A stretch of 64,000 bases of DNA from Segetibacter aerophilus. Lineage in GTDB: Bacteria > Bacteroidota > Bacteroidia > Chitinophagales > Chitinophagaceae. Positions 1 to 64,000 of this stretch are shown here, in pieces. Below the pieces are notes generated by a model. That model was given only the letters and a program-made list of their open reading frames with translations, was not told the origin of the DNA and ran no database searches. The stretch is taken from the NCBI RefSeq assembly GCF_007991655.1, contig NZ_BJYT01000013.1:1-64000 (forward strand). The letters run 5' to 3'. Position numbers and translations under genes: made by a program. Positions within the stretch are counted from its first letter, which is position 1. Each line of letters begins with the position of its first letter.

Positions 1-260
1 ATGCCTGGCAGGGGCAGGGTGAAAGGTTAGGTTTGGAAACAATTATTGCGACATTGTCGCAACAATTAAGCTTGAGTGGTTTTGAGGTATTAATAAAATA
101 TACAAGATAAGTTGAAACGAGATTTTACTTAGAATAAAGTAAAAGAGAACATTTGGAATTGTTAGAACGTTACGAAATTGTAAAAACAGCATTCAAGGAA
201 ATATTGGCACAAAAACTCCGTCCGGCACTTGAAATTGCAAGACAGAAAAAACCTGCTTAA
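1..260 (+). pseudogene. Decayed 3' end of an unidentified gene
   Basis: Reading the + strand from base 3, one frame stays protein-like to a stop at 258-260 but is broken by two in-frame TAA codons at 108-110 and 135-137. The segments read as ordinary protein (for example ERLGLETIIATLSQQL before the first stop and LLERYEIVKTAFKEIL after the second). The simplest reading is the C-terminal remnant of a gene that enters from the left and has acquired stop codons. I do not recognise the family. Two sequencing errors in so short a stretch would be an alternative explanation. The perfect palindrome at 46-62 lies inside this frame. Confidence 0.4.
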
Positions 261-451
261 GTAGTTTTTAAAAAGGTTCTTGTTCCAAAAGTCTCCTTAA
301 CTTTGCCTTGAATTTGAAGTTATTTGACCTTTTTTGGAGGGATAAAAATTCGGTTAACGACTATTTTACGCTACTTTTCTTACTGATTATTAATGTGTTA
401 GCGGCGCTGTTCTGTTCCCTAACTCTCCGCCTCGCAGGATATCAACTCCTT

Positions 452-483
452 AAAACGCTATAAACGATTGTTTATAGCGTTTT
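452..483. terminator. Perfect 14-bp stem-loop, probable bidirectional terminator
   Basis: AAAACGCTATAAAC at 452-465 is the exact reverse complement of 470-483, with a four-base GATT loop. An A run precedes and a T run follows the stem, so it can terminate transcription in either direction. It lies 71 bases beyond the stop codon of the leftward dehydrogenase gene (554-3430), which fits a transcript end for the three-gene leftward set. The remaining bases between 261 and 553 show no gene. Confidence 0.7.
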
Positions 484-553
484 TGTTCTAGGATAATTGT
501 TCTGTATAAAAATTGAGCGATTTCACTTTTTTCCTTATACAAGGAAAAGCCTT

Positions 554-3430
554 TTAATTACTCGCTAAAGCCTTTTTTAGTAATGTCTGAACTTCGTGGT
601 TTTCATGCGAATCCTGGTTATTTGCCACACGCCGTTGTAGATCTTGCAAAACTTTGATCGATTCTGCGGACTTGATTGCGGTGAGGCGTTGAATGGTAAA
701 CGGTAAGATATTTGGCACCTTTGCCTTTAGCGCCAAATCCGCCGCTCTGTTCATATTAGTAGGAACCGTTGGTTCAAATGCGTACCAAAGCATTAGTGGC
801 AAGTTGTGATCGTTTTTATCCTCTGCCCTTTGCAAAAGCGCTTCCATTATTTCCCACCTGTTCTCGGGAGCTATACGTTGCGCTGCCGACGCAAGGTAAA
901 GGCGTACTAATGCAGATGTGTCTGTCTTACCTAAGTCACCGAAGCGTTTTAAGGCAGTGGCAGAAAGGGTTTTGTTTTCTGCAAGGAGTTGAATTGCCCA
1001 GCTCCTGACATACTCGCTTTCGTGTCCTAGTAGATCTAGAAGCTCCTGCTCCTTGAGTCCTCTGGTCACATGTAAAGCCCAAAGTGCCCGTAGTTTGCGC
1101 GTCACATCAGGGTTAGTATTTAAGATGTTTTTTAAAGCTTTGTGAACCTTCCTGTTTGGTCCGCGTTCCTGTAGAATAAGACGGGCGGTCCGTACATACC
1201 ATTCATTTGGATGAAGCTGGTAATTCACCAGTTCTTTATCCGAAGCTTTGGAAAGGTCTACTTGCACCCACTTATCTGTCTCGTGGCTGATTTTAAAAAT
1301 GCGACCCATTGTTTTTTGATGAACGTCCGGGTTAGAGCTGTGGCACTGGTTTTTGTCATACCAGTCTATCGCGAAAACAGAACCGCTAGGGTCATACCGG
1401 AAATTCAACCATTGCGACCAGGTATCATTCGTCAAAAGAAAATCTTTGTCGTGGCCAGCCACATACCCTGAACCGTTCCGGCTGAGCCGGTCAACATTTA
1501 CTCTGCTTCCATGAATGTTATTCATGAATATGTTGTTCCGGTACTGCTTGGGCCAAAGCTCACTGCCTAAATAGATCATTGCTCCGGCATGGGCATGCCC
1601 CCCGCCTACGGCGTCTGATCTAAAGTTACCGGCATGCGGACCGCGATCGCCGATCCAATGCACGTGGTCGCCAATCTGTTTAATGTCGGCGTAGGTGTAG
1701 GGGTTGAAGTGCTTGCCCGCCTGGCGCTGATACCGTGCTCCCTGTATACTTTGAAACATATGGGGGATCACGCAAACAGTTATAAACGCGTGTCCGTAAT
1801 CGTTGAAATCTATTCCCCACGGGTTGCTGGTTCCTTCCGAAAATAATTCGAACACTTTGGTAGTGGGGTGAAAGCGCCAAACACCACCGTTCAGCTTTGT
1901 CCGCTCATTGTCGGGCGCACCCGGGCGACCCACATTGGAATGGGTAAAAACCCCGTGTGTACCATACAGCCAACCATCAGGGCCCCATTTGAAGTTGTTG
2001 AGCATTTCGTGTGTGTCCTCCAGCCCCCATCCGTCTAACATTACTTGCGGCGGGCCTGCTGGTTTATCATTCTTTTTGTCCAACGGAATAAACAAGAGAT
2101 TAGGAGCTGACCCAAGCCAAACACCACCCATCCCTACTTCAATTGCGCTGATGAGATTGAGCCCTTCCATGAAAACAGTTCTCTTGTCCAGGGTACCATC
2201 GCCATTAGTATCTTCCAGTATAAGAATCCTGTCCTTACCCTGGCCCTCAGGAGCCCTTACCGGGTATGTGTGTGCTTCCACTACCCAAAGTCTTCCCCTG
2301 GTATCCATAGTAAAGCTAATGGGGCGGACAACGTCCGGTTCGGAAGCGGCAAGTTTCACGGAGAAACCTTTCTGCATTGTCATGCTCCGGGCAGCTTCCT
2401 GCCCTGAAAGACCCGAATGAATAACGGGGTCAAGGGGAGGAAGGACAACAATATCGCTCTTCCGCAACTCGTTCGTAAAATTCGGTCGGGATGGGTAAAA
2501 GAGAAAATCATCGAAATTGATGTGCGCCCATTTATCGTCACCGATATAGGGAATTTGTGAAATTCCTGTTTCATTGTCTATAATCCTGATGAAGATTTCT
2601 TTTTGCAGGTGCGGAGTAAGATCAATTACAACAGGCTGAAGAGGAGCCCGTCCCGAACCGGTTATTTCAAAAATCACTTCTTTGGTATCTGCCCGTACGA
2701 GTTCCACACGAGTATCCTGCAAGGCCCCGCCGGAAACTTTAAAGGCAGCAAAGGGCTGCGTAACGGGAAAAGGTTCAGAGGTAAGGGTACCCGTTCTTTT
2801 ATAGTACTTAGTGCCCCCGCTGGTTAGGAAATACTTTCCGACTATGCCGAGTTTTACATCTTTTTCATGTACCGGAGAAGGATCTGCAGAAATCAAGGCG
2901 TCAGTAAAGGCATCTCCCGTTGCTGTCCAGTCCTGCAAGGTTCCCTTTTCAAAATTCAAGTTCAATTCTTTCCCGGCTTTTTTGGGCTTTATGCCTTCAA
3001 CAGTATTCTCATTGGTAATAGGACCATCTACTACTTCAAACTTCCCTACCATACCCGCAGCCCGGTGCCCTGGAATGGAACAAAAATAAGTATCGCTCTG
3101 GCGGGCTGTAAAAACAATGCTGGCGCTGCTCCCTTTTTCCACGAGTACTTTACTTTTCACACCCATTTTTTCAAGTGTAATATCATGAGTCATGGTCTCA
3201 CCATTAACGATTGTTATTCGCACGTTTTCGCCTGGCTGTGCTTTCAAAACCGGGTTCCGCGTTCCGTCCTCACCAAAGTATCCAAGCATAGTTGCCTGTA
3301 GCGTATAGTCCCTATCATAACCCTCAGTTTTGGTATGTTTTGCATCGTGACGAGCAGCGGGTTGGCTGAAAACACCGGGATTAAGAGAAATAGAAAGCAG
3401 GAAGCATAAAAGTAGACGAGAGGCAGGCAT
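554..3430 (-). CDS. Secreted cupredoxin / PVC-type membrane-bound dehydrogenase / HEAT-repeat protein
   Basis: The 958-residue product begins with a signal peptide (residues 1-22, ending FSQ). Residues 45-135 form a plastocyanin/auracyanin-like domain with a full type-1 copper set: His82, Cys117, His122 and Met127 in the spacing CxxxxHxxxxM. After a roughly 150-residue linker domain, residues 345-720 match the six-bladed PVC-type dehydrogenase family (TIGR02604-like, related to glucose/sorbosone dehydrogenases; motifs such as GRLWVVEAHTYP, DTNGDGTLD and DWYDKNQCHSSNPD). Residues 760-950 are alpha-helical HEAT-like repeats. Many relatives end in a CxxCH cytochrome c domain; none is present here, so the copper domain may take the electron-transfer role. 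It is the last gene of a leftward set with a DUF1080 protein and a VCBS-repeat lipoprotein, suggesting periplasmic or surface oxidation of a sugar or polyol. The substrate is unknown. Confidence 0.85.
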   Translation of the reverse strand: MPASRLLLCFLLSISLNPGVFSQPAARHDAKHTKTEGYDRDYTLQATMLGYFGEDGTRNPVLKAQPGENVRITIVNGETMTHDITLEKMGVKSKVLVEKGSSASIVFTARQSDTYFCSIPGHRAAGMVGKFEVVDGPITNENTVEGIKPKKAGKELNLNFEKGTLQDWTATGDAFTDALISADPSPVHEKDVKLGIVGKYFLTSGGTKYYKRTGTLTSEPFPVTQPFAAFKVSGGALQDTRVELVRADTKEVIFEITGSGRAPLQPVVIDLTPHLQKEIFIRIIDNETGISQIPYIGDDKWAHINFDDFLFYPSRPNFTNELRKSDIVVLPPLDPVIHSGLSGQEAARSMTMQKGFSVKLAASEPDVVRPISFTMDTRGRLWVVEAHTYPVRAPEGQGKDRILILEDTNGDGTLDKRTVFMEGLNLISAIEVGMGGVWLGSAPNLLFIPLDKKNDKPAGPPQVMLDGWGLEDTHEMLNNFKWGPDGWLYGTHGVFTHSNVGRPGAPDNERTKLNGGVWRFHPTTKVFELFSEGTSNPWGIDFNDYGHAFITVCVIPHMFQSIQGARYQRQAGKHFNPYTYADIKQIGDHVHWIGDRGPHAGNFRSDAVGGGHAHAGAMIYLGSELWPKQYRNNIFMNNIHGSRVNVDRLSRNGSGYVAGHDKDFLLTNDTWSQWLNFRYDPSGSVFAIDWYDKNQCHSSNPDVHQKTMGRIFKISHETDKWVQVDLSKASDKELVNYQLHPNEWYVRTARLILQERGPNRKVHKALKNILNTNPDVTRKLRALWALHVTRGLKEQELLDLLGHESEYVRSWAIQLLAENKTLSATALKRFGDLGKTDTSALVRLYLASAAQRIAPENRWEIMEALLQRAEDKNDHNLPLMLWYAFEPTVPTNMNRAADLALKAKVPNILPFTIQRLTAIKSAESIKVLQDLQRRVANNQDSHENHEVQTLLKKALASN

Positions 3431-3595
3431 ATGTTAGATAGGTTTTCTTTTTAAGGAATAAGCCGCGAAAATTCGGAAAAATCCTTTCCGGATCACAGTG
3501 AAAATTTAAAGGTAGCCAGTTTATAAAAGAATTGGATTAAAACTGATGGAAGTTAAAAAGTAAAGATTAATTACTGGTTGCATTAAAAGTAAGCT

Positions 3596-4252
3596 TTATT
3601 TCCGTGCGGTATTTCGAGGTAATTCTTCTAAAATTATGTCCTTGTAACGGACTTCTGCCTTGCCCCCGCCATGAATTTGAAAGGCAATCAGGCCCGATTG
3701 AGGGATTGTCTCATCCTCCTCTGTATAGGCAACCGTTTGTTCACCATTTAATAGAATTCGGATCCGCTTTCCCTGGGTTTGAATTTCATAATCATTCCAG
3801 TCATTTGGGCGGAGCAACCGCTTTATTTGGGCAGAGTCTGCTACTGCAAGCAGCTTATTCCGGCGGGATTCATCGTATAAGCTTCCCCAATAACCCTTAC
3901 CGATGTCGGCCTGGTAGCCGGTCATTTCATGAGCCGGATTCGTTATGCGTCGACTATGAAACTGTACGCCTCCGTTAATAAAACCTTCGTACCCGGTAAG
4001 TTTAAATTTGAGCTTGAGCACATAATTGGCGTAGCTTTTTGTGGTACTGATAAACTCGTTATGAGGTACCGTTTGGGACAGCGAACCACCTACCAAACTG
4101 CCCTCATGTATCCGCCAGGTATTGATGGTATCACCTTGCAAACCCTTGAACGTTTTTCCGTCAAATAAACGAATCGGTTTCGCTTTTGACTGACCAAAAA
4201 GGCAAGAACAATGCAAGGTAAAAAGGACCAAAAGGAACCAGAATGATTTCAT
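3596..4252 (-). CDS. Secreted DUF1080 (3-keto-disaccharide hydrolase-like) protein
   Basis: The 218-residue protein has a signal peptide (residues 1-20, ending LFGQ) and a single jelly-roll domain of the DUF1080 family. Recognisable family features are LFDGKTFKGLQG near the start, GGVQFHSRR in the middle and a C-terminal strand ending GKAEVRYKDIILEEL. DUF1080 proteins are lectin/laminarinase-like folds; some members hydrolyse 3-keto-glycosides. The gene lies between the VCBS lipoprotein (4388-5635) and the copper/dehydrogenase gene (554-3430) in the same orientation with gaps of 135 and 165 bases. This fits a pathway where a sugar is oxidised and the keto-sugar is then cleaved. Function is inferred from family and context only. 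Confidence 0.85.
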   Translation of the reverse strand: MKSFWFLLVLFTLHCSCLFGQSKAKPIRLFDGKTFKGLQGDTINTWRIHEGSLVGGSLSQTVPHNEFISTTKSYANYVLKLKFKLTGYEGFINGGVQFHSRRITNPAHEMTGYQADIGKGYWGSLYDESRRNKLLAVADSAQIKRLLRPNDWNDYEIQTQGKRIRILLNGEQTVAYTEEDETIPQSGLIAFQIHGGGKAEVRYKDIILEELPRNTARK

Positions 4253-4387
4253 ACTATAAAGTCTTGATTTTTACGTTTGGAATTACTCTTTACTCAATAA
4301 CATACCTATTTTCAATTCCACTAACTGAAATAGAACATGTTTCGTTTATTAAGAAATATAGAAAATATTTTAAACTTAAAAGGAATT

Positions 4388-5635
4388 TTAGTCGGCGTTT
4401 TGCTTAAAGACGAATACTCCTTTTTTGTTAGCTACTATAATATCTTTTAATCCATCACTGGTGATGTCTTTCACTACCACGTCGACCCCTACCCCTGATG
4501 CATTATCTATAAGGTGAGGAACCCAGGTAGGCTTCGGACCGGGTTTCAGCCCGAACCAGTACAATACGGGAGGGTTTAATTCTCCCGGGTCATGACCCAT
4601 GTGTGCGAAATAGCGCATTCCGGTTACAAGGTCAGGGAAGCCATCCTTGTCCATATCAGTCAAAGCCAGTCCGTGTGTTTGCGTAAAGGCGTCGGAAATG
4701 AGGTGGGTTACCCATCTCCGGCCTCCTTGTTCAGCTACTTGTTCGTGCCACCAAATACCTAGACCGTGGGCCGACGACGAAATCACGTCCTGGTCACCAT
4801 CCGCGTCAAAGTCATATGCATACATTTGAGCCGCAGCCTGCCCAAGATTTGCTTCATGGAAAACCCATCCCGGTTGGCGTACATCCGGCGGCGCTTCCCA
4901 CCATCCTTTTGTAATGATCACGTCCTGGCGCCCGTCGCCGTTCATGTCGCCCATTCCAAGCCCATGAGAGAAAGGCTCGGCTCCCAAATCTGCTTCACCG
5001 CTTATGGGGAATGCTTGCCATTCTGAATCGTTAGGAGAGGAAGGGGCTTTAAACCATGTCATTTGCTTTTTAGATGAGTTTCCACCGAGCAAATCAAGCC
5101 TGCCGTCCTTGTCTATATCAAAAAAGCCCGCAGACTCGTTCCCTACGGCATCGTGTATCAAATGTTTCTTCCAATATCCCGATTCTCCTTTGGGGTTTTC
5201 GAACCAAAAAGCCTCCTTACCCGGGAAACCAATGCGCAAAAAGTCAGTCCATCCGTCTAAATTCACGTCCATCGTTTGGCTGATAAAGGCATCGCTGTAG
5301 CCCTTGTCAAAGAAGAACTTTTCAGGTTTCATTATTTCGTGTGGCACCCAGCCAGGGGCCTGGAACCAGTAGGCGCCAGCCAGTACATCTACCAAACCGT
5401 CTTTATTCACATCCCCTACGGCCACCCCCTCAGCGATAAATTCCTCCGACAGTACTTCTTTGGTAAAAGTTATCTGCTTAACGGCGCCTCCTTTCGCTGC
5501 GTTCTTTGCAACGGTACTGCAACCCGTATTTAGACAAAAAGCAGGGAACAACCATGCGTAAGCAAGGGTTTTAATTATACGTTGCCCTATCTTATTAAAG
5601 GCCTCACTGGGGAAATGAGCGGTGCGTTTCTTCAT
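4388..5635 (-). CDS. VCBS/FG-GAP repeat lipoprotein
   Basis: The 415-residue product carries a lipoprotein-type signal with Cys39 in LNTGC. The rest is a beta-propeller of FG-GAP/VCBS repeats: seven calcium-binding-type loops are visible (DVNKDGLVD, DVNLDGWTD, DIDKDGRLD, DMNGDGRQD, DFDADGDQD, DMDKDGFPD, DITSDGLKD). Such proteins are surface- or periplasm-exposed binding modules. It is probably the first gene of the leftward set ending with the copper/dehydrogenase protein. The start chosen gives a long positively charged n-region; a start inside the ORF at about residue 17 is also possible. Confidence 0.8.
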   Translation of the reverse strand: MKKRTAHFPSEAFNKIGQRIIKTLAYAWLFPAFCLNTGCSTVAKNAAKGGAVKQITFTKEVLSEEFIAEGVAVGDVNKDGLVDVLAGAYWFQAPGWVPHEIMKPEKFFFDKGYSDAFISQTMDVNLDGWTDFLRIGFPGKEAFWFENPKGESGYWKKHLIHDAVGNESAGFFDIDKDGRLDLLGGNSSKKQMTWFKAPSSPNDSEWQAFPISGEADLGAEPFSHGLGMGDMNGDGRQDVIITKGWWEAPPDVRQPGWVFHEANLGQAAAQMYAYDFDADGDQDVISSSAHGLGIWWHEQVAEQGGRRWVTHLISDAFTQTHGLALTDMDKDGFPDLVTGMRYFAHMGHDPGELNPPVLYWFGLKPGPKPTWVPHLIDNASGVGVDVVVKDITSDGLKDIIVANKKGVFVFKQNAD

Positions 5636-6112
5636 ATGGCGAGCTTTAGACCAATTTACATTAGGGCAAACTTTGATAAAACCAACGAAGGTTTTCCTAC
5701 GAAAATCTGATTAGAATATTCTACTTCTCAGCAAGGTGATTAGTTACATAGCATGAAAAGTAACCGATGTGGTTATTGTTCGTACTATTGAAATTAATTA
5801 AGATTAAATTAAAAAAAAGAAAGAAAATTTCTGAAACGGAAGCTGTTATGTCCTACAAATTTTTTTTCTTTTTCTCGGTTTACAAGTGAATTAGTCTTTC
5901 CTTGTAAGTCCTACCAAAGAAAGGTGCAGTAGGTTTGAGATCACACCAGCAGTTCTAAGAGCAGGCCTAAAAATTGAAAGGCATTTGCCTTGCAAGAAGG
6001 AGATGAAGATTAGCAAAACCAATATTTGCTTACAAAAAGTTTGGGAAATTTTGCTCTTATCATAGCTTCGACTGCATTTTTTTCTTAAATAAATTCTTAG
6101 TAAGACTAAAAT
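5636..6112. other. Divergent intergenic region, no gene seen
   Basis: This 477-base gap separates the leftward VCBS gene from the rightward ppk. It is A/T-rich with poly-A and poly-T tracts around 5810-5870. It must hold two divergent promoters, but I could not place a convincing Bacteroidota -33/-7 pair. No protein-like reading frame was found. Confidence 0.5.
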
Positions 6113-8185
6113 ATGGCTGCTCTATCAAACTATTTTTTCTTTGACCGTGACCTCAGTTGGCTTTCATTTAATGAGCGGGTGCTAATGGAAGCTGAAGATG
6201 ATACAGTACCGCTGTTAGAACGGATTAATTTTTTATCTATTTATTCTTCTAATCTCGACGAGTTTTACCGGGTCCGGATGCCTGCTTTAACAGCTCTGCA
6301 GAAACTTTACCAAAAACAAAAAGTGAAGAAGCAAACTGCTCTTAGGCATGAGGATGTCGCCGGCAAAGCAAAAGAAATTATTTTGGAGCAGCAAAGTCGT
6401 TTTGGGGAGGTCTTACACCAGCTTCTACCGCAATTGCAGGCGCATCAATTAGAGCTAGTGTATGGAAAGCCTATACCGCCGCAAATCATGCCGCAGGTTT
6501 CCCACTATTTTTTTACGCAAGTACTGGCCTTTTTAAAGCCTATTGTTATAGCAGGCGAGGGATCTGATTTTTTTCCTGAAAACAATATGCTTTACCTCGC
6601 TCTTATAGGGAAAGGGCACGAAGACACAGATGAGATAGTAGTTGTAAATATTCCGACAGAACATCTTTCCAGGTTTTTTCAGGTTGAAAAAGAAGGGAAA
6701 TTCTATGTCGTCTTTCTTGATGATATCATCAAAGCCCACTTGCATGTGATTCCCCGAATAACAGTGGAAGGCTCCTTCAGTTTTAAGGTAACAAGGGACG
6801 CAGAATTGGAGCTTGAAGATGAGTACGAAGAAGACATTGCAACGAAGATTGAAAAGCAAATTGAAAAAAGAGACGCAGGTCTTGCTACACGATTTTTGCA
6901 CGAGCCAGGCATTCCTGAGAAAATACTATGGGAGTTAATAAACAATCTTGGTCTGTCAGAAGCTGTCATTATGCAAGGGGGTCGCTATCACAACTTAAAG
7001 GACCTAAGCACCATTTCGGTCAACCTACCACACCTTAAATATAGGAAATGGCCTGCTGTTCAGCTTCCCTGCACAAATGAAGACGGGATATTGGAAGAAA
7101 TAAGCAAACGTGATATATTGTTGCATGTGCCTTACCAATCGTATGACACCGTGCTTCGGTTCTTTAATGAAGCTGCGATAAGAACTGATGTTGAACACAT
7201 ATACCTCACCATGTACCGTGTTGCAAACGAATCGAGAATTGTTAATGCTCTTTTATCTGCTGCACATAACGGAAAAAAAGTAACGGTATTGATTGAACTA
7301 AAGGCCCGTTTTGATGAGGCGAACAACCTTAAATGGGCTAAAAAACTTAAAAAAGCCGGTGTGGAAGTTCTTTTTACATCAATTGACTTGAAAGTTCATG
7401 CAAAGCTTGCGTTAGTCAAAAGAAAGATTGGGCCAAGGATTGAGTACGCCGGTTTACTTGCAACAGGCAACTTAAATGAAAGTACTGCTCGTTTTTACAC
7501 AGATCATATTTTACTAACTAGCAATACTGAAATGCTGAAAGAAGTGGAGAAAGTTTTTCAATTGTTTAAAGAAAAAGAAAAGACAAAAGAAAAATATCAA
7601 TTTGAAAATTTACTGGTTGGTAAACACAATTTGCAAGAAAAATTTTTAGAGTTACTTGATCGGGAGATCAGAAATGCGCATCAAGGCCTGCCTGCACGCG
7701 TTATTATCAAGGTTAATAACATTGAGGAAAGAGAATTAATTTGTAAGCTGTATGATGCTTCAAATGCGGATGTAAAGATTCAATTACTCGTACGTGGTAT
7801 TTGCTGTTTGGTTCCAGGTGTTCCAGGCATGAGCCAAAATATTACAGTACGAAGGATTGTGGACCGTTACCTAGAACATGGACGAATTTTCATTTTTCAC
7901 AACAATGGTAGTGATGAAGTATTTCTTGGTTCATCAGATTGGATGAACCGTAACATCTATAAGCGAATCGAAGTTTGCTTTCCGCTATATAACGAAGATC
8001 TGAAAACCGAAATCAAGGAATTAATAGACATACAGTTAAACGACAGTTTAAAGGCGGTCGTGTTAAATCAGAACCTACAGAATGTCAGGGTTATGAATGA
8101 CGGAGAATTAGTTCAGTCACAAGATAAAATTTACAACAAACTGGCCTTCTCTAAGGCTAAAGGTGTTTATTCTTCTACTCCCTAA
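6113..8185 (+). CDS. ppk1: Polyphosphate kinase 1
   Basis: The 690-residue enzyme reversibly transfers the gamma-phosphate of ATP to make inorganic polyphosphate. The N-terminal domain starts with the family signature FFDRDLSWLSFNERVL and the head domain follows. The two PLD-like catalytic domains contain the expected histidines: His429 in KVHAKLALV (the autophosphorylated residue, E. coli His435) and His589 in LEHGRIFIF (E. coli His592). Length is normal for the family. No exopolyphosphatase gene is adjacent; the gene appears monocistronic with large gaps on both sides. Polyphosphate links to stress survival and biofilm formation in many bacteria, but no direct link to the EPS locus is visible. 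Confidence 0.97.
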   Translation: MAALSNYFFFDRDLSWLSFNERVLMEAEDDTVPLLERINFLSIYSSNLDEFYRVRMPALTALQKLYQKQKVKKQTALRHEDVAGKAKEIILEQQSRFGEVLHQLLPQLQAHQLELVYGKPIPPQIMPQVSHYFFTQVLAFLKPIVIAGEGSDFFPENNMLYLALIGKGHEDTDEIVVVNIPTEHLSRFFQVEKEGKFYVVFLDDIIKAHLHVIPRITVEGSFSFKVTRDAELELEDEYEEDIATKIEKQIEKRDAGLATRFLHEPGIPEKILWELINNLGLSEAVIMQGGRYHNLKDLSTISVNLPHLKYRKWPAVQLPCTNEDGILEEISKRDILLHVPYQSYDTVLRFFNEAAIRTDVEHIYLTMYRVANESRIVNALLSAAHNGKKVTVLIELKARFDEANNLKWAKKLKKAGVEVLFTSIDLKVHAKLALVKRKIGPRIEYAGLLATGNLNESTARFYTDHILLTSNTEMLKEVEKVFQLFKEKEKTKEKYQFENLLVGKHNLQEKFLELLDREIRNAHQGLPARVIIKVNNIEERELICKLYDASNADVKIQLLVRGICCLVPGVPGMSQNITVRRIVDRYLEHGRIFIFHNNGSDEVFLGSSDWMNRNIYKRIEVCFPLYNEDLKTEIKELIDIQLNDSLKAVVLNQNLQNVRVMNDGELVQSQDKIYNKLAFSKAKGVYSSTP

Positions 8186-9182
8186 TTGTAGAAACAAATA
8201 AAAAGCATGATTGCTTGTCCGATTTGAAAGGCTGCTTCCGTAGCAGGTCGAGCTTAAGGAACCCAACAATTAAAACTTAAACAAAGAGACATTCTGGTGC
8301 GGTAATAATATAAGTTAGTAGAGTGCCAAAAACCACCTGTTTTTTGGAGCGCAAAGAAAAGTTGTAGTAATCCCTTCAAACTTCGCTTTTGTAACTTTTA
8401 ATTGATCTTATATTTTTAAATAGTACTCCAAAAATTATTTTGCCTTTAATGATCAGAATTAGATACAGTATTTATTGAAATGAAAAAAGTAGGTTTGATA
8501 CGGTCGAAGAATATTCCTTTAAAAAGCACCGGCCGATGTCTCTTATGTAAGAACTGTTGTTGGTAGGGAACAAAAAATCTAATAAACTTTAATGTCTCCT
8601 TTTCCCGCGACGACCTCATAGAAAAGGCGTTAAGAAAATTAGGCGAACAGGCGTTAAGAAATGAAATAGATGTTACTAAAGCTTGGTTTCATCCTTGGCC
8701 TGTAAGTCCTCCAAACGCCGGAACTTGTTCTCCAGTTGCGACTTATTTCATTTTAGCCTGTTCGACTAATTTTTAGCCTTTTCTATGCACTCTTGATTTT
8801 TTTGTTTCTTTTTTTATCAAGAAAAAAGAAAAACATAACATAAACATTCAAACTAGATTTCTTATAAAAGCACAAAGCGCTTACTTCTTACATTATTGCT
8901 CAAGCCGCTGGGCTTCCTTCTTGCATAGCACTCTACCCGCTTCGTTTGAAAACTCAAAAAAATATGATCAACATAAGCAAATTTGAACATGCGTTTTAAA
9001 GGGTAACTCTTAATTTTAAAAGCCCTTGCATTTTTAATGTATCGATGCTATTCGTTTGTGCTTGCTATTAGGAATGATGAAAACAAAAGGAAGACATCTC
9101 TCTCACTGAGACTCTATACTTGTCTAAAAAAATTTTACTAATCTTGCTCAGTGGCTTTCACTCACTTAAATCTCGATTTTCA
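8186..9182. other. Long intergenic region with a large imperfect inverted repeat
   Basis: Almost 1 kb between ppk1 and the TonB receptor has no convincing gene. Small hairpins lie at 8232-8246 (CTGCT/AGCAG) and 8326-8347 (CCAAAAA/TTTTTGG); neither is followed by a T-run, so I do not call them terminators. The main structure is the long inverted repeat at 8617-8787, annotated separately. A frame through it (about 8590-8778) lacks a start codon and is probably not a gene. Confidence 0.5.
8617..8787. repeat. Imperfect inverted repeat with ~50-base arms
   Basis: The left arm (8617-8669) and the reverse complement of the right arm (8743-8787) share CATAGAAAAGGC, AAAATTAG, CGAACAGGC and ATGAAATA in the same order. 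The left arm has an extra GTTAAG-like insertion at two equivalent places, each after GGC. The spacer is about 73 bases. It could be a folded RNA, a small non-autonomous mobile element remnant, or a regulatory structure upstream of the TonB receptor. No terminal target duplication was recognised. Confidence 0.5.
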
Positions 9183-11369
9183 ATGAAAAATTTTACTCAT
9201 ACCAGTTTTATTCTCTTGTGCTTAATTTTTCTGTGCTCTTATTCCCTATATGCACAAAAAATGGATTCTTCTCAGGCAAAGGAACTCGATAAAGTTGTTA
9301 TAGTTACTTATATAAGCATGAATGGAATAGGGCATTTAAAGGAAATACAGCGTCCCTTTATTTATGCAGGAAAAAGAACTGAGGTGATTGTCATAGACAG
9401 TGTAGATGGCAACAAGGCTATTAACAATACACGGCAAATATTAGGAAGAATACCCGGTTTAAATATAGTTGAGAGTGAAACAGGCGGATTTGTATCGAAC
9501 GGAATTGGAATACGGGGGCTAAATCCTGCCCAGTCGCTGGAGATGAACGTAAGACAAAACGGCTATAACATCGCTGCAGACATTTATGGCTATAACGAAA
9601 CTTATTACCTGCCTTCAATGGAAGCAGTTGAAAGAATTGAGTTGATAAAAGGAGCATCTTCTTTACAATTTGGAGCACAAATGGGTGGAATGGTAAATTA
9701 TGTGCTAAAAGAAGGAAAAAATGATAAGCAGTTTGATTATGGCACAATGCAAACTGTTGGCAGCAACGGTCTATTCAACACTTATCATTCCTTCGGCGGA
9801 ACGATTAAAAACGTCAATTATTTCGGATTTTTAAACTATAGAAATTTAGATGGTTGGCGGCCTAATTCTCTTCAAAAGCAATTAACGGGCTTTGGCAAAA
9901 TTAGCTACCGGGCAACGGAAAAATTAAAATTGTCGCTCGAATACTCTTTACTAAGAAACAAAATAAAAATGCCCGGCGGTTTAACTGATGAGCAGTTTGA
10001 ACAGGATAGCCGCGCCTCATTTCGCAGTCGCAATTGGGTAAAAAGCCCGTGGAATGTAGTAGCAGCTTCAGCAGATTATCACTTCAATGAAAACATTTTT
10101 TTTCAAATTAAGTCAACGTTGTTGTCGGGCGAGAGAAGCCTCGTCTGGTTTGCCAAAATACCTCCTGAAATTGATGCTATTGATCCTGTTACCGGCGGGT
10201 ATGGCAATAGGGAAGTTGACCGCGAAATAATGAAAAGCTCTGCAACCGAATTGCGGTTTATGCACCAGCGTAATGAAGGAAAGATTAAACATACAATAGC
10301 TGCGGGTCTACGCTTTAATATTGCAAATTTTCAGAGAAAAGAAGAAGCTCTCGGTACGAATAAAGCCGATTTCGATCTCACTCCTCAGAGCGAATTTGAA
10401 GAAAAGTTTAATTTTTCTACAGTCAACTTTGCACCCTTCTTTGAGGATTGCATTCACCTTAACGACAAATTTTCGATTACTCCCGGAGTAAGGTTTGAAA
10501 TGTTGGGATCTGAAGTAGAATCAGAATATGAAGTGGGCGGTGTAGAGATAGAAACCGAAGAAGAAAAAGGGCGACAATTTTTATTGTTTGGACTTGGATT
10601 GCAGTATAAAATTGCGGGATCGTCTAACATTTATGCCAATACATCCCAGGCTTACCGTCCAATTGATTATGCCCAATTAGTACCTCTTGCCTCTGCATCA
10701 GTTGTAGACCCAGCTATCAGAGATCCGAAAGGGTTCAACACCGACATTGGTATCAGGGGAACGGTGAAGAGTTTTTTGAATTACGATATCGGCCTGTTCT
10801 ATCTGGCATATAACGATCGGGTTGGATTGTTATTAAAAACGGACGAAAGCGGTGTGCCTTACACTTTTCGCACTAACATTGCAAAAAGCATACATAAGGG
10901 AATTGAAAGTTATATCGAGGTCAATATAACCAGAGGCTTGAAGATAAATAAATTGCTTGGTGACATTAGTGTTTACAATTCGTTTGCTTATACTGATGCA
11001 CATTACACGAAAGGAGAGTTCAAAGGAAACAAAGTAGAGTATGCACCGGAAGTTATTAACCGTATTGGGTTAAGCTACTCGAAAAAATGGTTATCGGCAT
11101 CAATTCAGCTTTCCAATCAATCCAGTGCATTTGCAGATGCAGCCAACACCATTAGAAGTAGTAATCCAATTGTTGGAAAAATTCCCGGGTATACGGTCGT
11201 TGATTTGTCATCTACTTTCACGTGGAGAAAATTAAAGTTGAAAGCAGGCGTAAATAACATTGCAGATAAAAGATATTTTACACAAAGAACAGATGAGTAC
11301 CCGGGTCCAGGAATTATTTCATCTATCGGTAGAAGCTTTTATACCGGCATAGGACTTAATCTGAATTAG
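9183..11369 (+). CDS. TonB-dependent outer-membrane receptor (FecA-like)
   Basis: The open frame begins at TTG 9120, but the ATG at 9183 gives an immediate signal peptide (MKNFTHTSF...LYA), so I start there (728 residues). A plug domain follows directly, with DSVDGNKAINNTRQILGRIP, GIGIRGLNPAQS and VERIELIKGASSLQFGAQMGG, then a 22-strand-type barrel. There is no N-terminal carboxypeptidase-like domain or FecR-signalling STN domain and no SusD partner, so it is not a SusC-type glycan importer. It resembles ferric-citrate/siderophore receptors of the FecA group. The ligand cannot be read from sequence. The gene stands alone, with a stem-loop just after its stop. Confidence 0.88.
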   Translation: MKNFTHTSFILLCLIFLCSYSLYAQKMDSSQAKELDKVVIVTYISMNGIGHLKEIQRPFIYAGKRTEVIVIDSVDGNKAINNTRQILGRIPGLNIVESETGGFVSNGIGIRGLNPAQSLEMNVRQNGYNIAADIYGYNETYYLPSMEAVERIELIKGASSLQFGAQMGGMVNYVLKEGKNDKQFDYGTMQTVGSNGLFNTYHSFGGTIKNVNYFGFLNYRNLDGWRPNSLQKQLTGFGKISYRATEKLKLSLEYSLLRNKIKMPGGLTDEQFEQDSRASFRSRNWVKSPWNVVAASADYHFNENIFFQIKSTLLSGERSLVWFAKIPPEIDAIDPVTGGYGNREVDREIMKSSATELRFMHQRNEGKIKHTIAAGLRFNIANFQRKEEALGTNKADFDLTPQSEFEEKFNFSTVNFAPFFEDCIHLNDKFSITPGVRFEMLGSEVESEYEVGGVEIETEEEKGRQFLLFGLGLQYKIAGSSNIYANTSQAYRPIDYAQLVPLASASVVDPAIRDPKGFNTDIGIRGTVKSFLNYDIGLFYLAYNDRVGLLLKTDESGVPYTFRTNIAKSIHKGIESYIEVNITRGLKINKLLGDISVYNSFAYTDAHYTKGEFKGNKVEYAPEVINRIGLSYSKKWLSASIQLSNQSSAFADAANTIRSSNPIVGKIPGYTVVDLSSTFTWRKLKLKAGVNNIADKRYFTQRTDEYPGPGIISSIGRSFYTGIGLNLN

Positions 11370-11374
11370 CTATA

Positions 11375-11396
11375 AAGAAGCTTGTATAAGTTTCTT
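11375..11396 (+). terminator. Stem-loop just after TonB receptor gene
   Basis: AAGAAGCTT at 11375-11383 pairs with AAGTTTCTT at 11388-11396 (nine pairs, one G-U) around a GTAT loop, starting five bases after the stop codon. The following T-run is short (ACTTT), so it is a weak terminator candidate. Confidence 0.4.
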
Positions 11397-11623
11397 ACTT
11401 TCCATTGTCGTTCGAAGCCCTTGCTATTTCACTGGATAAACTAGTTTTTTCTTTGCTGATCGATTAACATACAGGCGGATTATTGACACAATCTATACAG
11501 CTACATCAGTGATAAGTAAAGGAGTATATCCACTACATGTAACTGCCAAAAACAGGACATATGCTTTATTAAATAAGCGGTGTACGTCCTAAATTAGTTT
11601 TTTGAGGCTAAGTGCCAGTAGGT

Positions 11624-12025
11624 CTACCATAGTCTAATTTTTCGCGGCAAGGTGTCCTTTGCGAGAAAAACCATTGTGGAAAAAATTAAGGGTAAGCTAA
11701 AATAATAAAGGAGGTCCTTCCAACAATCCCAAGTTGTATCTAGCAGAAAGTTGGTGGGGTCAGAAGGATAATACCTAATAGGCACTGAGTCTCCTACGGC
11801 ATAAGGAAGATTATAATTGCCTGGAGAAGTGATCAGAAAATTTGAAGAGGTATATTGAAATATTGGATAAGTCTGTCTGGGACGAACCAACGTTGTCTCT
11901 TTAACGTCAAACACCACTGCAACCGTTCTTTGCGAGTTGGATAACCAAATAGCCCGATAGATTACAAACGGGGATGTTAGCAGAAGCAGAACAAAAAAGT
12001 ATACCGTCCACTTTGAAATCGTCAT
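11624..12025 (-). CDS. DUF3592-like two-span membrane protein
   Basis: I start at the ATG at 12025 (133 residues) rather than the TTG 18 bases upstream. The first hydrophobic span covers about residues 7-25 and a second about 103-122 (YYFSLPLIFSTMVFLA). The region between carries the small beta-rich motif typical of DUF3592: a short chain ending with VGDSVPIRYYPSDPTNFLLD. No enzymatic role is known for this family. It lies 43 bases downstream of the lipoprotein gene 12069-12710 in the same direction and may be co-transcribed. Confidence 0.6.
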   Translation of the reverse strand: MTISKWTVYFFVLLLLTSPFVIYRAIWLSNSQRTVAVVFDVKETTLVRPRQTYPIFQYTSSNFLITSPGNYNLPYAVGDSVPIRYYPSDPTNFLLDTTWDCWKDLLYYFSLPLIFSTMVFLAKDTLPRKIRLW

Positions 12026-12068
12026 TTTCGAAAAATTGATCAAGCAATTTTAAGTGGTCTATGGTTGG

Positions 12069-12710
12069 TTACGACTCCACCCCTAACATAATTACTATTT
12101 TACCTTCTGGCGTTCTATAAACCTCAACGCTGCTGAGGTCAAGATCACCGAGATCATGGCAGCAAATTCCATATGGTCCATCTGTCAGGTTACGGTTTAT
12201 TATGCCCGTTCGTTTTTCCTCCGGAACTGTTTTGGTTTTGGCTGCAACTTCCTCCTCTTGATAAATCTTGTGATACCGTTCACTAATCTTCTGGATCAAC
12301 ATCTTGCTAGTAAAACCAGCGACGGTGCCCGTAAGCTGAGATGTATCAGGATGGCTTAAAGGGTAATCAATTATTAGAGACACATGCTGGTAGGGTAAAA
12401 CAACGTTGTCACCGTTCACCAAGTTCGGCAACTGCTTCTCTGGATGCTCTAAGTTGACCCAGGGAACGAAGCCTTCTGGGAACCTCTTGAGATCCTCGCC
12501 TGTGGCCTTTACTTTAAATTCGATTGAACCGACAATCTCGCCAGGAAATGTCTGGGTTATATCTTGCGCAGCCTTTTCCAGTGAGTCTATAAACCTTGCT
12601 TCTACTTCTAAGTTAGAAGCTGACCTCGAGGCTTGAGCAGAAGATTTGGACTGACAGCTGGTTGAAATAATAAGCGCCGTAGCGAGGACATAAAGGGTGT
12701 TTTTAAGCAT
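12069..12710 (-). CDS. Hypothetical lipoprotein
   Basis: The 213-residue protein has a lipoprotein signal with Cys19 (IISTSC). The mature part is mixed alpha/beta without a motif I recognise. Its middle reads as a TonB-C-like or energy-transducer-like repeat-poor domain (VEARFIDSLEKAAQ, GEIVGSIEFKVKATGED, FVPWVNLEHPEKQLPNL), but that is not strong enough to name it. A Cys-Cys pair occurs near the C-terminus (GICCHDLGDLD). It is flanked by two other short leftward exported or membrane proteins, with which it may form a transcript. Confidence 0.6.
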   Translation of the reverse strand: MLKNTLYVLATALIISTSCQSKSSAQASRSASNLEVEARFIDSLEKAAQDITQTFPGEIVGSIEFKVKATGEDLKRFPEGFVPWVNLEHPEKQLPNLVNGDNVVLPYQHVSLIIDYPLSHPDTSQLTGTVAGFTSKMLIQKISERYHKIYQEEEVAAKTKTVPEEKRTGIINRNLTDGPYGICCHDLGDLDLSSVEVYRTPEGKIVIMLGVES

Positions 12711-12791
12711 AGTTTGTTTAAATGAAATAGAAGATGGCAGGGAAGATTTTCTGGAAAAGAGGTGGTGTCACGTTGGCACCCGCTCACATAC

Positions 12792-13421
12792 TTAATAAGG
12801 ACTTTTTTGTGTTTTAGTATTGGCGGGCAATGTGAACACTGACTTTTCAAGCACCATTGGCTTAACCTCGACTGCTAAGCTTTCCATCGTAAACTGTCCG
12901 TTATCTACAACGGCTCTCAATGGTAAGCCTTTTGCCCTTGATGTGTATTCGGCCCAGTTACCGTACTTATGCTTTTCGTAAAGGCCTCTGTTAACACCGA
13001 GCTTTGAAGTGAAGTAGTAGGTCTGCGTTCCACTTTTGCAGGTAAGAACTAGCTCATCACACTTGTATCCTAATATCTCCGTGACACCCTGGTGCAGCTC
13101 CGCTTTCAAAACCTCGTCGCTATTAACCGCTCCGTCATTCCAAAGTACTGCTTCCGAAGTAGACAATTTGTTGTAGAGCTTATTATCCTCATTTATGTAA
13201 AGTTGCCACAGGCTTAACGTTCCGTTTGTGATGGACTTGTAATTCCCGTCTTTAATGAAATACTGTTGCTGCGTGCCTAACATGGTGTTCCACTGCTGGT
13301 CCGTAACATTCGCCAGCTTGCTTTTGAAAGAGTTTTGGTAAACAATTTTGCCTTCGAAGTTCTGCCCGAAGATATTCAGTGTTGTAATTAGTGCTACTAG
13401 AAGTGTGAGTGTTTTGGTCAT
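12792..13421 (-). CDS. Secreted DUF4412/GLPGLI-like protein
   Basis: The 209-residue protein has a Sec signal (residues 1-19, ending IFGQ) followed by NFEGKIVYQNSF, the usual opening of DUF4412/GLPGLI-type Bacteroidota proteins. Two Cys residues (ILGYKCDELVLTCKSG) occur where this group often has them. The fold is predicted to be a lipocalin-like or LolA-like barrel; the function is unknown. It is the first gene of the leftward group 11624-13421. Confidence 0.65.
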   Translation of the reverse strand: MTKTLTLLVALITTLNIFGQNFEGKIVYQNSFKSKLANVTDQQWNTMLGTQQQYFIKDGNYKSITNGTLSLWQLYINEDNKLYNKLSTSEAVLWNDGAVNSDEVLKAELHQGVTEILGYKCDELVLTCKSGTQTYYFTSKLGVNRGLYEKHKYGNWAEYTSRAKGLPLRAVVDNGQFTMESLAVEVKPMVLEKSVFTLPANTKTQKSPY

Positions 13422-13877
13422 TAATCGGTTCGGTTCAATTGATAGTTAATCTTGTTCACTATCATAACGGTAACACCGTTTACAAAATTGCTCCGCTCTG
13501 CTTACGGTGCCACCGTGACACTTGGTTAAAGTTCAAAAACTTATTATAACATAATTCTGCAACAAGCTCTTTAAGAATCTGCGTTTTATAGAGATTTTGA
13601 ACATTGTCCTATTGCTGCACTTTTATAATCGATAAGAGAAAAGGACTTAATTGTCAACCGATTACAGAAAGGATAAAAATCCCTAATTCTCCGCTACCAC
13701 AATAGCTTCTTCAATGGTCTTTTTTGTGCCCTGTTTTTTCTCCAAACATAAAAGCGGGTTTATGTATTTCTTGAGAGGTTACGGTTTAATTGTTTTTCCC
13801 CTACTTATTCTTATTCCGATAATTATTTGATTTTTGCACTGCCAGAAATTTAGCAGAAAAACCTTTAAAGCTACCAA
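13422..13877. other. Divergent intergenic region
   Basis: The gap between the leftward secreted protein and the rightward aldo/keto reductase holds no gene. Two short palindromes near 13466-13516 are the only structure that stands out (listed separately). Confidence 0.5.
13466..13516. promoter_or_regulatory. Pair of ACGGT/ACCGT palindromes, operator candidate
   Basis: AACGGT-AAC-ACCGTT (13466-13480) and ACGGT-GCC-ACCGT (13504-13516) are two inverted repeats with the same half-site and the same three-base spacer. Their centres are 37 bases apart, 45-95 bases upstream of the leftward gene that starts at 13421. Two copies with shared half-sites suggest a dimeric regulator site, but no regulator gene is adjacent. 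Confidence 0.3.
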
Positions 13878-14777
13878 ATGAAATATAAACAATTGGGGAA
13901 GTCTGATCTTAGGATAAGTACTATTGGGTTTGGATGCATGTCCTTAAAAGCAGACCAAAAGGAAAACGAAAGAATAATACATGAGGCTGTTGAATTGGGT
14001 ATCAACTTTTTTGATACCGCTGATTTGTATGACAAAGGCATGAAGGAAATTTCTGTGGGAAAGGCGTTGCAACAAAAACGCCAACAAGTAATCATAGCAA
14101 CAAAAGTTGGCAACCAATGGAGAAAAGATGGTAGCGGTTGGGACTGGAACCCGCGAAAAGATTACATACTTACTTGCGTCGACCAAAGCTTGCAGCGCTT
14201 ACAAACCGACTATATAGACTTATACCAGTTGCACGGCGGCACCATCAATGATCCTATAGAGGAAACGATAGATGCTTTTGAAACTCTACAGCAACAGGGC
14301 AAGATCCGCTATTATGGGATCTCTTCTATCAGGCCAAATGTGATTAGCAAATATGTAAGCCTCTCAAATATTGTGAGTGTTATGATGCAGTATAGTTTGT
14401 TGGACCGAAGGCCTGAAGAAACTTGCCTGCCGTTGCTGGAGGAGCACAATATCAGTGTGTTAGTGAGAGGCAGTGTTGCAAGTGGTCTTCTCGTCAACAA
14501 GCCGGCAAAAGGCTACCTTAACTACAATGAAGACGAAGTGCAAAAGGCTGCTATAGCCATACAACAATTGTCAACAAGTAATCGAAGTGCTGCTCAAACC
14601 GCCATACAGTTTGTATTGAGCAACCCGGCCGTTACTTCAGCGGTTGTAGGAATTCGAACTTCAGAACAGTTGAAAGAAGCTGTTGAAGCCGTGTCTGCCA
14701 CGCAACTAACTGAATCGCAAAAAGAAGCTTTAGCGAACTCAATAGAAAGAAATTATTATAGCGATCATCGCGAGTAG
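13878..14777 (+). CDS. Aldo/keto reductase
   Basis: The 299-residue cytosolic enzyme is a full-length NADPH-dependent oxidoreductase of the aldo/keto reductase superfamily. The catalytic tetrad is visible: Asp46 and Tyr51 in FFDTADLYDKG, Lys76 in ATKVG and His119 in YQLHGG. The cofactor-binding segment near the C-terminus reads AVVGIRTSEQLKEAVEA. It resembles the YccK/YdhF/YajO-like group acting on small carbonyl compounds. The substrate is not predictable. It stands alone and converges on the OmdA-type gene 14813-15334. Confidence 0.93.
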   Translation: MKYKQLGKSDLRISTIGFGCMSLKADQKENERIIHEAVELGINFFDTADLYDKGMKEISVGKALQQKRQQVIIATKVGNQWRKDGSGWDWNPRKDYILTCVDQSLQRLQTDYIDLYQLHGGTINDPIEETIDAFETLQQQGKIRYYGISSIRPNVISKYVSLSNIVSVMMQYSLLDRRPEETCLPLLEEHNISVLVRGSVASGLLVNKPAKGYLNYNEDEVQKAAIAIQQLSTSNRSAAQTAIQFVLSNPAVTSAVVGIRTSEQLKEAVEAVSATQLTESQKEALANSIERNYYSDHRE

Positions 14778-14812
14778 CTAATGTAACAGGTCGGACGGCA
14801 CTCCGCTTAACG

Positions 14813-15334
14813 CTATTTGCCCAACTTGTTCTTTTCTTCTTTTAACGACCTCATCATTTCGCCGTAGTGCTGTCCTCGTGCGCAAGCTGTAACTGTTTGC
14901 GCGATCCTCTTTGCTTTGGTTTCAACTGTCTTTGCGCTTTCAACCCAACGGCTATAATATTTTTGATGCGAGCCCGGAAGCTTGTTGAAATAGGCGAGCG
15001 CAGATGGCTCATCTGACAAGCACTGTATTAGCTCGGGTGAAAGTGTTACCGGTGTCGTATCTACTTCCATTTTTACCTGTAGCGTAGCACCTTTTCCTTT
15101 GCCGAGAATTTTTCTAACGGATCCGTTTATTGGAAGAATAAAATCACCGCCACCAATAGGAATAAGTGCAAAACTCGCAAAACTGTAATTGTCAAGGAAA
15201 CCTTTTACCCTGAACGATTTCTTGTTCCCCGGAAGCAATTCCGACGCGATTGCTTCAGGCACTTCAATATAAGTCCAACCGGTTTTTTCACCCTGTTGTC
15301 CGAACTTTTTGATAGTACAAGTAAAGTCAACCAT
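14813..15334 (-). CDS. DUF1905 / YdeI-OmdA (bacteriocin-protection-like) protein
   Basis: The 173-residue protein has a DUF1905 beta-barrel (residues 1-95, including GWTYIEVPEAIA and LPINGSVRKILGKGKG) followed by an OmdA/YdeI helical tail (residues 115-165: LAYFNKLPGSHQKYYSRWVESAKTVETKA, split here only for naming). In Bacteroidota such two-domain proteins are common; the OmdA part is named for a Salmonella protein linked to resistance to cationic peptides, but a direct biochemical role is not established. Confidence 0.8.
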   Translation of the reverse strand: MVDFTCTIKKFGQQGEKTGWTYIEVPEAIASELLPGNKKSFRVKGFLDNYSFASFALIPIGGGDFILPINGSVRKILGKGKGATLQVKMEVDTTPVTLSPELIQCLSDEPSALAYFNKLPGSHQKYYSRWVESAKTVETKAKRIAQTVTACARGQHYGEMMRSLKEEKNKLGK

Positions 15335-15656
15335 GTTATTTGAAACTTTTGAACCTACAGGTTTGAATGAAAAAAAGCAATTAAAACCAATTTAAATAAT
15401 TACACGAATTCTGCTACGAATAAGGCAAACATTTTACCACGCATTGGAAAAAGCTGCTTTAATACTTGCCGTTGAACGTACTGCGTCGCAACGATGATGA
15501 AACAAAGAACAAATGCTTGAAACAAAAGAGTCTCTTCTTAACAACTTATAAAAACTCTGCTAATTAATTGTTTAGCGCTTCCTTTTTACCTTCATTTATA
15601 ACGCAAGATGTTTTTTAGCAGGTATAATTTTTTCTATAATAAACAAAAAAATTGCC
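15335..15656. other. Intergenic region with one dispersed repeat copy
   Basis: The 322-base gap between divergent genes contains no protein-like frame. It includes one copy of the TGCGTCGCA-type repeat near 15478-15505. Confidence 0.5.
15478..15505. repeat. Dispersed TGCGTCGCA repeat, copy 1 (diverged)
   Basis: GTACTGCGTCGCAACGATGATG resembles the copy at 25874-25900 (GTAC, then TGCGACGCAAC, then AATGATG), but the central nonamer is in the opposite sense and the spacer is shorter. It is intergenic, like the other copies. Confidence 0.45.
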
Positions 15657-16412
15657 ATGGAAAAAATGAACGATTTAAAAGCTTTATTAGCACATGAAGT
15701 GCGAGATCTGATGTCGGTAGAAGACCAGATAATTGAAGCAATGCCAGGTATGATTGAAAAGGCCCAAAACAGTGACTTAAAAAAAGCACTGGAGCAACAT
15801 TTATCGGTGACCGAAAAACAAAGAACCCGGCTGGATGAAGTGCAGAAAATAGTTAGTGGCGAGTCCGACGAAGAAAATAAAGGATTTTTGTCAGGCTTGT
15901 TTGGAGCGATTACAGGCGGAGAAAAGTGTAAGGGAATGGAAGGAATTATCAGCGAAGGAGAAAAAATAATGGGTGCTGACATGGACGTTGATGTGAAAGA
16001 TGCAGCCGTGATTGCATGCGCTCAAAAAATAGAGCATTATGAAATCTGCGGTTATGGCACTGCAAGAGCTTACGCCATGCAACTGGGCTTAACAGAAGCT
16101 GAAAAGTTGCTTCGTCAAACACTGGATGAAGAATATGTAGCGGACGATCTGCTTACTAAGCTTGCTTACTCGGGCATAAACGAAGATGCAGAAAGTACAG
16201 ATGAAGCCGGTGGGTCCCCTAGAAAAAAAGCCGGAGGAGGAAGAGCCGATAATACATTAAAAAAGGCCGCAGCTAAAAAGAAGGTTGAACCCAAAAAAGC
16301 AGCTACAGGAAATATTAAAAAAGCAGCATTAAAAGCTTCAAACGGTAAAGCAGCAAGCAAGCAGGCAGCAGCTAAAGCTGCACCGGCAAAAAAGGCAGCA
16401 AGCAAAAAATAA
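15657..16412 (+). CDS. DUF892 (YciF-like) ferritin-like protein with histone-H1-like Lys/Ala tail
   Basis: Residues 5-165 of the 251-residue protein form a four-helix ferritin-like domain of the DUF892/YciF family: LLAHEVRDLMSVEDQIIEAMP at the start and KIEHYEICGYGTARAYA later, with the Glu/His residues typical of a di-metal site. Residues 185-251 switch abruptly to a Lys/Ala/Pro tail (AKKKVEPKKAA, KAAPAKKAASKK), like bacterial histone-H1 homologues and the DNA-binding tails of some Dps proteins. The domain combination suggests a stress protein that associates with DNA, perhaps binding or oxidising iron near it. Nicotinamidase follows after 37 bases, and the two may share a transcript ending at the 17392-17424 terminator. 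Confidence 0.85.
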   Translation: MEKMNDLKALLAHEVRDLMSVEDQIIEAMPGMIEKAQNSDLKKALEQHLSVTEKQRTRLDEVQKIVSGESDEENKGFLSGLFGAITGGEKCKGMEGIISEGEKIMGADMDVDVKDAAVIACAQKIEHYEICGYGTARAYAMQLGLTEAEKLLRQTLDEEYVADDLLTKLAYSGINEDAESTDEAGGSPRKKAGGGRADNTLKKAAAKKKVEPKKAATGNIKKAALKASNGKAASKQAAAKAAPAKKAASKK

Positions 16413-16449
16413 TTTCCGTGCTTTAAGAGCCAGCAATTCTTTAATACCT

Positions 16450-17058
16450 ATGAAAGCTCTACTTCTTATCGACATACAGAACGATTTTATTCCCGGTGGG
16501 ACGTTGGCTGTTCCATACGGTGATGAAGTTATTCCTGTCGTTAATGCCTTGCAGCCTCACTTCGAATTAGTGGTGGCAACACAAGATTGGCATCCCGAAA
16601 ATCATAAGAGTTTTGCAGCAAATCATCCGGGAAAAGAAGTTTTTGAAACAATCAATTTAAATGGATTAAGCCAGGTGCTTTGGCCAATACATTGCGTACA
16701 AGGAACAAGTGGAGCTGAGTTTTCAAAAGACTTAGCAATAAACAAAATTGAAGCAATTTTTAGAAAAGGAACAGATAGCGAAATCGATAGTTATAGTGGA
16801 TTTTATGACAATGGTCATCTCAAGTCTACTGCACTCGCAGCCTATCTGGAAGGCAAGAATGTTACAGAAGTTTATGTGGCTGGACTAGCCGCGGATTACT
16901 GCGTTTATTACACTGCTAAGGATGCAGTAGAAGAAGGTTTTACGACTTATATAATTGAAGATGCTGTACGGGCTATAAACGACGGCGCTTTCACAAAAGC
17001 CAAAGAAGGTATTATTAATAAAGGCGGAAGAATTATTAAAAGCAGCGCTCTTCTATAG
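16450..17058 (+). CDS. pncA: Nicotinamidase
   Basis: The 202-residue isochorismatase-fold enzyme deamidates nicotinamide to nicotinate for NAD salvage. The catalytic triad is present: Asp8 (LLIDIQNDF), Lys106 (FRKG) and Cys151 (GLAADYCV). Likely metal ligands are Asp46 and His48 (TQDWHPENH) and His81 (WPIHCVQG). The length is standard. It lies 37 bases after the ferritin-like gene and 60 bases before the small acidic gene. Confidence 0.96.
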   Translation: MKALLLIDIQNDFIPGGTLAVPYGDEVIPVVNALQPHFELVVATQDWHPENHKSFAANHPGKEVFETINLNGLSQVLWPIHCVQGTSGAEFSKDLAINKIEAIFRKGTDSEIDSYSGFYDNGHLKSTALAAYLEGKNVTEVYVAGLAADYCVYYTAKDAVEEGFTTYIIEDAVRAINDGAFTKAKEGIINKGGRIIKSSALL

Positions 17059-17118
17059 CCAATTCTATCACTGGCATAAAAATTTAATCGTACCTGGTAT
17101 ACATTAAAAACACAGCAT

Positions 17119-17322
17119 ATGCCACTAGATAATGAAACTCCCAAAGTTAGAAATAACCCTCAACCCACTCCTAAAGATGACGCGGTTATTGCTGCACATG
17201 AACAGGCAGATAAAGATATAGAGCAAGATCCCGATCTAACTCCCACAGCAAGTCCGATAGATGATTTAGATGAAGGTGAAAGTGCACGGTTCGAAGATGA
17301 GGCGGCAAAAGACGACGTATAA
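17119..17322 (+). CDS. Small acidic hypothetical protein
   Basis: The 67-residue product is rich in Asp, Glu and Pro with no hydrophobic core (for example DKDIEQDPDLTPTASPIDD), so it is probably disordered. It is followed 70 bases later by a good terminator, which supports its being the last gene of the 15657-17322 transcript. Similar short acidic proteins occur widely in Bacteroidota; no function is known. Confidence 0.6.
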   Translation: MPLDNETPKVRNNPQPTPKDDAVIAAHEQADKDIEQDPDLTPTASPIDDLDEGESARFEDEAAKDDV

Positions 17323-17391
17323 GTACAACGTTGTAAACTCCAGCAGGTTTGATTGATTCTTCCTGCCTATTTTCTAAATAACAAAATATAT

Positions 17392-17424
17392 AAACCAGTG
17401 AAGGATTTCTTCGACTGGTTTTTT
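17392..17424 (+). terminator. Rho-independent terminator after the pncA group
   Basis: AAACCAGT (17392-17399) pairs with ACTGGTTT (17414-17421); GAAG/CTTC extends the stem past a single-base bulge, and the stem runs into a T-tract. Its position fits the end of the 15657-17322 transcript; the stem could also act on the leftward gene that ends at 17492. Confidence 0.75.
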
Positions 17425-17491
17425 TATTAGAAAAAGATTTAAAGTAGCAGTGGCTACAGAACTGTAGGGTTGCTTTCAAAGTAGGAAATCT

Positions 17492-17935
17492 TTACCCCTT
17501 CGCAGTAGGATATCCCTTGTCTATCCAATCCGTTTTAATGTTGTGGGGCAGGTTTAATAGTTGGAAGTTCGTAAACTTCATTTCTTTAAGAGCATCGATA
17601 GCCGGCCTTACGTTAGGGCAATGTTCAAACGGGCAGCAGCCGCAATACACAACAACTTTAGTTTCTTTTGGCAAACCGCTTAGCTCCTTCTTAAGCTTAT
17701 CCATATTTTCTTTTTCCTTGCCCATTCCTATATCAATTGAATGAGGAATAGGTGCTCCCGGGCCAACGCTAAATATGACAGGCAAGTCTCTATTGGCTGT
17801 AATCTTTTCAGCTAAGTCGGCCGGCTGTATTAGTTGTTTGCTTGTCCAGTTTTCAGGATTTTGTGCAATTGTTTTCTGAGCGAATAAAGCAATAAACAAA
17901 ACGCAGAACAGTGTAGAAGTCTTAAGTTGTTTCAT
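17492..17935 (-). CDS. Exported rhodanese-like protein
   Basis: The 147-residue protein has a signal peptide (residues 1-24, ending TIAQ) and a rhodanese fold. The active loop is VVYCGCCPFEHCP, with Cys98 in the catalytic position followed by Cys100, Cys101 and Cys106. This unusually Cys-rich loop might bind metal or perform thiol redox chemistry rather than classical thiosulfate sulfur transfer. The end (GYPTAKG) matches the usual rhodanese C-terminus. It is monocistronic. Confidence 0.78.
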   Translation of the reverse strand: MKQLKTSTLFCVLFIALFAQKTIAQNPENWTSKQLIQPADLAEKITANRDLPVIFSVGPGAPIPHSIDIGMGKEKENMDKLKKELSGLPKETKVVVYCGCCPFEHCPNVRPAIDALKEMKFTNFQLLNLPHNIKTDWIDKGYPTAKG

Positions 17936-18087
17936 GTATAATAATTTGAAAATCTCAGGTTGATTTGCTGGTAAAGTAAAATCTAATTTTAGATATAATG
18001 CGGATGTGATAAAGATTTTAACTAATCGCGCTAGTCGTTGGATTTCTTTTATTCCCAGCCAAACATCGTACTACTGTTGATCTTTAC

Positions 18088-18106
18088 TTGCGTCGCACTC
18101 TTTTAC
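18088..18106 (+). repeat. Dispersed TTGCGTCGCAC repeat, copy 2
   Basis: TTGCGTCGCACTCTTTTAC, followed by a T-run and CCCC, matches the reverse complement of the copy at 25874-25893 almost exactly, including the poly-T that follows. It creates a false TTG start upstream of the ABC ATPase. Confidence 0.6.
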
Positions 18107-18195
18107 TTTTTTCCCCATACTCAGCAGTAACCGCGGCTCTATTTGCACGTGCAACTATAAAACCTTTTACATTTGATCGAACAGATAAAACGCAC

Positions 18196-19170
18196 ATGAG
18201 TCTACTAACTGTATCAGGAATAAGTAAGCGGTCGGGAAGTGATTTTGAATTAAAGGATATAAATTTTTCACAGCAAAGAGGTCAGAAAATTGCAATTGCA
18301 GGAGAGACCGGGTCAGGAAAAAGCACGCTGCTAAAAATAATTGCCGGTTTGGCTCAACCCGATACAGGCTCTGTGATATTTGACGGCCAAAAGATTTTAG
18401 GCCCCGAAGAAAAACTAATACCGGGACATCCAGGTATTGCCTTTTTATCGCAACATTTTGAATTACGCAATAATTACAGAGTCGAAGAGTTGTTAGAAAT
18501 GGCTAACAAAATCTCGCCAATAGAAGCTGAAACAATTTATAAAATTTGCCAGGTCGAACACGTGTTACAACGAAGAACCGACCAGCTATCAGGAGGTGAA
18601 AAACAGCGTATCGCTACAGCAAGACTGCTGATAACATCCCCCACATTACTATTGCTCGACGAGCCCTACTCCAACCTGGACATGTCCCATAAAAAAATTT
18701 TAAAATCAGTTATTAACGATATTGGAAAAAAGCTGCAAATAACATGCATACTAATATCGCATGACCCACTTGATACCTTGTCCTGGGCAGACCTTATCAT
18801 GGTCATGCAGGATGGCAAAATCATTCAGGCAGGAACGCCGGAAGAAATTTACAGAAGGCCAAGGAACGAGTATGTTGCCAGTCTCTTTGGAGATTATAAC
18901 ATAATCAGTAGTGCAGTTGCTACCCGCTTGGGCGTATTAAATACAAATGGACAAAATATTTTTACACGTCCCGAAGATTATAGATTGGTACAAAACGAAG
19001 AGCAGCCAATGATTGCAGAGGTTGAAAAAATTAATTTCCTTGGTGGGTATTGCCAGGTAGAAGTTAGAGTTGAAGACGCCTCAATCATCGTAACGGCACC
19101 TGAATGTAATTTTTTAAAGGGAGACCTTGTGTACGTCTCATTAACGAAAAAGGAGCATTGGTATCTTTAG
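18196..19170 (+). CDS. ABC transporter ATP-binding protein (PotA/FbpC-like, TOBE)
   Basis: The frame is open from 18088, but that end lies in a dispersed repeat; the ATG at 18196 (MSLLTVSGISKRS) is the natural start of an ABC domain and gives 324 residues. Walker A is GETGSGKST (residues 36-44), the signature is LSGGE (131-135), Walker B is LLLLDEP (151-157) and the switch His is 189. A C-terminal TOBE-like domain (about 245-324) follows, as in the importer ATPases for iron, sulfate, spermidine or molybdate. No permease or binding-protein gene is nearby, so the transported substrate is unknown. Confidence 0.88.
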   Translation: MSLLTVSGISKRSGSDFELKDINFSQQRGQKIAIAGETGSGKSTLLKIIAGLAQPDTGSVIFDGQKILGPEEKLIPGHPGIAFLSQHFELRNNYRVEELLEMANKISPIEAETIYKICQVEHVLQRRTDQLSGGEKQRIATARLLITSPTLLLLDEPYSNLDMSHKKILKSVINDIGKKLQITCILISHDPLDTLSWADLIMVMQDGKIIQAGTPEEIYRRPRNEYVASLFGDYNIISSAVATRLGVLNTNGQNIFTRPEDYRLVQNEEQPMIAEVEKINFLGGYCQVEVRVEDASIIVTAPECNFLKGDLVYVSLTKKEHWYL

Positions 19171-19259
19171 CCGGCATATCTGCGAAATTCAGAAAACCGA
19201 CCTTAAATGCTTTAAACTAACAAGTCTCAAAACTACAGAATAGTGCAGTAATCGGAGTC

Positions 19260-20549
19260 TTATAACACACGTTGTTGTTTAACAGGTAAGACTATAACAA
19301 AGTCTGAACCTATGCCCTCAGTGCTTTTTGCAATGATGCTACCGTTGTGTTTTTCGATAATTCTCTTAGTAATTGCCAGGCCGATGCCAGTGCCTTCATA
19401 TTCATCTTTGGTGTGTAGCCGTTTAAAAAGGGTAAACACATTCGACATGTATTTTTCATCGAAGCCTATCCCATTGTCTTTTACATGTATGCAGGCATAT
19501 GCACCTTTTGTATCAGGTTCACTATCATAAAGATTATCGCAAATTCGTGCTCCTGAAATAGTAATTACGGGATTTACTCCTAACCTTGAAAACTTCAACG
19601 CATTGCTGATTACGTTTTGAAATACTTGCCTAATCTGACCGGGATTCACTTCTATCATCGGCAGTTCTTCGACTGTTATGGTGGCTTTCTTTTCTTCAAT
19701 GACTATTTCAAAATCCTTCAACAACTCTTTAATCAGTGCCTGGAGGTCCGTAAGTTCAAACTTATTGTCTTTATCAGACAAGCGCGAGAATGAGAGAATA
19801 TCTTGTATCAGCACTCTCATCCTTTCTGATGAATTAATTATCTTTTGCAAATAAGTGCCTGCAGAAGTTGAAAACTGTGAAGCAAATTTCTCCTTCAATA
19901 GGTTAGAGTAGATTTGAATTTTGCGAAGCGGCTCCTGCAAATCGTGGGAAGCTACAGAAGCAAACTGCTGAAGATCGTGGTTACTTATTTCAAGCGCGCG
20001 ATTAATTTCCTCGAGTTGCAGGTTGTTTTGCTTCAACTGCCTCTGCGTTTCTTTTTGCTGTGTCAGATCGGTTAGGATAATACTGAGAGAAACACCTTCA
20101 TCCAATTCCAGCGTAGTAAACGAAAGCTGAAATTCTATGTGCTTGTCCTGGTTTACCAGGGAGATTTCACCTTTACAATCCTCCTTCCACCCTTTCTCGA
20201 AAAGATCAAAAAACTGGTTAATAAAAGGCGGCGCAATAAAGTTAGAAAAAGGCAAACCAAGAACTTTCGATAATGGGAGATTGACCATTCGTGCAAACTG
20301 AGAATTGCTGTAAACAATAATTCCCTGGCGATTTAAAGTAACAGCGCCCTCAATCATTTTCTCGATGAAGAGACGGTAGGTTTGGTCAGCTGTTTTTAGC
20401 GTGTACAATTCATGCCCTTTTTCTCCAAGTACTACAAGCGCGTCTACCTGGCCAGTTCTTATTGCCTCAATAGTATCGTTGGCTTCATCCAGCTGATGAC
20501 GCAGATGCGTGACTTCATCCAAAAGTTCCTCGTAAGTTTTTGCTTTCAT
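19260..20549 (-). CDS. PAS-domain sensor histidine kinase of the kai operon
   Basis: About 429 residues from the ATG at 20549 (a TTG two codons earlier abuts the kaiB stop). The N-terminal coiled-coil (about 5-30) leads to a PAS domain (about 55-170, IEGAVTLNRQGIIVYSN), then HisKA with the phospho-acceptor His202 (VASHDLQEPLRKI) and a HATPase_c domain with N (ISNALKFS), G1 (DNGIGFD) and G2 (GTGIGLAI) boxes. There is no membrane span, so it is cytosolic. The stop-start junction with kaiB (20556) shows translational coupling in the kaiC-kaiB-kaiB-kinase operon. Cyanobacterial clock output also uses a kinase (SasA), but SasA has a KaiB-like sensor domain that this protein lacks. Confidence 0.92.
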   Translation of the reverse strand: MKAKTYEELLDEVTHLRHQLDEANDTIEAIRTGQVDALVVLGEKGHELYTLKTADQTYRLFIEKMIEGAVTLNRQGIIVYSNSQFARMVNLPLSKVLGLPFSNFIAPPFINQFFDLFEKGWKEDCKGEISLVNQDKHIEFQLSFTTLELDEGVSLSIILTDLTQQKETQRQLKQNNLQLEEINRALEISNHDLQQFASVASHDLQEPLRKIQIYSNLLKEKFASQFSTSAGTYLQKIINSSERMRVLIQDILSFSRLSDKDNKFELTDLQALIKELLKDFEIVIEEKKATITVEELPMIEVNPGQIRQVFQNVISNALKFSRLGVNPVITISGARICDNLYDSEPDTKGAYACIHVKDNGIGFDEKYMSNVFTLFKRLHTKDEYEGTGIGLAITKRIIEKHNGSIIAKSTEGIGSDFVIVLPVKQQRVL

Positions 20550-20555
20550 CTGCAA

Positions 20556-20873
20556 CTAGACAATGATTCCTAAACCACGAAGAACCCTGTCTTTGTCAGA
20601 CATGTCGCCAATAAGTCTTCTCTCGGGCAAAGGGAATGTTTTAATTAGAAGAGGTAATGCAATGAGCTGTTGTGCTTCAGCTATTTCTTTTTGTTGATAC
20701 ACGTCGATAATATCCAAAGAATATCTTCCTTTAATGTAGGTTTCACAAATATCTTTTAAATTAGTTATGGCCCTTACAGAATTTGAAGACGCTCCGATAA
20801 CATATAAACGGAGAACGAATTCCACTTCTTCCTGGCCATTTTTTTCCACCTCACCCGGTTCTTCGTTGGTCAT
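20556..20873 (-). CDS. kaiB: KaiB-like protein (second copy)
   Basis: The 105-residue protein is a thioredoxin-like KaiB-family domain (FVLRLYVIGASSNSVRAI at the first strand and helix, ALPLLIKTFPLPERRLIGDMS at the cis-Pro region). It starts two bases beyond the stop of the first kaiB and ends one base before the kinase frame, so all three are coupled. It diverges considerably from the neighbouring kaiB, which argues for different partners rather than a recent duplication. Confidence 0.9.
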   Translation of the reverse strand: MTNEEPGEVEKNGQEEVEFVLRLYVIGASSNSVRAITNLKDICETYIKGRYSLDIIDVYQQKEIAEAQQLIALPLLIKTFPLPERRLIGDMSDKDRVLRGLGIIV

Positions 20874-20874
20874 A

Positions 20875-21204
20875 CTATTGTTTTGCAGGACGGATGTTCA
20901 AACCAACCAAAACCTTTTCTTCATTCGATAGGTCGCCTATGATTTTGCGTATCGGTTCAGGAACTTTTTTTACTAATGTTGGAATAGCAAAAATTTGGTC
21001 ACCCTCTGCCAGCTGAGGTTGCACCAATAAATCTATGACCTCGATCACGTATTTACCTTTCAAATGCTCTTCACATAATTTGTTGAGGTTGTTAATAGCT
21101 GCGACAGATTTTGTTGTTTTACCGGCCACATATAACCTTAGTTCGTATTTATCTTCATTTAGTATCTCGGGGTTCGTCTCCCCCGGGCTCGTTGCTGTTT
21201 CCAT
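20875..21204 (-). CDS. kaiB: KaiB-like protein (first copy)
   Basis: The 109-residue protein has the KaiB fold ([20 protein letters not shown], then [22 protein letters not shown]). Its start overlaps the end of kaiC by 50 bases. In cyanobacteria KaiB switches fold to bind KaiC; whether this copy can do so is not visible. The partner is presumably the KaiC encoded just upstream. Confidence 0.93.
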
Positions 21205-22882
21205 TGTGTCTTTTTTTAATTAATTCTTCTCGGTTCTTATGCATCACCTCTTTGCGCAATTCCTCCTCCACGTAGCTTTTATTTAGTTCATCGGATACTG
21301 ACTCAAACTCTGCTCTTAAACTTTCTATCTTGGACTGCAACACGTTTCGCTTTCTTTCTATTTCCCTGTCTTTTCTTGTTACTGCATGTGTTCTTAAAAC
21401 AATCCCCGTTTCCTCCATCAATTGTTGAGCCTCCCTTGCAGAGCCTGTTAAAACTCCTTCAGGTCCCAGGTACACATCCACCAGGCTAAGCCCTTCATCA
21501 GATATCACGAATTCGCGTACCTGGTTCGAATGCCTCATTCCTCTCGACTTCATTATATACATTCCGCGATTTCTTTCACCATTGTTTTCAATGTCCCGAA
21601 CAAGTAACCAGGCATCTACTAATGAGGAAACCCCTTCATCCGTCTGTTCGTTCACAACTGTATTTAACGTTAATGCAGTAAACATGACTGTAATCTGTTC
21701 TGCCTGTAAAAAATCGATCAGCCTTATCAACATGCCTTTCACTTCGCTTACCGAACCAATGGTAATCAAGTTGGTTATCGGATCAAGAATGATTGAGGAT
21801 GGTTTAAATTGCCTGACCGCTTTGTGTATGGTTAAAAGGTGCATCTCGAGACCATTCAATGTCGGTCTTGAGGCATTAAAAGCAAGGTATCCGTTATCGA
21901 TGTGTTGTTGAAGATCTATGCCGATGGAACGCATGTTCCTGATAATCTGCTGAGGCGATTCTTCAAAGGCAAAGTAGATGCATCGCTCTTTACGCTTACA
22001 AGTTTCGCTGGCGAAGTAGGCTGCTATACTAGTCTTTCCTGTTCCGGCAGTGCCTGAAACAAGAATACTGCTTCCCCTGAAAAAACCTTTTCCTTCCAGC
22101 ATTTGATCAAGTGATGGGACACCCGATGAAACCCGTTCGGAAGAGACCGGGTGCTGAAGCTTAAGAGCAGTTATTGGCAATACAGAAATGCCTTCTTCGT
22201 CAATTAAAAACGGATATTCATTTGTTCCATGAACAGAGCCCCTGTATTTTATAATTCTTAAAATTCTTGTAGAAATCTGGTTAATAACCCGGTGGTCTAA
22301 TAGTATCACGCAATCTGATACGTACTCTTCGAGGCCTTGCCGGGTAAGAAACCCTTCACCTTTTTCACCGGTTATGATAGCAGTTACTCCCTTTTCTTTC
22401 AGCCAGTGAAACAGTCGACGAAGCTCGGCCCGCAAAATTGCTTCATTAGCTAAACCTGAAAAAAGATTCTCTATTGTATCTAATACCACCCTTTTAGCTT
22501 TCACACTATCGATAGCATATCCTAATCTTATAAACAGGCCGTCAAGGTCATATTCCCCGGTTTCTTCTATCTCACTCCGTTCAATGTGCACATAATCTAC
22601 CTTAATCTTTTTGTCTTTTTGAAGTGCTTCAAGATCGAAACCTAGTGAAGCAACATTTATAGCCAGTTCTTCCGCTTTTTCTTCAAAAGCCATAAAGACT
22701 CCCGGTTCATCATAATCAAGTGCGCCCTTCACGATAAACTCCAATGAAAACAATGTTTTTCCACAGCCAGCAGCACCACAAATCAAAGTAGGCCGGCCTG
22801 TAGGCAGCCCACCGCCTGTTATTTCATCCAGTCCAACTATCCCGGTGGGAGTTTTGGAAAGTGACTTATTAAGTTGTGCCAT
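21155..22882 (-). CDS. kaiC: KaiC-family ATPase/kinase
   Basis: The 575-residue protein has two RecA-like domains. CI has Walker A GAAGCGKT (36-43) and catalytic Glu67-Glu68; CII has GTAGTGKT (277-284) and Glu307-Glu308. The CII autophosphorylation segment reads TDEGVSS (414-420), so Ser419 and Ser420 align with S. elongatus Ser431 and Thr432, and Thr414 with Thr426. Residues 500-560 add a basic/acidic coiled-coil tail in place of the short cyanobacterial KaiA-binding tail. No kaiA is present. Both the ATPase and the autokinase centres look intact. This is a non-cyanobacterial KaiC; in other bacteria such proteins have been linked to stress or daily rhythms, but here the role is inferred. Confidence 0.95.
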
Positions 22883-23102
22883 ATTTACTTTTAAATAAAA
22901 TATTCATCCATTCCTTCACCTCATTGCTAGACAATAAATATCATGCCTTTACTACCTGTACCTGCTTTTGATTAGAGTTACCAGTTGCATTTATGGCTGC
23001 AAGTATAAGCTGCGTGAGGTAGTTGAAAAAAAATTATTTCGCTGCAAATGTTTATCGTTTTAAGACTTTCTTGTTCAAGCTTTTATCTTTCAATTTAGCC
23101 TC

Positions 23103-23122
23103 GTTGCGTCGCACACTTGTAC
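23103..23122 (+). repeat. Dispersed TTGCGTCGCAC repeat, copy 3
   Basis: GTTGCGTCGCACACTTGTAC differs at one base from the reverse complement of the copy at 25874-25893. It lies in the 271-base gap upstream of kaiC and downstream of the nucleoside hydrolase. Confidence 0.6.
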
Positions 23123-23153
23123 ATAAGAACTATATGGAACTGACCTTCCCGCT

Positions 23154-24134
23154 TTATTTCTTCGGCTGATGCATCATCATCTTATTTATCAAGTCCTGCA
23201 CCTCCAAAGGTGGTCTGTCTTCTACAAGGTAAAAATGACTTCCGCCCTTATTGTTCCATGTATTGGCGCCCTTTTCCGTTACTTCAATAGTTCCCGAGAC
23301 CAGCTTATAGTAGGGTTTGTAGCCAGCTATTGCTACGAGTACTGCTGTCTCATCCCAACTCATTCTTCCTGCTTTGTCCTGGGGATCAAGCGGAATACTG
23401 ATGCGAAATACATCTTTTACAGGACTGTTTTTTATAGTATTGTTATTTATCAGCGGCAGCCCGGTTTTTATTTTCTGGCCTATTTCCCAGCCGCTGAAAA
23501 TGATGGGCGTACTCCAATTTTCAAAAACGTATTTTCCTGAAGCTGCATCCTGGTCAATATTAAACTCACTGCCCGAAGGAAATCGGCCAGCCATACTAAC
23601 CAAAGATTTTACTTTCCGATTTACCAACTGCACTCCGGTTAAAGGGGAATATTTATCAGGCTTGGATTTTAGCAAATTAGCCAGGTTTGTTAAAAAGCCT
23701 ACCGTAATGATTGTAACGCTTTTATCGGGTTGCTTTGCCAGCACCTTCCTGTAAATTTCCACTGCATCAGGAACCTCGCTGTTATTTTTTATTGCATGCG
23801 GATAGTTTTTAATCAGCGTATCGGTCCAATGTTGAAAATCTCTTTTTGTCAACGCCTCCCCTTTTGGAACGCCAATCGGCAGCCCTGGCTGTTTAAAATA
23901 GGTATTGAAGACATTAAGCACAGCTGCCACTCCTTCGAATTTTGTGCTGGCAACTGTTGCTAGAATATTCGCCTTCCCTTCATCCGCAAATGCGTGCAAT
24001 AAGGTAATGGCACCTGCATCGTCATAGTCCGGTCCCATATCAGTATCGAAAATAACCGGGACTGGTTTGTGCGCCTGGGCGGAGATAACTGTACTTGCTA
24101 ACAAGAAAAAATGTAAGAGTGCAATTTTTATCAT
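23154..24134 (-). CDS. Exported nucleoside hydrolase (IUNH family)
   Basis: The 326-residue protein has a signal peptide (residues 1-21, ending SAQA) and the inosine-uridine nucleoside hydrolase fold. The calcium-binding cluster DTDMGPDYDD occupies residues 30-39, and a late Asp lies in the MSWDETAVL motif. The enzymes cleave the N-glycosidic bond of ribonucleosides; an exported form would scavenge extracellular nucleosides. It lies downstream of the RmuC gene in the same orientation. Confidence 0.88.
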   Translation of the reverse strand: MIKIALLHFFLLASTVISAQAHKPVPVIFDTDMGPDYDDAGAITLLHAFADEGKANILATVASTKFEGVAAVLNVFNTYFKQPGLPIGVPKGEALTKRDFQHWTDTLIKNYPHAIKNNSEVPDAVEIYRKVLAKQPDKSVTIITVGFLTNLANLLKSKPDKYSPLTGVQLVNRKVKSLVSMAGRFPSGSEFNIDQDAASGKYVFENWSTPIIFSGWEIGQKIKTGLPLINNNTIKNSPVKDVFRISIPLDPQDKAGRMSWDETAVLVAIAGYKPYYKLVSGTIEVTEKGANTWNNKGGSHFYLVEDRPPLEVQDLINKMMMHQPKK

Positions 24135-24242
24135 ATCGTAGGTTTCAACAATTTTAAGACAGAAATTAAAATTTGGGAAATCAGGTTTATTAAAAAGCTG
24201 GTCTAAAGAATTCTAAAAAATATGAAGACAGCAACCGGTTTG

Positions 24243-25694
24243 CTACTCTTCTTCATCTAATAACAGTTCTCCATTTGTCAATTCAGGTAAAATGCTTTTC
24301 AGTTGTTCATCGGTTAGTGTGTCCACTCCTTTCAAACGTTTTTGTATGGCTCTTGTTCTTACGCCCGCAACGTTTTCAAGTTGGTCCAACCCGGTTTGAA
24401 TGTTTTTTTGTGCTTTTTCCAATAACCCGCTAAAGTTGCCAAACTCAGTTTTAACAGCGCTCAACAATTGCCAAACCTCGCCGCTGCGCCGTTCTATGGC
24501 TAACGTGCGGAAACCCATCTGCAAACTACTTAGGAAGGCAGATAAAGTGGTCGGGCCGGCAATGTTTATTTTACATTCCGTCCGGATGCTTTCAAACAGG
24601 CCAGGAGTTCGCAACACCTCGGCATATAAACTTTCAAATGGCAAAAACAGAATAGCAAAGTCGGTGGTGTTGGGAGGATCAATATAGCGACCACAGATAT
24701 CACTTGCGCACTTTTTAATACCTTTTACAAATGCCTTACGACTTTCTTCGATCTGTACCAGGTCACCCAATTCGTAAGCCTGCATCAACCACTCAAAGTC
24801 CTCTTTAGGAAATTTAGAATCAATCGGGAGCCACAGCACCTTGTCTTTGTTGCCGGGCAGCTTTACAGCAAATTCAACGAGGGCATTGCTACCTTCTTTT
24901 GTTTTTACATTTTTCGCATATTGATCAGGCGTAAGGGTTTGTTCGAGTAAATTCTCGAGTTGATATTCCCCTAGTAGTCCCCGTGTTTTCACATTGCCAA
25001 GTACACGTTTAAGATCGCCTACACCGGTTGCTAGTTGCTGCATGTCTCCAAGACCTTTGTGTACAGCTTCGAGCCTGTCGCTTACCAGCTTGAATGATTC
25101 GCCAAGACGAGTCTCAAGTGTCTGTTGCAATTTTTCATCTACCGTTATTCTTATCTGCTCGAGCTTTTGTTCGTTGCCGTGCTGCAATTCAAAAATTTTC
25201 TTCTCGAGTGTCTCTCGCATGTTGTCGAGACGATTGCCTGTGTCTGTATTTTGTTCACCCTGCTTATTTAAGAGGGCATAAAAGTTCTCTTTCTGAATTC
25301 CATTGAATTCCTGTATCGATAAAGCAAGGTCTTTTTTAAAGGTGTCAAGGGCTTGTCTTATTTCCGTTCTTGCGTCTTTTGCATTATTGGTATTGGTTTC
25401 GTTAAAAGCGGTAAGCTTATGGTCGATCGTATTGGTAAGATGACTTAACTTTTCTTCGAACGAGATAAGTGATGAGGCCAGCTCTCTTCTTGCAAGCGCA
25501 GCATTGTCAAAAGTTTCTTTTCGGTTTGAAGCAATTTCTGTTTTCACAGACCCTTCAACCCGTTGCATTTCCAGTTGGAGCGAATCGAGCTTATAGATGA
25601 AGCCCGTGTCTTTGTTATTGTTTGAACGAGACAATACAATAAGATTGATTATGAGCAGCAGGATAATAGTAGCCAGAAGGACGTAAATAATCAT
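24243..25694 (-). CDS. rmuC: DNA recombination protein RmuC
   Basis: I take the ATG at 25694 (483 residues), where MIIYVLLATIILLL gives the usual N-terminal membrane anchor; the longer frame begins with 30 unrelated residues. Residues about 20-220 are a long coiled coil and residues 230-440 the RmuC nuclease-like domain (LLGEYQLENLLEQTL, VLWLPIDSKFPKEDFEWL, DFAILFLPFESLYAEVL). RmuC limits inversion at short inverted repeats and belongs to the PD-(D/E)XK-related proteins. Confidence 0.93.
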   Translation of the reverse strand: MIIYVLLATIILLLIINLIVLSRSNNNKDTGFIYKLDSLQLEMQRVEGSVKTEIASNRKETFDNAALARRELASSLISFEEKLSHLTNTIDHKLTAFNETNTNNAKDARTEIRQALDTFKKDLALSIQEFNGIQKENFYALLNKQGEQNTDTGNRLDNMRETLEKKIFELQHGNEQKLEQIRITVDEKLQQTLETRLGESFKLVSDRLEAVHKGLGDMQQLATGVGDLKRVLGNVKTRGLLGEYQLENLLEQTLTPDQYAKNVKTKEGSNALVEFAVKLPGNKDKVLWLPIDSKFPKEDFEWLMQAYELGDLVQIEESRKAFVKGIKKCASDICGRYIDPPNTTDFAILFLPFESLYAEVLRTPGLFESIRTECKINIAGPTTLSAFLSSLQMGFRTLAIERRSGEVWQLLSAVKTEFGNFSGLLEKAQKNIQTGLDQLENVAGVRTRAIQKRLKGVDTLTDEQLKSILPELTNGELLLDEEE

Positions 25695-25873
25695 AAAGCA
25701 ATTTAGCAGCTTACAATTGAATAATGACCAGGATGACGTTGCTTCCTTCGAATTTTGCAACAAATTTCTGGGAGATAGACGCACTTTAAGTTGCAGGAAA
25801 AAGCTATAGTGAAGCGGCTATCTTGATGGTTGAAATGTAGCCGAGATCTACGCTTGGCAATTTATTGGAAAAA

Positions 25874-25893
25874 GTACAAGAGTGCGACGCAAC
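25874..25893 (-). repeat. Dispersed TTGCGTCGCAC repeat, copy 4
   Basis: On the minus strand it reads GTTGCGTCGCACTCTTGTAC followed by a T-run, matching copy 2 over about 25 bases and copy 3 over 20. It lies between the rmuC start and the end of the TauE/SafE gene. Confidence 0.6.
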
Positions 25894-25949
25894 AATGATG
25901 CGTGAACAACTACAGCCAGGGCAACAAATAAAATAGCACCCTGAAAAGA

Positions 25950-26759
25950 TCAAAAGAATAGAAGCCTGGTTCCCACTAAAAACAATACAACGGCCAACGC
26001 TCGTATAATGCCTTTCGGTTTTATTTTTTGCGACAGCCTTGCTCCCACTTGTGCTCCGACAATAACGCCCATACCGATATAAACGGCTTTAGACCATTCT
26101 TGCCAGAAAGCGCCTTGTATCATATGAACAATGGTTCCCGCCAGGGCCATAATCGCTAATATAAAATGAGAAGTAGCCGTGGCAATATGCACGGGGAAAT
26201 GAAGCAGACTTGCCAACACAGGGACGTGAATAATTCCTCCTCCTATGCCTAATAAGCTTGAGAGAAAACCAACTAAAAAACTGATGGCAATACCAACTGC
26301 GAGGTTGAAAGAATAATTGAACCTTTCTTTATAAACGTCAATAATTGTTCTATGCACCAAACGCGTGTTGTCACTATGTTCACCATCGCGCATTTGCCCG
26401 GGGCGCACCAGCAGGTAAATTGCCACAATAATTAGCAAGGCACCAAGAATAAGATTGAACAAATGTCTTGGAATATGACTAGTTACAAGCGCACCGATAA
26501 TAGAGCCGGGCAAGCTGGCGACGGCAAAAATGATGGCAGATTTATAATCGATCCGTTTAAGTTTTGCATAAGCAACAGAGCCTGAGGCAGCGTTTAGAAA
26601 TACGACAGCAAGAGAAATGCTGGTAACCACCTCCGGCTTTAAGAAAGGATACAAGAACAGCAGAACAGGTGCTAAAATAAAACCGCCGCCAGCACCGATC
26701 AACGTACCAAAAGTACCTACAAGAAAACCTAATGCGATTAAAAGTACAGCTGTAACCAA
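25950..26759 (-). CDS. TauE/SafE-family membrane permease
   Basis: The 269-residue integral membrane protein has about eight spans arranged as two repeats with Gly-rich motifs: GTLIGAGGGFILAP near the N-terminus and SSLLGIGGGIIHVP in the middle. The family exports sulfite, sulfoacetate and related organosulfur anions. The only start codon available is TTG at 26759, as no in-frame ATG precedes the first span. No sulfur-metabolism gene is adjacent. Confidence 0.85.
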   Translation of the reverse strand: MVTAVLLIALGFLVGTFGTLIGAGGGFILAPVLLFLYPFLKPEVVTSISLAVVFLNAASGSVAYAKLKRIDYKSAIIFAVASLPGSIIGALVTSHIPRHLFNLILGALLIIVAIYLLVRPGQMRDGEHSDNTRLVHRTIIDVYKERFNYSFNLAVGIAISFLVGFLSSLLGIGGGIIHVPVLASLLHFPVHIATATSHFILAIMALAGTIVHMIQGAFWQEWSKAVYIGMGVIVGAQVGARLSQKIKPKGIIRALAVVLFLVGTRLLFF

Positions 26760-26943
26760 TATTTAAGTTTGTAAAATATTAAAAGCGCAATTCTATAGTC
26801 TGCCCGATCAAATATAAGAGAGCCTGCTAACATTGGGCATTCAGTTCCTTATGCTATGATAGCGCTATTTGTAAACCTTTATATTTGATTAATAAAAAGA
26901 ACGGCTGGTTGCAAGACACGGGCATCTGCAGTTCATTGGATGT

Positions 26944-27324
26944 ATGAAGACAAATCTTATTTTAATTGGCCTAGGTGGTGCGCTCGGAAGCATAGTAAGA
27001 TACCTGGTTTCGTTGTATGTATCGAAGCAATTTTCTTCTATGGCTTTTCCTTACGGAACTTTTGCCGTCAACGTAATCGGGTGCGTAATTATTGGAATTG
27101 TTTACGGGATGTCTGAAAGATTTCATTGGCTCACTCCTACTTTACGCTTGTTCCTGGTGACAGGTTTTTGCGGCGGGTTTACGACTTTTTCAGCTTTTGC
27201 TTATGAAAACCTTCAATTGCTGCAAAGCTCGAATTACACTGGTTTTGCCCTTTACACGACCTTAAGTTTTATCGTCTGTATAATAGCAGTTTTTTTAGGG
27301 TCGTTAGTAGTTAAGATTGTTTGA
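26944..27324 (+). CDS. crcB: Fluoride channel CrcB/Fluc
   Basis: The 126-residue protein has four membrane spans. The family motifs are present: [10 protein letters not shown] near the N-terminus, [10 protein letters not shown] in span 2 and [13 protein letters not shown] (the Phe-box and Thr track) in span 3. Fluc works as an inverted dimer exporting F-. No fluoride riboswitch signature was found in the 184-base upstream region. It converges on the large histidine kinase. Confidence 0.95.
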
Positions 27325-27370
27325 GTTGACTTTTGTCGTTTTCAGATAATCCGAGGAAAAGATGACGAAC

Positions 27371-30181
27371 TTATTCGATAGGGAAAAATATTTTGAAGGT
27401 TGTTCCTTTGCCAGGTTGACTTTCCGCTCTAATAAAGCCTTTGTGGTTTTCAACAACTTTCCTCACAATAGCGAGGCCAATCCCAGTGCCTTCGTACTCC
27501 GCTTTACCGTGCAGTCTCTGAAACATTTTAAAGATTTGATCCGCATACGCCTGGTCAAATCCAATCCCGTTATCAGTGATCTCGATCAGGTTGTACTTCC
27601 GGTTTTCATCTATCTCCGGATGGTCAGGGTGCGCCTCAGCTTCACCAACTACTGAAGCAGTAATGATTATTACAGGACGAACACCAGGTTGGCTAAATTT
27701 TAAAGCATTTGTAATGAGGTTTTGAAATACTTGTTGAATTTGCCTTCTATGTCCCTTGATTGTTGGGAGAGTTTCTGCTATTATCTGCGCGTTCTTTTCG
27801 GCGACTGCTACCTCAAGATCTTCTAACACCTGCAGTACTTTTTTATTAAGATCGATGTTTTCTAAACTTGTATTTGTGGTCGAAGCATGAGAGAATTCCA
27901 ACAAATCGTTGATGAGCAATTGCATTCTTTCAGTAGCTTTTTCCATCCGCTGAAAGTAGTGTTGGTCCTCTTCTGAAAGTCTTCCCGCAAGGTTATTTTT
28001 AAGGCGGTCAGAAAAGGTTCTGATTTTTCTTATAGGCTCTTTTAAATCGTGCGATGCAGCGTAGGCAAAATCTTCCAAATTCGAATTAGACCTTTTAAGT
28101 TCCCGGATGGTTCGCTCCAGTTCAAGCTGGGACTTCTTATTTGAAGTTACGTCAGTAAAAATATGAATTAGGTGATTGTCATCCATCTTAGAAAGGGTGA
28201 GTTCAAGCCATCGACCGGCGGCTTCCAGGTAGTATTGAATAAGCGAAGGATTGCCAGATTCCAATGTTTCTATACAAGCCTGTCCGTAGGGCGAATTAAA
28301 GATGTTAGGATCCATTTCGAGCGCTCTCTTAGACAAGTAAACCTCTTTGGGAATACCCACCGACTTTACTGCAGATGCATTAGCTAGAATAGTTCTGGCG
28401 TCATACACTTTACCCTGTTCATCTTTAATTAATTCGCTGACAGAAATTCCATTGGACGAATTTTCTAAAATATTATCTAACAGGTTCTTCTGGTTCTCGA
28501 GGTCCCTGGTCCTTTCCTTCACCTTTTCTTCAAGCAGGTCTGAAGCCTTCTTTTGGTCGTCGATATCGGTGCAGGTACCATACCATTTGTAGATTTTGCC
28601 TGCTTCATCTTTCAAAGGCAAAGCCCGTCCAAGGAACCAGCGATATTTGCCGTCAAAACGTTTAAAGCGGTATTCAATTTCGTAGGGGTTGCCGGTTTCC
28701 AAACTGTGCTTCCATGCTTCCCCGGCCCTTTGCTGATCGTCCGGATGCAACACTGTATTCCAACCCGTATCCTTTGACTGATCGTAGGTCAACCCGGTGT
28801 AATCGTACCATCGCTTATTGTAAAACTCGTGATAGCCGTCAGGCTTGGTTGCCCAAATTATCTGGGGCATAAAATCGGTAACAAACTTAAATTCTTTGTT
28901 ACTCTCTTCGACTTTAATTCGGGCAGTTACCTGCTCGGTCACTTCAGTGGCAACCACCATTACTCCTGTAATCTTTCCACTTTCATTAACAGCGGTAAAA
29001 GCCAGTTTGAAGTAACGCCATTCAACTAATCCGTGACTTATAAAAGGAACGCGCCGCTCGTCGTTTACGTAAGGTTCGCCAGTCTCGTAAACTGTGTTTA
29101 GATTAGTAATAATGGAATGACTTTTTATTTCCGGTAGAACTTCCAGAAGCGGCTTCCCAATTACTGCTTCGGTCTTGTTAATCAGTTTGAGCATGCTCCG
29201 GTTGACTGTATCAAAAATCATATCGGGTCCGTTGAAAATAAGCATCGCCACCGGCGCAGTATTGATGATATTTCGGAAGTTTTTATCTTTTTGAATAAGT
29301 AACTCTTCGTTCTTTTTACGCTCCGTAATGTCTTGCATCGAACCGAGCATTCTATAGGGCTTACCGTTCTCGTCATGTAATATGTAGCCACGATCCAGCA
29401 CAGTTGCGTAACCGCCATCTTTTCTTGCAAAACGATATTCTGCTAACCACTGAGTGCCACCTTCGTCAATTACCGCATGTATGCTTTTCACTACCCATTC
29501 ACGATCCTCGGGATGCAGGCGAGAGGTCCACGCCTCAATAGTCGCGCCCTTCTCTTTCTCGCTGTAGCCAAAAAGCTCTTTAAAACCTTCGTTCCACCAC
29601 ATATCATCAGTAAGCAGGTTCCAATCCCAAATTGCATCCTGCGTTGCTTTGGCCACCAGTTCAAATCGTTCCCTGGCCTCCGAAAGGTCATTAGATTGTT
29701 CTTTGATACGGCGGTCCAAATCCTGGTTCAGACGTTGCAATTCTTCCAGCTCTTTAAGGTTAATGACTATAGCGTTTGCCGGTGAACCTTCTTGTTCCGC
29801 GGGATTATTTATTAGAACCAATGCTTCTACTGTCGAAAGTAATTTTACTAATCTATCCGCAATGCCTTCCATTTCGTCCAAACCTATCCTTGCTTCCGTT
29901 ACCTTACCAGCTTTATATAAATCCACCAATTTTTTAGCCACTGTGTGAAGTGTTGTATGCACTTGCTCGAGTTCGTGCATTTCGGCAATGTCAGCATAAG
30001 CACTTAATGCATGACCATAGATCCATTTTCCAACCGAACATTCAAGGTGAGAAACTACGGGAGTTTCATCAAGGCTAGCCCCATATAATATCGACCGTAG
30101 CCTTGTCTTAAAAAGCAGATGTTTAGCGCGAGCTTGCTCAAAATCAAATCTAATCCAACTGCCTTCCTGTTCCTTGTTCAT
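27371..30181 (-). CDS. CZB-multi-PAS sensor histidine kinase
   Basis: The 936-residue cytosolic protein begins with a chemoreceptor zinc-binding (CZB) domain (about 8-115) with His21 (RAKHLLFK), the Cys motif HLECSVGKW and a further His-rich helix. It is followed by a coiled coil and four or five PAS/PAC domains (including LNTVLHPDDQQRAGEAW and IEYRFKRFDGKYRWFLG), then HisKA with His711 (AASHDLKEPIRKI) and HATPase_c (DNGIGFD, GTGIGLAI). There is no receiver domain or membrane span. CZB domains in chemoreceptors bind zinc and respond to hypochlorous acid; here one probably tunes a kinase. A possible -7 box (TAAATTTG, minus strand, 30214-30221) lies upstream. Confidence 0.92.
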   Translation of the reverse strand: MNKEQEGSWIRFDFEQARAKHLLFKTRLRSILYGASLDETPVVSHLECSVGKWIYGHALSAYADIAEMHELEQVHTTLHTVAKKLVDLYKAGKVTEARIGLDEMEGIADRLVKLLSTVEALVLINNPAEQEGSPANAIVINLKELEELQRLNQDLDRRIKEQSNDLSEARERFELVAKATQDAIWDWNLLTDDMWWNEGFKELFGYSEKEKGATIEAWTSRLHPEDREWVVKSIHAVIDEGGTQWLAEYRFARKDGGYATVLDRGYILHDENGKPYRMLGSMQDITERKKNEELLIQKDKNFRNIINTAPVAMLIFNGPDMIFDTVNRSMLKLINKTEAVIGKPLLEVLPEIKSHSIITNLNTVYETGEPYVNDERRVPFISHGLVEWRYFKLAFTAVNESGKITGVMVVATEVTEQVTARIKVEESNKEFKFVTDFMPQIIWATKPDGYHEFYNKRWYDYTGLTYDQSKDTGWNTVLHPDDQQRAGEAWKHSLETGNPYEIEYRFKRFDGKYRWFLGRALPLKDEAGKIYKWYGTCTDIDDQKKASDLLEEKVKERTRDLENQKNLLDNILENSSNGISVSELIKDEQGKVYDARTILANASAVKSVGIPKEVYLSKRALEMDPNIFNSPYGQACIETLESGNPSLIQYYLEAAGRWLELTLSKMDDNHLIHIFTDVTSNKKSQLELERTIRELKRSNSNLEDFAYAASHDLKEPIRKIRTFSDRLKNNLAGRLSEEDQHYFQRMEKATERMQLLINDLLEFSHASTTNTSLENIDLNKKVLQVLEDLEVAVAEKNAQIIAETLPTIKGHRRQIQQVFQNLITNALKFSQPGVRPVIIITASVVGEAEAHPDHPEIDENRKYNLIEITDNGIGFDQAYADQIFKMFQRLHGKAEYEGTGIGLAIVRKVVENHKGFIRAESQPGKGTTFKIFFPIE

Positions 30182-30432
30182 ATTTACGAGGTGAGTTAAA
30201 TTAAAGCGGATTGCAAATTTAGAAAGAAAGATGGTTGGTAAAGTACCTACACTTCGAGCACGGGCGCTGATTAGTGGCAGGTCCTGTCTACCCTTTGCCT
30301 TTTACGTCGCGTTCAAACATACCGATATTTCAGGAACGAAGTTTAATTGTAGTAATATGAATGAGATTGTTGGAAGGAGTAGACTTTGTATAAGAGCGCA
30401 AAGCTTTGGAGCTTTTTATCAGTTAATTTGAA

Positions 30433-30612
30433 TTAACCCAATTTTTTGACTGCCTCTTCCCAGAGGTTACAGATGAAGTTTAGTTGAGACCAACGCGCAT
30501 ACAATACTTTGACAGTCATATCTGACTCATTTTTTGCTTTGGCAACCATATATTTTCTTCTTGCTAACCTCATTTTAACCTGTTGTTTTTTCAGTTTGGC
30601 TTTGATATCCAT
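30433..30612 (-). CDS. Small basic hypothetical protein (59 aa)
   Basis: An ATG at 30612 opens a 59-codon frame ending with TAA at 30433. The N-terminus is strongly basic (MDIKAKLKKQQVKMRLARRK) and the C-terminus forms an amphipathic helix (WSQLNFICNLWEEAVKK). The composition looks like a real protein and the frame is the only one in about 1 kb of otherwise empty sequence. I do not recognise it, and no strong ribosome-binding site is visible; Bacteroidota often lack one. Confidence 0.4.
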   Translation of the reverse strand: MDIKAKLKKQQVKMRLARRKYMVAKAKNESDMTVKVLYARWSQLNFICNLWEEAVKKLG

Positions 30613-31296
30613 TAAAACGTATTAATCGGTAGTAATTTAAATCTTGCTAGTATTTATACCTAGTAAAACTACCATTAACATTTGAAATTCAAAATGAAAG
30701 TTGAGGAGATTTGTGGTGGGAATGGGGTTCGTTGGAGGAGAAGGGAATGCACTATCTGCTTTAATATGATGGTTTCAAAGCCCTTAATGCTCCAAGTGCG
30801 AAATTCGAACAGGCTTGAAAAATCGCCAGCAATTTAGCAACTACAAAAAATCGACTAAAAAAGATCCAAAGCTTAAGTCGACAGGATTTATTTAAAAGCA
30901 ATTAAAGCAGCGGAAGGCTTACCGGAATTACCGAAAGCACCAAGGGCGTAATTTTGTCAGTTATTGTAGGCCCAAGGTTTTCAGTACAATACAACAATAA
31001 AGCTTCGATTACTTAAACTCCAGCTGCTTTTATGTACATCAATTAATCGTTCGCTTTTAATTCGACAATCAAACTGTGCTTTTTTAGTATTGACATTTTT
31101 GATACCACTTTTGTAAAAGCCCATATTTACATTCCACTAGTTGCCGCCCGATATTTAGCTACATCTAATCATACGGTAAAGTTGAGTGAACATGCAAGTT
31201 AATAATCCTTCTATCCTTCACACAATTATAACTAGACTTAGTCGTTTAAAGCTGTGGCTTATTTTGAATGTTTTTTCTAAAGCGATGATTATTAAC
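30613..31296. other. Intergenic region, possible decayed sequence
   Basis: Across 684 bases only short Lys-rich frames without start codons appear (for example around 30820-30890 and 30890-30950). They may be remnants of an old gene. No RNA gene, repeat or promoter is convincing. Confidence 0.4.
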
Positions 31297-31911
31297 ATGA
31301 GGTTTCTACGTATAAAAATAATAGGTGTCCTTCTTACCGGTGCTATTGTAAGTTCTATCCCAACATTAGCGCAGACACGTACCGAATTGAAGGAGGCTGA
31401 TAAACATATTGGTGAGACCGTGACAGTATGCGGTACCATTATAAGTGTCAAGCATCTTTATAATGTAAAGGATAAGCCCATTTTGGTAAATCTTGGAAAC
31501 GTGACGCAACACCTTGACGTAATAATTGCCACAGAAGAAGGAAGTATTGCGAGCCTCTCTGCTGATAGCTTACAATACAAAGATGCTTGTGTAACGGGTA
31601 AAATTTATTACTTCAAAGGAACAGAACACGTTTATCTGAAAGCAGAAAATATAAAACTGAAAGAATCTGAAATTGTTGCTTCAGTAGCCTTTAAAGAAAA
31701 GGAAGCCGAACAGTTTAGCACGCCTTATATATTATCGGCAACTGAAAAAAGTAATGTCAAAAAGACGATAGCCCTGGATAGTAAAAGGCCCGACCCTAAA
31801 TCGACTGCGCTTTTGATTAGATATATTAAGCTTGGAAAGATTGTTTCCTTTAAAGAGAAAAAAGGAAAGAAAATTTATATTGTCCAGTTTAAAGAGTATA
31901 AGAAAAATTAA
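31297..31911 (+). CDS. Exported OB-fold-like hypothetical protein
   Basis: I choose the ATG at 31297 (204 residues) because a signal peptide follows it (MRFLRIKIIGVLLTG...LAQ). The upstream frame to 31186 encodes an unrelated segment. The domain from about residue 30 to 120 (HIGETVTVCGTIISVKHL, ACVTGKIYYFKGTEHVYL) looks like a nucleic-acid-type OB fold as found in small Bacteroidota exported proteins. The C-terminus is Lys-rich. The function is unknown. Its last four bases overlap the leftward GT2 gene. Confidence 0.6.
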   Translation: MRFLRIKIIGVLLTGAIVSSIPTLAQTRTELKEADKHIGETVTVCGTIISVKHLYNVKDKPILVNLGNVTQHLDVIIATEEGSIASLSADSLQYKDACVTGKIYYFKGTEHVYLKAENIKLKESEIVASVAFKEKEAEQFSTPYILSATEKSNVKKTIALDSKRPDPKSTALLIRYIKLGKIVSFKEKKGKKIYIVQFKEYKKN

Positions 31912-32693
31912 CTGGGTACTCTTTTGAAGTTTACGTCATAATTATATTTTACTTGCCTGTAAGTTTTACGAACAAGCGAGATCATTGGGTTATTACTGGT
32001 TCTCCAGCGCTTTTCCGTCCAGGTGCTCGGCTCGGTGGCAGAATTCTCCTGTATAAACAAGGTTTTAAATTCATTAAAAAACAGCCCTTTTCCTTTTTTT
32101 TGAATGAAGGAAACACACTTTGTATACTCTGTCTTCCTTGAATTTAAGTGTTCTGGGTAGCGACCGAACTTCTCTAAAAAATTACTTCTCCTCAGGTGCG
32201 GGTGATCGCTGTAATAGTGAAGCTTCATTGTTTTTAATCCCCAACGACTATATACCATTTCCGAAAATCCTTTGTCAAAAGGCTTCAAGTACGGGTAGGG
32301 TGAATAGGCATAGAACCTAACCAAATCCCACTTGGTGTCCGAACTCATAATATTTACTGCGTCTAGAAAATGGTTGGCAAAGACAGACGTAGGTATGAAG
32401 TCTTCCTGTACATAAAGTGTATAAGGGGTCTTAACCGCGTCCTGCCCTTTATTGATATTATTTCCGAGACCCTTGTTCTTCTGCGTGGTGATGAGCTGAA
32501 AGGAATATCGGTTCTCTAATTCCTTAACCGCTTCCAGGTGTTCTGGCAGACTTCCATCGTCAGACACTACGATGTCTCCAAATTTACAACTCCTTTCTTT
32601 GAAGGTTTGCAATAAACGCTCGAGAGAACTACTCCTGTTATAATGGGTAATCAGCAAAGTGACATCTGGAAAAAAGTAGTTTGTAGTAGACAT
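31908..32693 (-). CDS. Glycosyltransferase family 2 (EPS locus left flank)
   Basis: The 261-residue enzyme (ATG 32693; a TTG at 32711 is possible) has a GT-A nucleotide-sugar domain: VTLLITHYNRSSSLERLL at the N-terminus, VVSDDGS next and a DxD-like segment (YVQEDF). It probably transfers a sugar to a growing EPS repeat unit in the cytosol. It lies 29 bases after the acyltransferase gene 32723-33358 and shares its direction. Confidence 0.85.
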   Translation of the reverse strand: MSTTNYFFPDVTLLITHYNRSSSLERLLQTFKERSCKFGDIVVSDDGSLPEHLEAVKELENRYSFQLITTQKNKGLGNNINKGQDAVKTPYTLYVQEDFIPTSVFANHFLDAVNIMSSDTKWDLVRFYAYSPYPYLKPFDKGFSEMVYSRWGLKTMKLHYYSDHPHLRRSNFLEKFGRYPEHLNSRKTEYTKCVSFIQKKGKGLFFNEFKTLFIQENSATEPSTWTEKRWRTSNNPMISLVRKTYRQVKYNYDVNFKRVPS

Positions 32694-32722
32694 GGAGTTA
32701 TGGGTTAGCAATCGAATTACGA

Positions 32723-33358
32723 TTAAAGACTTATGGGGTTTTTAGTAACAACGCCAATCCACTCGTTTGTTTCGAAGCTGTATTGTTTAATTATTTTAGC
32801 GGGATTACCAGCGGCTACACAATAAGGAGGAATACTTTTCGTAACAACAGATCCTGCAGCGATAACACAGTGTTTACCAATAGTGACCCCTGCAGTTATA
32901 ACGCTGTTTGCACCGATCCAGCAGTTATCTTCTATAATTATTTTTCTTGTCGTTATCCCCTGCTCCCTAACAGGCAAAGCAACATCCTGGTACTTGTGAT
33001 TTAACCCGCTTACTACAATGTTTTGAGCCAGTATAATATTGCTGCCTATTTCTACGGGGCCAATGATTACATTACCTAATCCAATCAAAGTATTATCTCC
33101 TATCACCACATCTCCTACCCCGTTATTTATAGTTGAAAAATCTTCAATTACAGAACTCTCTCCAATTTCAAAATAATTGAAGGGCACAACGTCTAACCTC
33201 ACCCTTCTTCTTATTACGGAGCTTCTTTTTTGTTTATGAAAAAAGGGGTTTACAAACCAGCTTACCCACAATCTTGGCCTCGCTTCGTTTGCGGGTATTA
33301 ATAGCCTGTGAACAATCTTTTTAAGCCTCTTATTATTTTTTAAAAAATTAAAATTCAT
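32723..33358 (-). CDS. Hexapeptide-repeat acyltransferase
   Basis: The 211-residue protein has a left-handed beta-helix of hexapeptide repeats (GVGDVVIGDNTLIGLGNVI, NCWIGANSVITAGVTIG, HCVIAAGSVVTKSI) with the His-Asn type active-site loop (VVSGLNHKYQ). It most likely O- or N-acetylates an EPS sugar. It is divergent from the main EPS operon across a 205-base gap, which should hold both promoters. Confidence 0.9.
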   Translation of the reverse strand: MNFNFLKNNKRLKKIVHRLLIPANEARPRLWVSWFVNPFFHKQKRSSVIRRRVRLDVVPFNYFEIGESSVIEDFSTINNGVGDVVIGDNTLIGLGNVIIGPVEIGSNIILAQNIVVSGLNHKYQDVALPVREQGITTRKIIIEDNCWIGANSVITAGVTIGKHCVIAAGSVVTKSIPPYCVAAGNPAKIIKQYSFETNEWIGVVTKNPISL

Positions 33359-33563
33359 TATCCCCTTATGTTATTAACCAGTTGTATTAATACGAAATAA
33401 AACAAGCTCAAAACCCGTTATAGCATCTATTGATTACAAGCGGGTATAAATAGTTGCAGTTTGTGCAGCAAAATCTTTTTTAAAGGAGTTGCATCATATT
33501 TTACTTTCTTGTCATCATACTAGCAACCAATTTTTTGAGAATCCTTTTTATCGTAATCCAAGT

Positions 33564-34247
33564 ATGTATCGTTTTATCTTACTCTTATGCATCCTGTTCT
33601 TTTCTGTTGTTCCTAAGGTTGAGGCGCAGGAAACTATGTTAAACGAAATATCTTACCCTTATCTAGACACACTTATTCGTATTTCCAAAGGCTACTATGC
33701 CCGGATGAAAGTATTCGAAGCGCAGATAAACATAGCTGAACTAAATGTAAAAAAATCTAAAGCATCGCTTCTTGATGTCATCAACCTTAACTACTTATAC
33801 AGTCCTAAGAATACTACCACTTTAATAAATCCTTCTCTATTAAATGGATACCAGGTTGGCGTGGGAATTAACATTGGCACGTTACTACAGAAACCTACCC
33901 AGGTTAAAATAGCAAAGAAAGAGCTGGAGATCACATGGCTGCAAAAAGATGAGTATTCTTACCTGCTTGAGGCGACGGTGAAAGAACGCTATTTTAAGTA
34001 TATACAATCGTTATCTACACTTAAACTAATAGCCCAGTCTGAGATTGATGTGCAGAGCGTTCTCGTATCGGTACGAAACAAGTTTCAAAAAGGCGAGGAA
34101 ACGTTCGGCAACTATTCTGCCGCTTTAGTAGCATATACGAATCAGAATCAAGCCAAAGTAGCTGCAGAAGCAGAAGTGTTTATTGCAAAGGCAAGGTTGG
34201 AGGAATTAATTGGGAACACGCTAGAATCTGTAAAACAATGGCAATAG
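33564..34247 (+). CDS. TolC-like outer-membrane protein of EPS export
   Basis: I start at ATG 33564 (MYRFILLLCILFF...VEAQ signal peptide, 227 residues); the frame continues to a TTG at 33489. The mature protein is made of long helices interrupted by a short beta segment (NLNYLYSPKNTTTLINPSLLNGYQVGVGI, shown partly), as in one half of a TolC channel. It is only about half of TolC length, so it would have to trimerise or hexamerise to form a complete barrel. It overlaps the Wzc-like gene by ten bases, and is the first gene of the main operon. No Wza-type exporter is present, so this may take that role. Confidence 0.65.
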   Translation: MYRFILLLCILFFSVVPKVEAQETMLNEISYPYLDTLIRISKGYYARMKVFEAQINIAELNVKKSKASLLDVINLNYLYSPKNTTTLINPSLLNGYQVGVGINIGTLLQKPTQVKIAKKELEITWLQKDEYSYLLEATVKERYFKYIQSLSTLKLIAQSEIDVQSVLVSVRNKFQKGEETFGNYSAALVAYTNQNQAKVAAEAEVFIAKARLEELIGNTLESVKQWQ

Positions 34248-36421
34248 AAAATTTTATAAAAGTTCTTTTAAGGCATAAGATAGCGCTGCTGATTATTCCA
34301 ATGATCGCTGTTGCTGCTACTTACTATTTTCTGAAAGACTCTCCGGAGACTTATACATCTCGTGCACGAATTGCCACCGGCATTATCGATGGATCGAACG
34401 CACTTATGAATGGAAAGAGTGTGCCGGAGGTTCAGGTCAACCAGGAGTTTGGCAACATCATCCAAACCATGACGCTGAAAAAGGTTTTGAACCAGGTGTC
34501 GTATCAATTGGCCTTGCACGATCTTTCTACCGAAAAACCTTTCCGTCAAACAGGAAATCTATTGACACACCTCAGCCCAGGTGAAAAAAGGCAGGCTATT
34601 GAAATCCTTACAAATAAATATAACAAGAGGGAGGAGCTCTTTTTAAACAATCCTCAGGAAAATAAACTATCGCGGTTGCTGGCCTCCGTGGAGTATGACA
34701 GTGAATCGTTGCTTTCTGATCTCCTTATTTTAAGGGTTACTAATAGTGACTTTATTGATTTGACCTATGCAGCTGAAGAGCCCTTGCTTTCGGCTTTTGT
34801 TCTTAACACACTCTGTAAAGAAACGATAGCTTACTACACGGCAACCGTTAGTGACAACAACCGTAAATCCGTCGAGTTTTTAGATAGTCTTCTACAACAT
34901 AAGCAAGCGGTTCTACAAGAAAAAACAGCTTACCTCCGGGACTATAAAGTAAGAAATGGCATACTGGATGTGAATGGACAGGCAAGTACTCTAATCTCGC
35001 AAATTGCAGATTTTGAAACGAAGAAGCAGGATGCTCAAAAAAACATAAGCTCGTACCGGGGTGCATTAAGAAATATTGACAGCAGGTTCAACCCAAATGA
35101 CAGGAAGTTTTTTGAAAGCAGCGTTGCAAATCTAAACCAGGATATACTTGTCACCAGGGGCCGCCTAACAACAGTAAATAACGATTATATAAAAAGCGGT
35201 TTCGATCCTAAATACAAGGCGAGAGCAGACTCGTTGCAGTCAGTGCTTTCAAACCAGCTTAACAAAGTAAATGACAACTATAGCTACAATCCTACATCGT
35301 CTAAGCAGGAGCTGGTTGCACAAAAGCTCAACCTCGAAGTCTCCCTTGAACTTGCCAAGAATAGCGTGTCTTCGCTTGGCAGCGAGCTGAGCAGGCTAAA
35401 CAGCAGGCTGTATTCGCTTGTGCCCTACCAGGCAGCAATAAAACGCACTCAGGATGAGATTGACCTGGCCACAACTGAGTACACCGAATTATCAAAAAAG
35501 TACGAGCAGGCAAGAATGGACGCGAGTTTTACTGTAAAGCTAAGACAGGTTGAAGCGGCCACACCAGGCACTCCGAAACCATCTAAAAAGATGATGCTCG
35601 TCGTTTTATCGGGAATCATAACTTTTGGATTTTGCATCATGGTACTCTTCGTTTTATTTTTTCTGGATGACTCTATAAATGATGGCAACGAACTCGCTAA
35701 TCGTACAAAACAACCGGTATTAGGATCATTAAACCGACTTAAAAACGATAAGATCAATCTGACGGATATCTGGAACAACACAAGTGAAACTGGCGAATTA
35801 CAATATTTTAAAAGCTTACTTAGCAGCCTGCGATTTGAGTTAGATAATAACCTGAACAACAAAAAGGTAATAGCCATTACAAGCCTGGATGGAGATGAAG
35901 GCAAAACTTTCTTTGCCTTAAATCTTGCCTATGCTTACACTATGATCAACAAGAAAGTTCTTCTTATTGATGGCAATTTCGGACAACCTGAAATAACAGA
36001 AACTGTAAAGACTAATATTTACTTCGAGGACTATGTGCTTTCCGATAACACCGACAAGTCTCTGCTTAACCCCGAAAGTAATCTGACCATAATGGGCAAT
36101 AAGGGCAGCGATCTCTCCTTACTTGAGCTTAGTAGTCACCAGTTGATAGCAGAAAAAATAAAGACATTAAGAAATTTATTTGACGTTATTCTTATTGAGA
36201 CGCCATCGTTAAATAGACTGAATAAAGCCAAAGAATGGATCATGTTTGCAGACAAGGTAGTGCCAGTGTTTGCCGCAGCGAAAACTATCCGCAATACCAG
36301 CAACGGTGAAATTGATTACCTGGGAAGTTTAAATGGAAAATTATCGGGCTGGGTTCTTAACCGTTTTGATGGGAAAAAATTTGCAGTGAAAGGCAGGAAA
36401 GTTAAAACAGTAAAAGCGTGA
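34238..36421 (+). CDS. Wzc-like polysaccharide co-polymerase with degenerate BY-kinase domain
   Basis: The 727-residue inner-membrane protein has a Wzz-type N-terminal span (residues about 14-31), a long periplasmic coiled-coil region, a second span (about 449-472) and a C-terminal P-loop domain. The Walker A-like segment is GDEGKT (552-557), where classical BY-kinases have an EGKS/T motif after a Pro. Walker A' reads LLIDGNFGQP (575-584) instead of the usual ...DADxRxP, and the Walker B region is ILIETPS. No tyrosine-rich tail is present. The protein probably controls chain length and may lack kinase activity. Confidence 0.85.
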   Translation: MAIENFIKVLLRHKIALLIIPMIAVAATYYFLKDSPETYTSRARIATGIIDGSNALMNGKSVPEVQVNQEFGNIIQTMTLKKVLNQVSYQLALHDLSTEKPFRQTGNLLTHLSPGEKRQAIEILTNKYNKREELFLNNPQENKLSRLLASVEYDSESLLSDLLILRVTNSDFIDLTYAAEEPLLSAFVLNTLCKETIAYYTATVSDNNRKSVEFLDSLLQHKQAVLQEKTAYLRDYKVRNGILDVNGQASTLISQIADFETKKQDAQKNISSYRGALRNIDSRFNPNDRKFFESSVANLNQDILVTRGRLTTVNNDYIKSGFDPKYKARADSLQSVLSNQLNKVNDNYSYNPTSSKQELVAQKLNLEVSLELAKNSVSSLGSELSRLNSRLYSLVPYQAAIKRTQDEIDLATTEYTELSKKYEQARMDASFTVKLRQVEAATPGTPKPSKKMMLVVLSGIITFGFCIMVLFVLFFLDDSINDGNELANRTKQPVLGSLNRLKNDKINLTDIWNNTSETGELQYFKSLLSSLRFELDNNLNNKKVIAITSLDGDEGKTFFALNLAYAYTMINKKVLLIDGNFGQPEITETVKTNIYFEDYVLSDNTDKSLLNPESNLTIMGNKGSDLSLLELSSHQLIAEKIKTLRNLFDVILIETPSLNRLNKAKEWIMFADKVVPVFAAAKTIRNTSNGEIDYLGSLNGKLSGWVLNRFDGKKFAVKGRKVKTVKA

Positions 36422-37575
36422 ACATCGGGGGAATGACCTGGATAATACTCCAACTTATAATAGGGCACAACCTGGTAATGCCACTACTGCTTTATACAAT
36501 TCATGTTTGTGCAAAAAAGCAAAAAGATTTGCCAGAACATTCAAAGGAAGCTGACTATGCAATTATAGTAACTGCATATGAACAAACCGATCTGCTGCAA
36601 CAAGCAGTAAATTCTATTTTAAATATCAATTACAGCAATTATTTGGTTTATATAGTTGCCGATAAATGTGATGTTTCAGGTTTAATTTTCGATGATCCGA
36701 GAGTAATTCTTCTACGTCCTGAAACCACTTTGGGAAGCAATACACGGTCTCACTTTTACGCGATAAACAGGTTTGTAAGAAAACATGAAAGGTTAACGAT
36801 CATAGACAGCGACAACCTGGTCGACAGGGAATATCTGCGAGAGCTAAACAAGTTTTTTGATAAGGGATATGAAGCAGTTCAGGGAGTAAGGGATGCGAAA
36901 AATCTGAACACAACATATGCCTGCCTTGACGCAGCACGAGATGTGTATTATCATTTTTATGATGGTAAATTGTTATTTGGTGTTGGTTCTTCAGCCACCC
37001 TTGCCGGCTCTGGAATGGCTTTCAATACTAAGCTCTACAGAGACTGCCTGGAACATCTTGACATAACCGGTGCGGGCTTTGACAAAGTCTTGCAATTTGA
37101 AATTGTAAAGCGAGGTAGACGTATTGCATTCGCAGAAAACGCACTGGTGTACGACGAGAAAACAGCAAAGACCGATCAACTTGTTATGCAACGTGCCCGT
37201 TGGATAAACACGTGGTTTAAATATTTTTCTTATGGTTTTACCTTAATGGCAAAAGGAATAAAAAAGACCAATTTTAATCAGTTCTTGTTTGGCTTAATCT
37301 TACTAAGACCACCGCTCTTCATCTTTTTACTATTAGCGATTGCTTGTTTTAGTGTAAACTTATTCATCTCGCCAATGATTGCCATTGTTTGGATGGTTGG
37401 TATTCTATTTTTTGTAGCAGCCTTTCTAATTGCATTGATGAAGACGAAGATTGACAAAAGAATTTATAGCGCGCTGATTAGTATCCCAAAATTTATGTTC
37501 TTCCAGGTATTGTCTTTAACTAAAGCTTCAAAGGCGAATAAAATTTCTGTGGCCACGAGACACGACTACAATTAA
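36418..37575 (+). CDS. Membrane glycosyltransferase family 2 (processive type)
   Basis: The 385-residue protein starts at GTG overlapping the previous stop (GTGA); an ATG five codons in is also possible. One N-terminal span is followed by a GT-A domain with IDSDN (DxD), GSGMAFN, a GAGFDK acid and the QRARW motif typical of cellulose/hyaluronan/chitin synthase-like enzymes, then three C-terminal spans. It probably builds a glycan chain or adds several sugars while on the membrane. Confidence 0.87.
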   Translation: MNIGGMTWIILQLIIGHNLVMPLLLYTIHVCAKKQKDLPEHSKEADYAIIVTAYEQTDLLQQAVNSILNINYSNYLVYIVADKCDVSGLIFDDPRVILLRPETTLGSNTRSHFYAINRFVRKHERLTIIDSDNLVDREYLRELNKFFDKGYEAVQGVRDAKNLNTTYACLDAARDVYYHFYDGKLLFGVGSSATLAGSGMAFNTKLYRDCLEHLDITGAGFDKVLQFEIVKRGRRIAFAENALVYDEKTAKTDQLVMQRARWINTWFKYFSYGFTLMAKGIKKTNFNQFLFGLILLRPPLFIFLLLAIACFSVNLFISPMIAIVWMVGILFFVAAFLIALMKTKIDKRIYSALISIPKFMFFQVLSLTKASKANKISVATRHDYN

Positions 37576-37608
37576 AAAATGTGAGAGGAACTTAATAGTA
37601 ATGAACGT

Positions 37609-37746
37609 ATGATTTTACCGAAGACAAAAAACGCTAAGTTGTTTAACGAGCAGGATGCCAGGGTTAAAAAAATTACCAAGGGAGCCGCGCTTTTATATGT
37701 GTTTGTCTGTGTCTTTATTTTCTTCTTTAAAATACTTTTCTTTTAA
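37609..37746 (+). CDS. 45-residue single-span EPS-operon protein
   Basis: ATG 37609 opens a 45-codon frame (MILPKTKNAKLFNEQDARVK, then KITKGAALLYVFVCVFIFFF and KILFF). The basic N-terminus and a 17-residue hydrophobic stretch predict a small inner-membrane protein with its N-terminus in the cytosol. Its TAA at 37744-37746 shares a base with the ATG of the Wzy gene (TAATG), so translation is very probably coupled. It is too short for most gene callers. A role as a subunit or assembly factor of the polymerase/flippase complex is speculation. Confidence 0.65.
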   Translation: MILPKTKNAKLFNEQDARVKKITKGAALLYVFVCVFIFFFKILFF

Positions 37747-39293
37747 TGGAAGAAGTGGAAATAATATTAAATAAAGGCAGAACCGGAGCAGGTGGAACCC
37801 CTCATACTAGTAAGTCAATCTCAGTTGCTGCAGCTATTAAAAACAACAAACTCCTTGCTTTTATATTATTTATCGCTGCTGCCCTTATCGCATCGTCGTT
37901 AGTGGCAAATATGGGTGTCGTTGGTGGAGTAATATGCATTGCTGCAGTTATTGGTTTGCCTTTCGTCTATACCATTGTTGTCTACCCAAACTTTGGTATT
38001 ATTTTCCTGTTGGTGCTTGCTTACTTTCTCATGTTTATTTTGAGGTACCTGCATAACGTGCCGTTGGGCACGGCTGTTGACTCTTTAGAAGTCCTGTTTA
38101 TTCTCGGTTTCTTTATTAAAATGAAGAAGGAGAAAAATTGGGAAATGGTTAAAGGACCTACTTCCATTCTTATACTTGCCTGGATTTTCTATAACCTTCT
38201 TCAAGTTTTTAATCCTTCAGCCGAGTCGATTTTAGCATGGGTATATACCGTGCGTTCAGTTGGTTTATTAATGCTGTTGTATTTTATTTTTGTTTACAAC
38301 GTTCGCACGATCTCTTTTATAAAACTTATTTTAAAAGTCTGGATCCTACTTTCTATTGTTGCCGCATTGTACGCGCTGAAGCAGGAGTTTATTGGGTTCT
38401 CAGCTGTTGAAGAAGAGTACCTTTATTCAGATCCTATTGTATCAGCTTTGTTGTTTATAGATGGTGCATGGCGGAAGTTTTCTATTTTTTCGGATCCTGT
38501 TACATTTTCGTACAATATGGCTGCAAGTAGCCTTCTTTGTATTGCTCTTATAACCGGTCCGCTTAGACTTTGGAAGAAGCTGGTTCTTGGATTTCTAGCC
38601 GCTCTTTTCTTGTACGTAATGGTCTTTTCGGGTACCCGGGGCGCTTATGTACTAATACCTGCCACACTACTTCTATTTGCAATTCTTAAGTGTACAAAGA
38701 CGATGATGGCGACAATGATGGTAGTGGGAGCCTTCTTTGTTATTCTAATTTTTATTCCTACAGGCAATGTCACTCTATATCGTTTCCAATCTGCATTCAG
38801 ACCATCAAACGACGCGTCTTATAATTTAAGAAAAGCGAATCAGAAAAAGATCCGGCCTTACATCTTGTCTCACCCAATGGGGGGAGGCCTCGGTTCAACT
38901 GGAGTCTGGGGTGTGAAGTTTGCCCCTACATCGTACCTCGCAAGTTTTCCCCCTGATAGCGGATATGTACGGGTCGCAGTTGAAATGGGATGGATTGGAC
39001 TATTCCTCTTTTGTCTTTTAATGTTCACTATTTTAAAAACAGGCGTCAATAATTTTTATAGTATTCAAGATGCGGAACTAAAAAGCTATTGTCTTGCCAT
39101 GACCATGATTGTTTTTGCATGGAACATCGGCAATTTTCCGCAGGAAGCATTTGTACAATTTCCTACAAACGTCTATTTCTATTTAGTGGCGGCATTGATA
39201 ACAGTAACGTATAGAATTGATAAAGAAAAGCAGGCCGCTACAAAACAAGTCGAACTTCAACAAAACACTGAAATTGGAATTCGGGCATTTTAG
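37746..39293 (+). CDS. O-antigen ligase/polymerase-like protein (Wzy)
   Basis: The 515-residue protein has about 11-12 predicted spans and the long periplasmic loop of the O-antigen ligase/Wzy_C family (FSGTRGAYVLIPATLLL in the middle, HPMGGGLGSTGVWG in the loop). It probably polymerises lipid-linked repeat units in the periplasm. It is translationally coupled to the 45-residue protein upstream and lies 20 bases before the flippase gene. Confidence 0.85.
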   Translation: MEEVEIILNKGRTGAGGTPHTSKSISVAAAIKNNKLLAFILFIAAALIASSLVANMGVVGGVICIAAVIGLPFVYTIVVYPNFGIIFLLVLAYFLMFILRYLHNVPLGTAVDSLEVLFILGFFIKMKKEKNWEMVKGPTSILILAWIFYNLLQVFNPSAESILAWVYTVRSVGLLMLLYFIFVYNVRTISFIKLILKVWILLSIVAALYALKQEFIGFSAVEEEYLYSDPIVSALLFIDGAWRKFSIFSDPVTFSYNMAASSLLCIALITGPLRLWKKLVLGFLAALFLYVMVFSGTRGAYVLIPATLLLFAILKCTKTMMATMMVVGAFFVILIFIPTGNVTLYRFQSAFRPSNDASYNLRKANQKKIRPYILSHPMGGGLGSTGVWGVKFAPTSYLASFPPDSGYVRVAVEMGWIGLFLFCLLMFTILKTGVNNFYSIQDAELKSYCLAMTMIVFAWNIGNFPQEAFVQFPTNVYFYLVAALITVTYRIDKEKQAATKQVELQQNTEIGIRAF

Positions 39294-39313
39294 TATCGGA
39301 GGCAGGATGAATT

Positions 39314-40750
39314 ATGAGTAATAAAAAGAAAGCAATAAACGGCGGTAAATGGATAACAATTTCAACCGTTATATCAACTGTTTTTCAGTTTATGCAGGTT
39401 GCTATTCTTGCAAGGCTGTTAAACCCTTCTGCTTTCGGGGTAGTCAGCATAAGTACCTTGATAATTGCTTTCTTTAATATTTTCACTAACCTCGGATTTT
39501 CTAATTCAATTATTTACAAACAAGAGCAGGATCGGAAAGTACTTTCAACCCTTTATTTCCTAAATCTTATTCTCGGCGTAATCATTTTTATTGCCATTTA
39601 TTTCAGCGCTCCTTTAATTATTGCTTACTACAAAGAGGCTAAACTGAGCGAGGTTATCAAGTTGTCATCGACCTATTTCCTCATTGTTTACTTCGGGCAG
39701 ATTTACTATTTCTTACTTGAAAAAGAATTGCAGTTTAAGTCGGTGGCAGTTATTGAGATAATAGGTGCGGTTGTGGGTACTACCGTTACCATCACACTTG
39801 CCTACTCGGGCTTCGAAGAGCTTTCATTGATTTACGGGCAATTATCCATGCAAGCCGTAAGAACAATATTGCAAATAATACTTGGCCGCAAATACTTCGT
39901 GCCGAAGCTTTATTTCAACATCTTTTCAATAAAAGAACATCTACAATTTGGAATATATAATGTGGCAGACGGGTTTATTGGTTTTATACAATCAAATGCA
40001 GACAACATCATTATTGGGGGAGTTTTAGGCGTTAAAATGCTCGGCTACTATACAATTGCAATTCAACTGGCGGTGTTCCCAATCACCAAATTAAATCCGA
40101 TCGTTCTTCAAGTCACTTATCCCCTATTAGCGAAGATGAAGGATAATCTTTCAGGTCTTAAAACCTCCTACCTTACCATACTCGACTTCTTATCTTATAT
40201 AAATCTGCCCTTATTAGCCGGCTTGTTTATTACCGCGGATAGTGTAGTTCCACTGTTCTATGGACCGGGTTGGGAGCAGACAATAGCGCTGATAAAAATA
40301 TTTGTATTTATAAGTTTCTTTAGCTGCCTGGGTCATCCCCTGTACACGCTGGCTTTTACAAGAGGAAAACCAAAGCTGTTGTTTTATTTAAATCTTGCCA
40401 CACTTGCAGTAAAGATTCCGCTACTCTATGTCTTCTCGAAATATTGGGGAGTAACCGGTATTGCTATGGCATTTTTAACAGCCACTTTTATAAACCTCGT
40501 TCTTAATTTTTGTATCGTTCATCATCTGATCGGCGACTTTATTAAAATGTTTCTTAGAAATCTTTTAAAACCCGTCTTCTTTTGTTTGTTAATGATCGCT
40601 ATTATTTATGCTTATAAGATGTTGGTAGGTTATACAGGTATCATCAATACAATAACGCAGGTATGTATTGGGGGAATAATCTACGGAGTACTAACGTTAA
40701 TATATAAGATTTCGCTTTCAGAAATTAAGGCACTAAAAAAGGCCATTTGA
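39314..40750 (+). CDS. Polysaccharide flippase (Wzx, MOP superfamily)
   Basis: The 478-residue membrane protein has 12-14 spans and the WzxC/MOP-family start (GGKWITISTVISTVFQFMQV, split from the preceding residues) with LLNPSAFGVVSISTLI after it. It should flip the lipid-linked repeat unit to the periplasmic face for the Wzy protein encoded just upstream. Confidence 0.93.
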   Translation: MSNKKKAINGGKWITISTVISTVFQFMQVAILARLLNPSAFGVVSISTLIIAFFNIFTNLGFSNSIIYKQEQDRKVLSTLYFLNLILGVIIFIAIYFSAPLIIAYYKEAKLSEVIKLSSTYFLIVYFGQIYYFLLEKELQFKSVAVIEIIGAVVGTTVTITLAYSGFEELSLIYGQLSMQAVRTILQIILGRKYFVPKLYFNIFSIKEHLQFGIYNVADGFIGFIQSNADNIIIGGVLGVKMLGYYTIAIQLAVFPITKLNPIVLQVTYPLLAKMKDNLSGLKTSYLTILDFLSYINLPLLAGLFITADSVVPLFYGPGWEQTIALIKIFVFISFFSCLGHPLYTLAFTRGKPKLLFYLNLATLAVKIPLLYVFSKYWGVTGIAMAFLTATFINLVLNFCIVHHLIGDFIKMFLRNLLKPVFFCLLMIAIIYAYKMLVGYTGIINTITQVCIGGIIYGVLTLIYKISLSEIKALKKAI

Positions 40751-40790
40751 TAAACGATTTCAAAAAGAGACTAATAAAACAGAACAGCAA

Positions 40791-41744
40791 ATGCAACGCT
40801 TAATTCTAAAATCTTTATACGCCTTTGTGCTCATAAAATATCCCCGAATCCGTAACGATCTAAGGTATTTTATAAGAGATAATTATTTCTGCCGACTTAA
40901 CCAGGCTCGCTTTCTGGTGAAAGATTATTTGGTAAAAGAGCAGTACAAAGAGGTTGAATATTATGGAGAATTCGACCAGGAGCTGCGGTATGTTTTGCCT
41001 TTTGCTTACTGGCACCATTTGAATGGGACACTTAAGAAAACAATATCGTGTAAGAATACAAAGGAGTTTTATTTCTTCAGCAAGAACCATGAAGAAAAAT
41101 ATAGCGAACGCGTTTGGAAGGCGGGTTACGACTACTACGACGTTCCCAACATGACCCATAGCAATTCTTTTAGTTATAGAAAGTGGGCACGAGTTCCTCT
41201 AAAGAAATTTTATAAAAACGATGAGTTTGTTTTTGAGAAACCCATTTTAATCATTGCCAATAAATACAATATCGAGTGGGACAACCCGCCATTGAATTAC
41301 CTTGACATAGCCTCGCTTGATAAAATCATTTCAACCTATAAACACAAGTACCAGGTCATTTACAACCGTCCTTTATCTACCCAGATTATTTCTGATAACA
41401 GCGAGGTGCTTGACCTAAACGAACACTCGTGGCTTCGGGAAAAGCATCCTGAAGTTTTACTTATGAATGACTTGTATACTAGCTACAGATCAAAGGTTGC
41501 GAGCTTCAATCACCTGCAGTTAATGGTCTATGCTAATTGCGACCGGTTTATTTCGATGCATGGAGGCACCGCAGCTTTAGCTAGCTATTTTGGTGGAAAA
41601 AATATAATTCTATCAAATCCCTCACATGGTATGGAGCACCATTTTGATGAATACAAAACAATATTTCCTGCTTTATCAGGAGCTACAATTCTTCACGCTA
41701 AAAGTCGGGATGAAGTATTCAGGTATTTAGAAGAATTATATTAA
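40791..41744 (+). CDS. Putative GT-B-like glycosyltransferase of the EPS operon
   Basis: The 317-residue protein has no close family I can name. The C-terminal half carries features of GT-B or GT61/fucosyltransferase-like enzymes: FNHLQLMVYANCDRFISMHG, then GGTAALASYFGGKNIIL. The N-terminal 120 residues are basic and aromatic without a nucleotide-sugar motif. The position between Wzx and a GT11 fucosyltransferase supports a sugar-transfer role, but this is inference. Confidence 0.55.
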   Translation: MQRLILKSLYAFVLIKYPRIRNDLRYFIRDNYFCRLNQARFLVKDYLVKEQYKEVEYYGEFDQELRYVLPFAYWHHLNGTLKKTISCKNTKEFYFFSKNHEEKYSERVWKAGYDYYDVPNMTHSNSFSYRKWARVPLKKFYKNDEFVFEKPILIIANKYNIEWDNPPLNYLDIASLDKIISTYKHKYQVIYNRPLSTQIISDNSEVLDLNEHSWLREKHPEVLLMNDLYTSYRSKVASFNHLQLMVYANCDRFISMHGGTAALASYFGGKNIILSNPSHGMEHHFDEYKTIFPALSGATILHAKSRDEVFRYLEELY

Positions 41745-41785
41745 AAAGAGTGCAAGTAAGCGATCGCTTGCAACATGAAGACAGT

Positions 41786-42658
41786 ATGATCATTTCAAAA
41801 ATTACAAGTGGATTAGGAAACCAACTCTTTCAATATGCAGTTGCGAAGAGTCTCTCTTTAAAACATAAAACTTCTTTGTTTTTCGACCTAAGCTATTATA
41901 AATCGACTTATGAAACAGACACAGCACGGAGCTTTAAACTTCATCATTTTGATATTGATTACAAAACACTAAACACCTCTCCGCTTGTCTACCTTTCTAA
42001 AGCCACTAAACTTTTTCCCAATAGAAGTTGTCAGCCTTTTTTCTTACTTCTGAAAGAAAAGCATTTTCATTATGATGAACAAGTAGTGAAGGCTAAATCC
42101 ACTTGCATTACACTTGACGGATTTTGGCAATCAGAGAAATACTTTGCAGACGCTACCGAAGCAATAAGAAGAGAGCTAATCTTCAAAGACGCTGCAACTT
42201 CAAGTTTAAATGATTATAAGGGACAAATTGAAAAAGCCGTAAACCCCGTTTCAATTCATATCAGACGAGGTGACTACGTTAGTCACCCTGAGTTCAGCAA
42301 AAGCTTTGGCTTTATTGGTCTCGAATATTATGAACAGGCTGTGAGCTATATAAAGACTAAGGTTGAAAATCCTACCTTTTTTGTTTTTAGTGATGATAAA
42401 GAATGGGTTAAGAAAAGCTTTAAACTACCGGGTTCAAATGTATTTGTCGAAACCGCGGGAGAAGACAGTGATGTAATAGAATTGCAACTAATGAGCTTGT
42501 GTACGCATCATATTATTGCTAACAGTTCTTTTAGCTGGTGGGGTGCATGGTTAAATAACAATAAGAACAAAATCGTTATTTCTCCGGCAAGCTGGTATAA
42601 GAACAAGCCTGATTGGAACACTAAAGATTTACTCCCGGCTTCGTGGGTAACATTTTAA
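41786..42658 (+). CDS. GT11 alpha-1,2-fucosyltransferase
   Basis: I start at ATG 41786 (290 residues). The N-terminus has ITSGLGNQLFQYAVAKSL, and HIRRGDYV is the family's donor-binding motif; NSSFSWWGAWLN is the conserved C-terminal motif. GT11 enzymes transfer L-fucose from GDP-fucose in an alpha-1,2 linkage, so fucose is a probable component of this polysaccharide. GDP-fucose biosynthesis genes are not in the window. Confidence 0.93.
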   Translation: MIISKITSGLGNQLFQYAVAKSLSLKHKTSLFFDLSYYKSTYETDTARSFKLHHFDIDYKTLNTSPLVYLSKATKLFPNRSCQPFFLLLKEKHFHYDEQVVKAKSTCITLDGFWQSEKYFADATEAIRRELIFKDAATSSLNDYKGQIEKAVNPVSIHIRRGDYVSHPEFSKSFGFIGLEYYEQAVSYIKTKVENPTFFVFSDDKEWVKKSFKLPGSNVFVETAGEDSDVIELQLMSLCTHHIIANSSFSWWGAWLNNNKNKIVISPASWYKNKPDWNTKDLLPASWVTF

Positions 42659-42663
42659 ATAAT

Positions 42664-43920
42664 ATGAAATTCCGCAATCACGATATTGTAATGCTTACCT
42701 CATCCCGCTGGGATGATGAACTCTCGTCCTCAGCATTGAGTCTTGCAAAGGAATTCTCAAAATCAAACAGGGTTTTTTATATAGATCATCCTTTTTCGAT
42801 CAAAGATTTTTTTTCTGGCAAGAACAAAACCAGGATTAGGTCACGGATGTCATCTCTACTATTAGGTAAAGGTATCTGCAGGAGGGTTGAGGGATTTCCT
42901 CCTGGTTTCACAGCCGTTACGCCGAAGCTTACTATTCCTATAAATTGGCTGAAAGATGGAAAGATGTATAATTTTCTTTCAGGTAAAAATGATCAAATAT
43001 TATACAAAACGCTGAGGGAGGTAATCAAGAAGAACAGCATCAAGCAATACATCTTCATAAACATCTTTGATCCGTTTTTTTTCAAAAGCTTTCCGTCCGA
43101 CCTAAAGCCTAGCCGGCTCATCTATCAAACAGTGGACGACATCAGTCAGGAAGAATACATTGCAAAGCATGGAATACGCCTGGAAAAGGAAGCAATTAGT
43201 AAGGCTGACTTCACCTTTGCTACTTCCAGGGAATTGGTACGACGTGTTACCCCATTTTCTAGTCGCGTTTTCTATCTGCCTAATGCCGCTGATATATCAA
43301 TTTTTAAAAGGGCTTCGAACACCATCTTACCTCGCCCGGAAGAATTAAAAAATATAATAGGAAAAATAATTTGCTACACAGGCGTTATCGGTACAAGAAT
43401 CAATTATGATCTCTTAAAGAAAATTGCCATTCATCATCCTGATAAAACACTTGTATTAGTAGGGCCTGCGTTGACCTCAGAATATATTGATGCAGGCCTC
43501 AGCGACTGCCCTAATATTATTTTTACAGGTGCAAAGGATATTAATGAGTTGCCCGCCTACTTGCAGTATTCCGATGTTGCAATCATTCCCTTTGAGTACA
43601 ACCAGTTAACCAAAAGCATTTATCCCCTCAAAATAAATGAGTACCTCGCTGCAGGAAAGCCTGTCGTCTCAACAGCATTTTCGGAGGACATAAAGGAGTT
43701 CGATAAGGTGGCATATATAGCCAAAACCAATGAGGAATTCTTGCAGTTGATCGACTTCGCCATCAAGGAAAATTCATTGCAGAAAAAGACTGAAAGAATG
43801 AACGAGGCAGCAAAAAACACATGGCAAAATAGGGTAGAAACTTTTTGGAATATTGTCGAAGAACAAAGTGAAGCTAGTACCGGGCGGCCCGGAGCGGTTT
43901 CAATTAATAAGACTTTCTAA
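42664..43920 (+). CDS. GT-B glycosyltransferase (group 1 type)
   Basis: The frame begins upstream at 42643 with a GTG that overlaps the preceding gene; ATG 42664 (418 residues) is preferred. The N-terminal domain has IVMLTSSRWDDELSSSA and the C-terminal domain has an E-x7-E-like motif (SIYPLKINEYLAAGKPVVST) plus VLVGPALTS. It resembles the TuaH/WcaI group that adds sugars to carrier-linked intermediates. It is eight bases before the NRPS/PKS gene, so the latter is clearly in the same transcript. Confidence 0.87.
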   Translation: MKFRNHDIVMLTSSRWDDELSSSALSLAKEFSKSNRVFYIDHPFSIKDFFSGKNKTRIRSRMSSLLLGKGICRRVEGFPPGFTAVTPKLTIPINWLKDGKMYNFLSGKNDQILYKTLREVIKKNSIKQYIFINIFDPFFFKSFPSDLKPSRLIYQTVDDISQEEYIAKHGIRLEKEAISKADFTFATSRELVRRVTPFSSRVFYLPNAADISIFKRASNTILPRPEELKNIIGKIICYTGVIGTRINYDLLKKIAIHHPDKTLVLVGPALTSEYIDAGLSDCPNIIFTGAKDINELPAYLQYSDVAIIPFEYNQLTKSIYPLKINEYLAAGKPVVSTAFSEDIKEFDKVAYIAKTNEEFLQLIDFAIKENSLQKKTERMNEAAKNTWQNRVETFWNIVEEQSEASTGRPGAVSINKTF

Positions 43921-43928
43921 TAAATTCA

Positions 43929-46900
43929 ATGTCAATCTTAAATACAGGCAATATCGATACAGCTTTAGTTCACACACTTTTCGAGTCTGCAGCTGAAATG
44001 CACGCGGACAAAGTTGCTATAGTTTTCAGCGATGAGACAATCACATATAAGCAATTGAATGAACAGGCACAGAACTTAGCCTTTACAATAGTAGGGAAGG
44101 CAGACACATGTGACTTAATTGGTGTTAGTGCCTCGCGCGGTATACAAACTATCATTGCCGTGCTTGCTATACTGAAAGCAGGCAAAGCTTATTTGCCACT
44201 TGATATTGACTATCCACGCGAAAGGCTTTTACACGTTATAGAAGATGCAAGGTTAAAATTTTGCATCGCTCCGCCAGCCGAGACAAAGCTGTTTGAATCT
44301 TTAGGCGTTTACGTTATCGAAACTGATAGCGATTCCAAGAAAGCTATTTTAGAACAAAAGGCTGTGCCTGGTTCTGTAGCCTATGTCTTATATACATCAG
44401 GATCGACGGGTAAGCCGAAGGGTGTTTGCATGGGACATAAGGCGCTCGTAAATCTTTTAAAGTGGCAGGGCGAAAGTTCAAGTTCTGGTGTCAACACAAG
44501 AACGCTTCAATTTGCGCCTCTAAGTTTTGATGTTTCTTTCCAGGAAATATTTGCAACGCTCACAACGGGCGGCACACTTGTGTTGATCGAGAATGAGCTA
44601 CGTATTGAGCCGGAAGCCTTACTGCAGTTCATTGAAAAAGAAAAAATAAACCGCATCTTTCTGCCGTTTGTCGCATTGCAATATTTAACAGAGGCAGCAA
44701 ATGCAAGTAACCTTTTTCCTGTTTGCTTAGAGGAAGTAATCACCGCAGGGGAACAACTTAAAATTACGCCGGCAATTGAACGCTTTTTTAGTCAACTTCC
44801 TATATGTCGTTTAATTAATCAATATGGGCCTACCGAATGTCATGTGGTGACCGAATGCAAGCTCACAGGCATACCAACTGCATGGCCAAAACTTCCATCA
44901 ATAGGCAAGGCAATCGCTAACACAGAAATATTAATTCTTGATGCAAATCATAATGAATTGCCGCACGATGAGACAGGCGAACTCGCTATTAGCGGAGCCA
45001 GTCTTGCAAATGGTTATTTAAATAACCCTGAATTAACAGCTTCTAAGTTCGTAGAAGTTGAAAGGGCTAATGGAGAATTTAAAAGAGTTTATCTGACCGG
45101 CGATTTAGCTCGCAAGTTGGAAGACGGAAATATTGAGTATCTCGGACGAAAAGACGACCAGGTTAAAATACGTGGGGTAAGAATAGAATTAGGCGAGATC
45201 GAAGTTGTGCTGAATCAAATCAGCAATGTTAAACAAGCGGTAGTCATCGCTGACGAAGGCGAAGATGATCAAAAGCGCCTCGTTGCTTACCTCGTGTCTG
45301 GTGATGGTAAACGTGACACCGCTAACGTAAAACAGTACCTCAGCGATCAGTTACCGGATTATATGATACCGTCTGCATTTGTGTGGGTACAAGAACTTCC
45401 TAAAACTACCAGCGGTAAAATTGACAAGAAGGCGCTACCACGCCCCACTATTACTCGTCCCGATCTGGCTGTTTTGTATAAAGCTCCTAAAACCATTATT
45501 GAAAAAAGGATTGTTGAAGTATGGACAAAAGTGCTTGGTATAGATCAACCGGGCGTTGATGATAACTTTTTTGAGCTTGGCGGAAATTCTTTACTCGCCC
45601 TTAAATCAGTAACTATTCTTTGTGAAAAGTTTGGTTACACACTACCGGTTACCAAACTCTACAAGTTTGCTACGGCCGCAGCCATTGCAGATTTTCTCGA
45701 AAATGGAATAGGTTCAAAAAACGTTCAAACCAGCATTAAACTTAAACAAGAAATTGTAGATGATATAGCCATCATTGGAATGGCGGTCCGCTTACCTAGC
45801 ATAAATACGATTTCAGAGTTTTGGGAAATTTTAAAAGAGGGAAGAGAAACCACTACATTTTTTACAAATGAAGAATTGTCCATTCACATTGATCCTTCTA
45901 TAAAGTCTCATAGCAACTACGTAAAGGCAAGAGGCGTAATTGATAAGATAGAAGAATTTGACGCTGCTTTTTTCGGCATTAATCCTAAGGCTGCCGCCCT
46001 AATGGATCCGCAGCAACGGGTATTTTTGGAAATCACCTGGGAAGTGTTGGAACAGACAGGACATCTGCCTGAAAAATATAAGGAGACGATTGGCGTGTAT
46101 GCAGGAGGAGGAAACAATTCTTATTATATCAACAATGTCTTACCTAACCCAGACGTCGTTGATAAAGTAGGCGCCTTTAACGTAATGACGCTTAATGAGA
46201 AAGACTATATAGCATCAAGAACAGCATACGAATTAAATTTAAAGGGTCCTGCCGTTGGTGTTTACTCAGCCTGTTCTACTTCACTGCTTGCTGTAGCGCA
46301 GGCTGTCGACGCTGTTAGAAAAGGATATTGTTCTATCGCCATTGCCGGAGCCGCGTCCATTACTTCGCCTGTAAAAAGTGGACACCTCTACGAAGAAGGT
46401 GGAATATTAAGTAAGGACGGCCATTGCAGACCTTTCGACAAAGACGCTTCAGGAACAGTTTTTAGCGATGGCGCAGGCGTTGTTCTTTTAAAAAGCCTAA
46501 AGGATGCTGTACGTGATGGTGATACTATTTATTCAATCATAAAAGGTGTAGGTGTAAACAACGACGGGTCAGGCAAAGGCAGTTTCACCGCTCCTGCTGC
46601 TGAAGGCCAGGCAGGTGCAATTAGTATGGCGATAAACGATGCACGTTTACAACCTTCAGATATCTCTTTCATTGAAGCACACGGTACCGCCACAGCCATC
46701 GGCGATCCGATAGAAATAGAAGGATTAAATCTTGTTTTTGGGCAGCAACAATCCAAACAATTTTGCGCGGTTGGTTCAGTAAAAAGTAACGTGGGTCACC
46801 TAACAGCCGCTTCCGGCATTGCCGGCCTTATTAAAACAACTCTATCTCTATATCATAAACAGATCACTCCTACCCTATTTTATAAGCAAGCTAACCCTGA

Positions 46901-49900
46901 GATAGATTTTGTAAACAGTCCTTTTTATGTAAGCACTGAACTAAAAGCATGGGCCACAAGTGAGAAAAGAAGAGCCGGAGTAAGTTCATTTGGAGTAGGT
47001 GGCACAAACGTTCATGTGGTTGTGGAGGAATACGAAAACAAAGAGATGGAGTCTGGCGGATCAAGGCAAATGCAGCTTCTTACATGGTCTGCAAAATCTC
47101 CTCTAAGTGGAAAGGGTTACGCAGAAAAGCTGGTGGAATTCTTACAACATAATAAGAACGAAAACCTGGCCGATCTCGCTTATTCGCAGCATTCAACACG
47201 TGCTGAATTCAACCATCGCTATTCAACGGTAGTATCAACAAATGAAAAAGACATAGCCGTTTTACAGCGCGCTATCCAATCTGCAGAAACTAATACAGTG
47301 TTCGAAAAACCTTCAGAGGTTGTATTTATGTTTCCCGGCCAGGGATCGCAGTATTTAAATATGGGACTTGGTTTATACCAAAACGAACCTGTGTACAAGC
47401 AATCAATTGATACTTGTGCTGAGTTACTGCTTCCCTATCTTAAAATTGATATCCGCCATATCATTTTTCCTACTGAAAACAGTAGTGACAATGCATCTGC
47501 ACTCAACAATACGTTTTATACACAGCCAGCAATCTTTATTACAGAATATGCTTTAGCTAAACTTTGGATGAGTTGGGGTATTCATCCAACCATCCTTTGT
47601 GGCCATAGTATTGGTGAAATCGTTGCCGCTCATCTTGCAGGCATTTTTAGTTTAGAAGACGCCATTCAGTTTATTGTGTTAAGGAGTAAAATGGTGAGCG
47701 AATTGCCGAAAGGAAAAATGCTGTCGATCAGAACTGATGTCAAAAGTTTGAAGGATATTCTCCCGCAAAATCTTTCAATAGCAGCAATAAACAGTGACGA
47801 TGTAATTGTGGTTGCGGGTACAGAAAAAGATATCGTGGATTTTTCAGATAGTTTAACCACCAAGGAGATACCTAACAAAGTTCTTACTACCAGTCACGCT
47901 TTTCATTCTTCTATGATGGAGCCCATTATAGACAAGCTGCAAAAAGTGGCTGAAGGCCTTGTTTTACATCGGCCGCTAAAACCAATCATGTCCACGGTCA
48001 CTGGCACTTGGCTTACTGACGCACAAGCCGTTGATCCGAAGTATTGGGCAGAACATGTTAGAAGAACGGTATGTTTTGGAGATGCTTTAAAGAATATACT
48101 ATTAGAAGAGAACCCGATTTTTCTTGAAGTAGGTCCCGGCATTGTCACAACCACTCTTGCCCGCAAGCAGACAGTGGGAAAGAAGATCACTGTAGTTTCA
48201 AGCCTTCAGGATAAAAACAACGAATACGCTTCATTACTGCAGTCTTTAGGAAAGCTGTGGATGTATGGTTTGGAGCCGGATTGGCAATTATTTTATTCAA
48301 ATGAAAAGCGAAAAAGACTAACACTTCCAACTTATGCGTTTGATAAAAAATACTGTTGGATTGACCCTCCTATTAAATCTGGTGTACCTGCAAAAGTCGC
48401 AGTTGAAACTAACTATGATAAAATTCCTACTCCAACTTTATTGCAAGAATTACCAATGAGAAAGGCAACTTTAGTCAAAAAAATAAAACAAATCATCGAA
48501 GATGCCTCGGGTCTTGAAATGGAAGATGATACGACCGGAATCAGTTTCTTAGAAGCTGGTCTTGATTCGTTATTACTTACCCAACTGGCCATAACACTAA
48601 AAAAAGAATTTGCCGTTCCGGTTACTTTCCGCCAATTACAAGAGGAAAGCAACACTATAGATTTGTTAGCTGAATATCTTGAGAAGGCACTTCCACCTGA
48701 TACCTCTGCAGAACATAAAAATCATACTACAGAGCCTGCGTTAAACCATTTTGTTTCGGCTAATGGCAGTCATCATTCAACGCTTGAATTTATTACGCAA
48801 CAGTTGCAGTTGCTAACAAAACAGGTGGAAAATTTACGTGGTACTTCGAACAATTTTCAAGCAAATTTCTCAAAATCAAAAGAAGTGAGTTTGTCCGAAA
48901 TTGGCTCTTCTCACGATACATCAGGATTAAGCGCCGAAGAGTTTTTTGAAATAAAAAAGCCTTTTGGCGCGACGCCAAAAATTGAGCGCAGAAAAACAGA
49001 TTTTACACCCGCGCAGGAAAGATTTCTGCAGCAATTGACCTTAAGGTATAATAAAAAGACTCAAGGCAGTAAAACTTACACGCAAGAAAACCGGGCACAT
49101 ATGGCAGATCCCCGCGTAGTATCGGGGTTCTCTCCATTAACCAAAGAAGTCGTCTACCCTATTATTGTCAATAAGTCAAAAGGCAGCAGGTTGTGGGACG
49201 TTGACGGGAATGAATACGTTGACGCATTGAACGGCTTTGGCTCAAACCTGTTTGGCTACCAACCTGACTTCCTTAAAAAAGCAATTTATGACCAGGTGGA
49301 AAAAGGGTTTGAATTAGGTCCACAACATGAACTTGCGGGCGAAGTAAGTAAAATGATTTGTGCGTTCACAAATTTTGACAGAGCAGCTTTCTGCAACACT
49401 GGCTCGGAAGCAGTATTAGGCGCTTTAAGAATAGCACGTACTGTAACAGGCCGTTCACTTGTCGTTGCCTTTACAGGTTCTTATCATGGAATAAACGATG
49501 AAGTACTTATTAGAGGAACAAAAAAATTAAAGTCGTTTCCGGCAGCGCCAGGAATTATGCCTGAGGCCGTCCAAAACATGCTGATCCTCGACTATGGTAC
49601 GGAAGAAAGTTTACAGATAATCAGGGAGCGGGCACATGAACTCGCAGCGGTTTTAGTTGAACCTGTGCAAAGCAGGAGACCTGAATTCAGACCAGTCGAT
49701 TTTCTGAAACAAGTTAGAGATATAACGCATCAGTCGAACACCGTATTGATTTTTGACGAAGTGATAACAGGTTTCAGAATGCATGCGGGGGGCGCACAAG
49801 CTTTGTTTGATATAAAGGCAGATGTAGGAACTTATGGCAAAGTGATTGGCGGAGGATTACCAATTGGTGTGATCGCCGGCAAAAAGACTTTCATGGATGC

Positions 49901-50507
49901 GCTTGACGGCGGCTACTGGGACTATGAAGATGACTCTATTCCAGAAGTAGGTGTTACATATTTTGCCGGAACCTTTGTTCGGCACCCGCTTGCTTTAGCC
50001 ACTGCTAAAGCCACACTGGAGTATATGATGGCAAAAGGGCCGAAGCTTCAGGAAAGTATAAATTACAAGGCAGAATATCTCGCCAATAAAATAAATGCTC
50101 AATTAGAGCGCAGGAAACTACCAATTTATATTGCTCAATTTGGCTCCTTGTGGAAAACGAAATTCAAAGAAGATGTACTTCACGGAGAGTTATTGTTTAC
50201 GCTAATGCGTGAGAAAGGAGTTCATATTTGGGATGGCTTTCCTTGTTTCATGACCGAGGCACACAGCCCGGCAGACATAGAATTTATCATTGATGCATTT
50301 ATAGAAAGTGTCGATAGTATGATAGCAGCGGGATTCTATAAGGAGGCAAAATCGGTGGATCAAAAAACTTTCCGAAATGGAGATAATTCATTTAATACAA
50401 CACCAGTTCCCGGAGCAAGGCTAGGGCGCGATAAAAGCGGTAATCCTGCCTGGTTCATCGCCGATGCAAAAGACCCTGGAAAGTACCTTCAGATAAAGAC
50501 ACATTAA
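43929..50507 (+). CDS. Hybrid NRPS/PKS: A-PCP-KS-AT-ACP-aminotransferase
   Basis: The 2192-residue protein has an adenylation domain (about 20-510, YTSGSTGKPKG at 155-165), a PCP (Ser554 in LGGNS), a KS (611-1035; Cys782, His918, His957), an AT (about 1130-1420; Ser1227 in GHSIG; HAFH at 1323-1326, the malonyl-type signature), an ACP (Ser1547 in GLDSL) and a class-III PLP aminotransferase (about 1720-2140; Lys1971). There is no KR or DH, so the beta-keto group made by the PKS is the natural target of the aminotransferase, as in iturin/mycosubtilin-type enzymes. The A-domain specificity residues, by alignment with GrsA, are D-V-Q-F-I-A-Q-V-V-K, closest in memory to proline codes. Product: a beta-amino acid extended from one amino acid. 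Confidence 0.92.
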   Translation: MSILNTGNIDTALVHTLFESAAEMHADKVAIVFSDETITYKQLNEQAQNLAFTIVGKADTCDLIGVSASRGIQTIIAVLAILKAGKAYLPLDIDYPRERLLHVIEDARLKFCIAPPAETKLFESLGVYVIETDSDSKKAILEQKAVPGSVAYVLYTSGSTGKPKGVCMGHKALVNLLKWQGESSSSGVNTRTLQFAPLSFDVSFQEIFATLTTGGTLVLIENELRIEPEALLQFIEKEKINRIFLPFVALQYLTEAANASNLFPVCLEEVITAGEQLKITPAIERFFSQLPICRLINQYGPTECHVVTECKLTGIPTAWPKLPSIGKAIANTEILILDANHNELPHDETGELAISGASLANGYLNNPELTASKFVEVERANGEFKRVYLTGDLARKLEDGNIEYLGRKDDQVKIRGVRIELGEIEVVLNQISNVKQAVVIADEGEDDQKRLVAYLVSGDGKRDTANVKQYLSDQLPDYMIPSAFVWVQELPKTTSGKIDKKALPRPTITRPDLAVLYKAPKTIIEKRIVEVWTKVLGIDQPGVDDNFFELGGNSLLALKSVTILCEKFGYTLPVTKLYKFATAAAIADFLENGIGSKNVQTSIKLKQEIVDDIAIIGMAVRLPSINTISEFWEILKEGRETTTFFTNEELSIHIDPSIKSHSNYVKARGVIDKIEEFDAAFFGINPKAAALMDPQQRVFLEITWEVLEQTGHLPEKYKETIGVYAGGGNNSYYINNVLPNPDVVDKVGAFNVMTLNEKDYIASRTAYELNLKGPAVGVYSACSTSLLAVAQAVDAVRKGYCSIAIAGAASITSPVKSGHLYEEGGILSKDGHCRPFDKDASGTVFSDGAGVVLLKSLKDAVRDGDTIYSIIKGVGVNNDGSGKGSFTAPAAEGQAGAISMAINDARLQPSDISFIEAHGTATAIGDPIEIEGLNLVFGQQQSKQFCAVGSVKSNVGHLTAASGIAGLIKTTLSLYHKQITPTLFYKQANPEIDFVNSPFYVSTELKAWATSEKRRAGVSSFGVGGTNVHVVVEEYENKEMESGGSRQMQLLTWSAKSPLSGKGYAEKLVEFLQHNKNENLADLAYSQHSTRAEFNHRYSTVVSTNEKDIAVLQRAIQSAETNTVFEKPSEVVFMFPGQGSQYLNMGLGLYQNEPVYKQSIDTCAELLLPYLKIDIRHIIFPTENSSDNASALNNTFYTQPAIFITEYALAKLWMSWGIHPTILCGHSIGEIVAAHLAGIFSLEDAIQFIVLRSKMVSELPKGKMLSIRTDVKSLKDILPQNLSIAAINSDDVIVVAGTEKDIVDFSDSLTTKEIPNKVLTTSHAFHSSMMEPIIDKLQKVAEGLVLHRPLKPIMSTVTGTWLTDAQAVDPKYWAEHVRRTVCFGDALKNILLEENPIFLEVGPGIVTTTLARKQTVGKKITVVSSLQDKNNEYASLLQSLGKLWMYGLEPDWQLFYSNEKRKRLTLPTYAFDKKYCWIDPPIKSGVPAKVAVETNYDKIPTPTLLQELPMRKATLVKKIKQIIEDASGLEMEDDTTGISFLEAGLDSLLLTQLAITLKKEFAVPVTFRQLQEESNTIDLLAEYLEKALPPDTSAEHKNHTTEPALNHFVSANGSHHSTLEFITQQLQLLTKQVENLRGTSNNFQANFSKSKEVSLSEIGSSHDTSGLSAEEFFEIKKPFGATPKIERRKTDFTPAQERFLQQLTLRYNKKTQGSKTYTQENRAHMADPRVVSGFSPLTKEVVYPIIVNKSKGSRLWDVDGNEYVDALNGFGSNLFGYQPDFLKKAIYDQVEKGFELGPQHELAGEVSKMICAFTNFDRAAFCNTGSEAVLGALRIARTVTGRSLVVAFTGSYHGINDEVLIRGTKKLKSFPAAPGIMPEAVQNMLILDYGTEESLQIIRERAHELAAVLVEPVQSRRPEFRPVDFLKQVRDITHQSNTVLIFDEVITGFRMHAGGAQALFDIKADVGTYGKVIGGGLPIGVIAGKKTFMDALDGGYWDYEDDSIPEVGVTYFAGTFVRHPLALATAKATLEYMMAKGPKLQESINYKAEYLANKINAQLERRKLPIYIAQFGSLWKTKFKEDVLHGELLFTLMREKGVHIWDGFPCFMTEAHSPADIEFIIDAFIESVDSMIAAGFYKEAKSVDQKTFRNGDNSFNTTPVPGARLGRDKSGNPAWFIADAKDPGKYLQIKTH

Positions 50508-50510
50508 ATA

Positions 50511-53500
50511 ATGGTTACACATACAACTTCGCTTAAGTTCACCTCTGTTGATTTTGATCCTTTTTTTGGACCACAAATCGTAGCGGTAGCTCCTGCGACA
50601 GAACCGCAGAAAGAAATCTGGATTTCCTGTGTGCTGGGTGGAGAAAACGCAAGCAGAGCTTTTAACGAGTCAGTTTCATTGATTTTTAAGGGAGAATTAC
50701 AAAAAGAGAAATTAGAAAGTGCATTACACGATTTAAAAGAAAGACACGAACTACTTCGCGCAGCCTTTAGTGCTGACGGCAGTCAAATTTGCATTTTTAA
50801 AAATCAGTATACAGAACTTTCGTACGAAGACTTGTCAGGTGTTGAAGTTGAGGAGCAGGAAAAAATCTTAGCTAACGAAGCGCGACAAGCGGTTCTTCAT
50901 ATTTTCGATTTACTTCAAGGACCTCTGTTTACAACAAAACTATTAAAGCTAGCTGGCGAGAAACATATTCTTATAATAACAGCACACCACATCATTTGTG
51001 ATGGTTGGTCCCTTAGTCTTATGTTGCAGGAACTGGGTAGGTTATACTCTGGCCAAGTGCAAAACGTTCAAGCCAAATTACTACCGCCTGTTTCTTTTAA
51101 GGAATACGCAAATGAGAAGCTGTCATTTTACAAAACAGAAGAGTATAAAACGGTAGAAAAATATTGGATAAATCAATATGAAGAAAACGTTCCTACAATA
51201 GCTCTTACACCGGATTTTCCACGGCCAGAAATTCGTACTTACTCAAGTCAGCGGCTGGATTATAAGATTGACAGTGAATTAACGTTGGCGTTAAAACAAC
51301 TTGCGATTAAGAGCGGCTGCAGCTTTGTAACTACACTAGTTAGCGGCTTTGAAGTATTTCTCCATCTACTGACAGGTCAGGATTCGCTTGTGCTAGGGCT
51401 ACCGTCAGCAGACCAGGCAGCAACAGGACAATACAACCTGGTAGGTCATTGTGTGAACCTTCTGCCCTTACGCAGCCATGTAGACAGGCATAGAAGCTTT
51501 GCGGACTATTTGAAGCTGCGAAAGAAATCTATTCTTGATGCATTCGATCATCAACAGTTTACGTTCGGAAGCCTTCTAAAGAAATTAAATCTCGCACGAG
51601 ATGCATCAAGGGTAGCCTTAGTGCCGGTAGTATTTAATGTAGATATGGGCATGGGCGACGGAGTAAGCTTTTACGGACTACAACATGAACTTGTAAGCAA
51701 CCCAAGAGCATTTGAAACCTTTGAAATCTTCTTAAATATAAGTGGCTCCGAAAAGTCGCTCACCTTTGAATGGTCATTTAATACCTATTTATTTCAAGCA
51801 CAAACGATTAACAATATGATGGAAGGCTTTAAGAATATCCTAAAAACAGTAATTGAAAATCCATCAATTGCCATTGAAGACATTCCGCTTGATAATAAAG
51901 CAGGTGCAAATATCAAACGCAATCAAAGGGATGCTGCAACCATTTACTATCAGCGCGACAAGTCTGTGCACAGTTTAATAAGCGAGACAGCCGAAAAGTT
52001 TCCGATAAAGACTGCGTTGGTTTTTGGAGAAAGAAATATAAGTTATAAGGAGCTGCACAGAAAATCAAATCAATTTGCTCATTATCTTATAAGAAAAGGA
52101 ATAAAGGCTGGAGACATAGTTGGTGTGGCGCTGGAAAGATCTCCGGAAATGGTCATTTCGATACTTGCCGTAATGAAGACCGGTGCTGCCTTCGTCCCTT
52201 TAGATGTACAATACCCTACTGACCGTCTTCAATACATGCTAGATGATACGTCTGCTAAGTGTATCATAATGAACAAAAAGTATAAGGGAGAATATCGTTC
52301 TCCTGAGTTATTTATTGAAGATGTTTTACCTGAATTAGACTCTTACTCTAAAAGTGAGCCGGGTACAAGAGTTGGCGGTGATGCTCTTGCCTATGTTCTT
52401 TATACATCAGGGTCTACCGGAAGACCTAAGGGAGTACTTATCAAACACAGGAACTTAGTAAATATGCTCTCCAGCCTTCTAAAAATGCCAGGCATAGTAC
52501 AAAGGGATGTGTTACTTGCAGTAACTACAATTTCATTTGATATCGCTTATGTCGAACTGTTTTTGCCTTTATTAGTCGGCGCAACCATTGTGCTGGCAGA
52601 TGCAAACGTCGCAAGAAACGGTCGGGAAATTTTACAAGTTGTGAAAGATCAACAAATAACTATCATGCAGGCTACACCTGTTACCTACAGGATGATGCTT
52701 GCAGCCGGGTGGGATCAGATACTGCCAATAAAACTCCTTTGTGGTGGAGAGCCCATGTCTAAAGATTTAGCAGATAAACTATTGGTAAGATGTAGTTCTC
52801 TTTACAACCTATACGGGCCGACCGAAACAACCGTTTATTCCACAGGAAAGCAAATTTTGCCAAATGATGAAATTATTTCTATTGGCACCCCTATTAACAA
52901 TACCGAGGTGTACATATTAGATGAGGACCGTAATCTTGTAACAGAAGGTGGAACGGGAGAAATATACATATCAGGTGATGGAGTTGGGAGCGGGTATCTG
53001 AACCTGCCTGAATTAACAGAAGAAAAATTCATTCGTAATCCCTTTGGTATAGCTAAGGGAAAAATGTATAAAACAGGAGATCTTGGAAAGTTTTTACCTA
53101 ATGGTGAAATACTATGTTTAGGTAGAATAGACAGGCAAATAAAAATACGAGGCTTTCGAATCGAACCTGGAGAAATTGAAAATGTCATTATGAAATGTGG
53201 CCTCTTCAAAGAAGCACTCGTTATCGCGCAGCAGGATGAAAGGTTACATCAAACACTCGTCGGATATTTAGTATTTAAGAACGCTCCCGATAAAGATAAT
53301 TTTTCAAGGATAGTTCCAAAATTAAAACATCAATTAAAAGTAGAATTGCCGGCTCACATGATACCGGATGATTTTATTTGTCTTTCGCAATTGCCGCTCC
53401 TCCCCAATGGTAAAATCGATTATAAGGCAATTCCAAAAATACACCGACAGTCAGCAAGCAAAGACGAGTCAGAATACAGCGATGCTGAAAAACTAGTTAG

Positions 53501-54527
53501 TAAAATTTGGAAACAATACCTGGGCGACAAAAACATCGGCCTCAATGACAACTTTTTCTTGTTGGGAGGTCATTCGATGATAGCAGTAGAAGTAATGGTA
53601 CGGATCGAAAAGGAAACAGGCGTAAAGCTTCCTTTATCAAGTTTGTTTAAATATCCTACTATCAAAACTTTTGCAACACTTTTAACCACTGACAATAAAG
53701 AAACCATCTGGAAATCGCTGGTTCCTATAAAAGCAACGGGAAGCAAAATGCCTATTTATATTATTCATGGCAGTGGATCAAACATCATGAATTTTAGCAG
53801 TTTTGCGCTACACATGCACGATGACCAGCCTGTTTACGGTTTGCAGGCCAAGGGCCTTAACGGGGTAGATAAGCCATTGGATAGTATGGAAGAAATAGCG
53901 AATCATTATATCGGCGAGGTGCTTAAACACAACCCTTCCGGTCCCTATGCTATTGCGGGTTATTCATTTGGTGGTTATGTAGCCATAGAAATGGCGCGGC
54001 AACTTAGATTGATGGGAAAAGAAGTAAAGTTGCTTGCCATGTTTGATACAAATGCCAAAGAACATTTCTCTGAGACAAGTGCTTTTCATAAGGGATTGAA
54101 TAAAATAATAAGACAGTTTAAAAAAGGTGCCTGGATATCATCTTCGCTAATAAAACAACCAAAGACGACTATAGATTATCAAATGTCTTTCCTGTCTAAT
54201 AAAGTTAAAGCGATTTCATTTTCCCTTGGGCTACTAAAAGCAAAAGAACGAAGTGAGTATCTTCCCGAATTGAATCTTATCAGTCGGCAGAATGATATTG
54301 CTTACAACAATTACAGAATAAAACCTTTCGAAGGAAAAATTGATCTGTTTAAGGCAAAAGAGAGAGTTTATTTTGTGGATGATTTCAAGTTTCTAGGATG
54401 GAAAAAGTATGCATTGCAAGGTGTAAATGTTCATGAAGTTCCGGGTGATCATAAAACAATGCTATTCGCTCCTAACGATAAAGTTTTTGCAAGCGTTTTA
54501 CAAAAAGCCCTTGACAATTGTATTTAG
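50511..54527 (+). CDS. NRPS termination module: C-A-PCP-TE
   Basis: The 1338-residue protein follows after three bases. The condensation domain (about 20-460) has HHIICDG at 159-165. The adenylation domain (about 485-1000) has YTSGSTGRPKG near 631-641. The PCP Ser is 1022 (LGGHS), and the thioesterase (about 1075-1338) has Ser1152 (GYSFGG) and His1314 (GDH). The A-domain code reads D-I-V-Q-L-G-L-V-Y-K by alignment; it resembles a glycine-type code (DILQLGLIWK) but is not a confident call. The module would condense the beta-amino acyl chain from the preceding enzyme with a second amino acid and release the product as acid, lactam or ester. Confidence 0.92.
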   Translation: MVTHTTSLKFTSVDFDPFFGPQIVAVAPATEPQKEIWISCVLGGENASRAFNESVSLIFKGELQKEKLESALHDLKERHELLRAAFSADGSQICIFKNQYTELSYEDLSGVEVEEQEKILANEARQAVLHIFDLLQGPLFTTKLLKLAGEKHILIITAHHIICDGWSLSLMLQELGRLYSGQVQNVQAKLLPPVSFKEYANEKLSFYKTEEYKTVEKYWINQYEENVPTIALTPDFPRPEIRTYSSQRLDYKIDSELTLALKQLAIKSGCSFVTTLVSGFEVFLHLLTGQDSLVLGLPSADQAATGQYNLVGHCVNLLPLRSHVDRHRSFADYLKLRKKSILDAFDHQQFTFGSLLKKLNLARDASRVALVPVVFNVDMGMGDGVSFYGLQHELVSNPRAFETFEIFLNISGSEKSLTFEWSFNTYLFQAQTINNMMEGFKNILKTVIENPSIAIEDIPLDNKAGANIKRNQRDAATIYYQRDKSVHSLISETAEKFPIKTALVFGERNISYKELHRKSNQFAHYLIRKGIKAGDIVGVALERSPEMVISILAVMKTGAAFVPLDVQYPTDRLQYMLDDTSAKCIIMNKKYKGEYRSPELFIEDVLPELDSYSKSEPGTRVGGDALAYVLYTSGSTGRPKGVLIKHRNLVNMLSSLLKMPGIVQRDVLLAVTTISFDIAYVELFLPLLVGATIVLADANVARNGREILQVVKDQQITIMQATPVTYRMMLAAGWDQILPIKLLCGGEPMSKDLADKLLVRCSSLYNLYGPTETTVYSTGKQILPNDEIISIGTPINNTEVYILDEDRNLVTEGGTGEIYISGDGVGSGYLNLPELTEEKFIRNPFGIAKGKMYKTGDLGKFLPNGEILCLGRIDRQIKIRGFRIEPGEIENVIMKCGLFKEALVIAQQDERLHQTLVGYLVFKNAPDKDNFSRIVPKLKHQLKVELPAHMIPDDFICLSQLPLLPNGKIDYKAIPKIHRQSASKDESEYSDAEKLVSKIWKQYLGDKNIGLNDNFFLLGGHSMIAVEVMVRIEKETGVKLPLSSLFKYPTIKTFATLLTTDNKETIWKSLVPIKATGSKMPIYIIHGSGSNIMNFSSFALHMHDDQPVYGLQAKGLNGVDKPLDSMEEIANHYIGEVLKHNPSGPYAIAGYSFGGYVAIEMARQLRLMGKEVKLLAMFDTNAKEHFSETSAFHKGLNKIIRQFKKGAWISSSLIKQPKTTIDYQMSFLSNKVKAISFSLGLLKAKERSEYLPELNLISRQNDIAYNNYRIKPFEGKIDLFKAKERVYFVDDFKFLGWKKYALQGVNVHEVPGDHKTMLFAPNDKVFASVLQKALDNCI

Positions 54528-54633
54528 TTTAAAGACTATCAAAGAGAATTTCATTGAAAGTAATAATCAGGCAAAAATTTGTTGAAACTGTTGATAGTAG
54601 ATTATTAATAGTTCGCGGACAGAATTTGGTTCT

Positions 54634-55545
54634 ATGCAATTAGTGTCTATAATAACGGTCAACTACAATAATGCCCCGGTTACAGAAGAACTTCTGCAAT
54701 CAATTTTTGATAAAAACAGGTATTCTGATATAGAGATTATTGTTGTAGATAACGGTAGCAAAGTTGATCCTGTTCCTGCCTGGATAATCACTTACCCGAC
54801 AGTGAAGTTTATAAGATCGGAAACAAATATTGGTTTTGCAGGCGGCAATAATCTCGGAATTAAGGCTTCAACGGGCGGGTATTTATTTCTTATTAACAAC
54901 GATACAGAAGTTACTGATGATCTTGTCGGTCTCCTTGCGAATACCCTTGATCAAAACTCAAATGTCGGTGCTATTTCTCCAGCTATTTTATTTTTTGACG
55001 CACCGGAAGTATTTCAATATGCAGGTTTTACAAAAATGAATTACCTCACAGGAAGAAATCAAACTATTGGTATTGACGAAAAAAATATGGGCCAATACAA
55101 TGATGTGGTGGGAGAAACAGCTTATGCACACGGAGCAGCAATGATGATCAGGCGGACGGCCATTGATAAAGCTGGTTTAATGGCAGAAAACTATTTTTTG
55201 TACTACGAAGAGTTAGACTGGAGCGAGAGAATAAAACAGAAAGGCTTCGACATCTGGATTAATACCAATGCCATTATATTTCACAAAGAGTCACGATCTG
55301 TTGGCAAGAATTCTGCTTTGAAAGAATATTACATGAACCGAAACAGAATTCTTTTCATTCGTTCGCATGCACCCGCTTTTACCTATTGTATGTTCATGAT
55401 TTACTTTCTTAGCATTGTATCTACAAGAAACATGATCACTTATTTGAGGAACAAACAATTTAGTTTCATCTCCATCTTGTTTAAAGCCATTTACTGGAAT
55501 TTTACAAATAGCGTAAATAGTAAGCGCTTATATTTCCCCTCTTAA
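54634..55545 (+). CDS. Glycosyltransferase family 2 (rhamnosyltransferase-like)
   Basis: The 303-residue enzyme has the GT-A start VSIITVNYNNAPVTEELL, the NIGFAGGNNLGI segment, a DxD variant (NNDTEV) and a catalytic acid in EELDWSERIK. It resembles rhamnosyl- or hexosyltransferases that extend O-antigen units. A 106-base gap separates it from the NRPS gene, with no terminator in between. Confidence 0.9.
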   Translation: MQLVSIITVNYNNAPVTEELLQSIFDKNRYSDIEIIVVDNGSKVDPVPAWIITYPTVKFIRSETNIGFAGGNNLGIKASTGGYLFLINNDTEVTDDLVGLLANTLDQNSNVGAISPAILFFDAPEVFQYAGFTKMNYLTGRNQTIGIDEKNMGQYNDVVGETAYAHGAAMMIRRTAIDKAGLMAENYFLYYEELDWSERIKQKGFDIWINTNAIIFHKESRSVGKNSALKEYYMNRNRILFIRSHAPAFTYCMFMIYFLSIVSTRNMITYLRNKQFSFISILFKAIYWNFTNSVNSKRLYFPS

Positions 55546-55608
55546 AATAATAGAAATAGGTTGAGCGTTTTATCATAGAAATATTCTTTTTTCTGTCAGC
55601 GCAATTCT

Positions 55609-56775
55609 ATGATAGTTACTTTTTGGATCAGTGTCTTTATAATTTTCTATACTTATCTCGGTTATGGTTTTGTACTTTTTATACTTGTAAAAATCAGGCA
55701 AGCCATAAAAGGCAAAAGGCCTGTACATAACAATCTCGAGAATCTTCCTTCGGTTACATTAATAGTTGCTGCATACAATGAAGCAAATATTATTGACGAA
55801 AAGATAAGTAATACTCTCGCGTTAACTTATCCTGCAGATAAAATTGAATATATTTTTATAACCGATGGTTCTACCGACAGTACTCCAGATACAGTAGCAA
55901 AATACCCACGTATAAAACTCATGCACTTACCTGGGAGAAGTGGTAAAATAAACGCAGTACATCGGGCGATGAAAGAAGTAACATCGGAGGTTACCATTTT
56001 TACTGATGCAAATACTTTTCTAAATAAGGAGGCTCTTATAAATATCACACGGCATTACGAAGACGAAAGAGTCGGTGCTGTCTCCGGTGAAAAGCGGGTT
56101 GAAATAACAAATGTTTCTGACGCCACTGCAGGAGAAGGATTTTACTGGAAATACGAATCGGCATTAAAAAGGTTGGATTCACAGCTCTATTCAGTGGTAG
56201 GTGCCGCCGGAGAACTTTTTAGCATTCGTACAAGTTTATATGAACCCGTTCCTGCCGACACGATTTTAGATGATTTTATGATCTCACTACAAATTGCAGC
56301 CAGGCATTATCGCATCATTTACGAACCTGATGCTTTTGCGCTTGAGACTTCATCTGAAAACACGTTTGAAGAGCTAAAAAGAAAAGTACGTATTGCAGCT
56401 GGTGGAATACAATCGATACTTCGCTTGCGTGCCTTATTAAATCCCTTTAAATTTCCGGTGCTGTCATTTCAGTACATCAGCCATAGGGTGTTACGATGGA
56501 CCATTACTCCATTCTGTATGATACTTGCCTTCTTACTAAATATTGCTATTCTTTTCTCTTCCCCAGATTACCTGTACAGCTTTCTATTTTTAGGCCAGTT
56601 CTTTATATACACTGCGGCACTAATAGGCTGGTTGTTTGAAAGGAAGGAGATTAAGATAAAGGCTGTTTTTATCCCGTTTTATTTTTGCATGATGAATTAT
56701 GCTGTACTCGCTGGAATGGTCAGATTCGCTTCAAACAAACAAAGTGCAGCATGGGATAAAGCCAGGAGAAAGTAA
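55609..56775 (+). CDS. Membrane glycosyltransferase family 2
   Basis: The 388-residue protein has an N-terminal span (about 4-26), a GT-A domain with IVAAYNEANIID, FTDANT (DxD), LDDFMISL and a HRVLRW motif in the QxxRW position, then three C-terminal spans. This is the layout of PgaC/cellulose synthase-like enzymes. It closes the rightward EPS run and converges on the GT2 gene at 56786. Confidence 0.9.
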   Translation: MIVTFWISVFIIFYTYLGYGFVLFILVKIRQAIKGKRPVHNNLENLPSVTLIVAAYNEANIIDEKISNTLALTYPADKIEYIFITDGSTDSTPDTVAKYPRIKLMHLPGRSGKINAVHRAMKEVTSEVTIFTDANTFLNKEALINITRHYEDERVGAVSGEKRVEITNVSDATAGEGFYWKYESALKRLDSQLYSVVGAAGELFSIRTSLYEPVPADTILDDFMISLQIAARHYRIIYEPDAFALETSSENTFEELKRKVRIAAGGIQSILRLRALLNPFKFPVLSFQYISHRVLRWTITPFCMILAFLLNIAILFSSPDYLYSFLFLGQFFIYTAALIGWLFERKEIKIKAVFIPFYFCMMNYAVLAGMVRFASNKQSAAWDKARRK

Positions 56776-56785
56776 AGTTTAAAGA

Positions 56786-57622
56786 TTACAAGTCCGTTCT
56801 AACTTCAGTAAATCTTTGAGGAAATAGTGTTTTTGCAATTCGCTTATTCAAGCCCTTTAGAAAACCTCCTTCCATTTGTATGCGTCTGTCAGTTGTCCAA
56901 ACAAGAGCGCCAGATGTAGTAACGTTTCGCAATTTCCCAAAGCCTTTGTCTCTTAATTTCAAAGCCAACCAACCGTCTTCGTTGCTACCAACAGGATGAT
57001 TAAATCCTTCTACTGCCAGGCCATGCTCTCTTCTAAAGCAAGAATTAAAACCGTAAACATTTACCGCTTCTTCTTTAAAATGCCGATTGTAACGCCTCAA
57101 CAGGTTTGTCGCAGACTCATAAAGAAAGTAGGTGAAACGTGAAGTGCCTCCCGTAGGTATAAAACAGAAACGCCCATAAGTCAGCGAAATTGCAGTGTCT
57201 TTTTCTAATGGCGCAACCATTGCATCAATCCAGTTATATGGATAAATGGTATCAGCATCAGCGTTTAGAATGTATTTGCCTGCCGCTACTTGTAAGCCGG
57301 CATTTCTTGCAGCCGTTATTCCCTGCTTTTTTTCTAAGATGCATTTTACACTGGTTGGCCGCACCAGTTCTTCTGTGTTATCTGAAGAATTATTGTTGAC
57401 AACGATAATTTCAACCGATTTCGCAGTTGTATTTACAGCTAAAGAATGTAACGTTTTAAGAATGTTTTTTTCCTCGTTAAATGCGGGAATAATAATAGAA
57501 ACATCACAGACGCCACTTTTTTTTAAGCGCTGATTATTTGTTTTTATTATTTCAATTCTGTCTGCTGCGGAAACATTTTTCCAAATGTTTCTTATACCGG
57601 GCGGTATGAATAAAGTGCTCAT
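56786..57622 (-). CDS. Glycosyltransferase family 2 (right flank)
   Basis: The 278-residue soluble enzyme has SIIIPAFNEEKNILKTLHSL, a DxD-type segment (NADADTIYPYNW) and a catalytic acid in NEDGWLALKLRDKG. It lies 45 bases after the sugar-phosphate transferase gene in the same direction and probably adds one of the early sugars of the repeat unit. Confidence 0.88.
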   Translation of the reverse strand: MSTLFIPPGIRNIWKNVSAADRIEIIKTNNQRLKKSGVCDVSIIIPAFNEEKNILKTLHSLAVNTTAKSVEIIVVNNNSSDNTEELVRPTSVKCILEKKQGITAARNAGLQVAAGKYILNADADTIYPYNWIDAMVAPLEKDTAISLTYGRFCFIPTGGTSRFTYFLYESATNLLRRYNRHFKEEAVNVYGFNSCFRREHGLAVEGFNHPVGSNEDGWLALKLRDKGFGKLRNVTTSGALVWTTDRRIQMEGGFLKGLNKRIAKTLFPQRFTEVRTDL

Positions 57623-57667
57623 ATACTCTTTGATGAATACATCTTTGTCTAAAGGGCGACTACAAAT

Positions 57668-58795
57668 TTATACTTGACTTTTTTGGAACAAAGCTGCCGG
57701 AGTGTTGGCCATGATATATAGATCGAAAATAGGGCTTGCTCTTCTTGCATACACAATGTCAAGATCTACTCGCTCTTTGACGGACATTTCAGCTTTTCCT
57801 CTTTTTTTGATTTGCCAAAAACCGGTCATCCCCGCCGGGGCTGAAAATCGTTCTACAAAATCGTTGGTAGTTAACGTAGCGGCCTCGTACAATGGAAGAG
57901 GTCGGTTGCCGACCAGGGACATGTCACCTAACAAAATATTGAAAAGTTGAGGCAATTCATCAAGACTACTGTTACGTAAAAATTTGCCGACACGTGTTAC
58001 GCGGGGATCATCATTAAGTTTAAAAAACAGGGGGCCATCTTTGGTTAAATCATATTGGTTAAGATGAGCTAGCTCACTAATCTTTTTATCTGCGTCCTTT
58101 ATCATCGTTCTAAACTTATAAAACTTAAAAATTTTATAGCCTCTTCCTGCGCGCAAAGAGCTATAAAAGATTGGCCCTTTTGAATCGAGTCGTATAGCGA
58201 TGGATATTAAGATTAATAGAGGTAACAACAGTAAAATGAGCACAGCTCCGACGGACATGTCAAACACCTTTTTTAAGAAAAAAGAAAAATCCCGGGCTTT
58301 CATTTTACCGTGTACACGTAACTCTTTTGAGTTATAGTATAGCCGCTTACGATTGCTTGTATTCTTTCCCTCTATAGCGTTCTTTACTACCAAATCAAGG
58401 TCTTCTGATTCGATGTCTACTACTTCGTCCACCAGTTCGAAAGCCTTCAAAAACTTGGCTTCGTTCTTAGTCAGCTTCCGTGAGTTGTAAATAATAATAG
58501 TGTTAGTTTTTTCTTTGATGCTGGATGTGAACCTTTCGAGGGTGGCCACTGCCAAAGCAATGTCAATAACCACCACTCTATATGTGTGGCTGGCAATTGC
58601 AAGAACCTGTTTTTTTGCTTCAGTAAAATCTCCTGCAACATATCGTTTACCAATGTAGTTGTTAGAGAAAGAAGCGTTTGAACTTTCAATAAAAAAAATA
58701 GGAAGTTTAGTTTCAGGCCTGTCGAAAAAATCTGAAGTCCGGAACCATTGTCTCTTAAAATTTTCCCTCGGTATTAGTTCACTTTCTAAATTCAT
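57668..58795 (-). CDS. Undecaprenyl-phosphate sugar-phosphate transferase (initiating enzyme) with receiver-like N-terminus
   Basis: The 375-residue protein has an N-terminal alpha/beta domain (about 30-140) that resembles a response-regulator receiver fold without the aspartate phosphorylation site. A membrane span (about 178-200) leads to the bacterial sugar transferase domain: KFYKFRTMIKDAD, SLDELPQLFNILLGDMSLVGNRP, and GMTGFWQI. Such enzymes attach the first sugar-1-phosphate to undecaprenyl phosphate. Unlike WcaJ it has only one membrane segment, like PglC-type small enzymes. It follows the stand-alone receiver gene by 37 bases. Confidence 0.9.
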   Translation of the reverse strand: MNLESELIPRENFKRQWFRTSDFFDRPETKLPIFFIESSNASFSNNYIGKRYVAGDFTEAKKQVLAIASHTYRVVVIDIALAVATLERFTSSIKEKTNTIIIYNSRKLTKNEAKFLKAFELVDEVVDIESEDLDLVVKNAIEGKNTSNRKRLYYNSKELRVHGKMKARDFSFFLKKVFDMSVGAVLILLLLPLLILISIAIRLDSKGPIFYSSLRAGRGYKIFKFYKFRTMIKDADKKISELAHLNQYDLTKDGPLFFKLNDDPRVTRVGKFLRNSSLDELPQLFNILLGDMSLVGNRPLPLYEAATLTTNDFVERFSAPAGMTGFWQIKKRGKAEMSVKERVDLDIVYARRASPIFDLYIMANTPAALFQKSQV

Positions 58796-58832
58796 AATTC
58801 CTTGCTATTGAATTAAAATGTTATACACTTAG

Positions 58833-59243
58833 TTACGCTACATAAGTAAGTGCCTGTTGTTGTAAGATTTTATTTGCGGCTGCAATCAATTTGACCGGAT
58901 CAAATGGCTTGAGAAAGTAATGAGGAAGGATATCCTGGTCAAACTTCTTTATTATTTTCTGATCGGTCAGAAGCAGAATAACGGGTTTTGAATAAAGAGA
59001 ACTGTTGCTTAAGAATTGTATTAAGTCAACACTTTCCTGTGTCTCAAAGTCTGCATCTACGATAAGAAGATCGATATTCCCAATCGTTTTCAGTTTAGTA
59101 ATACCGGCGGCAATATCATCTGCAGGTATCAGGCTATAACTTTCTGATAGGGTCGTTTTCAAAAGATAATTCATAGGCTTATTGCCCGTAATGCTCAAAA
59201 TTTTTTTTCGCACCTTAAGTAGTTGTTGTTGGTTAACAATCAA
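58833..59243 (-). CDS. Stand-alone atypical receiver-domain protein
   Basis: The 136-residue protein is a single CheY-like fold. Asp63 is in VDADF where the phospho-acceptor belongs, and Lys112 is in YFLKPFDP. The first-strand acidic pair that binds Mg2+ is replaced (KKILSITGNKP), so phosphorylation may be weak or absent. The frame starts at TTG 59243; a GTG at 59213 is also possible. It is the first gene of the operon receiver-sugar transferase-GT2 and may regulate EPS initiation by binding the transferase, whose own N-terminus is receiver-like. Confidence 0.75.
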   Translation of the reverse strand: MIVNQQQLLKVRKKILSITGNKPMNYLLKTTLSESYSLIPADDIAAGITKLKTIGNIDLLIVDADFETQESVDLIQFLSNSSLYSKPVILLLTDQKIIKKFDQDILPHYFLKPFDPVKLIAAANKILQQQALTYVA

Positions 59244-59665
59244 AAAATCTAAAAAAGACAGAACCGATGCAATTATTAAAAATGTTAATAGTGCATGTTT
59301 TTTAATTCTTCAGAATGATGGATTGGTCTATTACAACAGGTACTAACTGAGGCTTTAGTTGTAGAATAAGAGGATAAAATATACCAGGTAAAGAAGCTTT
59401 AAACTAGAGATGATCACCGGTTTAGCTAACCGTAATTTTACGGGTTTAATAGTATATATACTTAAGACGGGCTATAGCAAAAAAAGATGCGTTGAAAGGC
59501 AAAAAGTTTTTGACTACGGAAGGTGCTAGTTATTTATGTGGATACGAGTCCAATTCGTATCCCCAAATAAACATTTTACTAACAGGTATAAGGTGGAGAC
59601 TGGTCCCACGATCGCATAACGAATGAGACATCTGGAAATTATAAAAAGCATTTAGACGACTGATC
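59244..59665. other. Intergenic region with an extended hairpin
   Basis: The 422-base gap separates the EPS right flank from the TIR-domain gene. It has no gene. A stem-loop at 59540-59562 (GGATACGA paired with TCGTATCC around GTCCAAT) is extended by matching A/T-rich flanks, but has no T-run. It may end the leftward TPR-TIR transcript or be a regulatory site. Confidence 0.5.
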
Positions 59666-60736
59666 TTATGAATGATCCTTTTTTAAAATAATGTCAACGC
59701 TGCCTGAGCCAGGAAAGTAGTCAAGCTTTTGAGAATAGAAACCTTTTTTGGTTACCGATAAAATGTATTGATCTTTTTGCATTTGGTACGGCAGATTTAC
59801 TTTAAAAATTCCGCCAGCATTACTCCGGATAATTGTATCGCCATCTATTGCAATTGAGCACCCTTCAATTCCATTGCCTTTACCATCCCTTATATTTCCA
59901 TACACTGATGCTAAGGTACCATCTGGTACAATTGAAATATATGTCTCACTCTTATTTAAAATAACTGAGTCAGTCTTGAGCTTCCAATTCCTTGCGTTGA
60001 GCTCTGCACCAATTTTTTTTCCGCTAAATGAAATAGGAATTTGCTGAAAGGTTATAGACTGATTAGGCAGGATGCTTTTCTTATCTTCTTTGTTGCCAAT
60101 AAAAAAGCTGATATCCCCACCTTCAAATGCAGGGTAATTGGGATGAAGTTTTAATGCAGCATCCGGCCTTACGAAAACGGTGGCATCAAAAGGCTTGTTT
60201 TTTTCATTTAAATAGTATGATAGCACGGCTAAAAGCACCAGTAGCGAAATGCCCGGCATCAGCCATTTCGATTTCAGGAGCCCTTCCCGTTTTCGCTTAT
60301 AAACAGGATCCTGGTAGTCCTTGCCAACATAAGCCGCAACGCGTTCGAAATTTTCGCCTTTATAGAAAATGACCTCGAAATAACGCAAACTAGCAGGAAG
60401 GTCTTTTATCTCGATATCGTCTGTGACAACGGTAAGAATATTTCCGTGTTTTCGTCCCGCCCTTTTTTCGCTTATAAAAAATCCCCATTCAGCTTCAAGC
60501 CATGGTGAACTTAGATACTCTACTTTAGAGCTTACTACAATCATATGTTTGCATTCATCTAGGGCTTTGTCAATAGCCTTTCGATAGTCGCTGCTTCCAA
60601 GCTGTGGTAATGTTTCTGAGGATAGAAACACTGATAGACCCTTTGATGTTAGGTAGTGGCTAAGTGCTTTTGCGAGTTCAGCATCCGCGCTTTTGTGTGA
60701 TATAAAAATGTCTTTTGCTGTGTGATTTTCTACCAT
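59666..60736 (-). CDS. TIR-transmembrane-carboxypeptidase-regulatory-like protein
   Basis: The 356-residue protein starts with a TIR domain (about 7-140): DIFISHKSADAELAKAL, then a loop with FLSSETLPQLGSSD, then SSPWLEAEW in which Glu83 is in the position of the catalytic glutamate of NAD-cleaving TIRs. A membrane span covers about 158-176 after a basic stretch, so the TIR domain should face the cytosol. The C-terminal periplasmic part (about 270-356) has the fold of carboxypeptidase-regulatory-like domains (SVYGNIRDGKGNGIEGCSIAI). It follows the TPR gene by 14 bases. A signalling or defence role is inferred from the TIR family. Confidence 0.8.
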   Translation of the reverse strand: MVENHTAKDIFISHKSADAELAKALSHYLTSKGLSVFLSSETLPQLGSSDYRKAIDKALDECKHMIVVSSKVEYLSSPWLEAEWGFFISEKRAGRKHGNILTVVTDDIEIKDLPASLRYFEVIFYKGENFERVAAYVGKDYQDPVYKRKREGLLKSKWLMPGISLLVLLAVLSYYLNEKNKPFDATVFVRPDAALKLHPNYPAFEGGDISFFIGNKEDKKSILPNQSITFQQIPISFSGKKIGAELNARNWKLKTDSVILNKSETYISIVPDGTLASVYGNIRDGKGNGIEGCSIAIDGDTIIRSNAGGIFKVNLPYQMQKDQYILSVTKKGFYSQKLDYFPGSGSVDIILKKDHS

Positions 60737-60750
60737 AAGTCATCATAATT

Positions 60751-63444
60751 CTAGTCGACGAGAAGACCTTTTATTTTATTAAAGTCTGGATGGGTAATGT
60801 CAGCTTTTTCCAGTTGCGCAAAGTCGTCGAGGAACATGCTTACGTAGCTTCTATCATCATACGATTTACCCTTCAACGATAGATACACCTTCTTTGCTTC
60901 TTCAAATTTATTCTGGAGCAACAGTGCCACTGCAAGGTTCGCATTTACATACTCCATCTCTTTATCGTACAAGCCTGTTTTTGTAAACCACGGGGTTAAT
61001 GCTTCGCGGGCAGCTTGCTCTGCCTCCGCATATCTTCTATTTAATAATAAGTACCAGGATAGACCATTAAGATCGTGGCCATAAGAAAGGATGTCCGAAA
61101 ATTTTCCGCTCTTAATATAATCTCTCTTCTTTTGAACCAGCAATTGGTGCAGGATAAGTTTATTGTAAGTTGTATTAGCAGACTCGATGTCGGCAACGAG
61201 ACCATTTAACTCATCTTCAACTCTTTCTTTGTCTGTCTTTGAACGGTAAATAGACGGATCAATTGCTTGAGTGCGCTTCAATTCGTTGTTTATGCTTCCT
61301 ATAAAATTTCTCAACGACTTTACGTCTTCGATGTACTTGCCGGGATTCTTTGCTTCTAAACTATTGTACGTTTCTAATAACTCCTGAAACTGACTCAAAG
61401 ATTTTCTTATACTATTTTCATTTTCCTGCTTTGAGTAAAATACACGTGAGTGATAGTCATTGGCGGCAATATCATATCTACAACTTGCTATCTCTTCTTC
61501 TAAATTTTCTTTATTAGTCAAAGACCAACGTTGATAAATAGCAAGGGCACTGTTAAATAATAGTCTGGCTGAAGCTGAATTCCTTGTTGGGTAGAGTTGC
61601 CCCAATCTATGTTGTACCCCCGCCAGTGGCAGTTCGAACATTTCTGGTACAAGTTTCGAAAATTTCTCAAAAATCAATAGCGTCTCTGTAAAGAATGCCT
61701 CAGCCGAATCTCTGTCATTTGCTTCTCTAAAAAACACTCCCATTTGATTGTATGTCTCTGCTAATACAGGTTCGTAAACACCGGGAGCACGAGTGGCAAG
61801 ACTCTTTGCTATCTCCATTGCTTTACCAAGATAATTACGTGCAGCAGTACTGTCATGTTTTTCTACAGCATAAGTTCCCAAGTCACTACGGGCCGTGTAT
61901 AGGCCTCCTAAATTGGTTAAAACACTAGCAACATAAGGATCGAATACTGTAGGAGAAGTTTGTTGAAACTTCCTGTAAACAGCCAACGCATTTTCCAGTG
62001 CGACCTTGGCACCGTCATACTTTTTCTGGTTTAAGTACAACTGCCCCAGGTTATTTTCAATTTCTGCTATTTCAATTTCGTTTGATAGAGGGTCCGTTTC
62101 GTTCAGATTTTTTCGAAGCTCGAGGGCCTGTTTAAATGTAGTTTCTGCCGACTTATAATTTTCTCTTTTAAGATAAAACACCCCTAAATTGTTTTGAACC
62201 TCTGCGACCCCCGCTTCATATAATTTCGGGCTCGTTTGTTCAACCGATTTGTAAGTAGCCAGCGCCTGCCTCAATTCACTTTCTGCCTCTTTATAAAGAT
62301 GTTTATCTACGTAAAGTTGTGATAACCCAATTAGCGCTTCGCATGCACCTTTAGAGTAGGAAACAGGGTTGCTGTTAGAAAGTTGCTTATAGAGGTTATA
62401 GGCTTCTTTCAAGGCCTCCTCCGATGCCTTATATTGATACTTGCTTTTCAAGACAAGTCCTAAATCATACTGAGCTCTTGCAAGGTTTGAACTAAATGCA
62501 CCGGGGTTTGCTTGCTTTAATCTTGTGTAGGTGGTTAATGCCTTTTTTAAGATTACGTGGGCTTTGTCGAAATCGTTCTGGCCTTGTAAAAATTCGCCAT
62601 AGTGCAGTTCGTTTTCGTAATCCGAGCTATCATTTTCGGCCAAAAACTTCAACTTCCGCTCGGCGGTTTTCCAATCAAAGCGAAGCTTTGAAAGATTTAT
62701 TTCTTCTTTTAGATTTCGTCTATGAAGGTCTATAGTGTTATAAATAAGCCGCGACGCAGAGTCCTGATCTTGTCCATTCTTATTTAACTGCTTTAATCTC
62801 TCGTTGGCTAACAGCAAATTTTTTTCGCTTTGCAACGTCTCGCGTAGCAGAATCGATTCCTCTATTTTGCCTTGAGCAAAGTATGCATAAGCAGCTTTTT
62901 CTGTTTCTGATACCTGGTCGAGATTTACCCTGCTTAAAGTTTCAGCGAGCTCGTAAAGATTCCTCTTTGATCGAACAAATTGGTCGTCGAGGGAGTCTGT
63001 TATTTTCTGAAAGTCTTTGCTTTGTTTATTTAATTCCGCTTTTTTCTTCTGTAGGGCCTCGCGTAAGATCTTGTTTAACAGTTTAAAGTTGTCCTGGTTT
63101 TGCTTTGCCCAAACATCTGCCCGGCACATGATAATTGTATGTGGATGGTTGAAAGGATCAAGGGGCAAGTTTACCTCCAGCCTGTTTTTCTCCGTTATTA
63201 CCCATTGTTCTTTCTCCAAAACCAGCACCGTATTATAACCTGGTTTTCCGTTTTGAAACGTGAGGGTAAAACTTCCATTGTCAGTTGTTGCTGTCTGGTT
63301 GGCAAACCCTGATTTGACCATAACCCCTGGAACTGGTTTGTTATTACTGTTCTGTTCCAAAACATATCCGAAAAGCTTTTGTCCCTGGCAGTTAAGGATA
63401 CAAAAAATGAAACAGAAGGCTGCAGCTATAAAGAGTTTACCCAT
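60751..63444 (-). CDS. Secreted TPR-repeat protein with carboxypeptidase-regulatory-like N-terminus
   Basis: The 897-residue protein has a signal peptide (residues 1-21, ending NCQG) and a short CarboxypepD_reg-like beta-domain (about 22-90: KLFGYVLEQNSNNKPVPGV). It then has a coiled-coil stretch (100-200) and at least seven kinesin-light-chain-like TPR units of about 45-55 residues (for example NNLGVFYLKRENYKSAETTFKQ and NNLGQLYLNQKKYDGAKVALEN, split for naming). No enzymatic domain is visible. Its tight pairing with the TIR-TM gene suggests the two products meet in the periplasm. Confidence 0.82.
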   Translation of the reverse strand: MGKLFIAAAFCFIFCILNCQGQKLFGYVLEQNSNNKPVPGVMVKSGFANQTATTDNGSFTLTFQNGKPGYNTVLVLEKEQWVITEKNRLEVNLPLDPFNHPHTIIMCRADVWAKQNQDNFKLLNKILREALQKKKAELNKQSKDFQKITDSLDDQFVRSKRNLYELAETLSRVNLDQVSETEKAAYAYFAQGKIEESILLRETLQSEKNLLLANERLKQLNKNGQDQDSASRLIYNTIDLHRRNLKEEINLSKLRFDWKTAERKLKFLAENDSSDYENELHYGEFLQGQNDFDKAHVILKKALTTYTRLKQANPGAFSSNLARAQYDLGLVLKSKYQYKASEEALKEAYNLYKQLSNSNPVSYSKGACEALIGLSQLYVDKHLYKEAESELRQALATYKSVEQTSPKLYEAGVAEVQNNLGVFYLKRENYKSAETTFKQALELRKNLNETDPLSNEIEIAEIENNLGQLYLNQKKYDGAKVALENALAVYRKFQQTSPTVFDPYVASVLTNLGGLYTARSDLGTYAVEKHDSTAARNYLGKAMEIAKSLATRAPGVYEPVLAETYNQMGVFFREANDRDSAEAFFTETLLIFEKFSKLVPEMFELPLAGVQHRLGQLYPTRNSASARLLFNSALAIYQRWSLTNKENLEEEIASCRYDIAANDYHSRVFYSKQENENSIRKSLSQFQELLETYNSLEAKNPGKYIEDVKSLRNFIGSINNELKRTQAIDPSIYRSKTDKERVEDELNGLVADIESANTTYNKLILHQLLVQKKRDYIKSGKFSDILSYGHDLNGLSWYLLLNRRYAEAEQAAREALTPWFTKTGLYDKEMEYVNANLAVALLLQNKFEEAKKVYLSLKGKSYDDRSYVSMFLDDFAQLEKADITHPDFNKIKGLLVD

Positions 63445-63671
63445 GTTTTACTAGTTGTTGTTCAACCACGTCTTTAAGTTTTGTCTTGAAACAGTTGGGC
63501 GATCAAGCTTTAATTTACATCAAAAATGTGGAGAATAGAACGCTTGTCGCCTGCTAGGAAATGAAGGGGAAAGGACATGCCTCACAATAAACTCTGAGCT
63601 TCTCTCTTACGTACTGTTGAAGTACTTCGAACACTCACTGTCAAACCAGATCTCTAACCATATTGCTTCGT

Positions 63672-64000
63672 CTAAGTTTTACCGAACTTTCTTGGGTAAT
63701 AAGAAAAAGTTAGTAGGAAATACTGCTGCAGCCCGTTGGTAATCCTAGTTGTAGTACCATAAGAACTGACACTGTTGGTGATGTTTCTGTACTGCTTTAA
63801 AATGTCCATGGCGGAGAATTTCAATTCACCCTGCTGCTTCATGAACCGGTACGACGCAAATGCATTCCAAAGATTAGTCGGCTTATCTAAGTTTGAATTA
63901 CCAACACGATCGAGCGTACTGCTGAAAGTAAAATTCTTCGGGTAATTGAGAACAGCGCCTAACCTGGTAGTATTATTTGAATTTTTAAACGAAGTAAGTC
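63672..64000 (-). CDS. Outer-membrane beta-barrel protein, C-terminus (partial)
   Basis: The frame runs leftward from the right edge of the window to a TAG at 63672-63674, giving the last 109 codons. The end (FKNSNNTTRLGAVLNYP..., DILKQYRNITNSVSSYGTTT, LQQYFLLTFSYYPRKFG) is the classic C-terminus of OMP_b-brl/TonB-receptor-like barrels in Bacteroidota, with the terminal aromatic strand. The gene continues beyond 64000. Its relation to the TPR-TIR pair, 227 bases downstream in the same orientation, is unknown. Confidence 0.8.
   Translation of the reverse strand, partial: LTSFKNSNNTTRLGAVLNYPKNFTFSSTLDRVGNSNLDKPTNLWNAFASYRFMKQQGELKFSAMDILKQYRNITNSVSSYGTTTRITNGLQQYFLLTFSYYPRKFGKT

What the first reader, a model, noticed from the sequence alone, without database searches (positions are those of the whole stretch)
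43929..54527. Complete hybrid NRPS/PKS line with integrated aminotransferase inside an EPS operon
Two genes 3 bases apart encode A-PCP-KS-AT-ACP-aminotransferase and C-A-PCP-TE. All active-site residues are visible, the AT carries the malonyl HAFH motif, and no KR is present, so beta-keto to beta-amino conversion is the natural outcome. They begin 8 bases after a glycosyltransferase gene and are followed by two more, so they belong to the EPS transcript. A secreted polysaccharide that carries a beta-amino-acid substituent, or a small molecule co-produced with it, would be unusual.
Basis: partly seen in the sequence, partly recalled or inferred. Interest (0 to 1): 0.85.

Follow-up and report, generated by a model that had tools for sequence, protein, structure and literature searches.

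The report
Amino-acid assembly line in polysaccharide operon
Two giant enzymes that build a small, unusual beta-amino compound sit inside a bacterium's slime-polysaccharide operon, and relatives of the pair sit beside such operons again and again in the same phylum, which suggests that these bacteria chemically equip their coats with it.

Summary
Observation confirmed. Window 43929-54527 encodes A-PCP-KS-AT-ACP-aminotransferase (2192 aa) and C-A-PCP-TE (1338 aa), with the active-site motifs looked for, a malonyl-type AT and no KR. The aminotransferase is closest to that of mycosubtilin MycA (E 3e-132). Codes point to a proline-like starter and glycine; the predicted product is a beta,gamma-diamino acyl-glycine. 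The pair lies in a Wzx/Wzy polysaccharide locus with gaps of 8 and 3 bases.

New here is the scale. The line is widespread in Bacteroidota. EPS genes lie within about 10 kb in 55 of 119 distinct relatives, against 0 of 40 random 20-kb controls; in a less selected sample, 12 of 46 regions. Arrangements differ (after Wzc in Spirosoma, either end of EPS operons in Mucilaginibacter, facing a polysaccharide locus in Pedobacter). In Pedobacter, lines with different starter codes share one chromosomal site, like serotype cassettes. The EPS link is probably real but not obligatory: 64 of 119 show no such neighbour.

Attachment to the polysaccharide is the favoured reading, unproven: a thioesterase ends the line and no dedicated acyltransferase was identified. 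A free molecule co-produced with the EPS is the main rival.

The parts
43929..50507 (+). Protein 1 (2192 aa): A-PCP-KS-AT-ACP-aminotransferase
43980..45419 (+). A1 adenylation domain; code read as DVQ(I)IAQVVK, proline-like (position 278 uncertain)
   Evidence: Pro codes often share V236/Q239 (PMC12283262, passages)
45507..45698 (+). PCP1
   Evidence: GGNS
45759..47219 (+). Ketosynthase with C-terminal extension
   Evidence: Cys and two His motifs
47322..48248 (+). Acyltransferase, malonyl type (GHSIG, HAFH)
   Evidence: motif meaning recalled
48456..48653 (+). ACP (borders approximate, set by hand around GLDS)
   Evidence: second PP-binding stretch; GLDS
49152..50228 (+). Class III (GSA-type) aminotransferase, closest solved relative MycA (6kfu, 6kfm)
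50511..54527 (+). Protein 2 (1338 aa): C-A-PCP-TE
50586..51884 (+). Condensation domain (HHIICDG)
51984..53414 (+). A2 adenylation domain; code DIVQLGLVYK, glycine-like
53496..53684 (+). PCP2
   Evidence: GGHS
53751..54464 (+). Type I thioesterase (GYSFG, GDH)
33489..34247 (+). EPS locus: outer-membrane efflux-type (OEP) protein
34238..36421 (+). EPS locus: chain-length determinant / tyrosine-kinase type protein
36418..37575 (+). EPS locus: GT2 glycosyltransferase
37746..39293 (+). EPS locus: Wzy_C (O-antigen ligase/polymerase family)
39314..40750 (+). EPS locus: MOP-family flippase (Wzx)
40791..41744 (+). EPS locus: 317-aa protein with no Pfam or NCBIfam match; tentative GT-B-like fold
41750..42658 (+). 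EPS locus: GT11 glycosyltransferase
42643..43920 (+). EPS locus: GT1-type glycosyltransferase, 8 bases before protein 1
54634..55545 (+). EPS locus: GT2 (GT2b), recurrent neighbour of the pair
55609..56775 (+). EPS locus: GT2 (GT2c), recurrent neighbour of the pair
56786..57622 (-). EPS locus: GT2
57668..58795 (-). EPS locus: initiating sugar-phosphate transferase (Bac_transf)
32723..33358 (-). EPS locus: hexapeptide acyltransferase, WbbJ/WcaF-like but below every NCBIfam cut-off shown

Best explanation
The two genes are a complete hybrid NRPS-PKS line that is a true accessory of a Wzx/Wzy exopolysaccharide locus. Predicted chemistry: A1 loads a proline-like amino acid on PCP1; KS and AT extend it with malonate on the ACP; the MycA-type aminotransferase converts the beta-ketone to an amine, giving a beta,gamma-diamino acyl chain (for proline, 3-amino-3-(pyrrolidin-2-yl)propanoyl); C joins it to glycine on PCP2; TE takes it off. 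Most likely fate: it is put on the EPS or its lipid-linked repeat unit as an acyl or aminoacyl substituent, by TE transacylation or an acyltransferase not yet identified, so that swapping the line changes the surface chemistry as serotype cassettes do. Shown: domains, motifs, position in the locus, recurrence at EPS loci. Inferred: substrates, product, attachment.
For: Domains and motifs. MycA match with the YGK motif aligned. Codes: with PMC12283262 (passages). Spacing; same order in G374. EPS markers near 48 of 80 named relatives and in 0 of 40 random regions. 55 of 119 distinct relatives, with at least 16 changes of the label on the tree (9 forced by starred branches). In the whole-genome sample 12 of 46 regions, 11 of 45 without the window. 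Unlike arrangements with tight spacing (Spirosoma lacussanchae L224: Wzc, 13 bases, P1, P2; G505, a Mucilaginibacter MAG by its match to L169: P1-P2-PPTase-small gene-PGT-OEP-Wzc-Wzy-flippase-GT1-GT2-[A-PCP-TE]-GT2b-GT2c, all one strand). One Pedobacter site with different lines and starter codes. A glycine-coded A-PCP-TE without a C domain overlaps GT2b by 4 bases in G505. Precedent in the phylum: F. psychrophilum O-PS R-group, predicted to be made by O-PS-locus acyl-ACP genes and a PglD-like acyltransferase (PMC6519341, abstract and passages). In 9 of 18 genomes that I chose, the C domain beside the aminotransferase is the only one at E<=1e-40.
Against: 64 of 119 relatives have no window-type EPS marker within about 10 kb, among them all 5 Hymenobacter, 6 Larkinella and 2 Flavobacterium rows (Larkinella does have other glycosyltransferases upstream). 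The line ends in a TE, which fits release. No acyltransferase dedicated to transfer was identified; the hexapeptide protein is below every cut-off shown and lies about 10.6 kb away on the other strand. The genes scanned include no amino-sugar enzyme. A PPTase lies near the pair in 71 of 119 loci, as in ordinary metabolite clusters. In the Pedobacter loci shown the pair runs against the neighbouring GT genes, so it is a separate transcript. At one Pedobacter pair (L179, L195) the aminotransferase is 96% identical but GT2c only 74%, so line and GT side can be exchanged apart. GT2c across genomes associates only weakly with the line: 14 of 38 genomes with it, 59 of 357 without, and in G594, G621, G668 and G689 it lies far from the pair.
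Confidence: 0.45

Rival explanations
1. The line makes a free small molecule (beta,gamma-diamino acyl-glycine or its lactam) that is secreted and acts with the EPS, for example as a metal ligand, signal or antibiotic in the biofilm; co-location reflects shared expression.
For: Type I TE at the end. PPTase near the pair in 51 of 80 named loci and 71 of 119. MOP-type flippase next to it in loci without EPS genes: G089, G166, G218, G296, G349 (Pfam checked for G166 only). The same line without EPS markers in 64 of 119. Possible tailoring neighbours: Cupin_8 and FkbM methyltransferase.
Against: Position inside EPS gene runs, not merely near them, in several genera. I recognised no drug-resistance gene among the 33 neighbour families seen in at least 5 loci; most were judged by eye, few were Pfam-scanned, and one family in 6 loci looks like an ABC transporter.
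Confidence: 0.38
2. EPS loci are hot spots for gene gain; the line landed there repeatedly and has no functional tie to the polysaccharide.
For: The label changes at least 16 times on the tree; Pedobacter shows exchange of line and of GT genes at one site; many relatives lie elsewhere.
Against: 8 flanks (8 kb each) of 5 other NRPS clusters in relatives' genomes hold no EPS marker (small sample, 2 of 10 requested stretches did not exist). Tight same-strand spacing in Spirosoma, Mucilaginibacter and the window genus. A flippase 64-69% identical and, in G678, the rare 317-aa protein (74%) accompany the pair in Spirosoma-type genomes.
Confidence: 0.12
3. The line is a remnant or does not run as predicted (e.g. 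inactive KS or skipped amination).
For: None found; expression unknown.
Against: Motifs intact; 78-81% identical in G374; aminotransferase core, YGK included, invariant over 20 aligned sequences, window included.
Confidence: 0.05

Closest known systems
Mycosubtilin/iturin synthase MycA and microcystin McyE (KS-AT-ACP-aminotransferase lines; their domain orders recalled, McyE not compared here)
   Same: KS-AT-ACP followed by an integrated GSA-type aminotransferase that makes a beta-amine on the carrier; the MycA aminotransferase is the best solved match (445 bits).
   Different: Chain starts with an adenylated amino acid instead of a fatty or phenyl-derived acyl; only one further module, then TE; often located at EPS loci.
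Flavobacterium psychrophilum O-polysaccharide R-group genes (wfpC-wfpG)
   Same: Acyl group predicted to be made on a carrier protein encoded inside a Wzx/Wzy polysaccharide locus, same phylum; strains differing in R-group genes differ in antigenicity (PMC6519341, abstract and passages).
   Different: Type II fatty-acid-like enzymes and a PglD-like acyltransferase; acyl is 3,5-dihydroxyhexanoyl; no NRPS or TE named in the passages seen.
Dlt system (D-alanylation of teichoic acids; recalled)
   Same: Adenylation and carrier-protein loading of an amino acid for polymer decoration; DltA models match the A domains.
   Different: No PKS, aminotransferase or TE; dedicated membrane acyltransferase DltB; matches are far below the DltA cut-offs.
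Bacteroidetes hybrid NRPS/PKS clusters surveyed in PMC9248904
   Same: Same phylum and cluster class; few of its gene cluster families match a known product.
   Different: The 12 passages seen name no line of this type and no polysaccharide link; the rest of the paper was not read.

Membership tests
Beta-aminating hybrid PKS-NRPS (MycA type) | KS-AT-ACP followed in the same protein by a class III/GSA-type aminotransferase | tested here: met
Beta-aminating hybrid PKS-NRPS (MycA type) | Catalytic PLP lysine motif kept | tested here: met
   YGK aligned with MycA YGK; invariant in 20 aligned sequences
Beta-aminating hybrid PKS-NRPS (MycA type) | No reductive domain after the KS, so the beta-ketone is kept for amination | tested here: met
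   no KR family in the Pfam scan
Beta-aminating hybrid PKS-NRPS (MycA type) | Acyl-ligase (fatty acid) loading as in MycA (recalled) | tested here: not met
   loading is an amino-acid A-PCP (TIGR01733 over cut-off); hence a variant, not a MycA orthologue
Wzx/Wzy-dependent EPS locus | Initiating sugar-phosphate transferase, flippase, polymerase-type protein, chain-length/export proteins and GTs together | tested here: met
EPS acyl-decoration system | Acyltransferase that moves the carrier-bound acyl to a sugar | tested here: inconclusive
   only a hexapeptide protein below cut-off and the TE itself
EPS acyl-decoration system | Substituent present on the polymer | not testable with these tools
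   needs NMR/MS of EPS
Dlt operon | DltA, DltC, DltB, DltD set | tested here: not met
   DltA models far below cut-off (281-308 bits against 476-560); no MBOAT match among the 20 proteins scanned

The most novel reading that the evidence does not exclude
Bacteroidota own a phylum-wide class of exopolysaccharides whose repeat units are decorated with type I NRPS-PKS products: small beta,gamma-diamino acyl-glycine groups with interchangeable starter amino acids. The NRPS-PKS pair is a swappable serotype-like cassette at the EPS locus, and a stand-alone glycine-coded A-PCP-TE in Mucilaginibacter EPS operons is a simpler member of the same aminoacyl-decoration principle.
Probability: 0.35. Interest if true: 0.88.

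Novelty: new variant of a known kind. Interest (0 to 1): 0.72.

Why it matters
Polysaccharide decorations govern charge, adhesion and recognition of bacterial coats; those known to me are acetyl, pyruvyl, simple amino acids or short fatty acyls. A modular NRPS-PKS line tied to EPS loci would mean cationic, programmable, beta-amino decorations made by megasynthases, and would let surface chemistry be read from A-domain codes. Even in the rival reading, a widespread two-gene line for which I found no product, sometimes the only NRPS in its genome and often beside biofilm genes, is a clean target for product discovery in culturable type strains of Pedobacter, Mucilaginibacter and Spirosoma.

Tried and rejected
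Rejected: chance or annotation artefact (intact motifs, conserved relatives). Rejected: uniqueness to this genome or to Chitinophagaceae. Rejected: GT2c presence in a genome as a marker of the line; it is common in the class sample (73 of 395 genomes). Rejected: the LgrA hit as guide to A1 specificity; its 574 bits are the sum of two domains of 279 and 293 bits.

Led nowhere: Rfam on the window (0 matches). Paper searches for an NRPS or PKS inside an EPS locus (listings only, except passages of PMC9248904) gave no such description; the library is open-access only, so this does not show that nothing is in print. Structure of the 317-aa protein: mean pLDDT 58.7; no fold match at E<=0.001, GT-B or epimerase types among the weaker ones.

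Of 129 aminotransferase proteins, 10 were left out of the tree (identical, or under 48% identity to the window). The extended marker set (72 of 119 with one or more, 61 with two or more, controls 0 of 40) was chosen after seeing the loci and is not used as evidence. My script label 'Wza' means the OEP-type protein, not a Wza match by family. Position 278 of the A1 code is uncertain. Code-to-amino-acid readings other than those in PMC12283262 are recalled.
Full report
WHAT IS THERE. The window holds two same-strand genes, 43929-50507 and 50511-54527. Pfam and motif checks give A-PCP-KS-AT-ACP-aminotransferase and C-A-PCP-TE with each catalytic motif looked for, a malonyl-type AT and no ketoreductase. 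The aminotransferase is closest among solved structures to that of mycosubtilin synthase A (445 bits, E 3e-132), with the YGK lysine motif aligned, and only then to glutamate-1-semialdehyde aminomutases.

SURROUNDINGS. Upstream on the same strand from 33489 are OEP, Wzz/tyrosine-kinase type, GT2, Wzy_C, MOP flippase, an unknown 317-aa protein, GT11 and GT1. Downstream are two GT2 genes, then on the minus strand a GT2 and the initiating sugar-phosphate transferase. Gaps around the pair are 8, 3 and 106 bases; a weak consensus scan shows no terminator-like site in them. G374, same genus, keeps the order. In the genus the flippase was found in 2 of 10 genomes, G000 and G374, and a close relative of the aminotransferase segment in the same two of the 9 genus genomes listed; a third, G352, has only a 43% relative there and a 47% Wzc-type protein. 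The genome carries two PPTases elsewhere.

PREDICTED PRODUCT. A1 reads DVQ(I)IAQVVK. PMC12283262 (passages) reports V236 and Q239 as frequent marks of proline domains, and relatives of this A1 in two unnamed class-level genomes (G613, G459) read DVQLIAHVVK, which I recall as a proline code. The forms DVQ[IL][IM]AQVVK are the commonest among the relatives. Leaving out LgrA, whose score sums two domains, the best solved matches are 8xjz_C (377.6 bits) and tyrocidine synthase 2 (369.5 bits; its first module takes proline, recalled). A2 reads DIVQLGLVYK; at least 73 of 120 aligned rows, window counted twice, read DILQ-type codes; DILQLGMIWK is a glycine code in PMC12283262. For A2, again without LgrA, 8xjz_C (425.7 bits) and 5u89_A (402.2 bits, recalled as the glycine domain of DhbF) lead. 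Hence a proline-derived beta,gamma-diamino acyl-glycine is predicted. Substrates are inferred.

HOW WIDESPREAD. The ACP-aminotransferase segment matches at E<=1e-60 in 32 of 394 genomes of the family sample, 28 of them at 58% identity or more, own genome included, and at E<=1e-100 in 38 of 395 of the class sample. In 9 of 18 genomes that I chose, the C domain beside the aminotransferase is the only condensation domain at E<=1e-40; in a tenth, G738, the only one lies about 25 kb away. In those genomes it is not one accessory NRPS cluster among many.

EPS LINK TESTED. I used the window's own EPS proteins as markers (blastp E<1e-15). In the 80 named loci (most about 21 kb, some cut by contig ends) 48 of 80 had at least one and 42 of 80 at least two; 40 random 20-kb regions from 20 contigs of relatives' genomes had 0 of 40. 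On 119 distinct aminotransferase sequences, 49 had two or more, 6 one, 64 none; the label needs at least 16 changes on the tree, 9 forced by well-supported branches. In the 46 regions drawn by whole-genome sampling, 12 of 46 had markers, each two or more; without the window 11 of 45 against 0 of 40, p=0.0006, though these regions are longer than the controls and not all independent. Eight flanks of five other NRPS clusters held no EPS marker.

ARRANGEMENTS. One search lists orders and gaps. Spirosoma and Rudanella (L175, L217, L224): GT2-OEP-Wzc, then 13 to 178 bases, then the pair, with a flippase 64-65% identical to the window's nearby (69% in L215). Mucilaginibacter type B and one unnamed Bacteroidetes MAG (L162, L164, L169, L171, L173): pair-PPTase-small regulator-like gene-PGT-(OEP)-Wzc. 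Mucilaginibacter type A: GT2b-GT2c-pair-PPTase; in 5 of 5 such genomes searched a PGT match lies 10-13 kb upstream of the fetched stretch on the same strand. Pedobacter: the pair faces GT2c-GT2b; in G472 a branching GT, a DegT sugar aminotransferase and an ABC transporter follow. Over the 15 named genomes, 14 have a PGT match whose coordinates lie about 9-35 kb beyond the fetched stretch; L176 has none. In one search contigs were equated by coordinates only, so these distances are inferred. G309 and G335, one other genus: pair at the 5' end of PGT-OEP-Wzc-Wzy. Larkinella (L177, L187), counted as 'none', has GT1-GT2-GT1 genes upstream on the same strand.

CASSETTE EXCHANGE. Some Pedobacter loci share an upstream gene (S46 peptidase-like by eye; 84-90% identical between types) and the downstream GT2c (74-84%) and GT2b (69-79%), yet carry aminotransferase types only 69-70% identical (93-96% within type in the pairs measured), with starter codes such as DLT.IGHIGK (Asp/Asn-like, recalled) and DAQATGIVVK. 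Thr-like DFW.IGMVHK (recalled) and Pro-like codes occur beside GT2c/GT2b in other Pedobacter. This resembles exchange of serotype cassettes. Two cautions: A-domain exchange is also usual in free metabolites, and in the pair L179/L195 the aminotransferase is 96% and the upstream gene 97% identical while GT2c is 74% and GT2b 70%, so the GT side is exchanged independently of the line.

A SIMPLER COMPANION. In the G505 EPS operon an A-PCP-TE protein without a C domain, glycine code DILQLGMIWK, overlaps GT2b by 4 bases. In six other Mucilaginibacter loci (L192, L197, L203, L209, L211, L214) the C-terminal part of a similar protein, cut by the edge of the fetched stretch, stands upstream of an OafA-like gene and GT2b. 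A line that loads one amino acid and has only a TE makes most sense if the TE transfers to an outside acceptor; this is inference.

MECHANISM AND RIVALS. F. psychrophilum is the nearest precedent: its O-polysaccharide R-group is predicted to be built on a carrier protein encoded in the O-PS locus and moved to an amino sugar by a PglD-like enzyme; strains with other R-group genes differ in antigenicity (PMC6519341, abstract and passages). I favour decoration of the EPS (0.45) over a free metabolite tied to the EPS (0.38) and chance lodging in a hot spot (0.12). Against decoration: the TE, the missing acyltransferase, the relatives without EPS neighbours, the opposite strand in Pedobacter, the independent exchange in L179/L195, and the weak genome-level co-occurrence with GT2c (14 of 38 against 59 of 357).

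VERDICT. Observation confirmed. Interpretation partly supported and widened: the EPS link recurs across the phylum, while attachment to the polysaccharide is open. The line is a new variant of beta-aminating PKS-NRPS; its recurrent link to polysaccharide loci is the surprising part.

Noticed in passing
L116:13901-16582 (G505, matches Mucilaginibacter MAG record of L169): Stand-alone A-PCP-TE protein without a C domain, glycine code, inside an EPS operon and overlapping a glycosyltransferase gene by 4 bases.
   Followed up: partly
window 40791-41744: 317-aa protein with no Pfam or NCBIfam match; found in only 2 of 295 class genomes (the window's and G678, where one of two copies, 74% identical, is also near the NRPS-PKS pair), and in G374; weak GT-B-like fold.
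   Followed up: partly
window 59669-60736 and 60754-63444, minus strand: TIR-domain protein next to a TPR-repeat protein; weak PADLOC matches to TIR proteins (ThsB, PDC-S66) for the first, none for the second; possible defence pair.
   Followed up: partly
window 58833-59243, minus strand: 136-aa protein with a faint response-regulator match, before the sugar-phosphate transferase; similar 126-136-aa genes precede that transferase in several related EPS loci.
   Followed up: no
genome contigs C42, C55, C6 (G000): Twelve further condensation domains in other NRPS genes of the window's genome.
   Followed up: no
G119, region L082/L081: A second NRPS-PKS pair in tandem behind the first, upstream of EPS genes; starter code differs (Pro-like; Thr-like in the first), and its 1758-aa first protein is not among the aminotransferase hits, so it may lack that domain.
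   Followed up: no
L187:17209-18078 and L174:4375-5163: Recurrent neighbours of the pair: a Cupin_8 hydroxylase-like gene (family in 13 loci) and an FkbM methyltransferase (family in 7 loci), possible tailoring enzymes.
   Followed up: partly
G354:C12, G330:C1, G382:C1: A distinct, 39-43% identical aminotransferase sits among other NRPS genes; no EPS marker in the 20 kb fetched around each.
   Followed up: no
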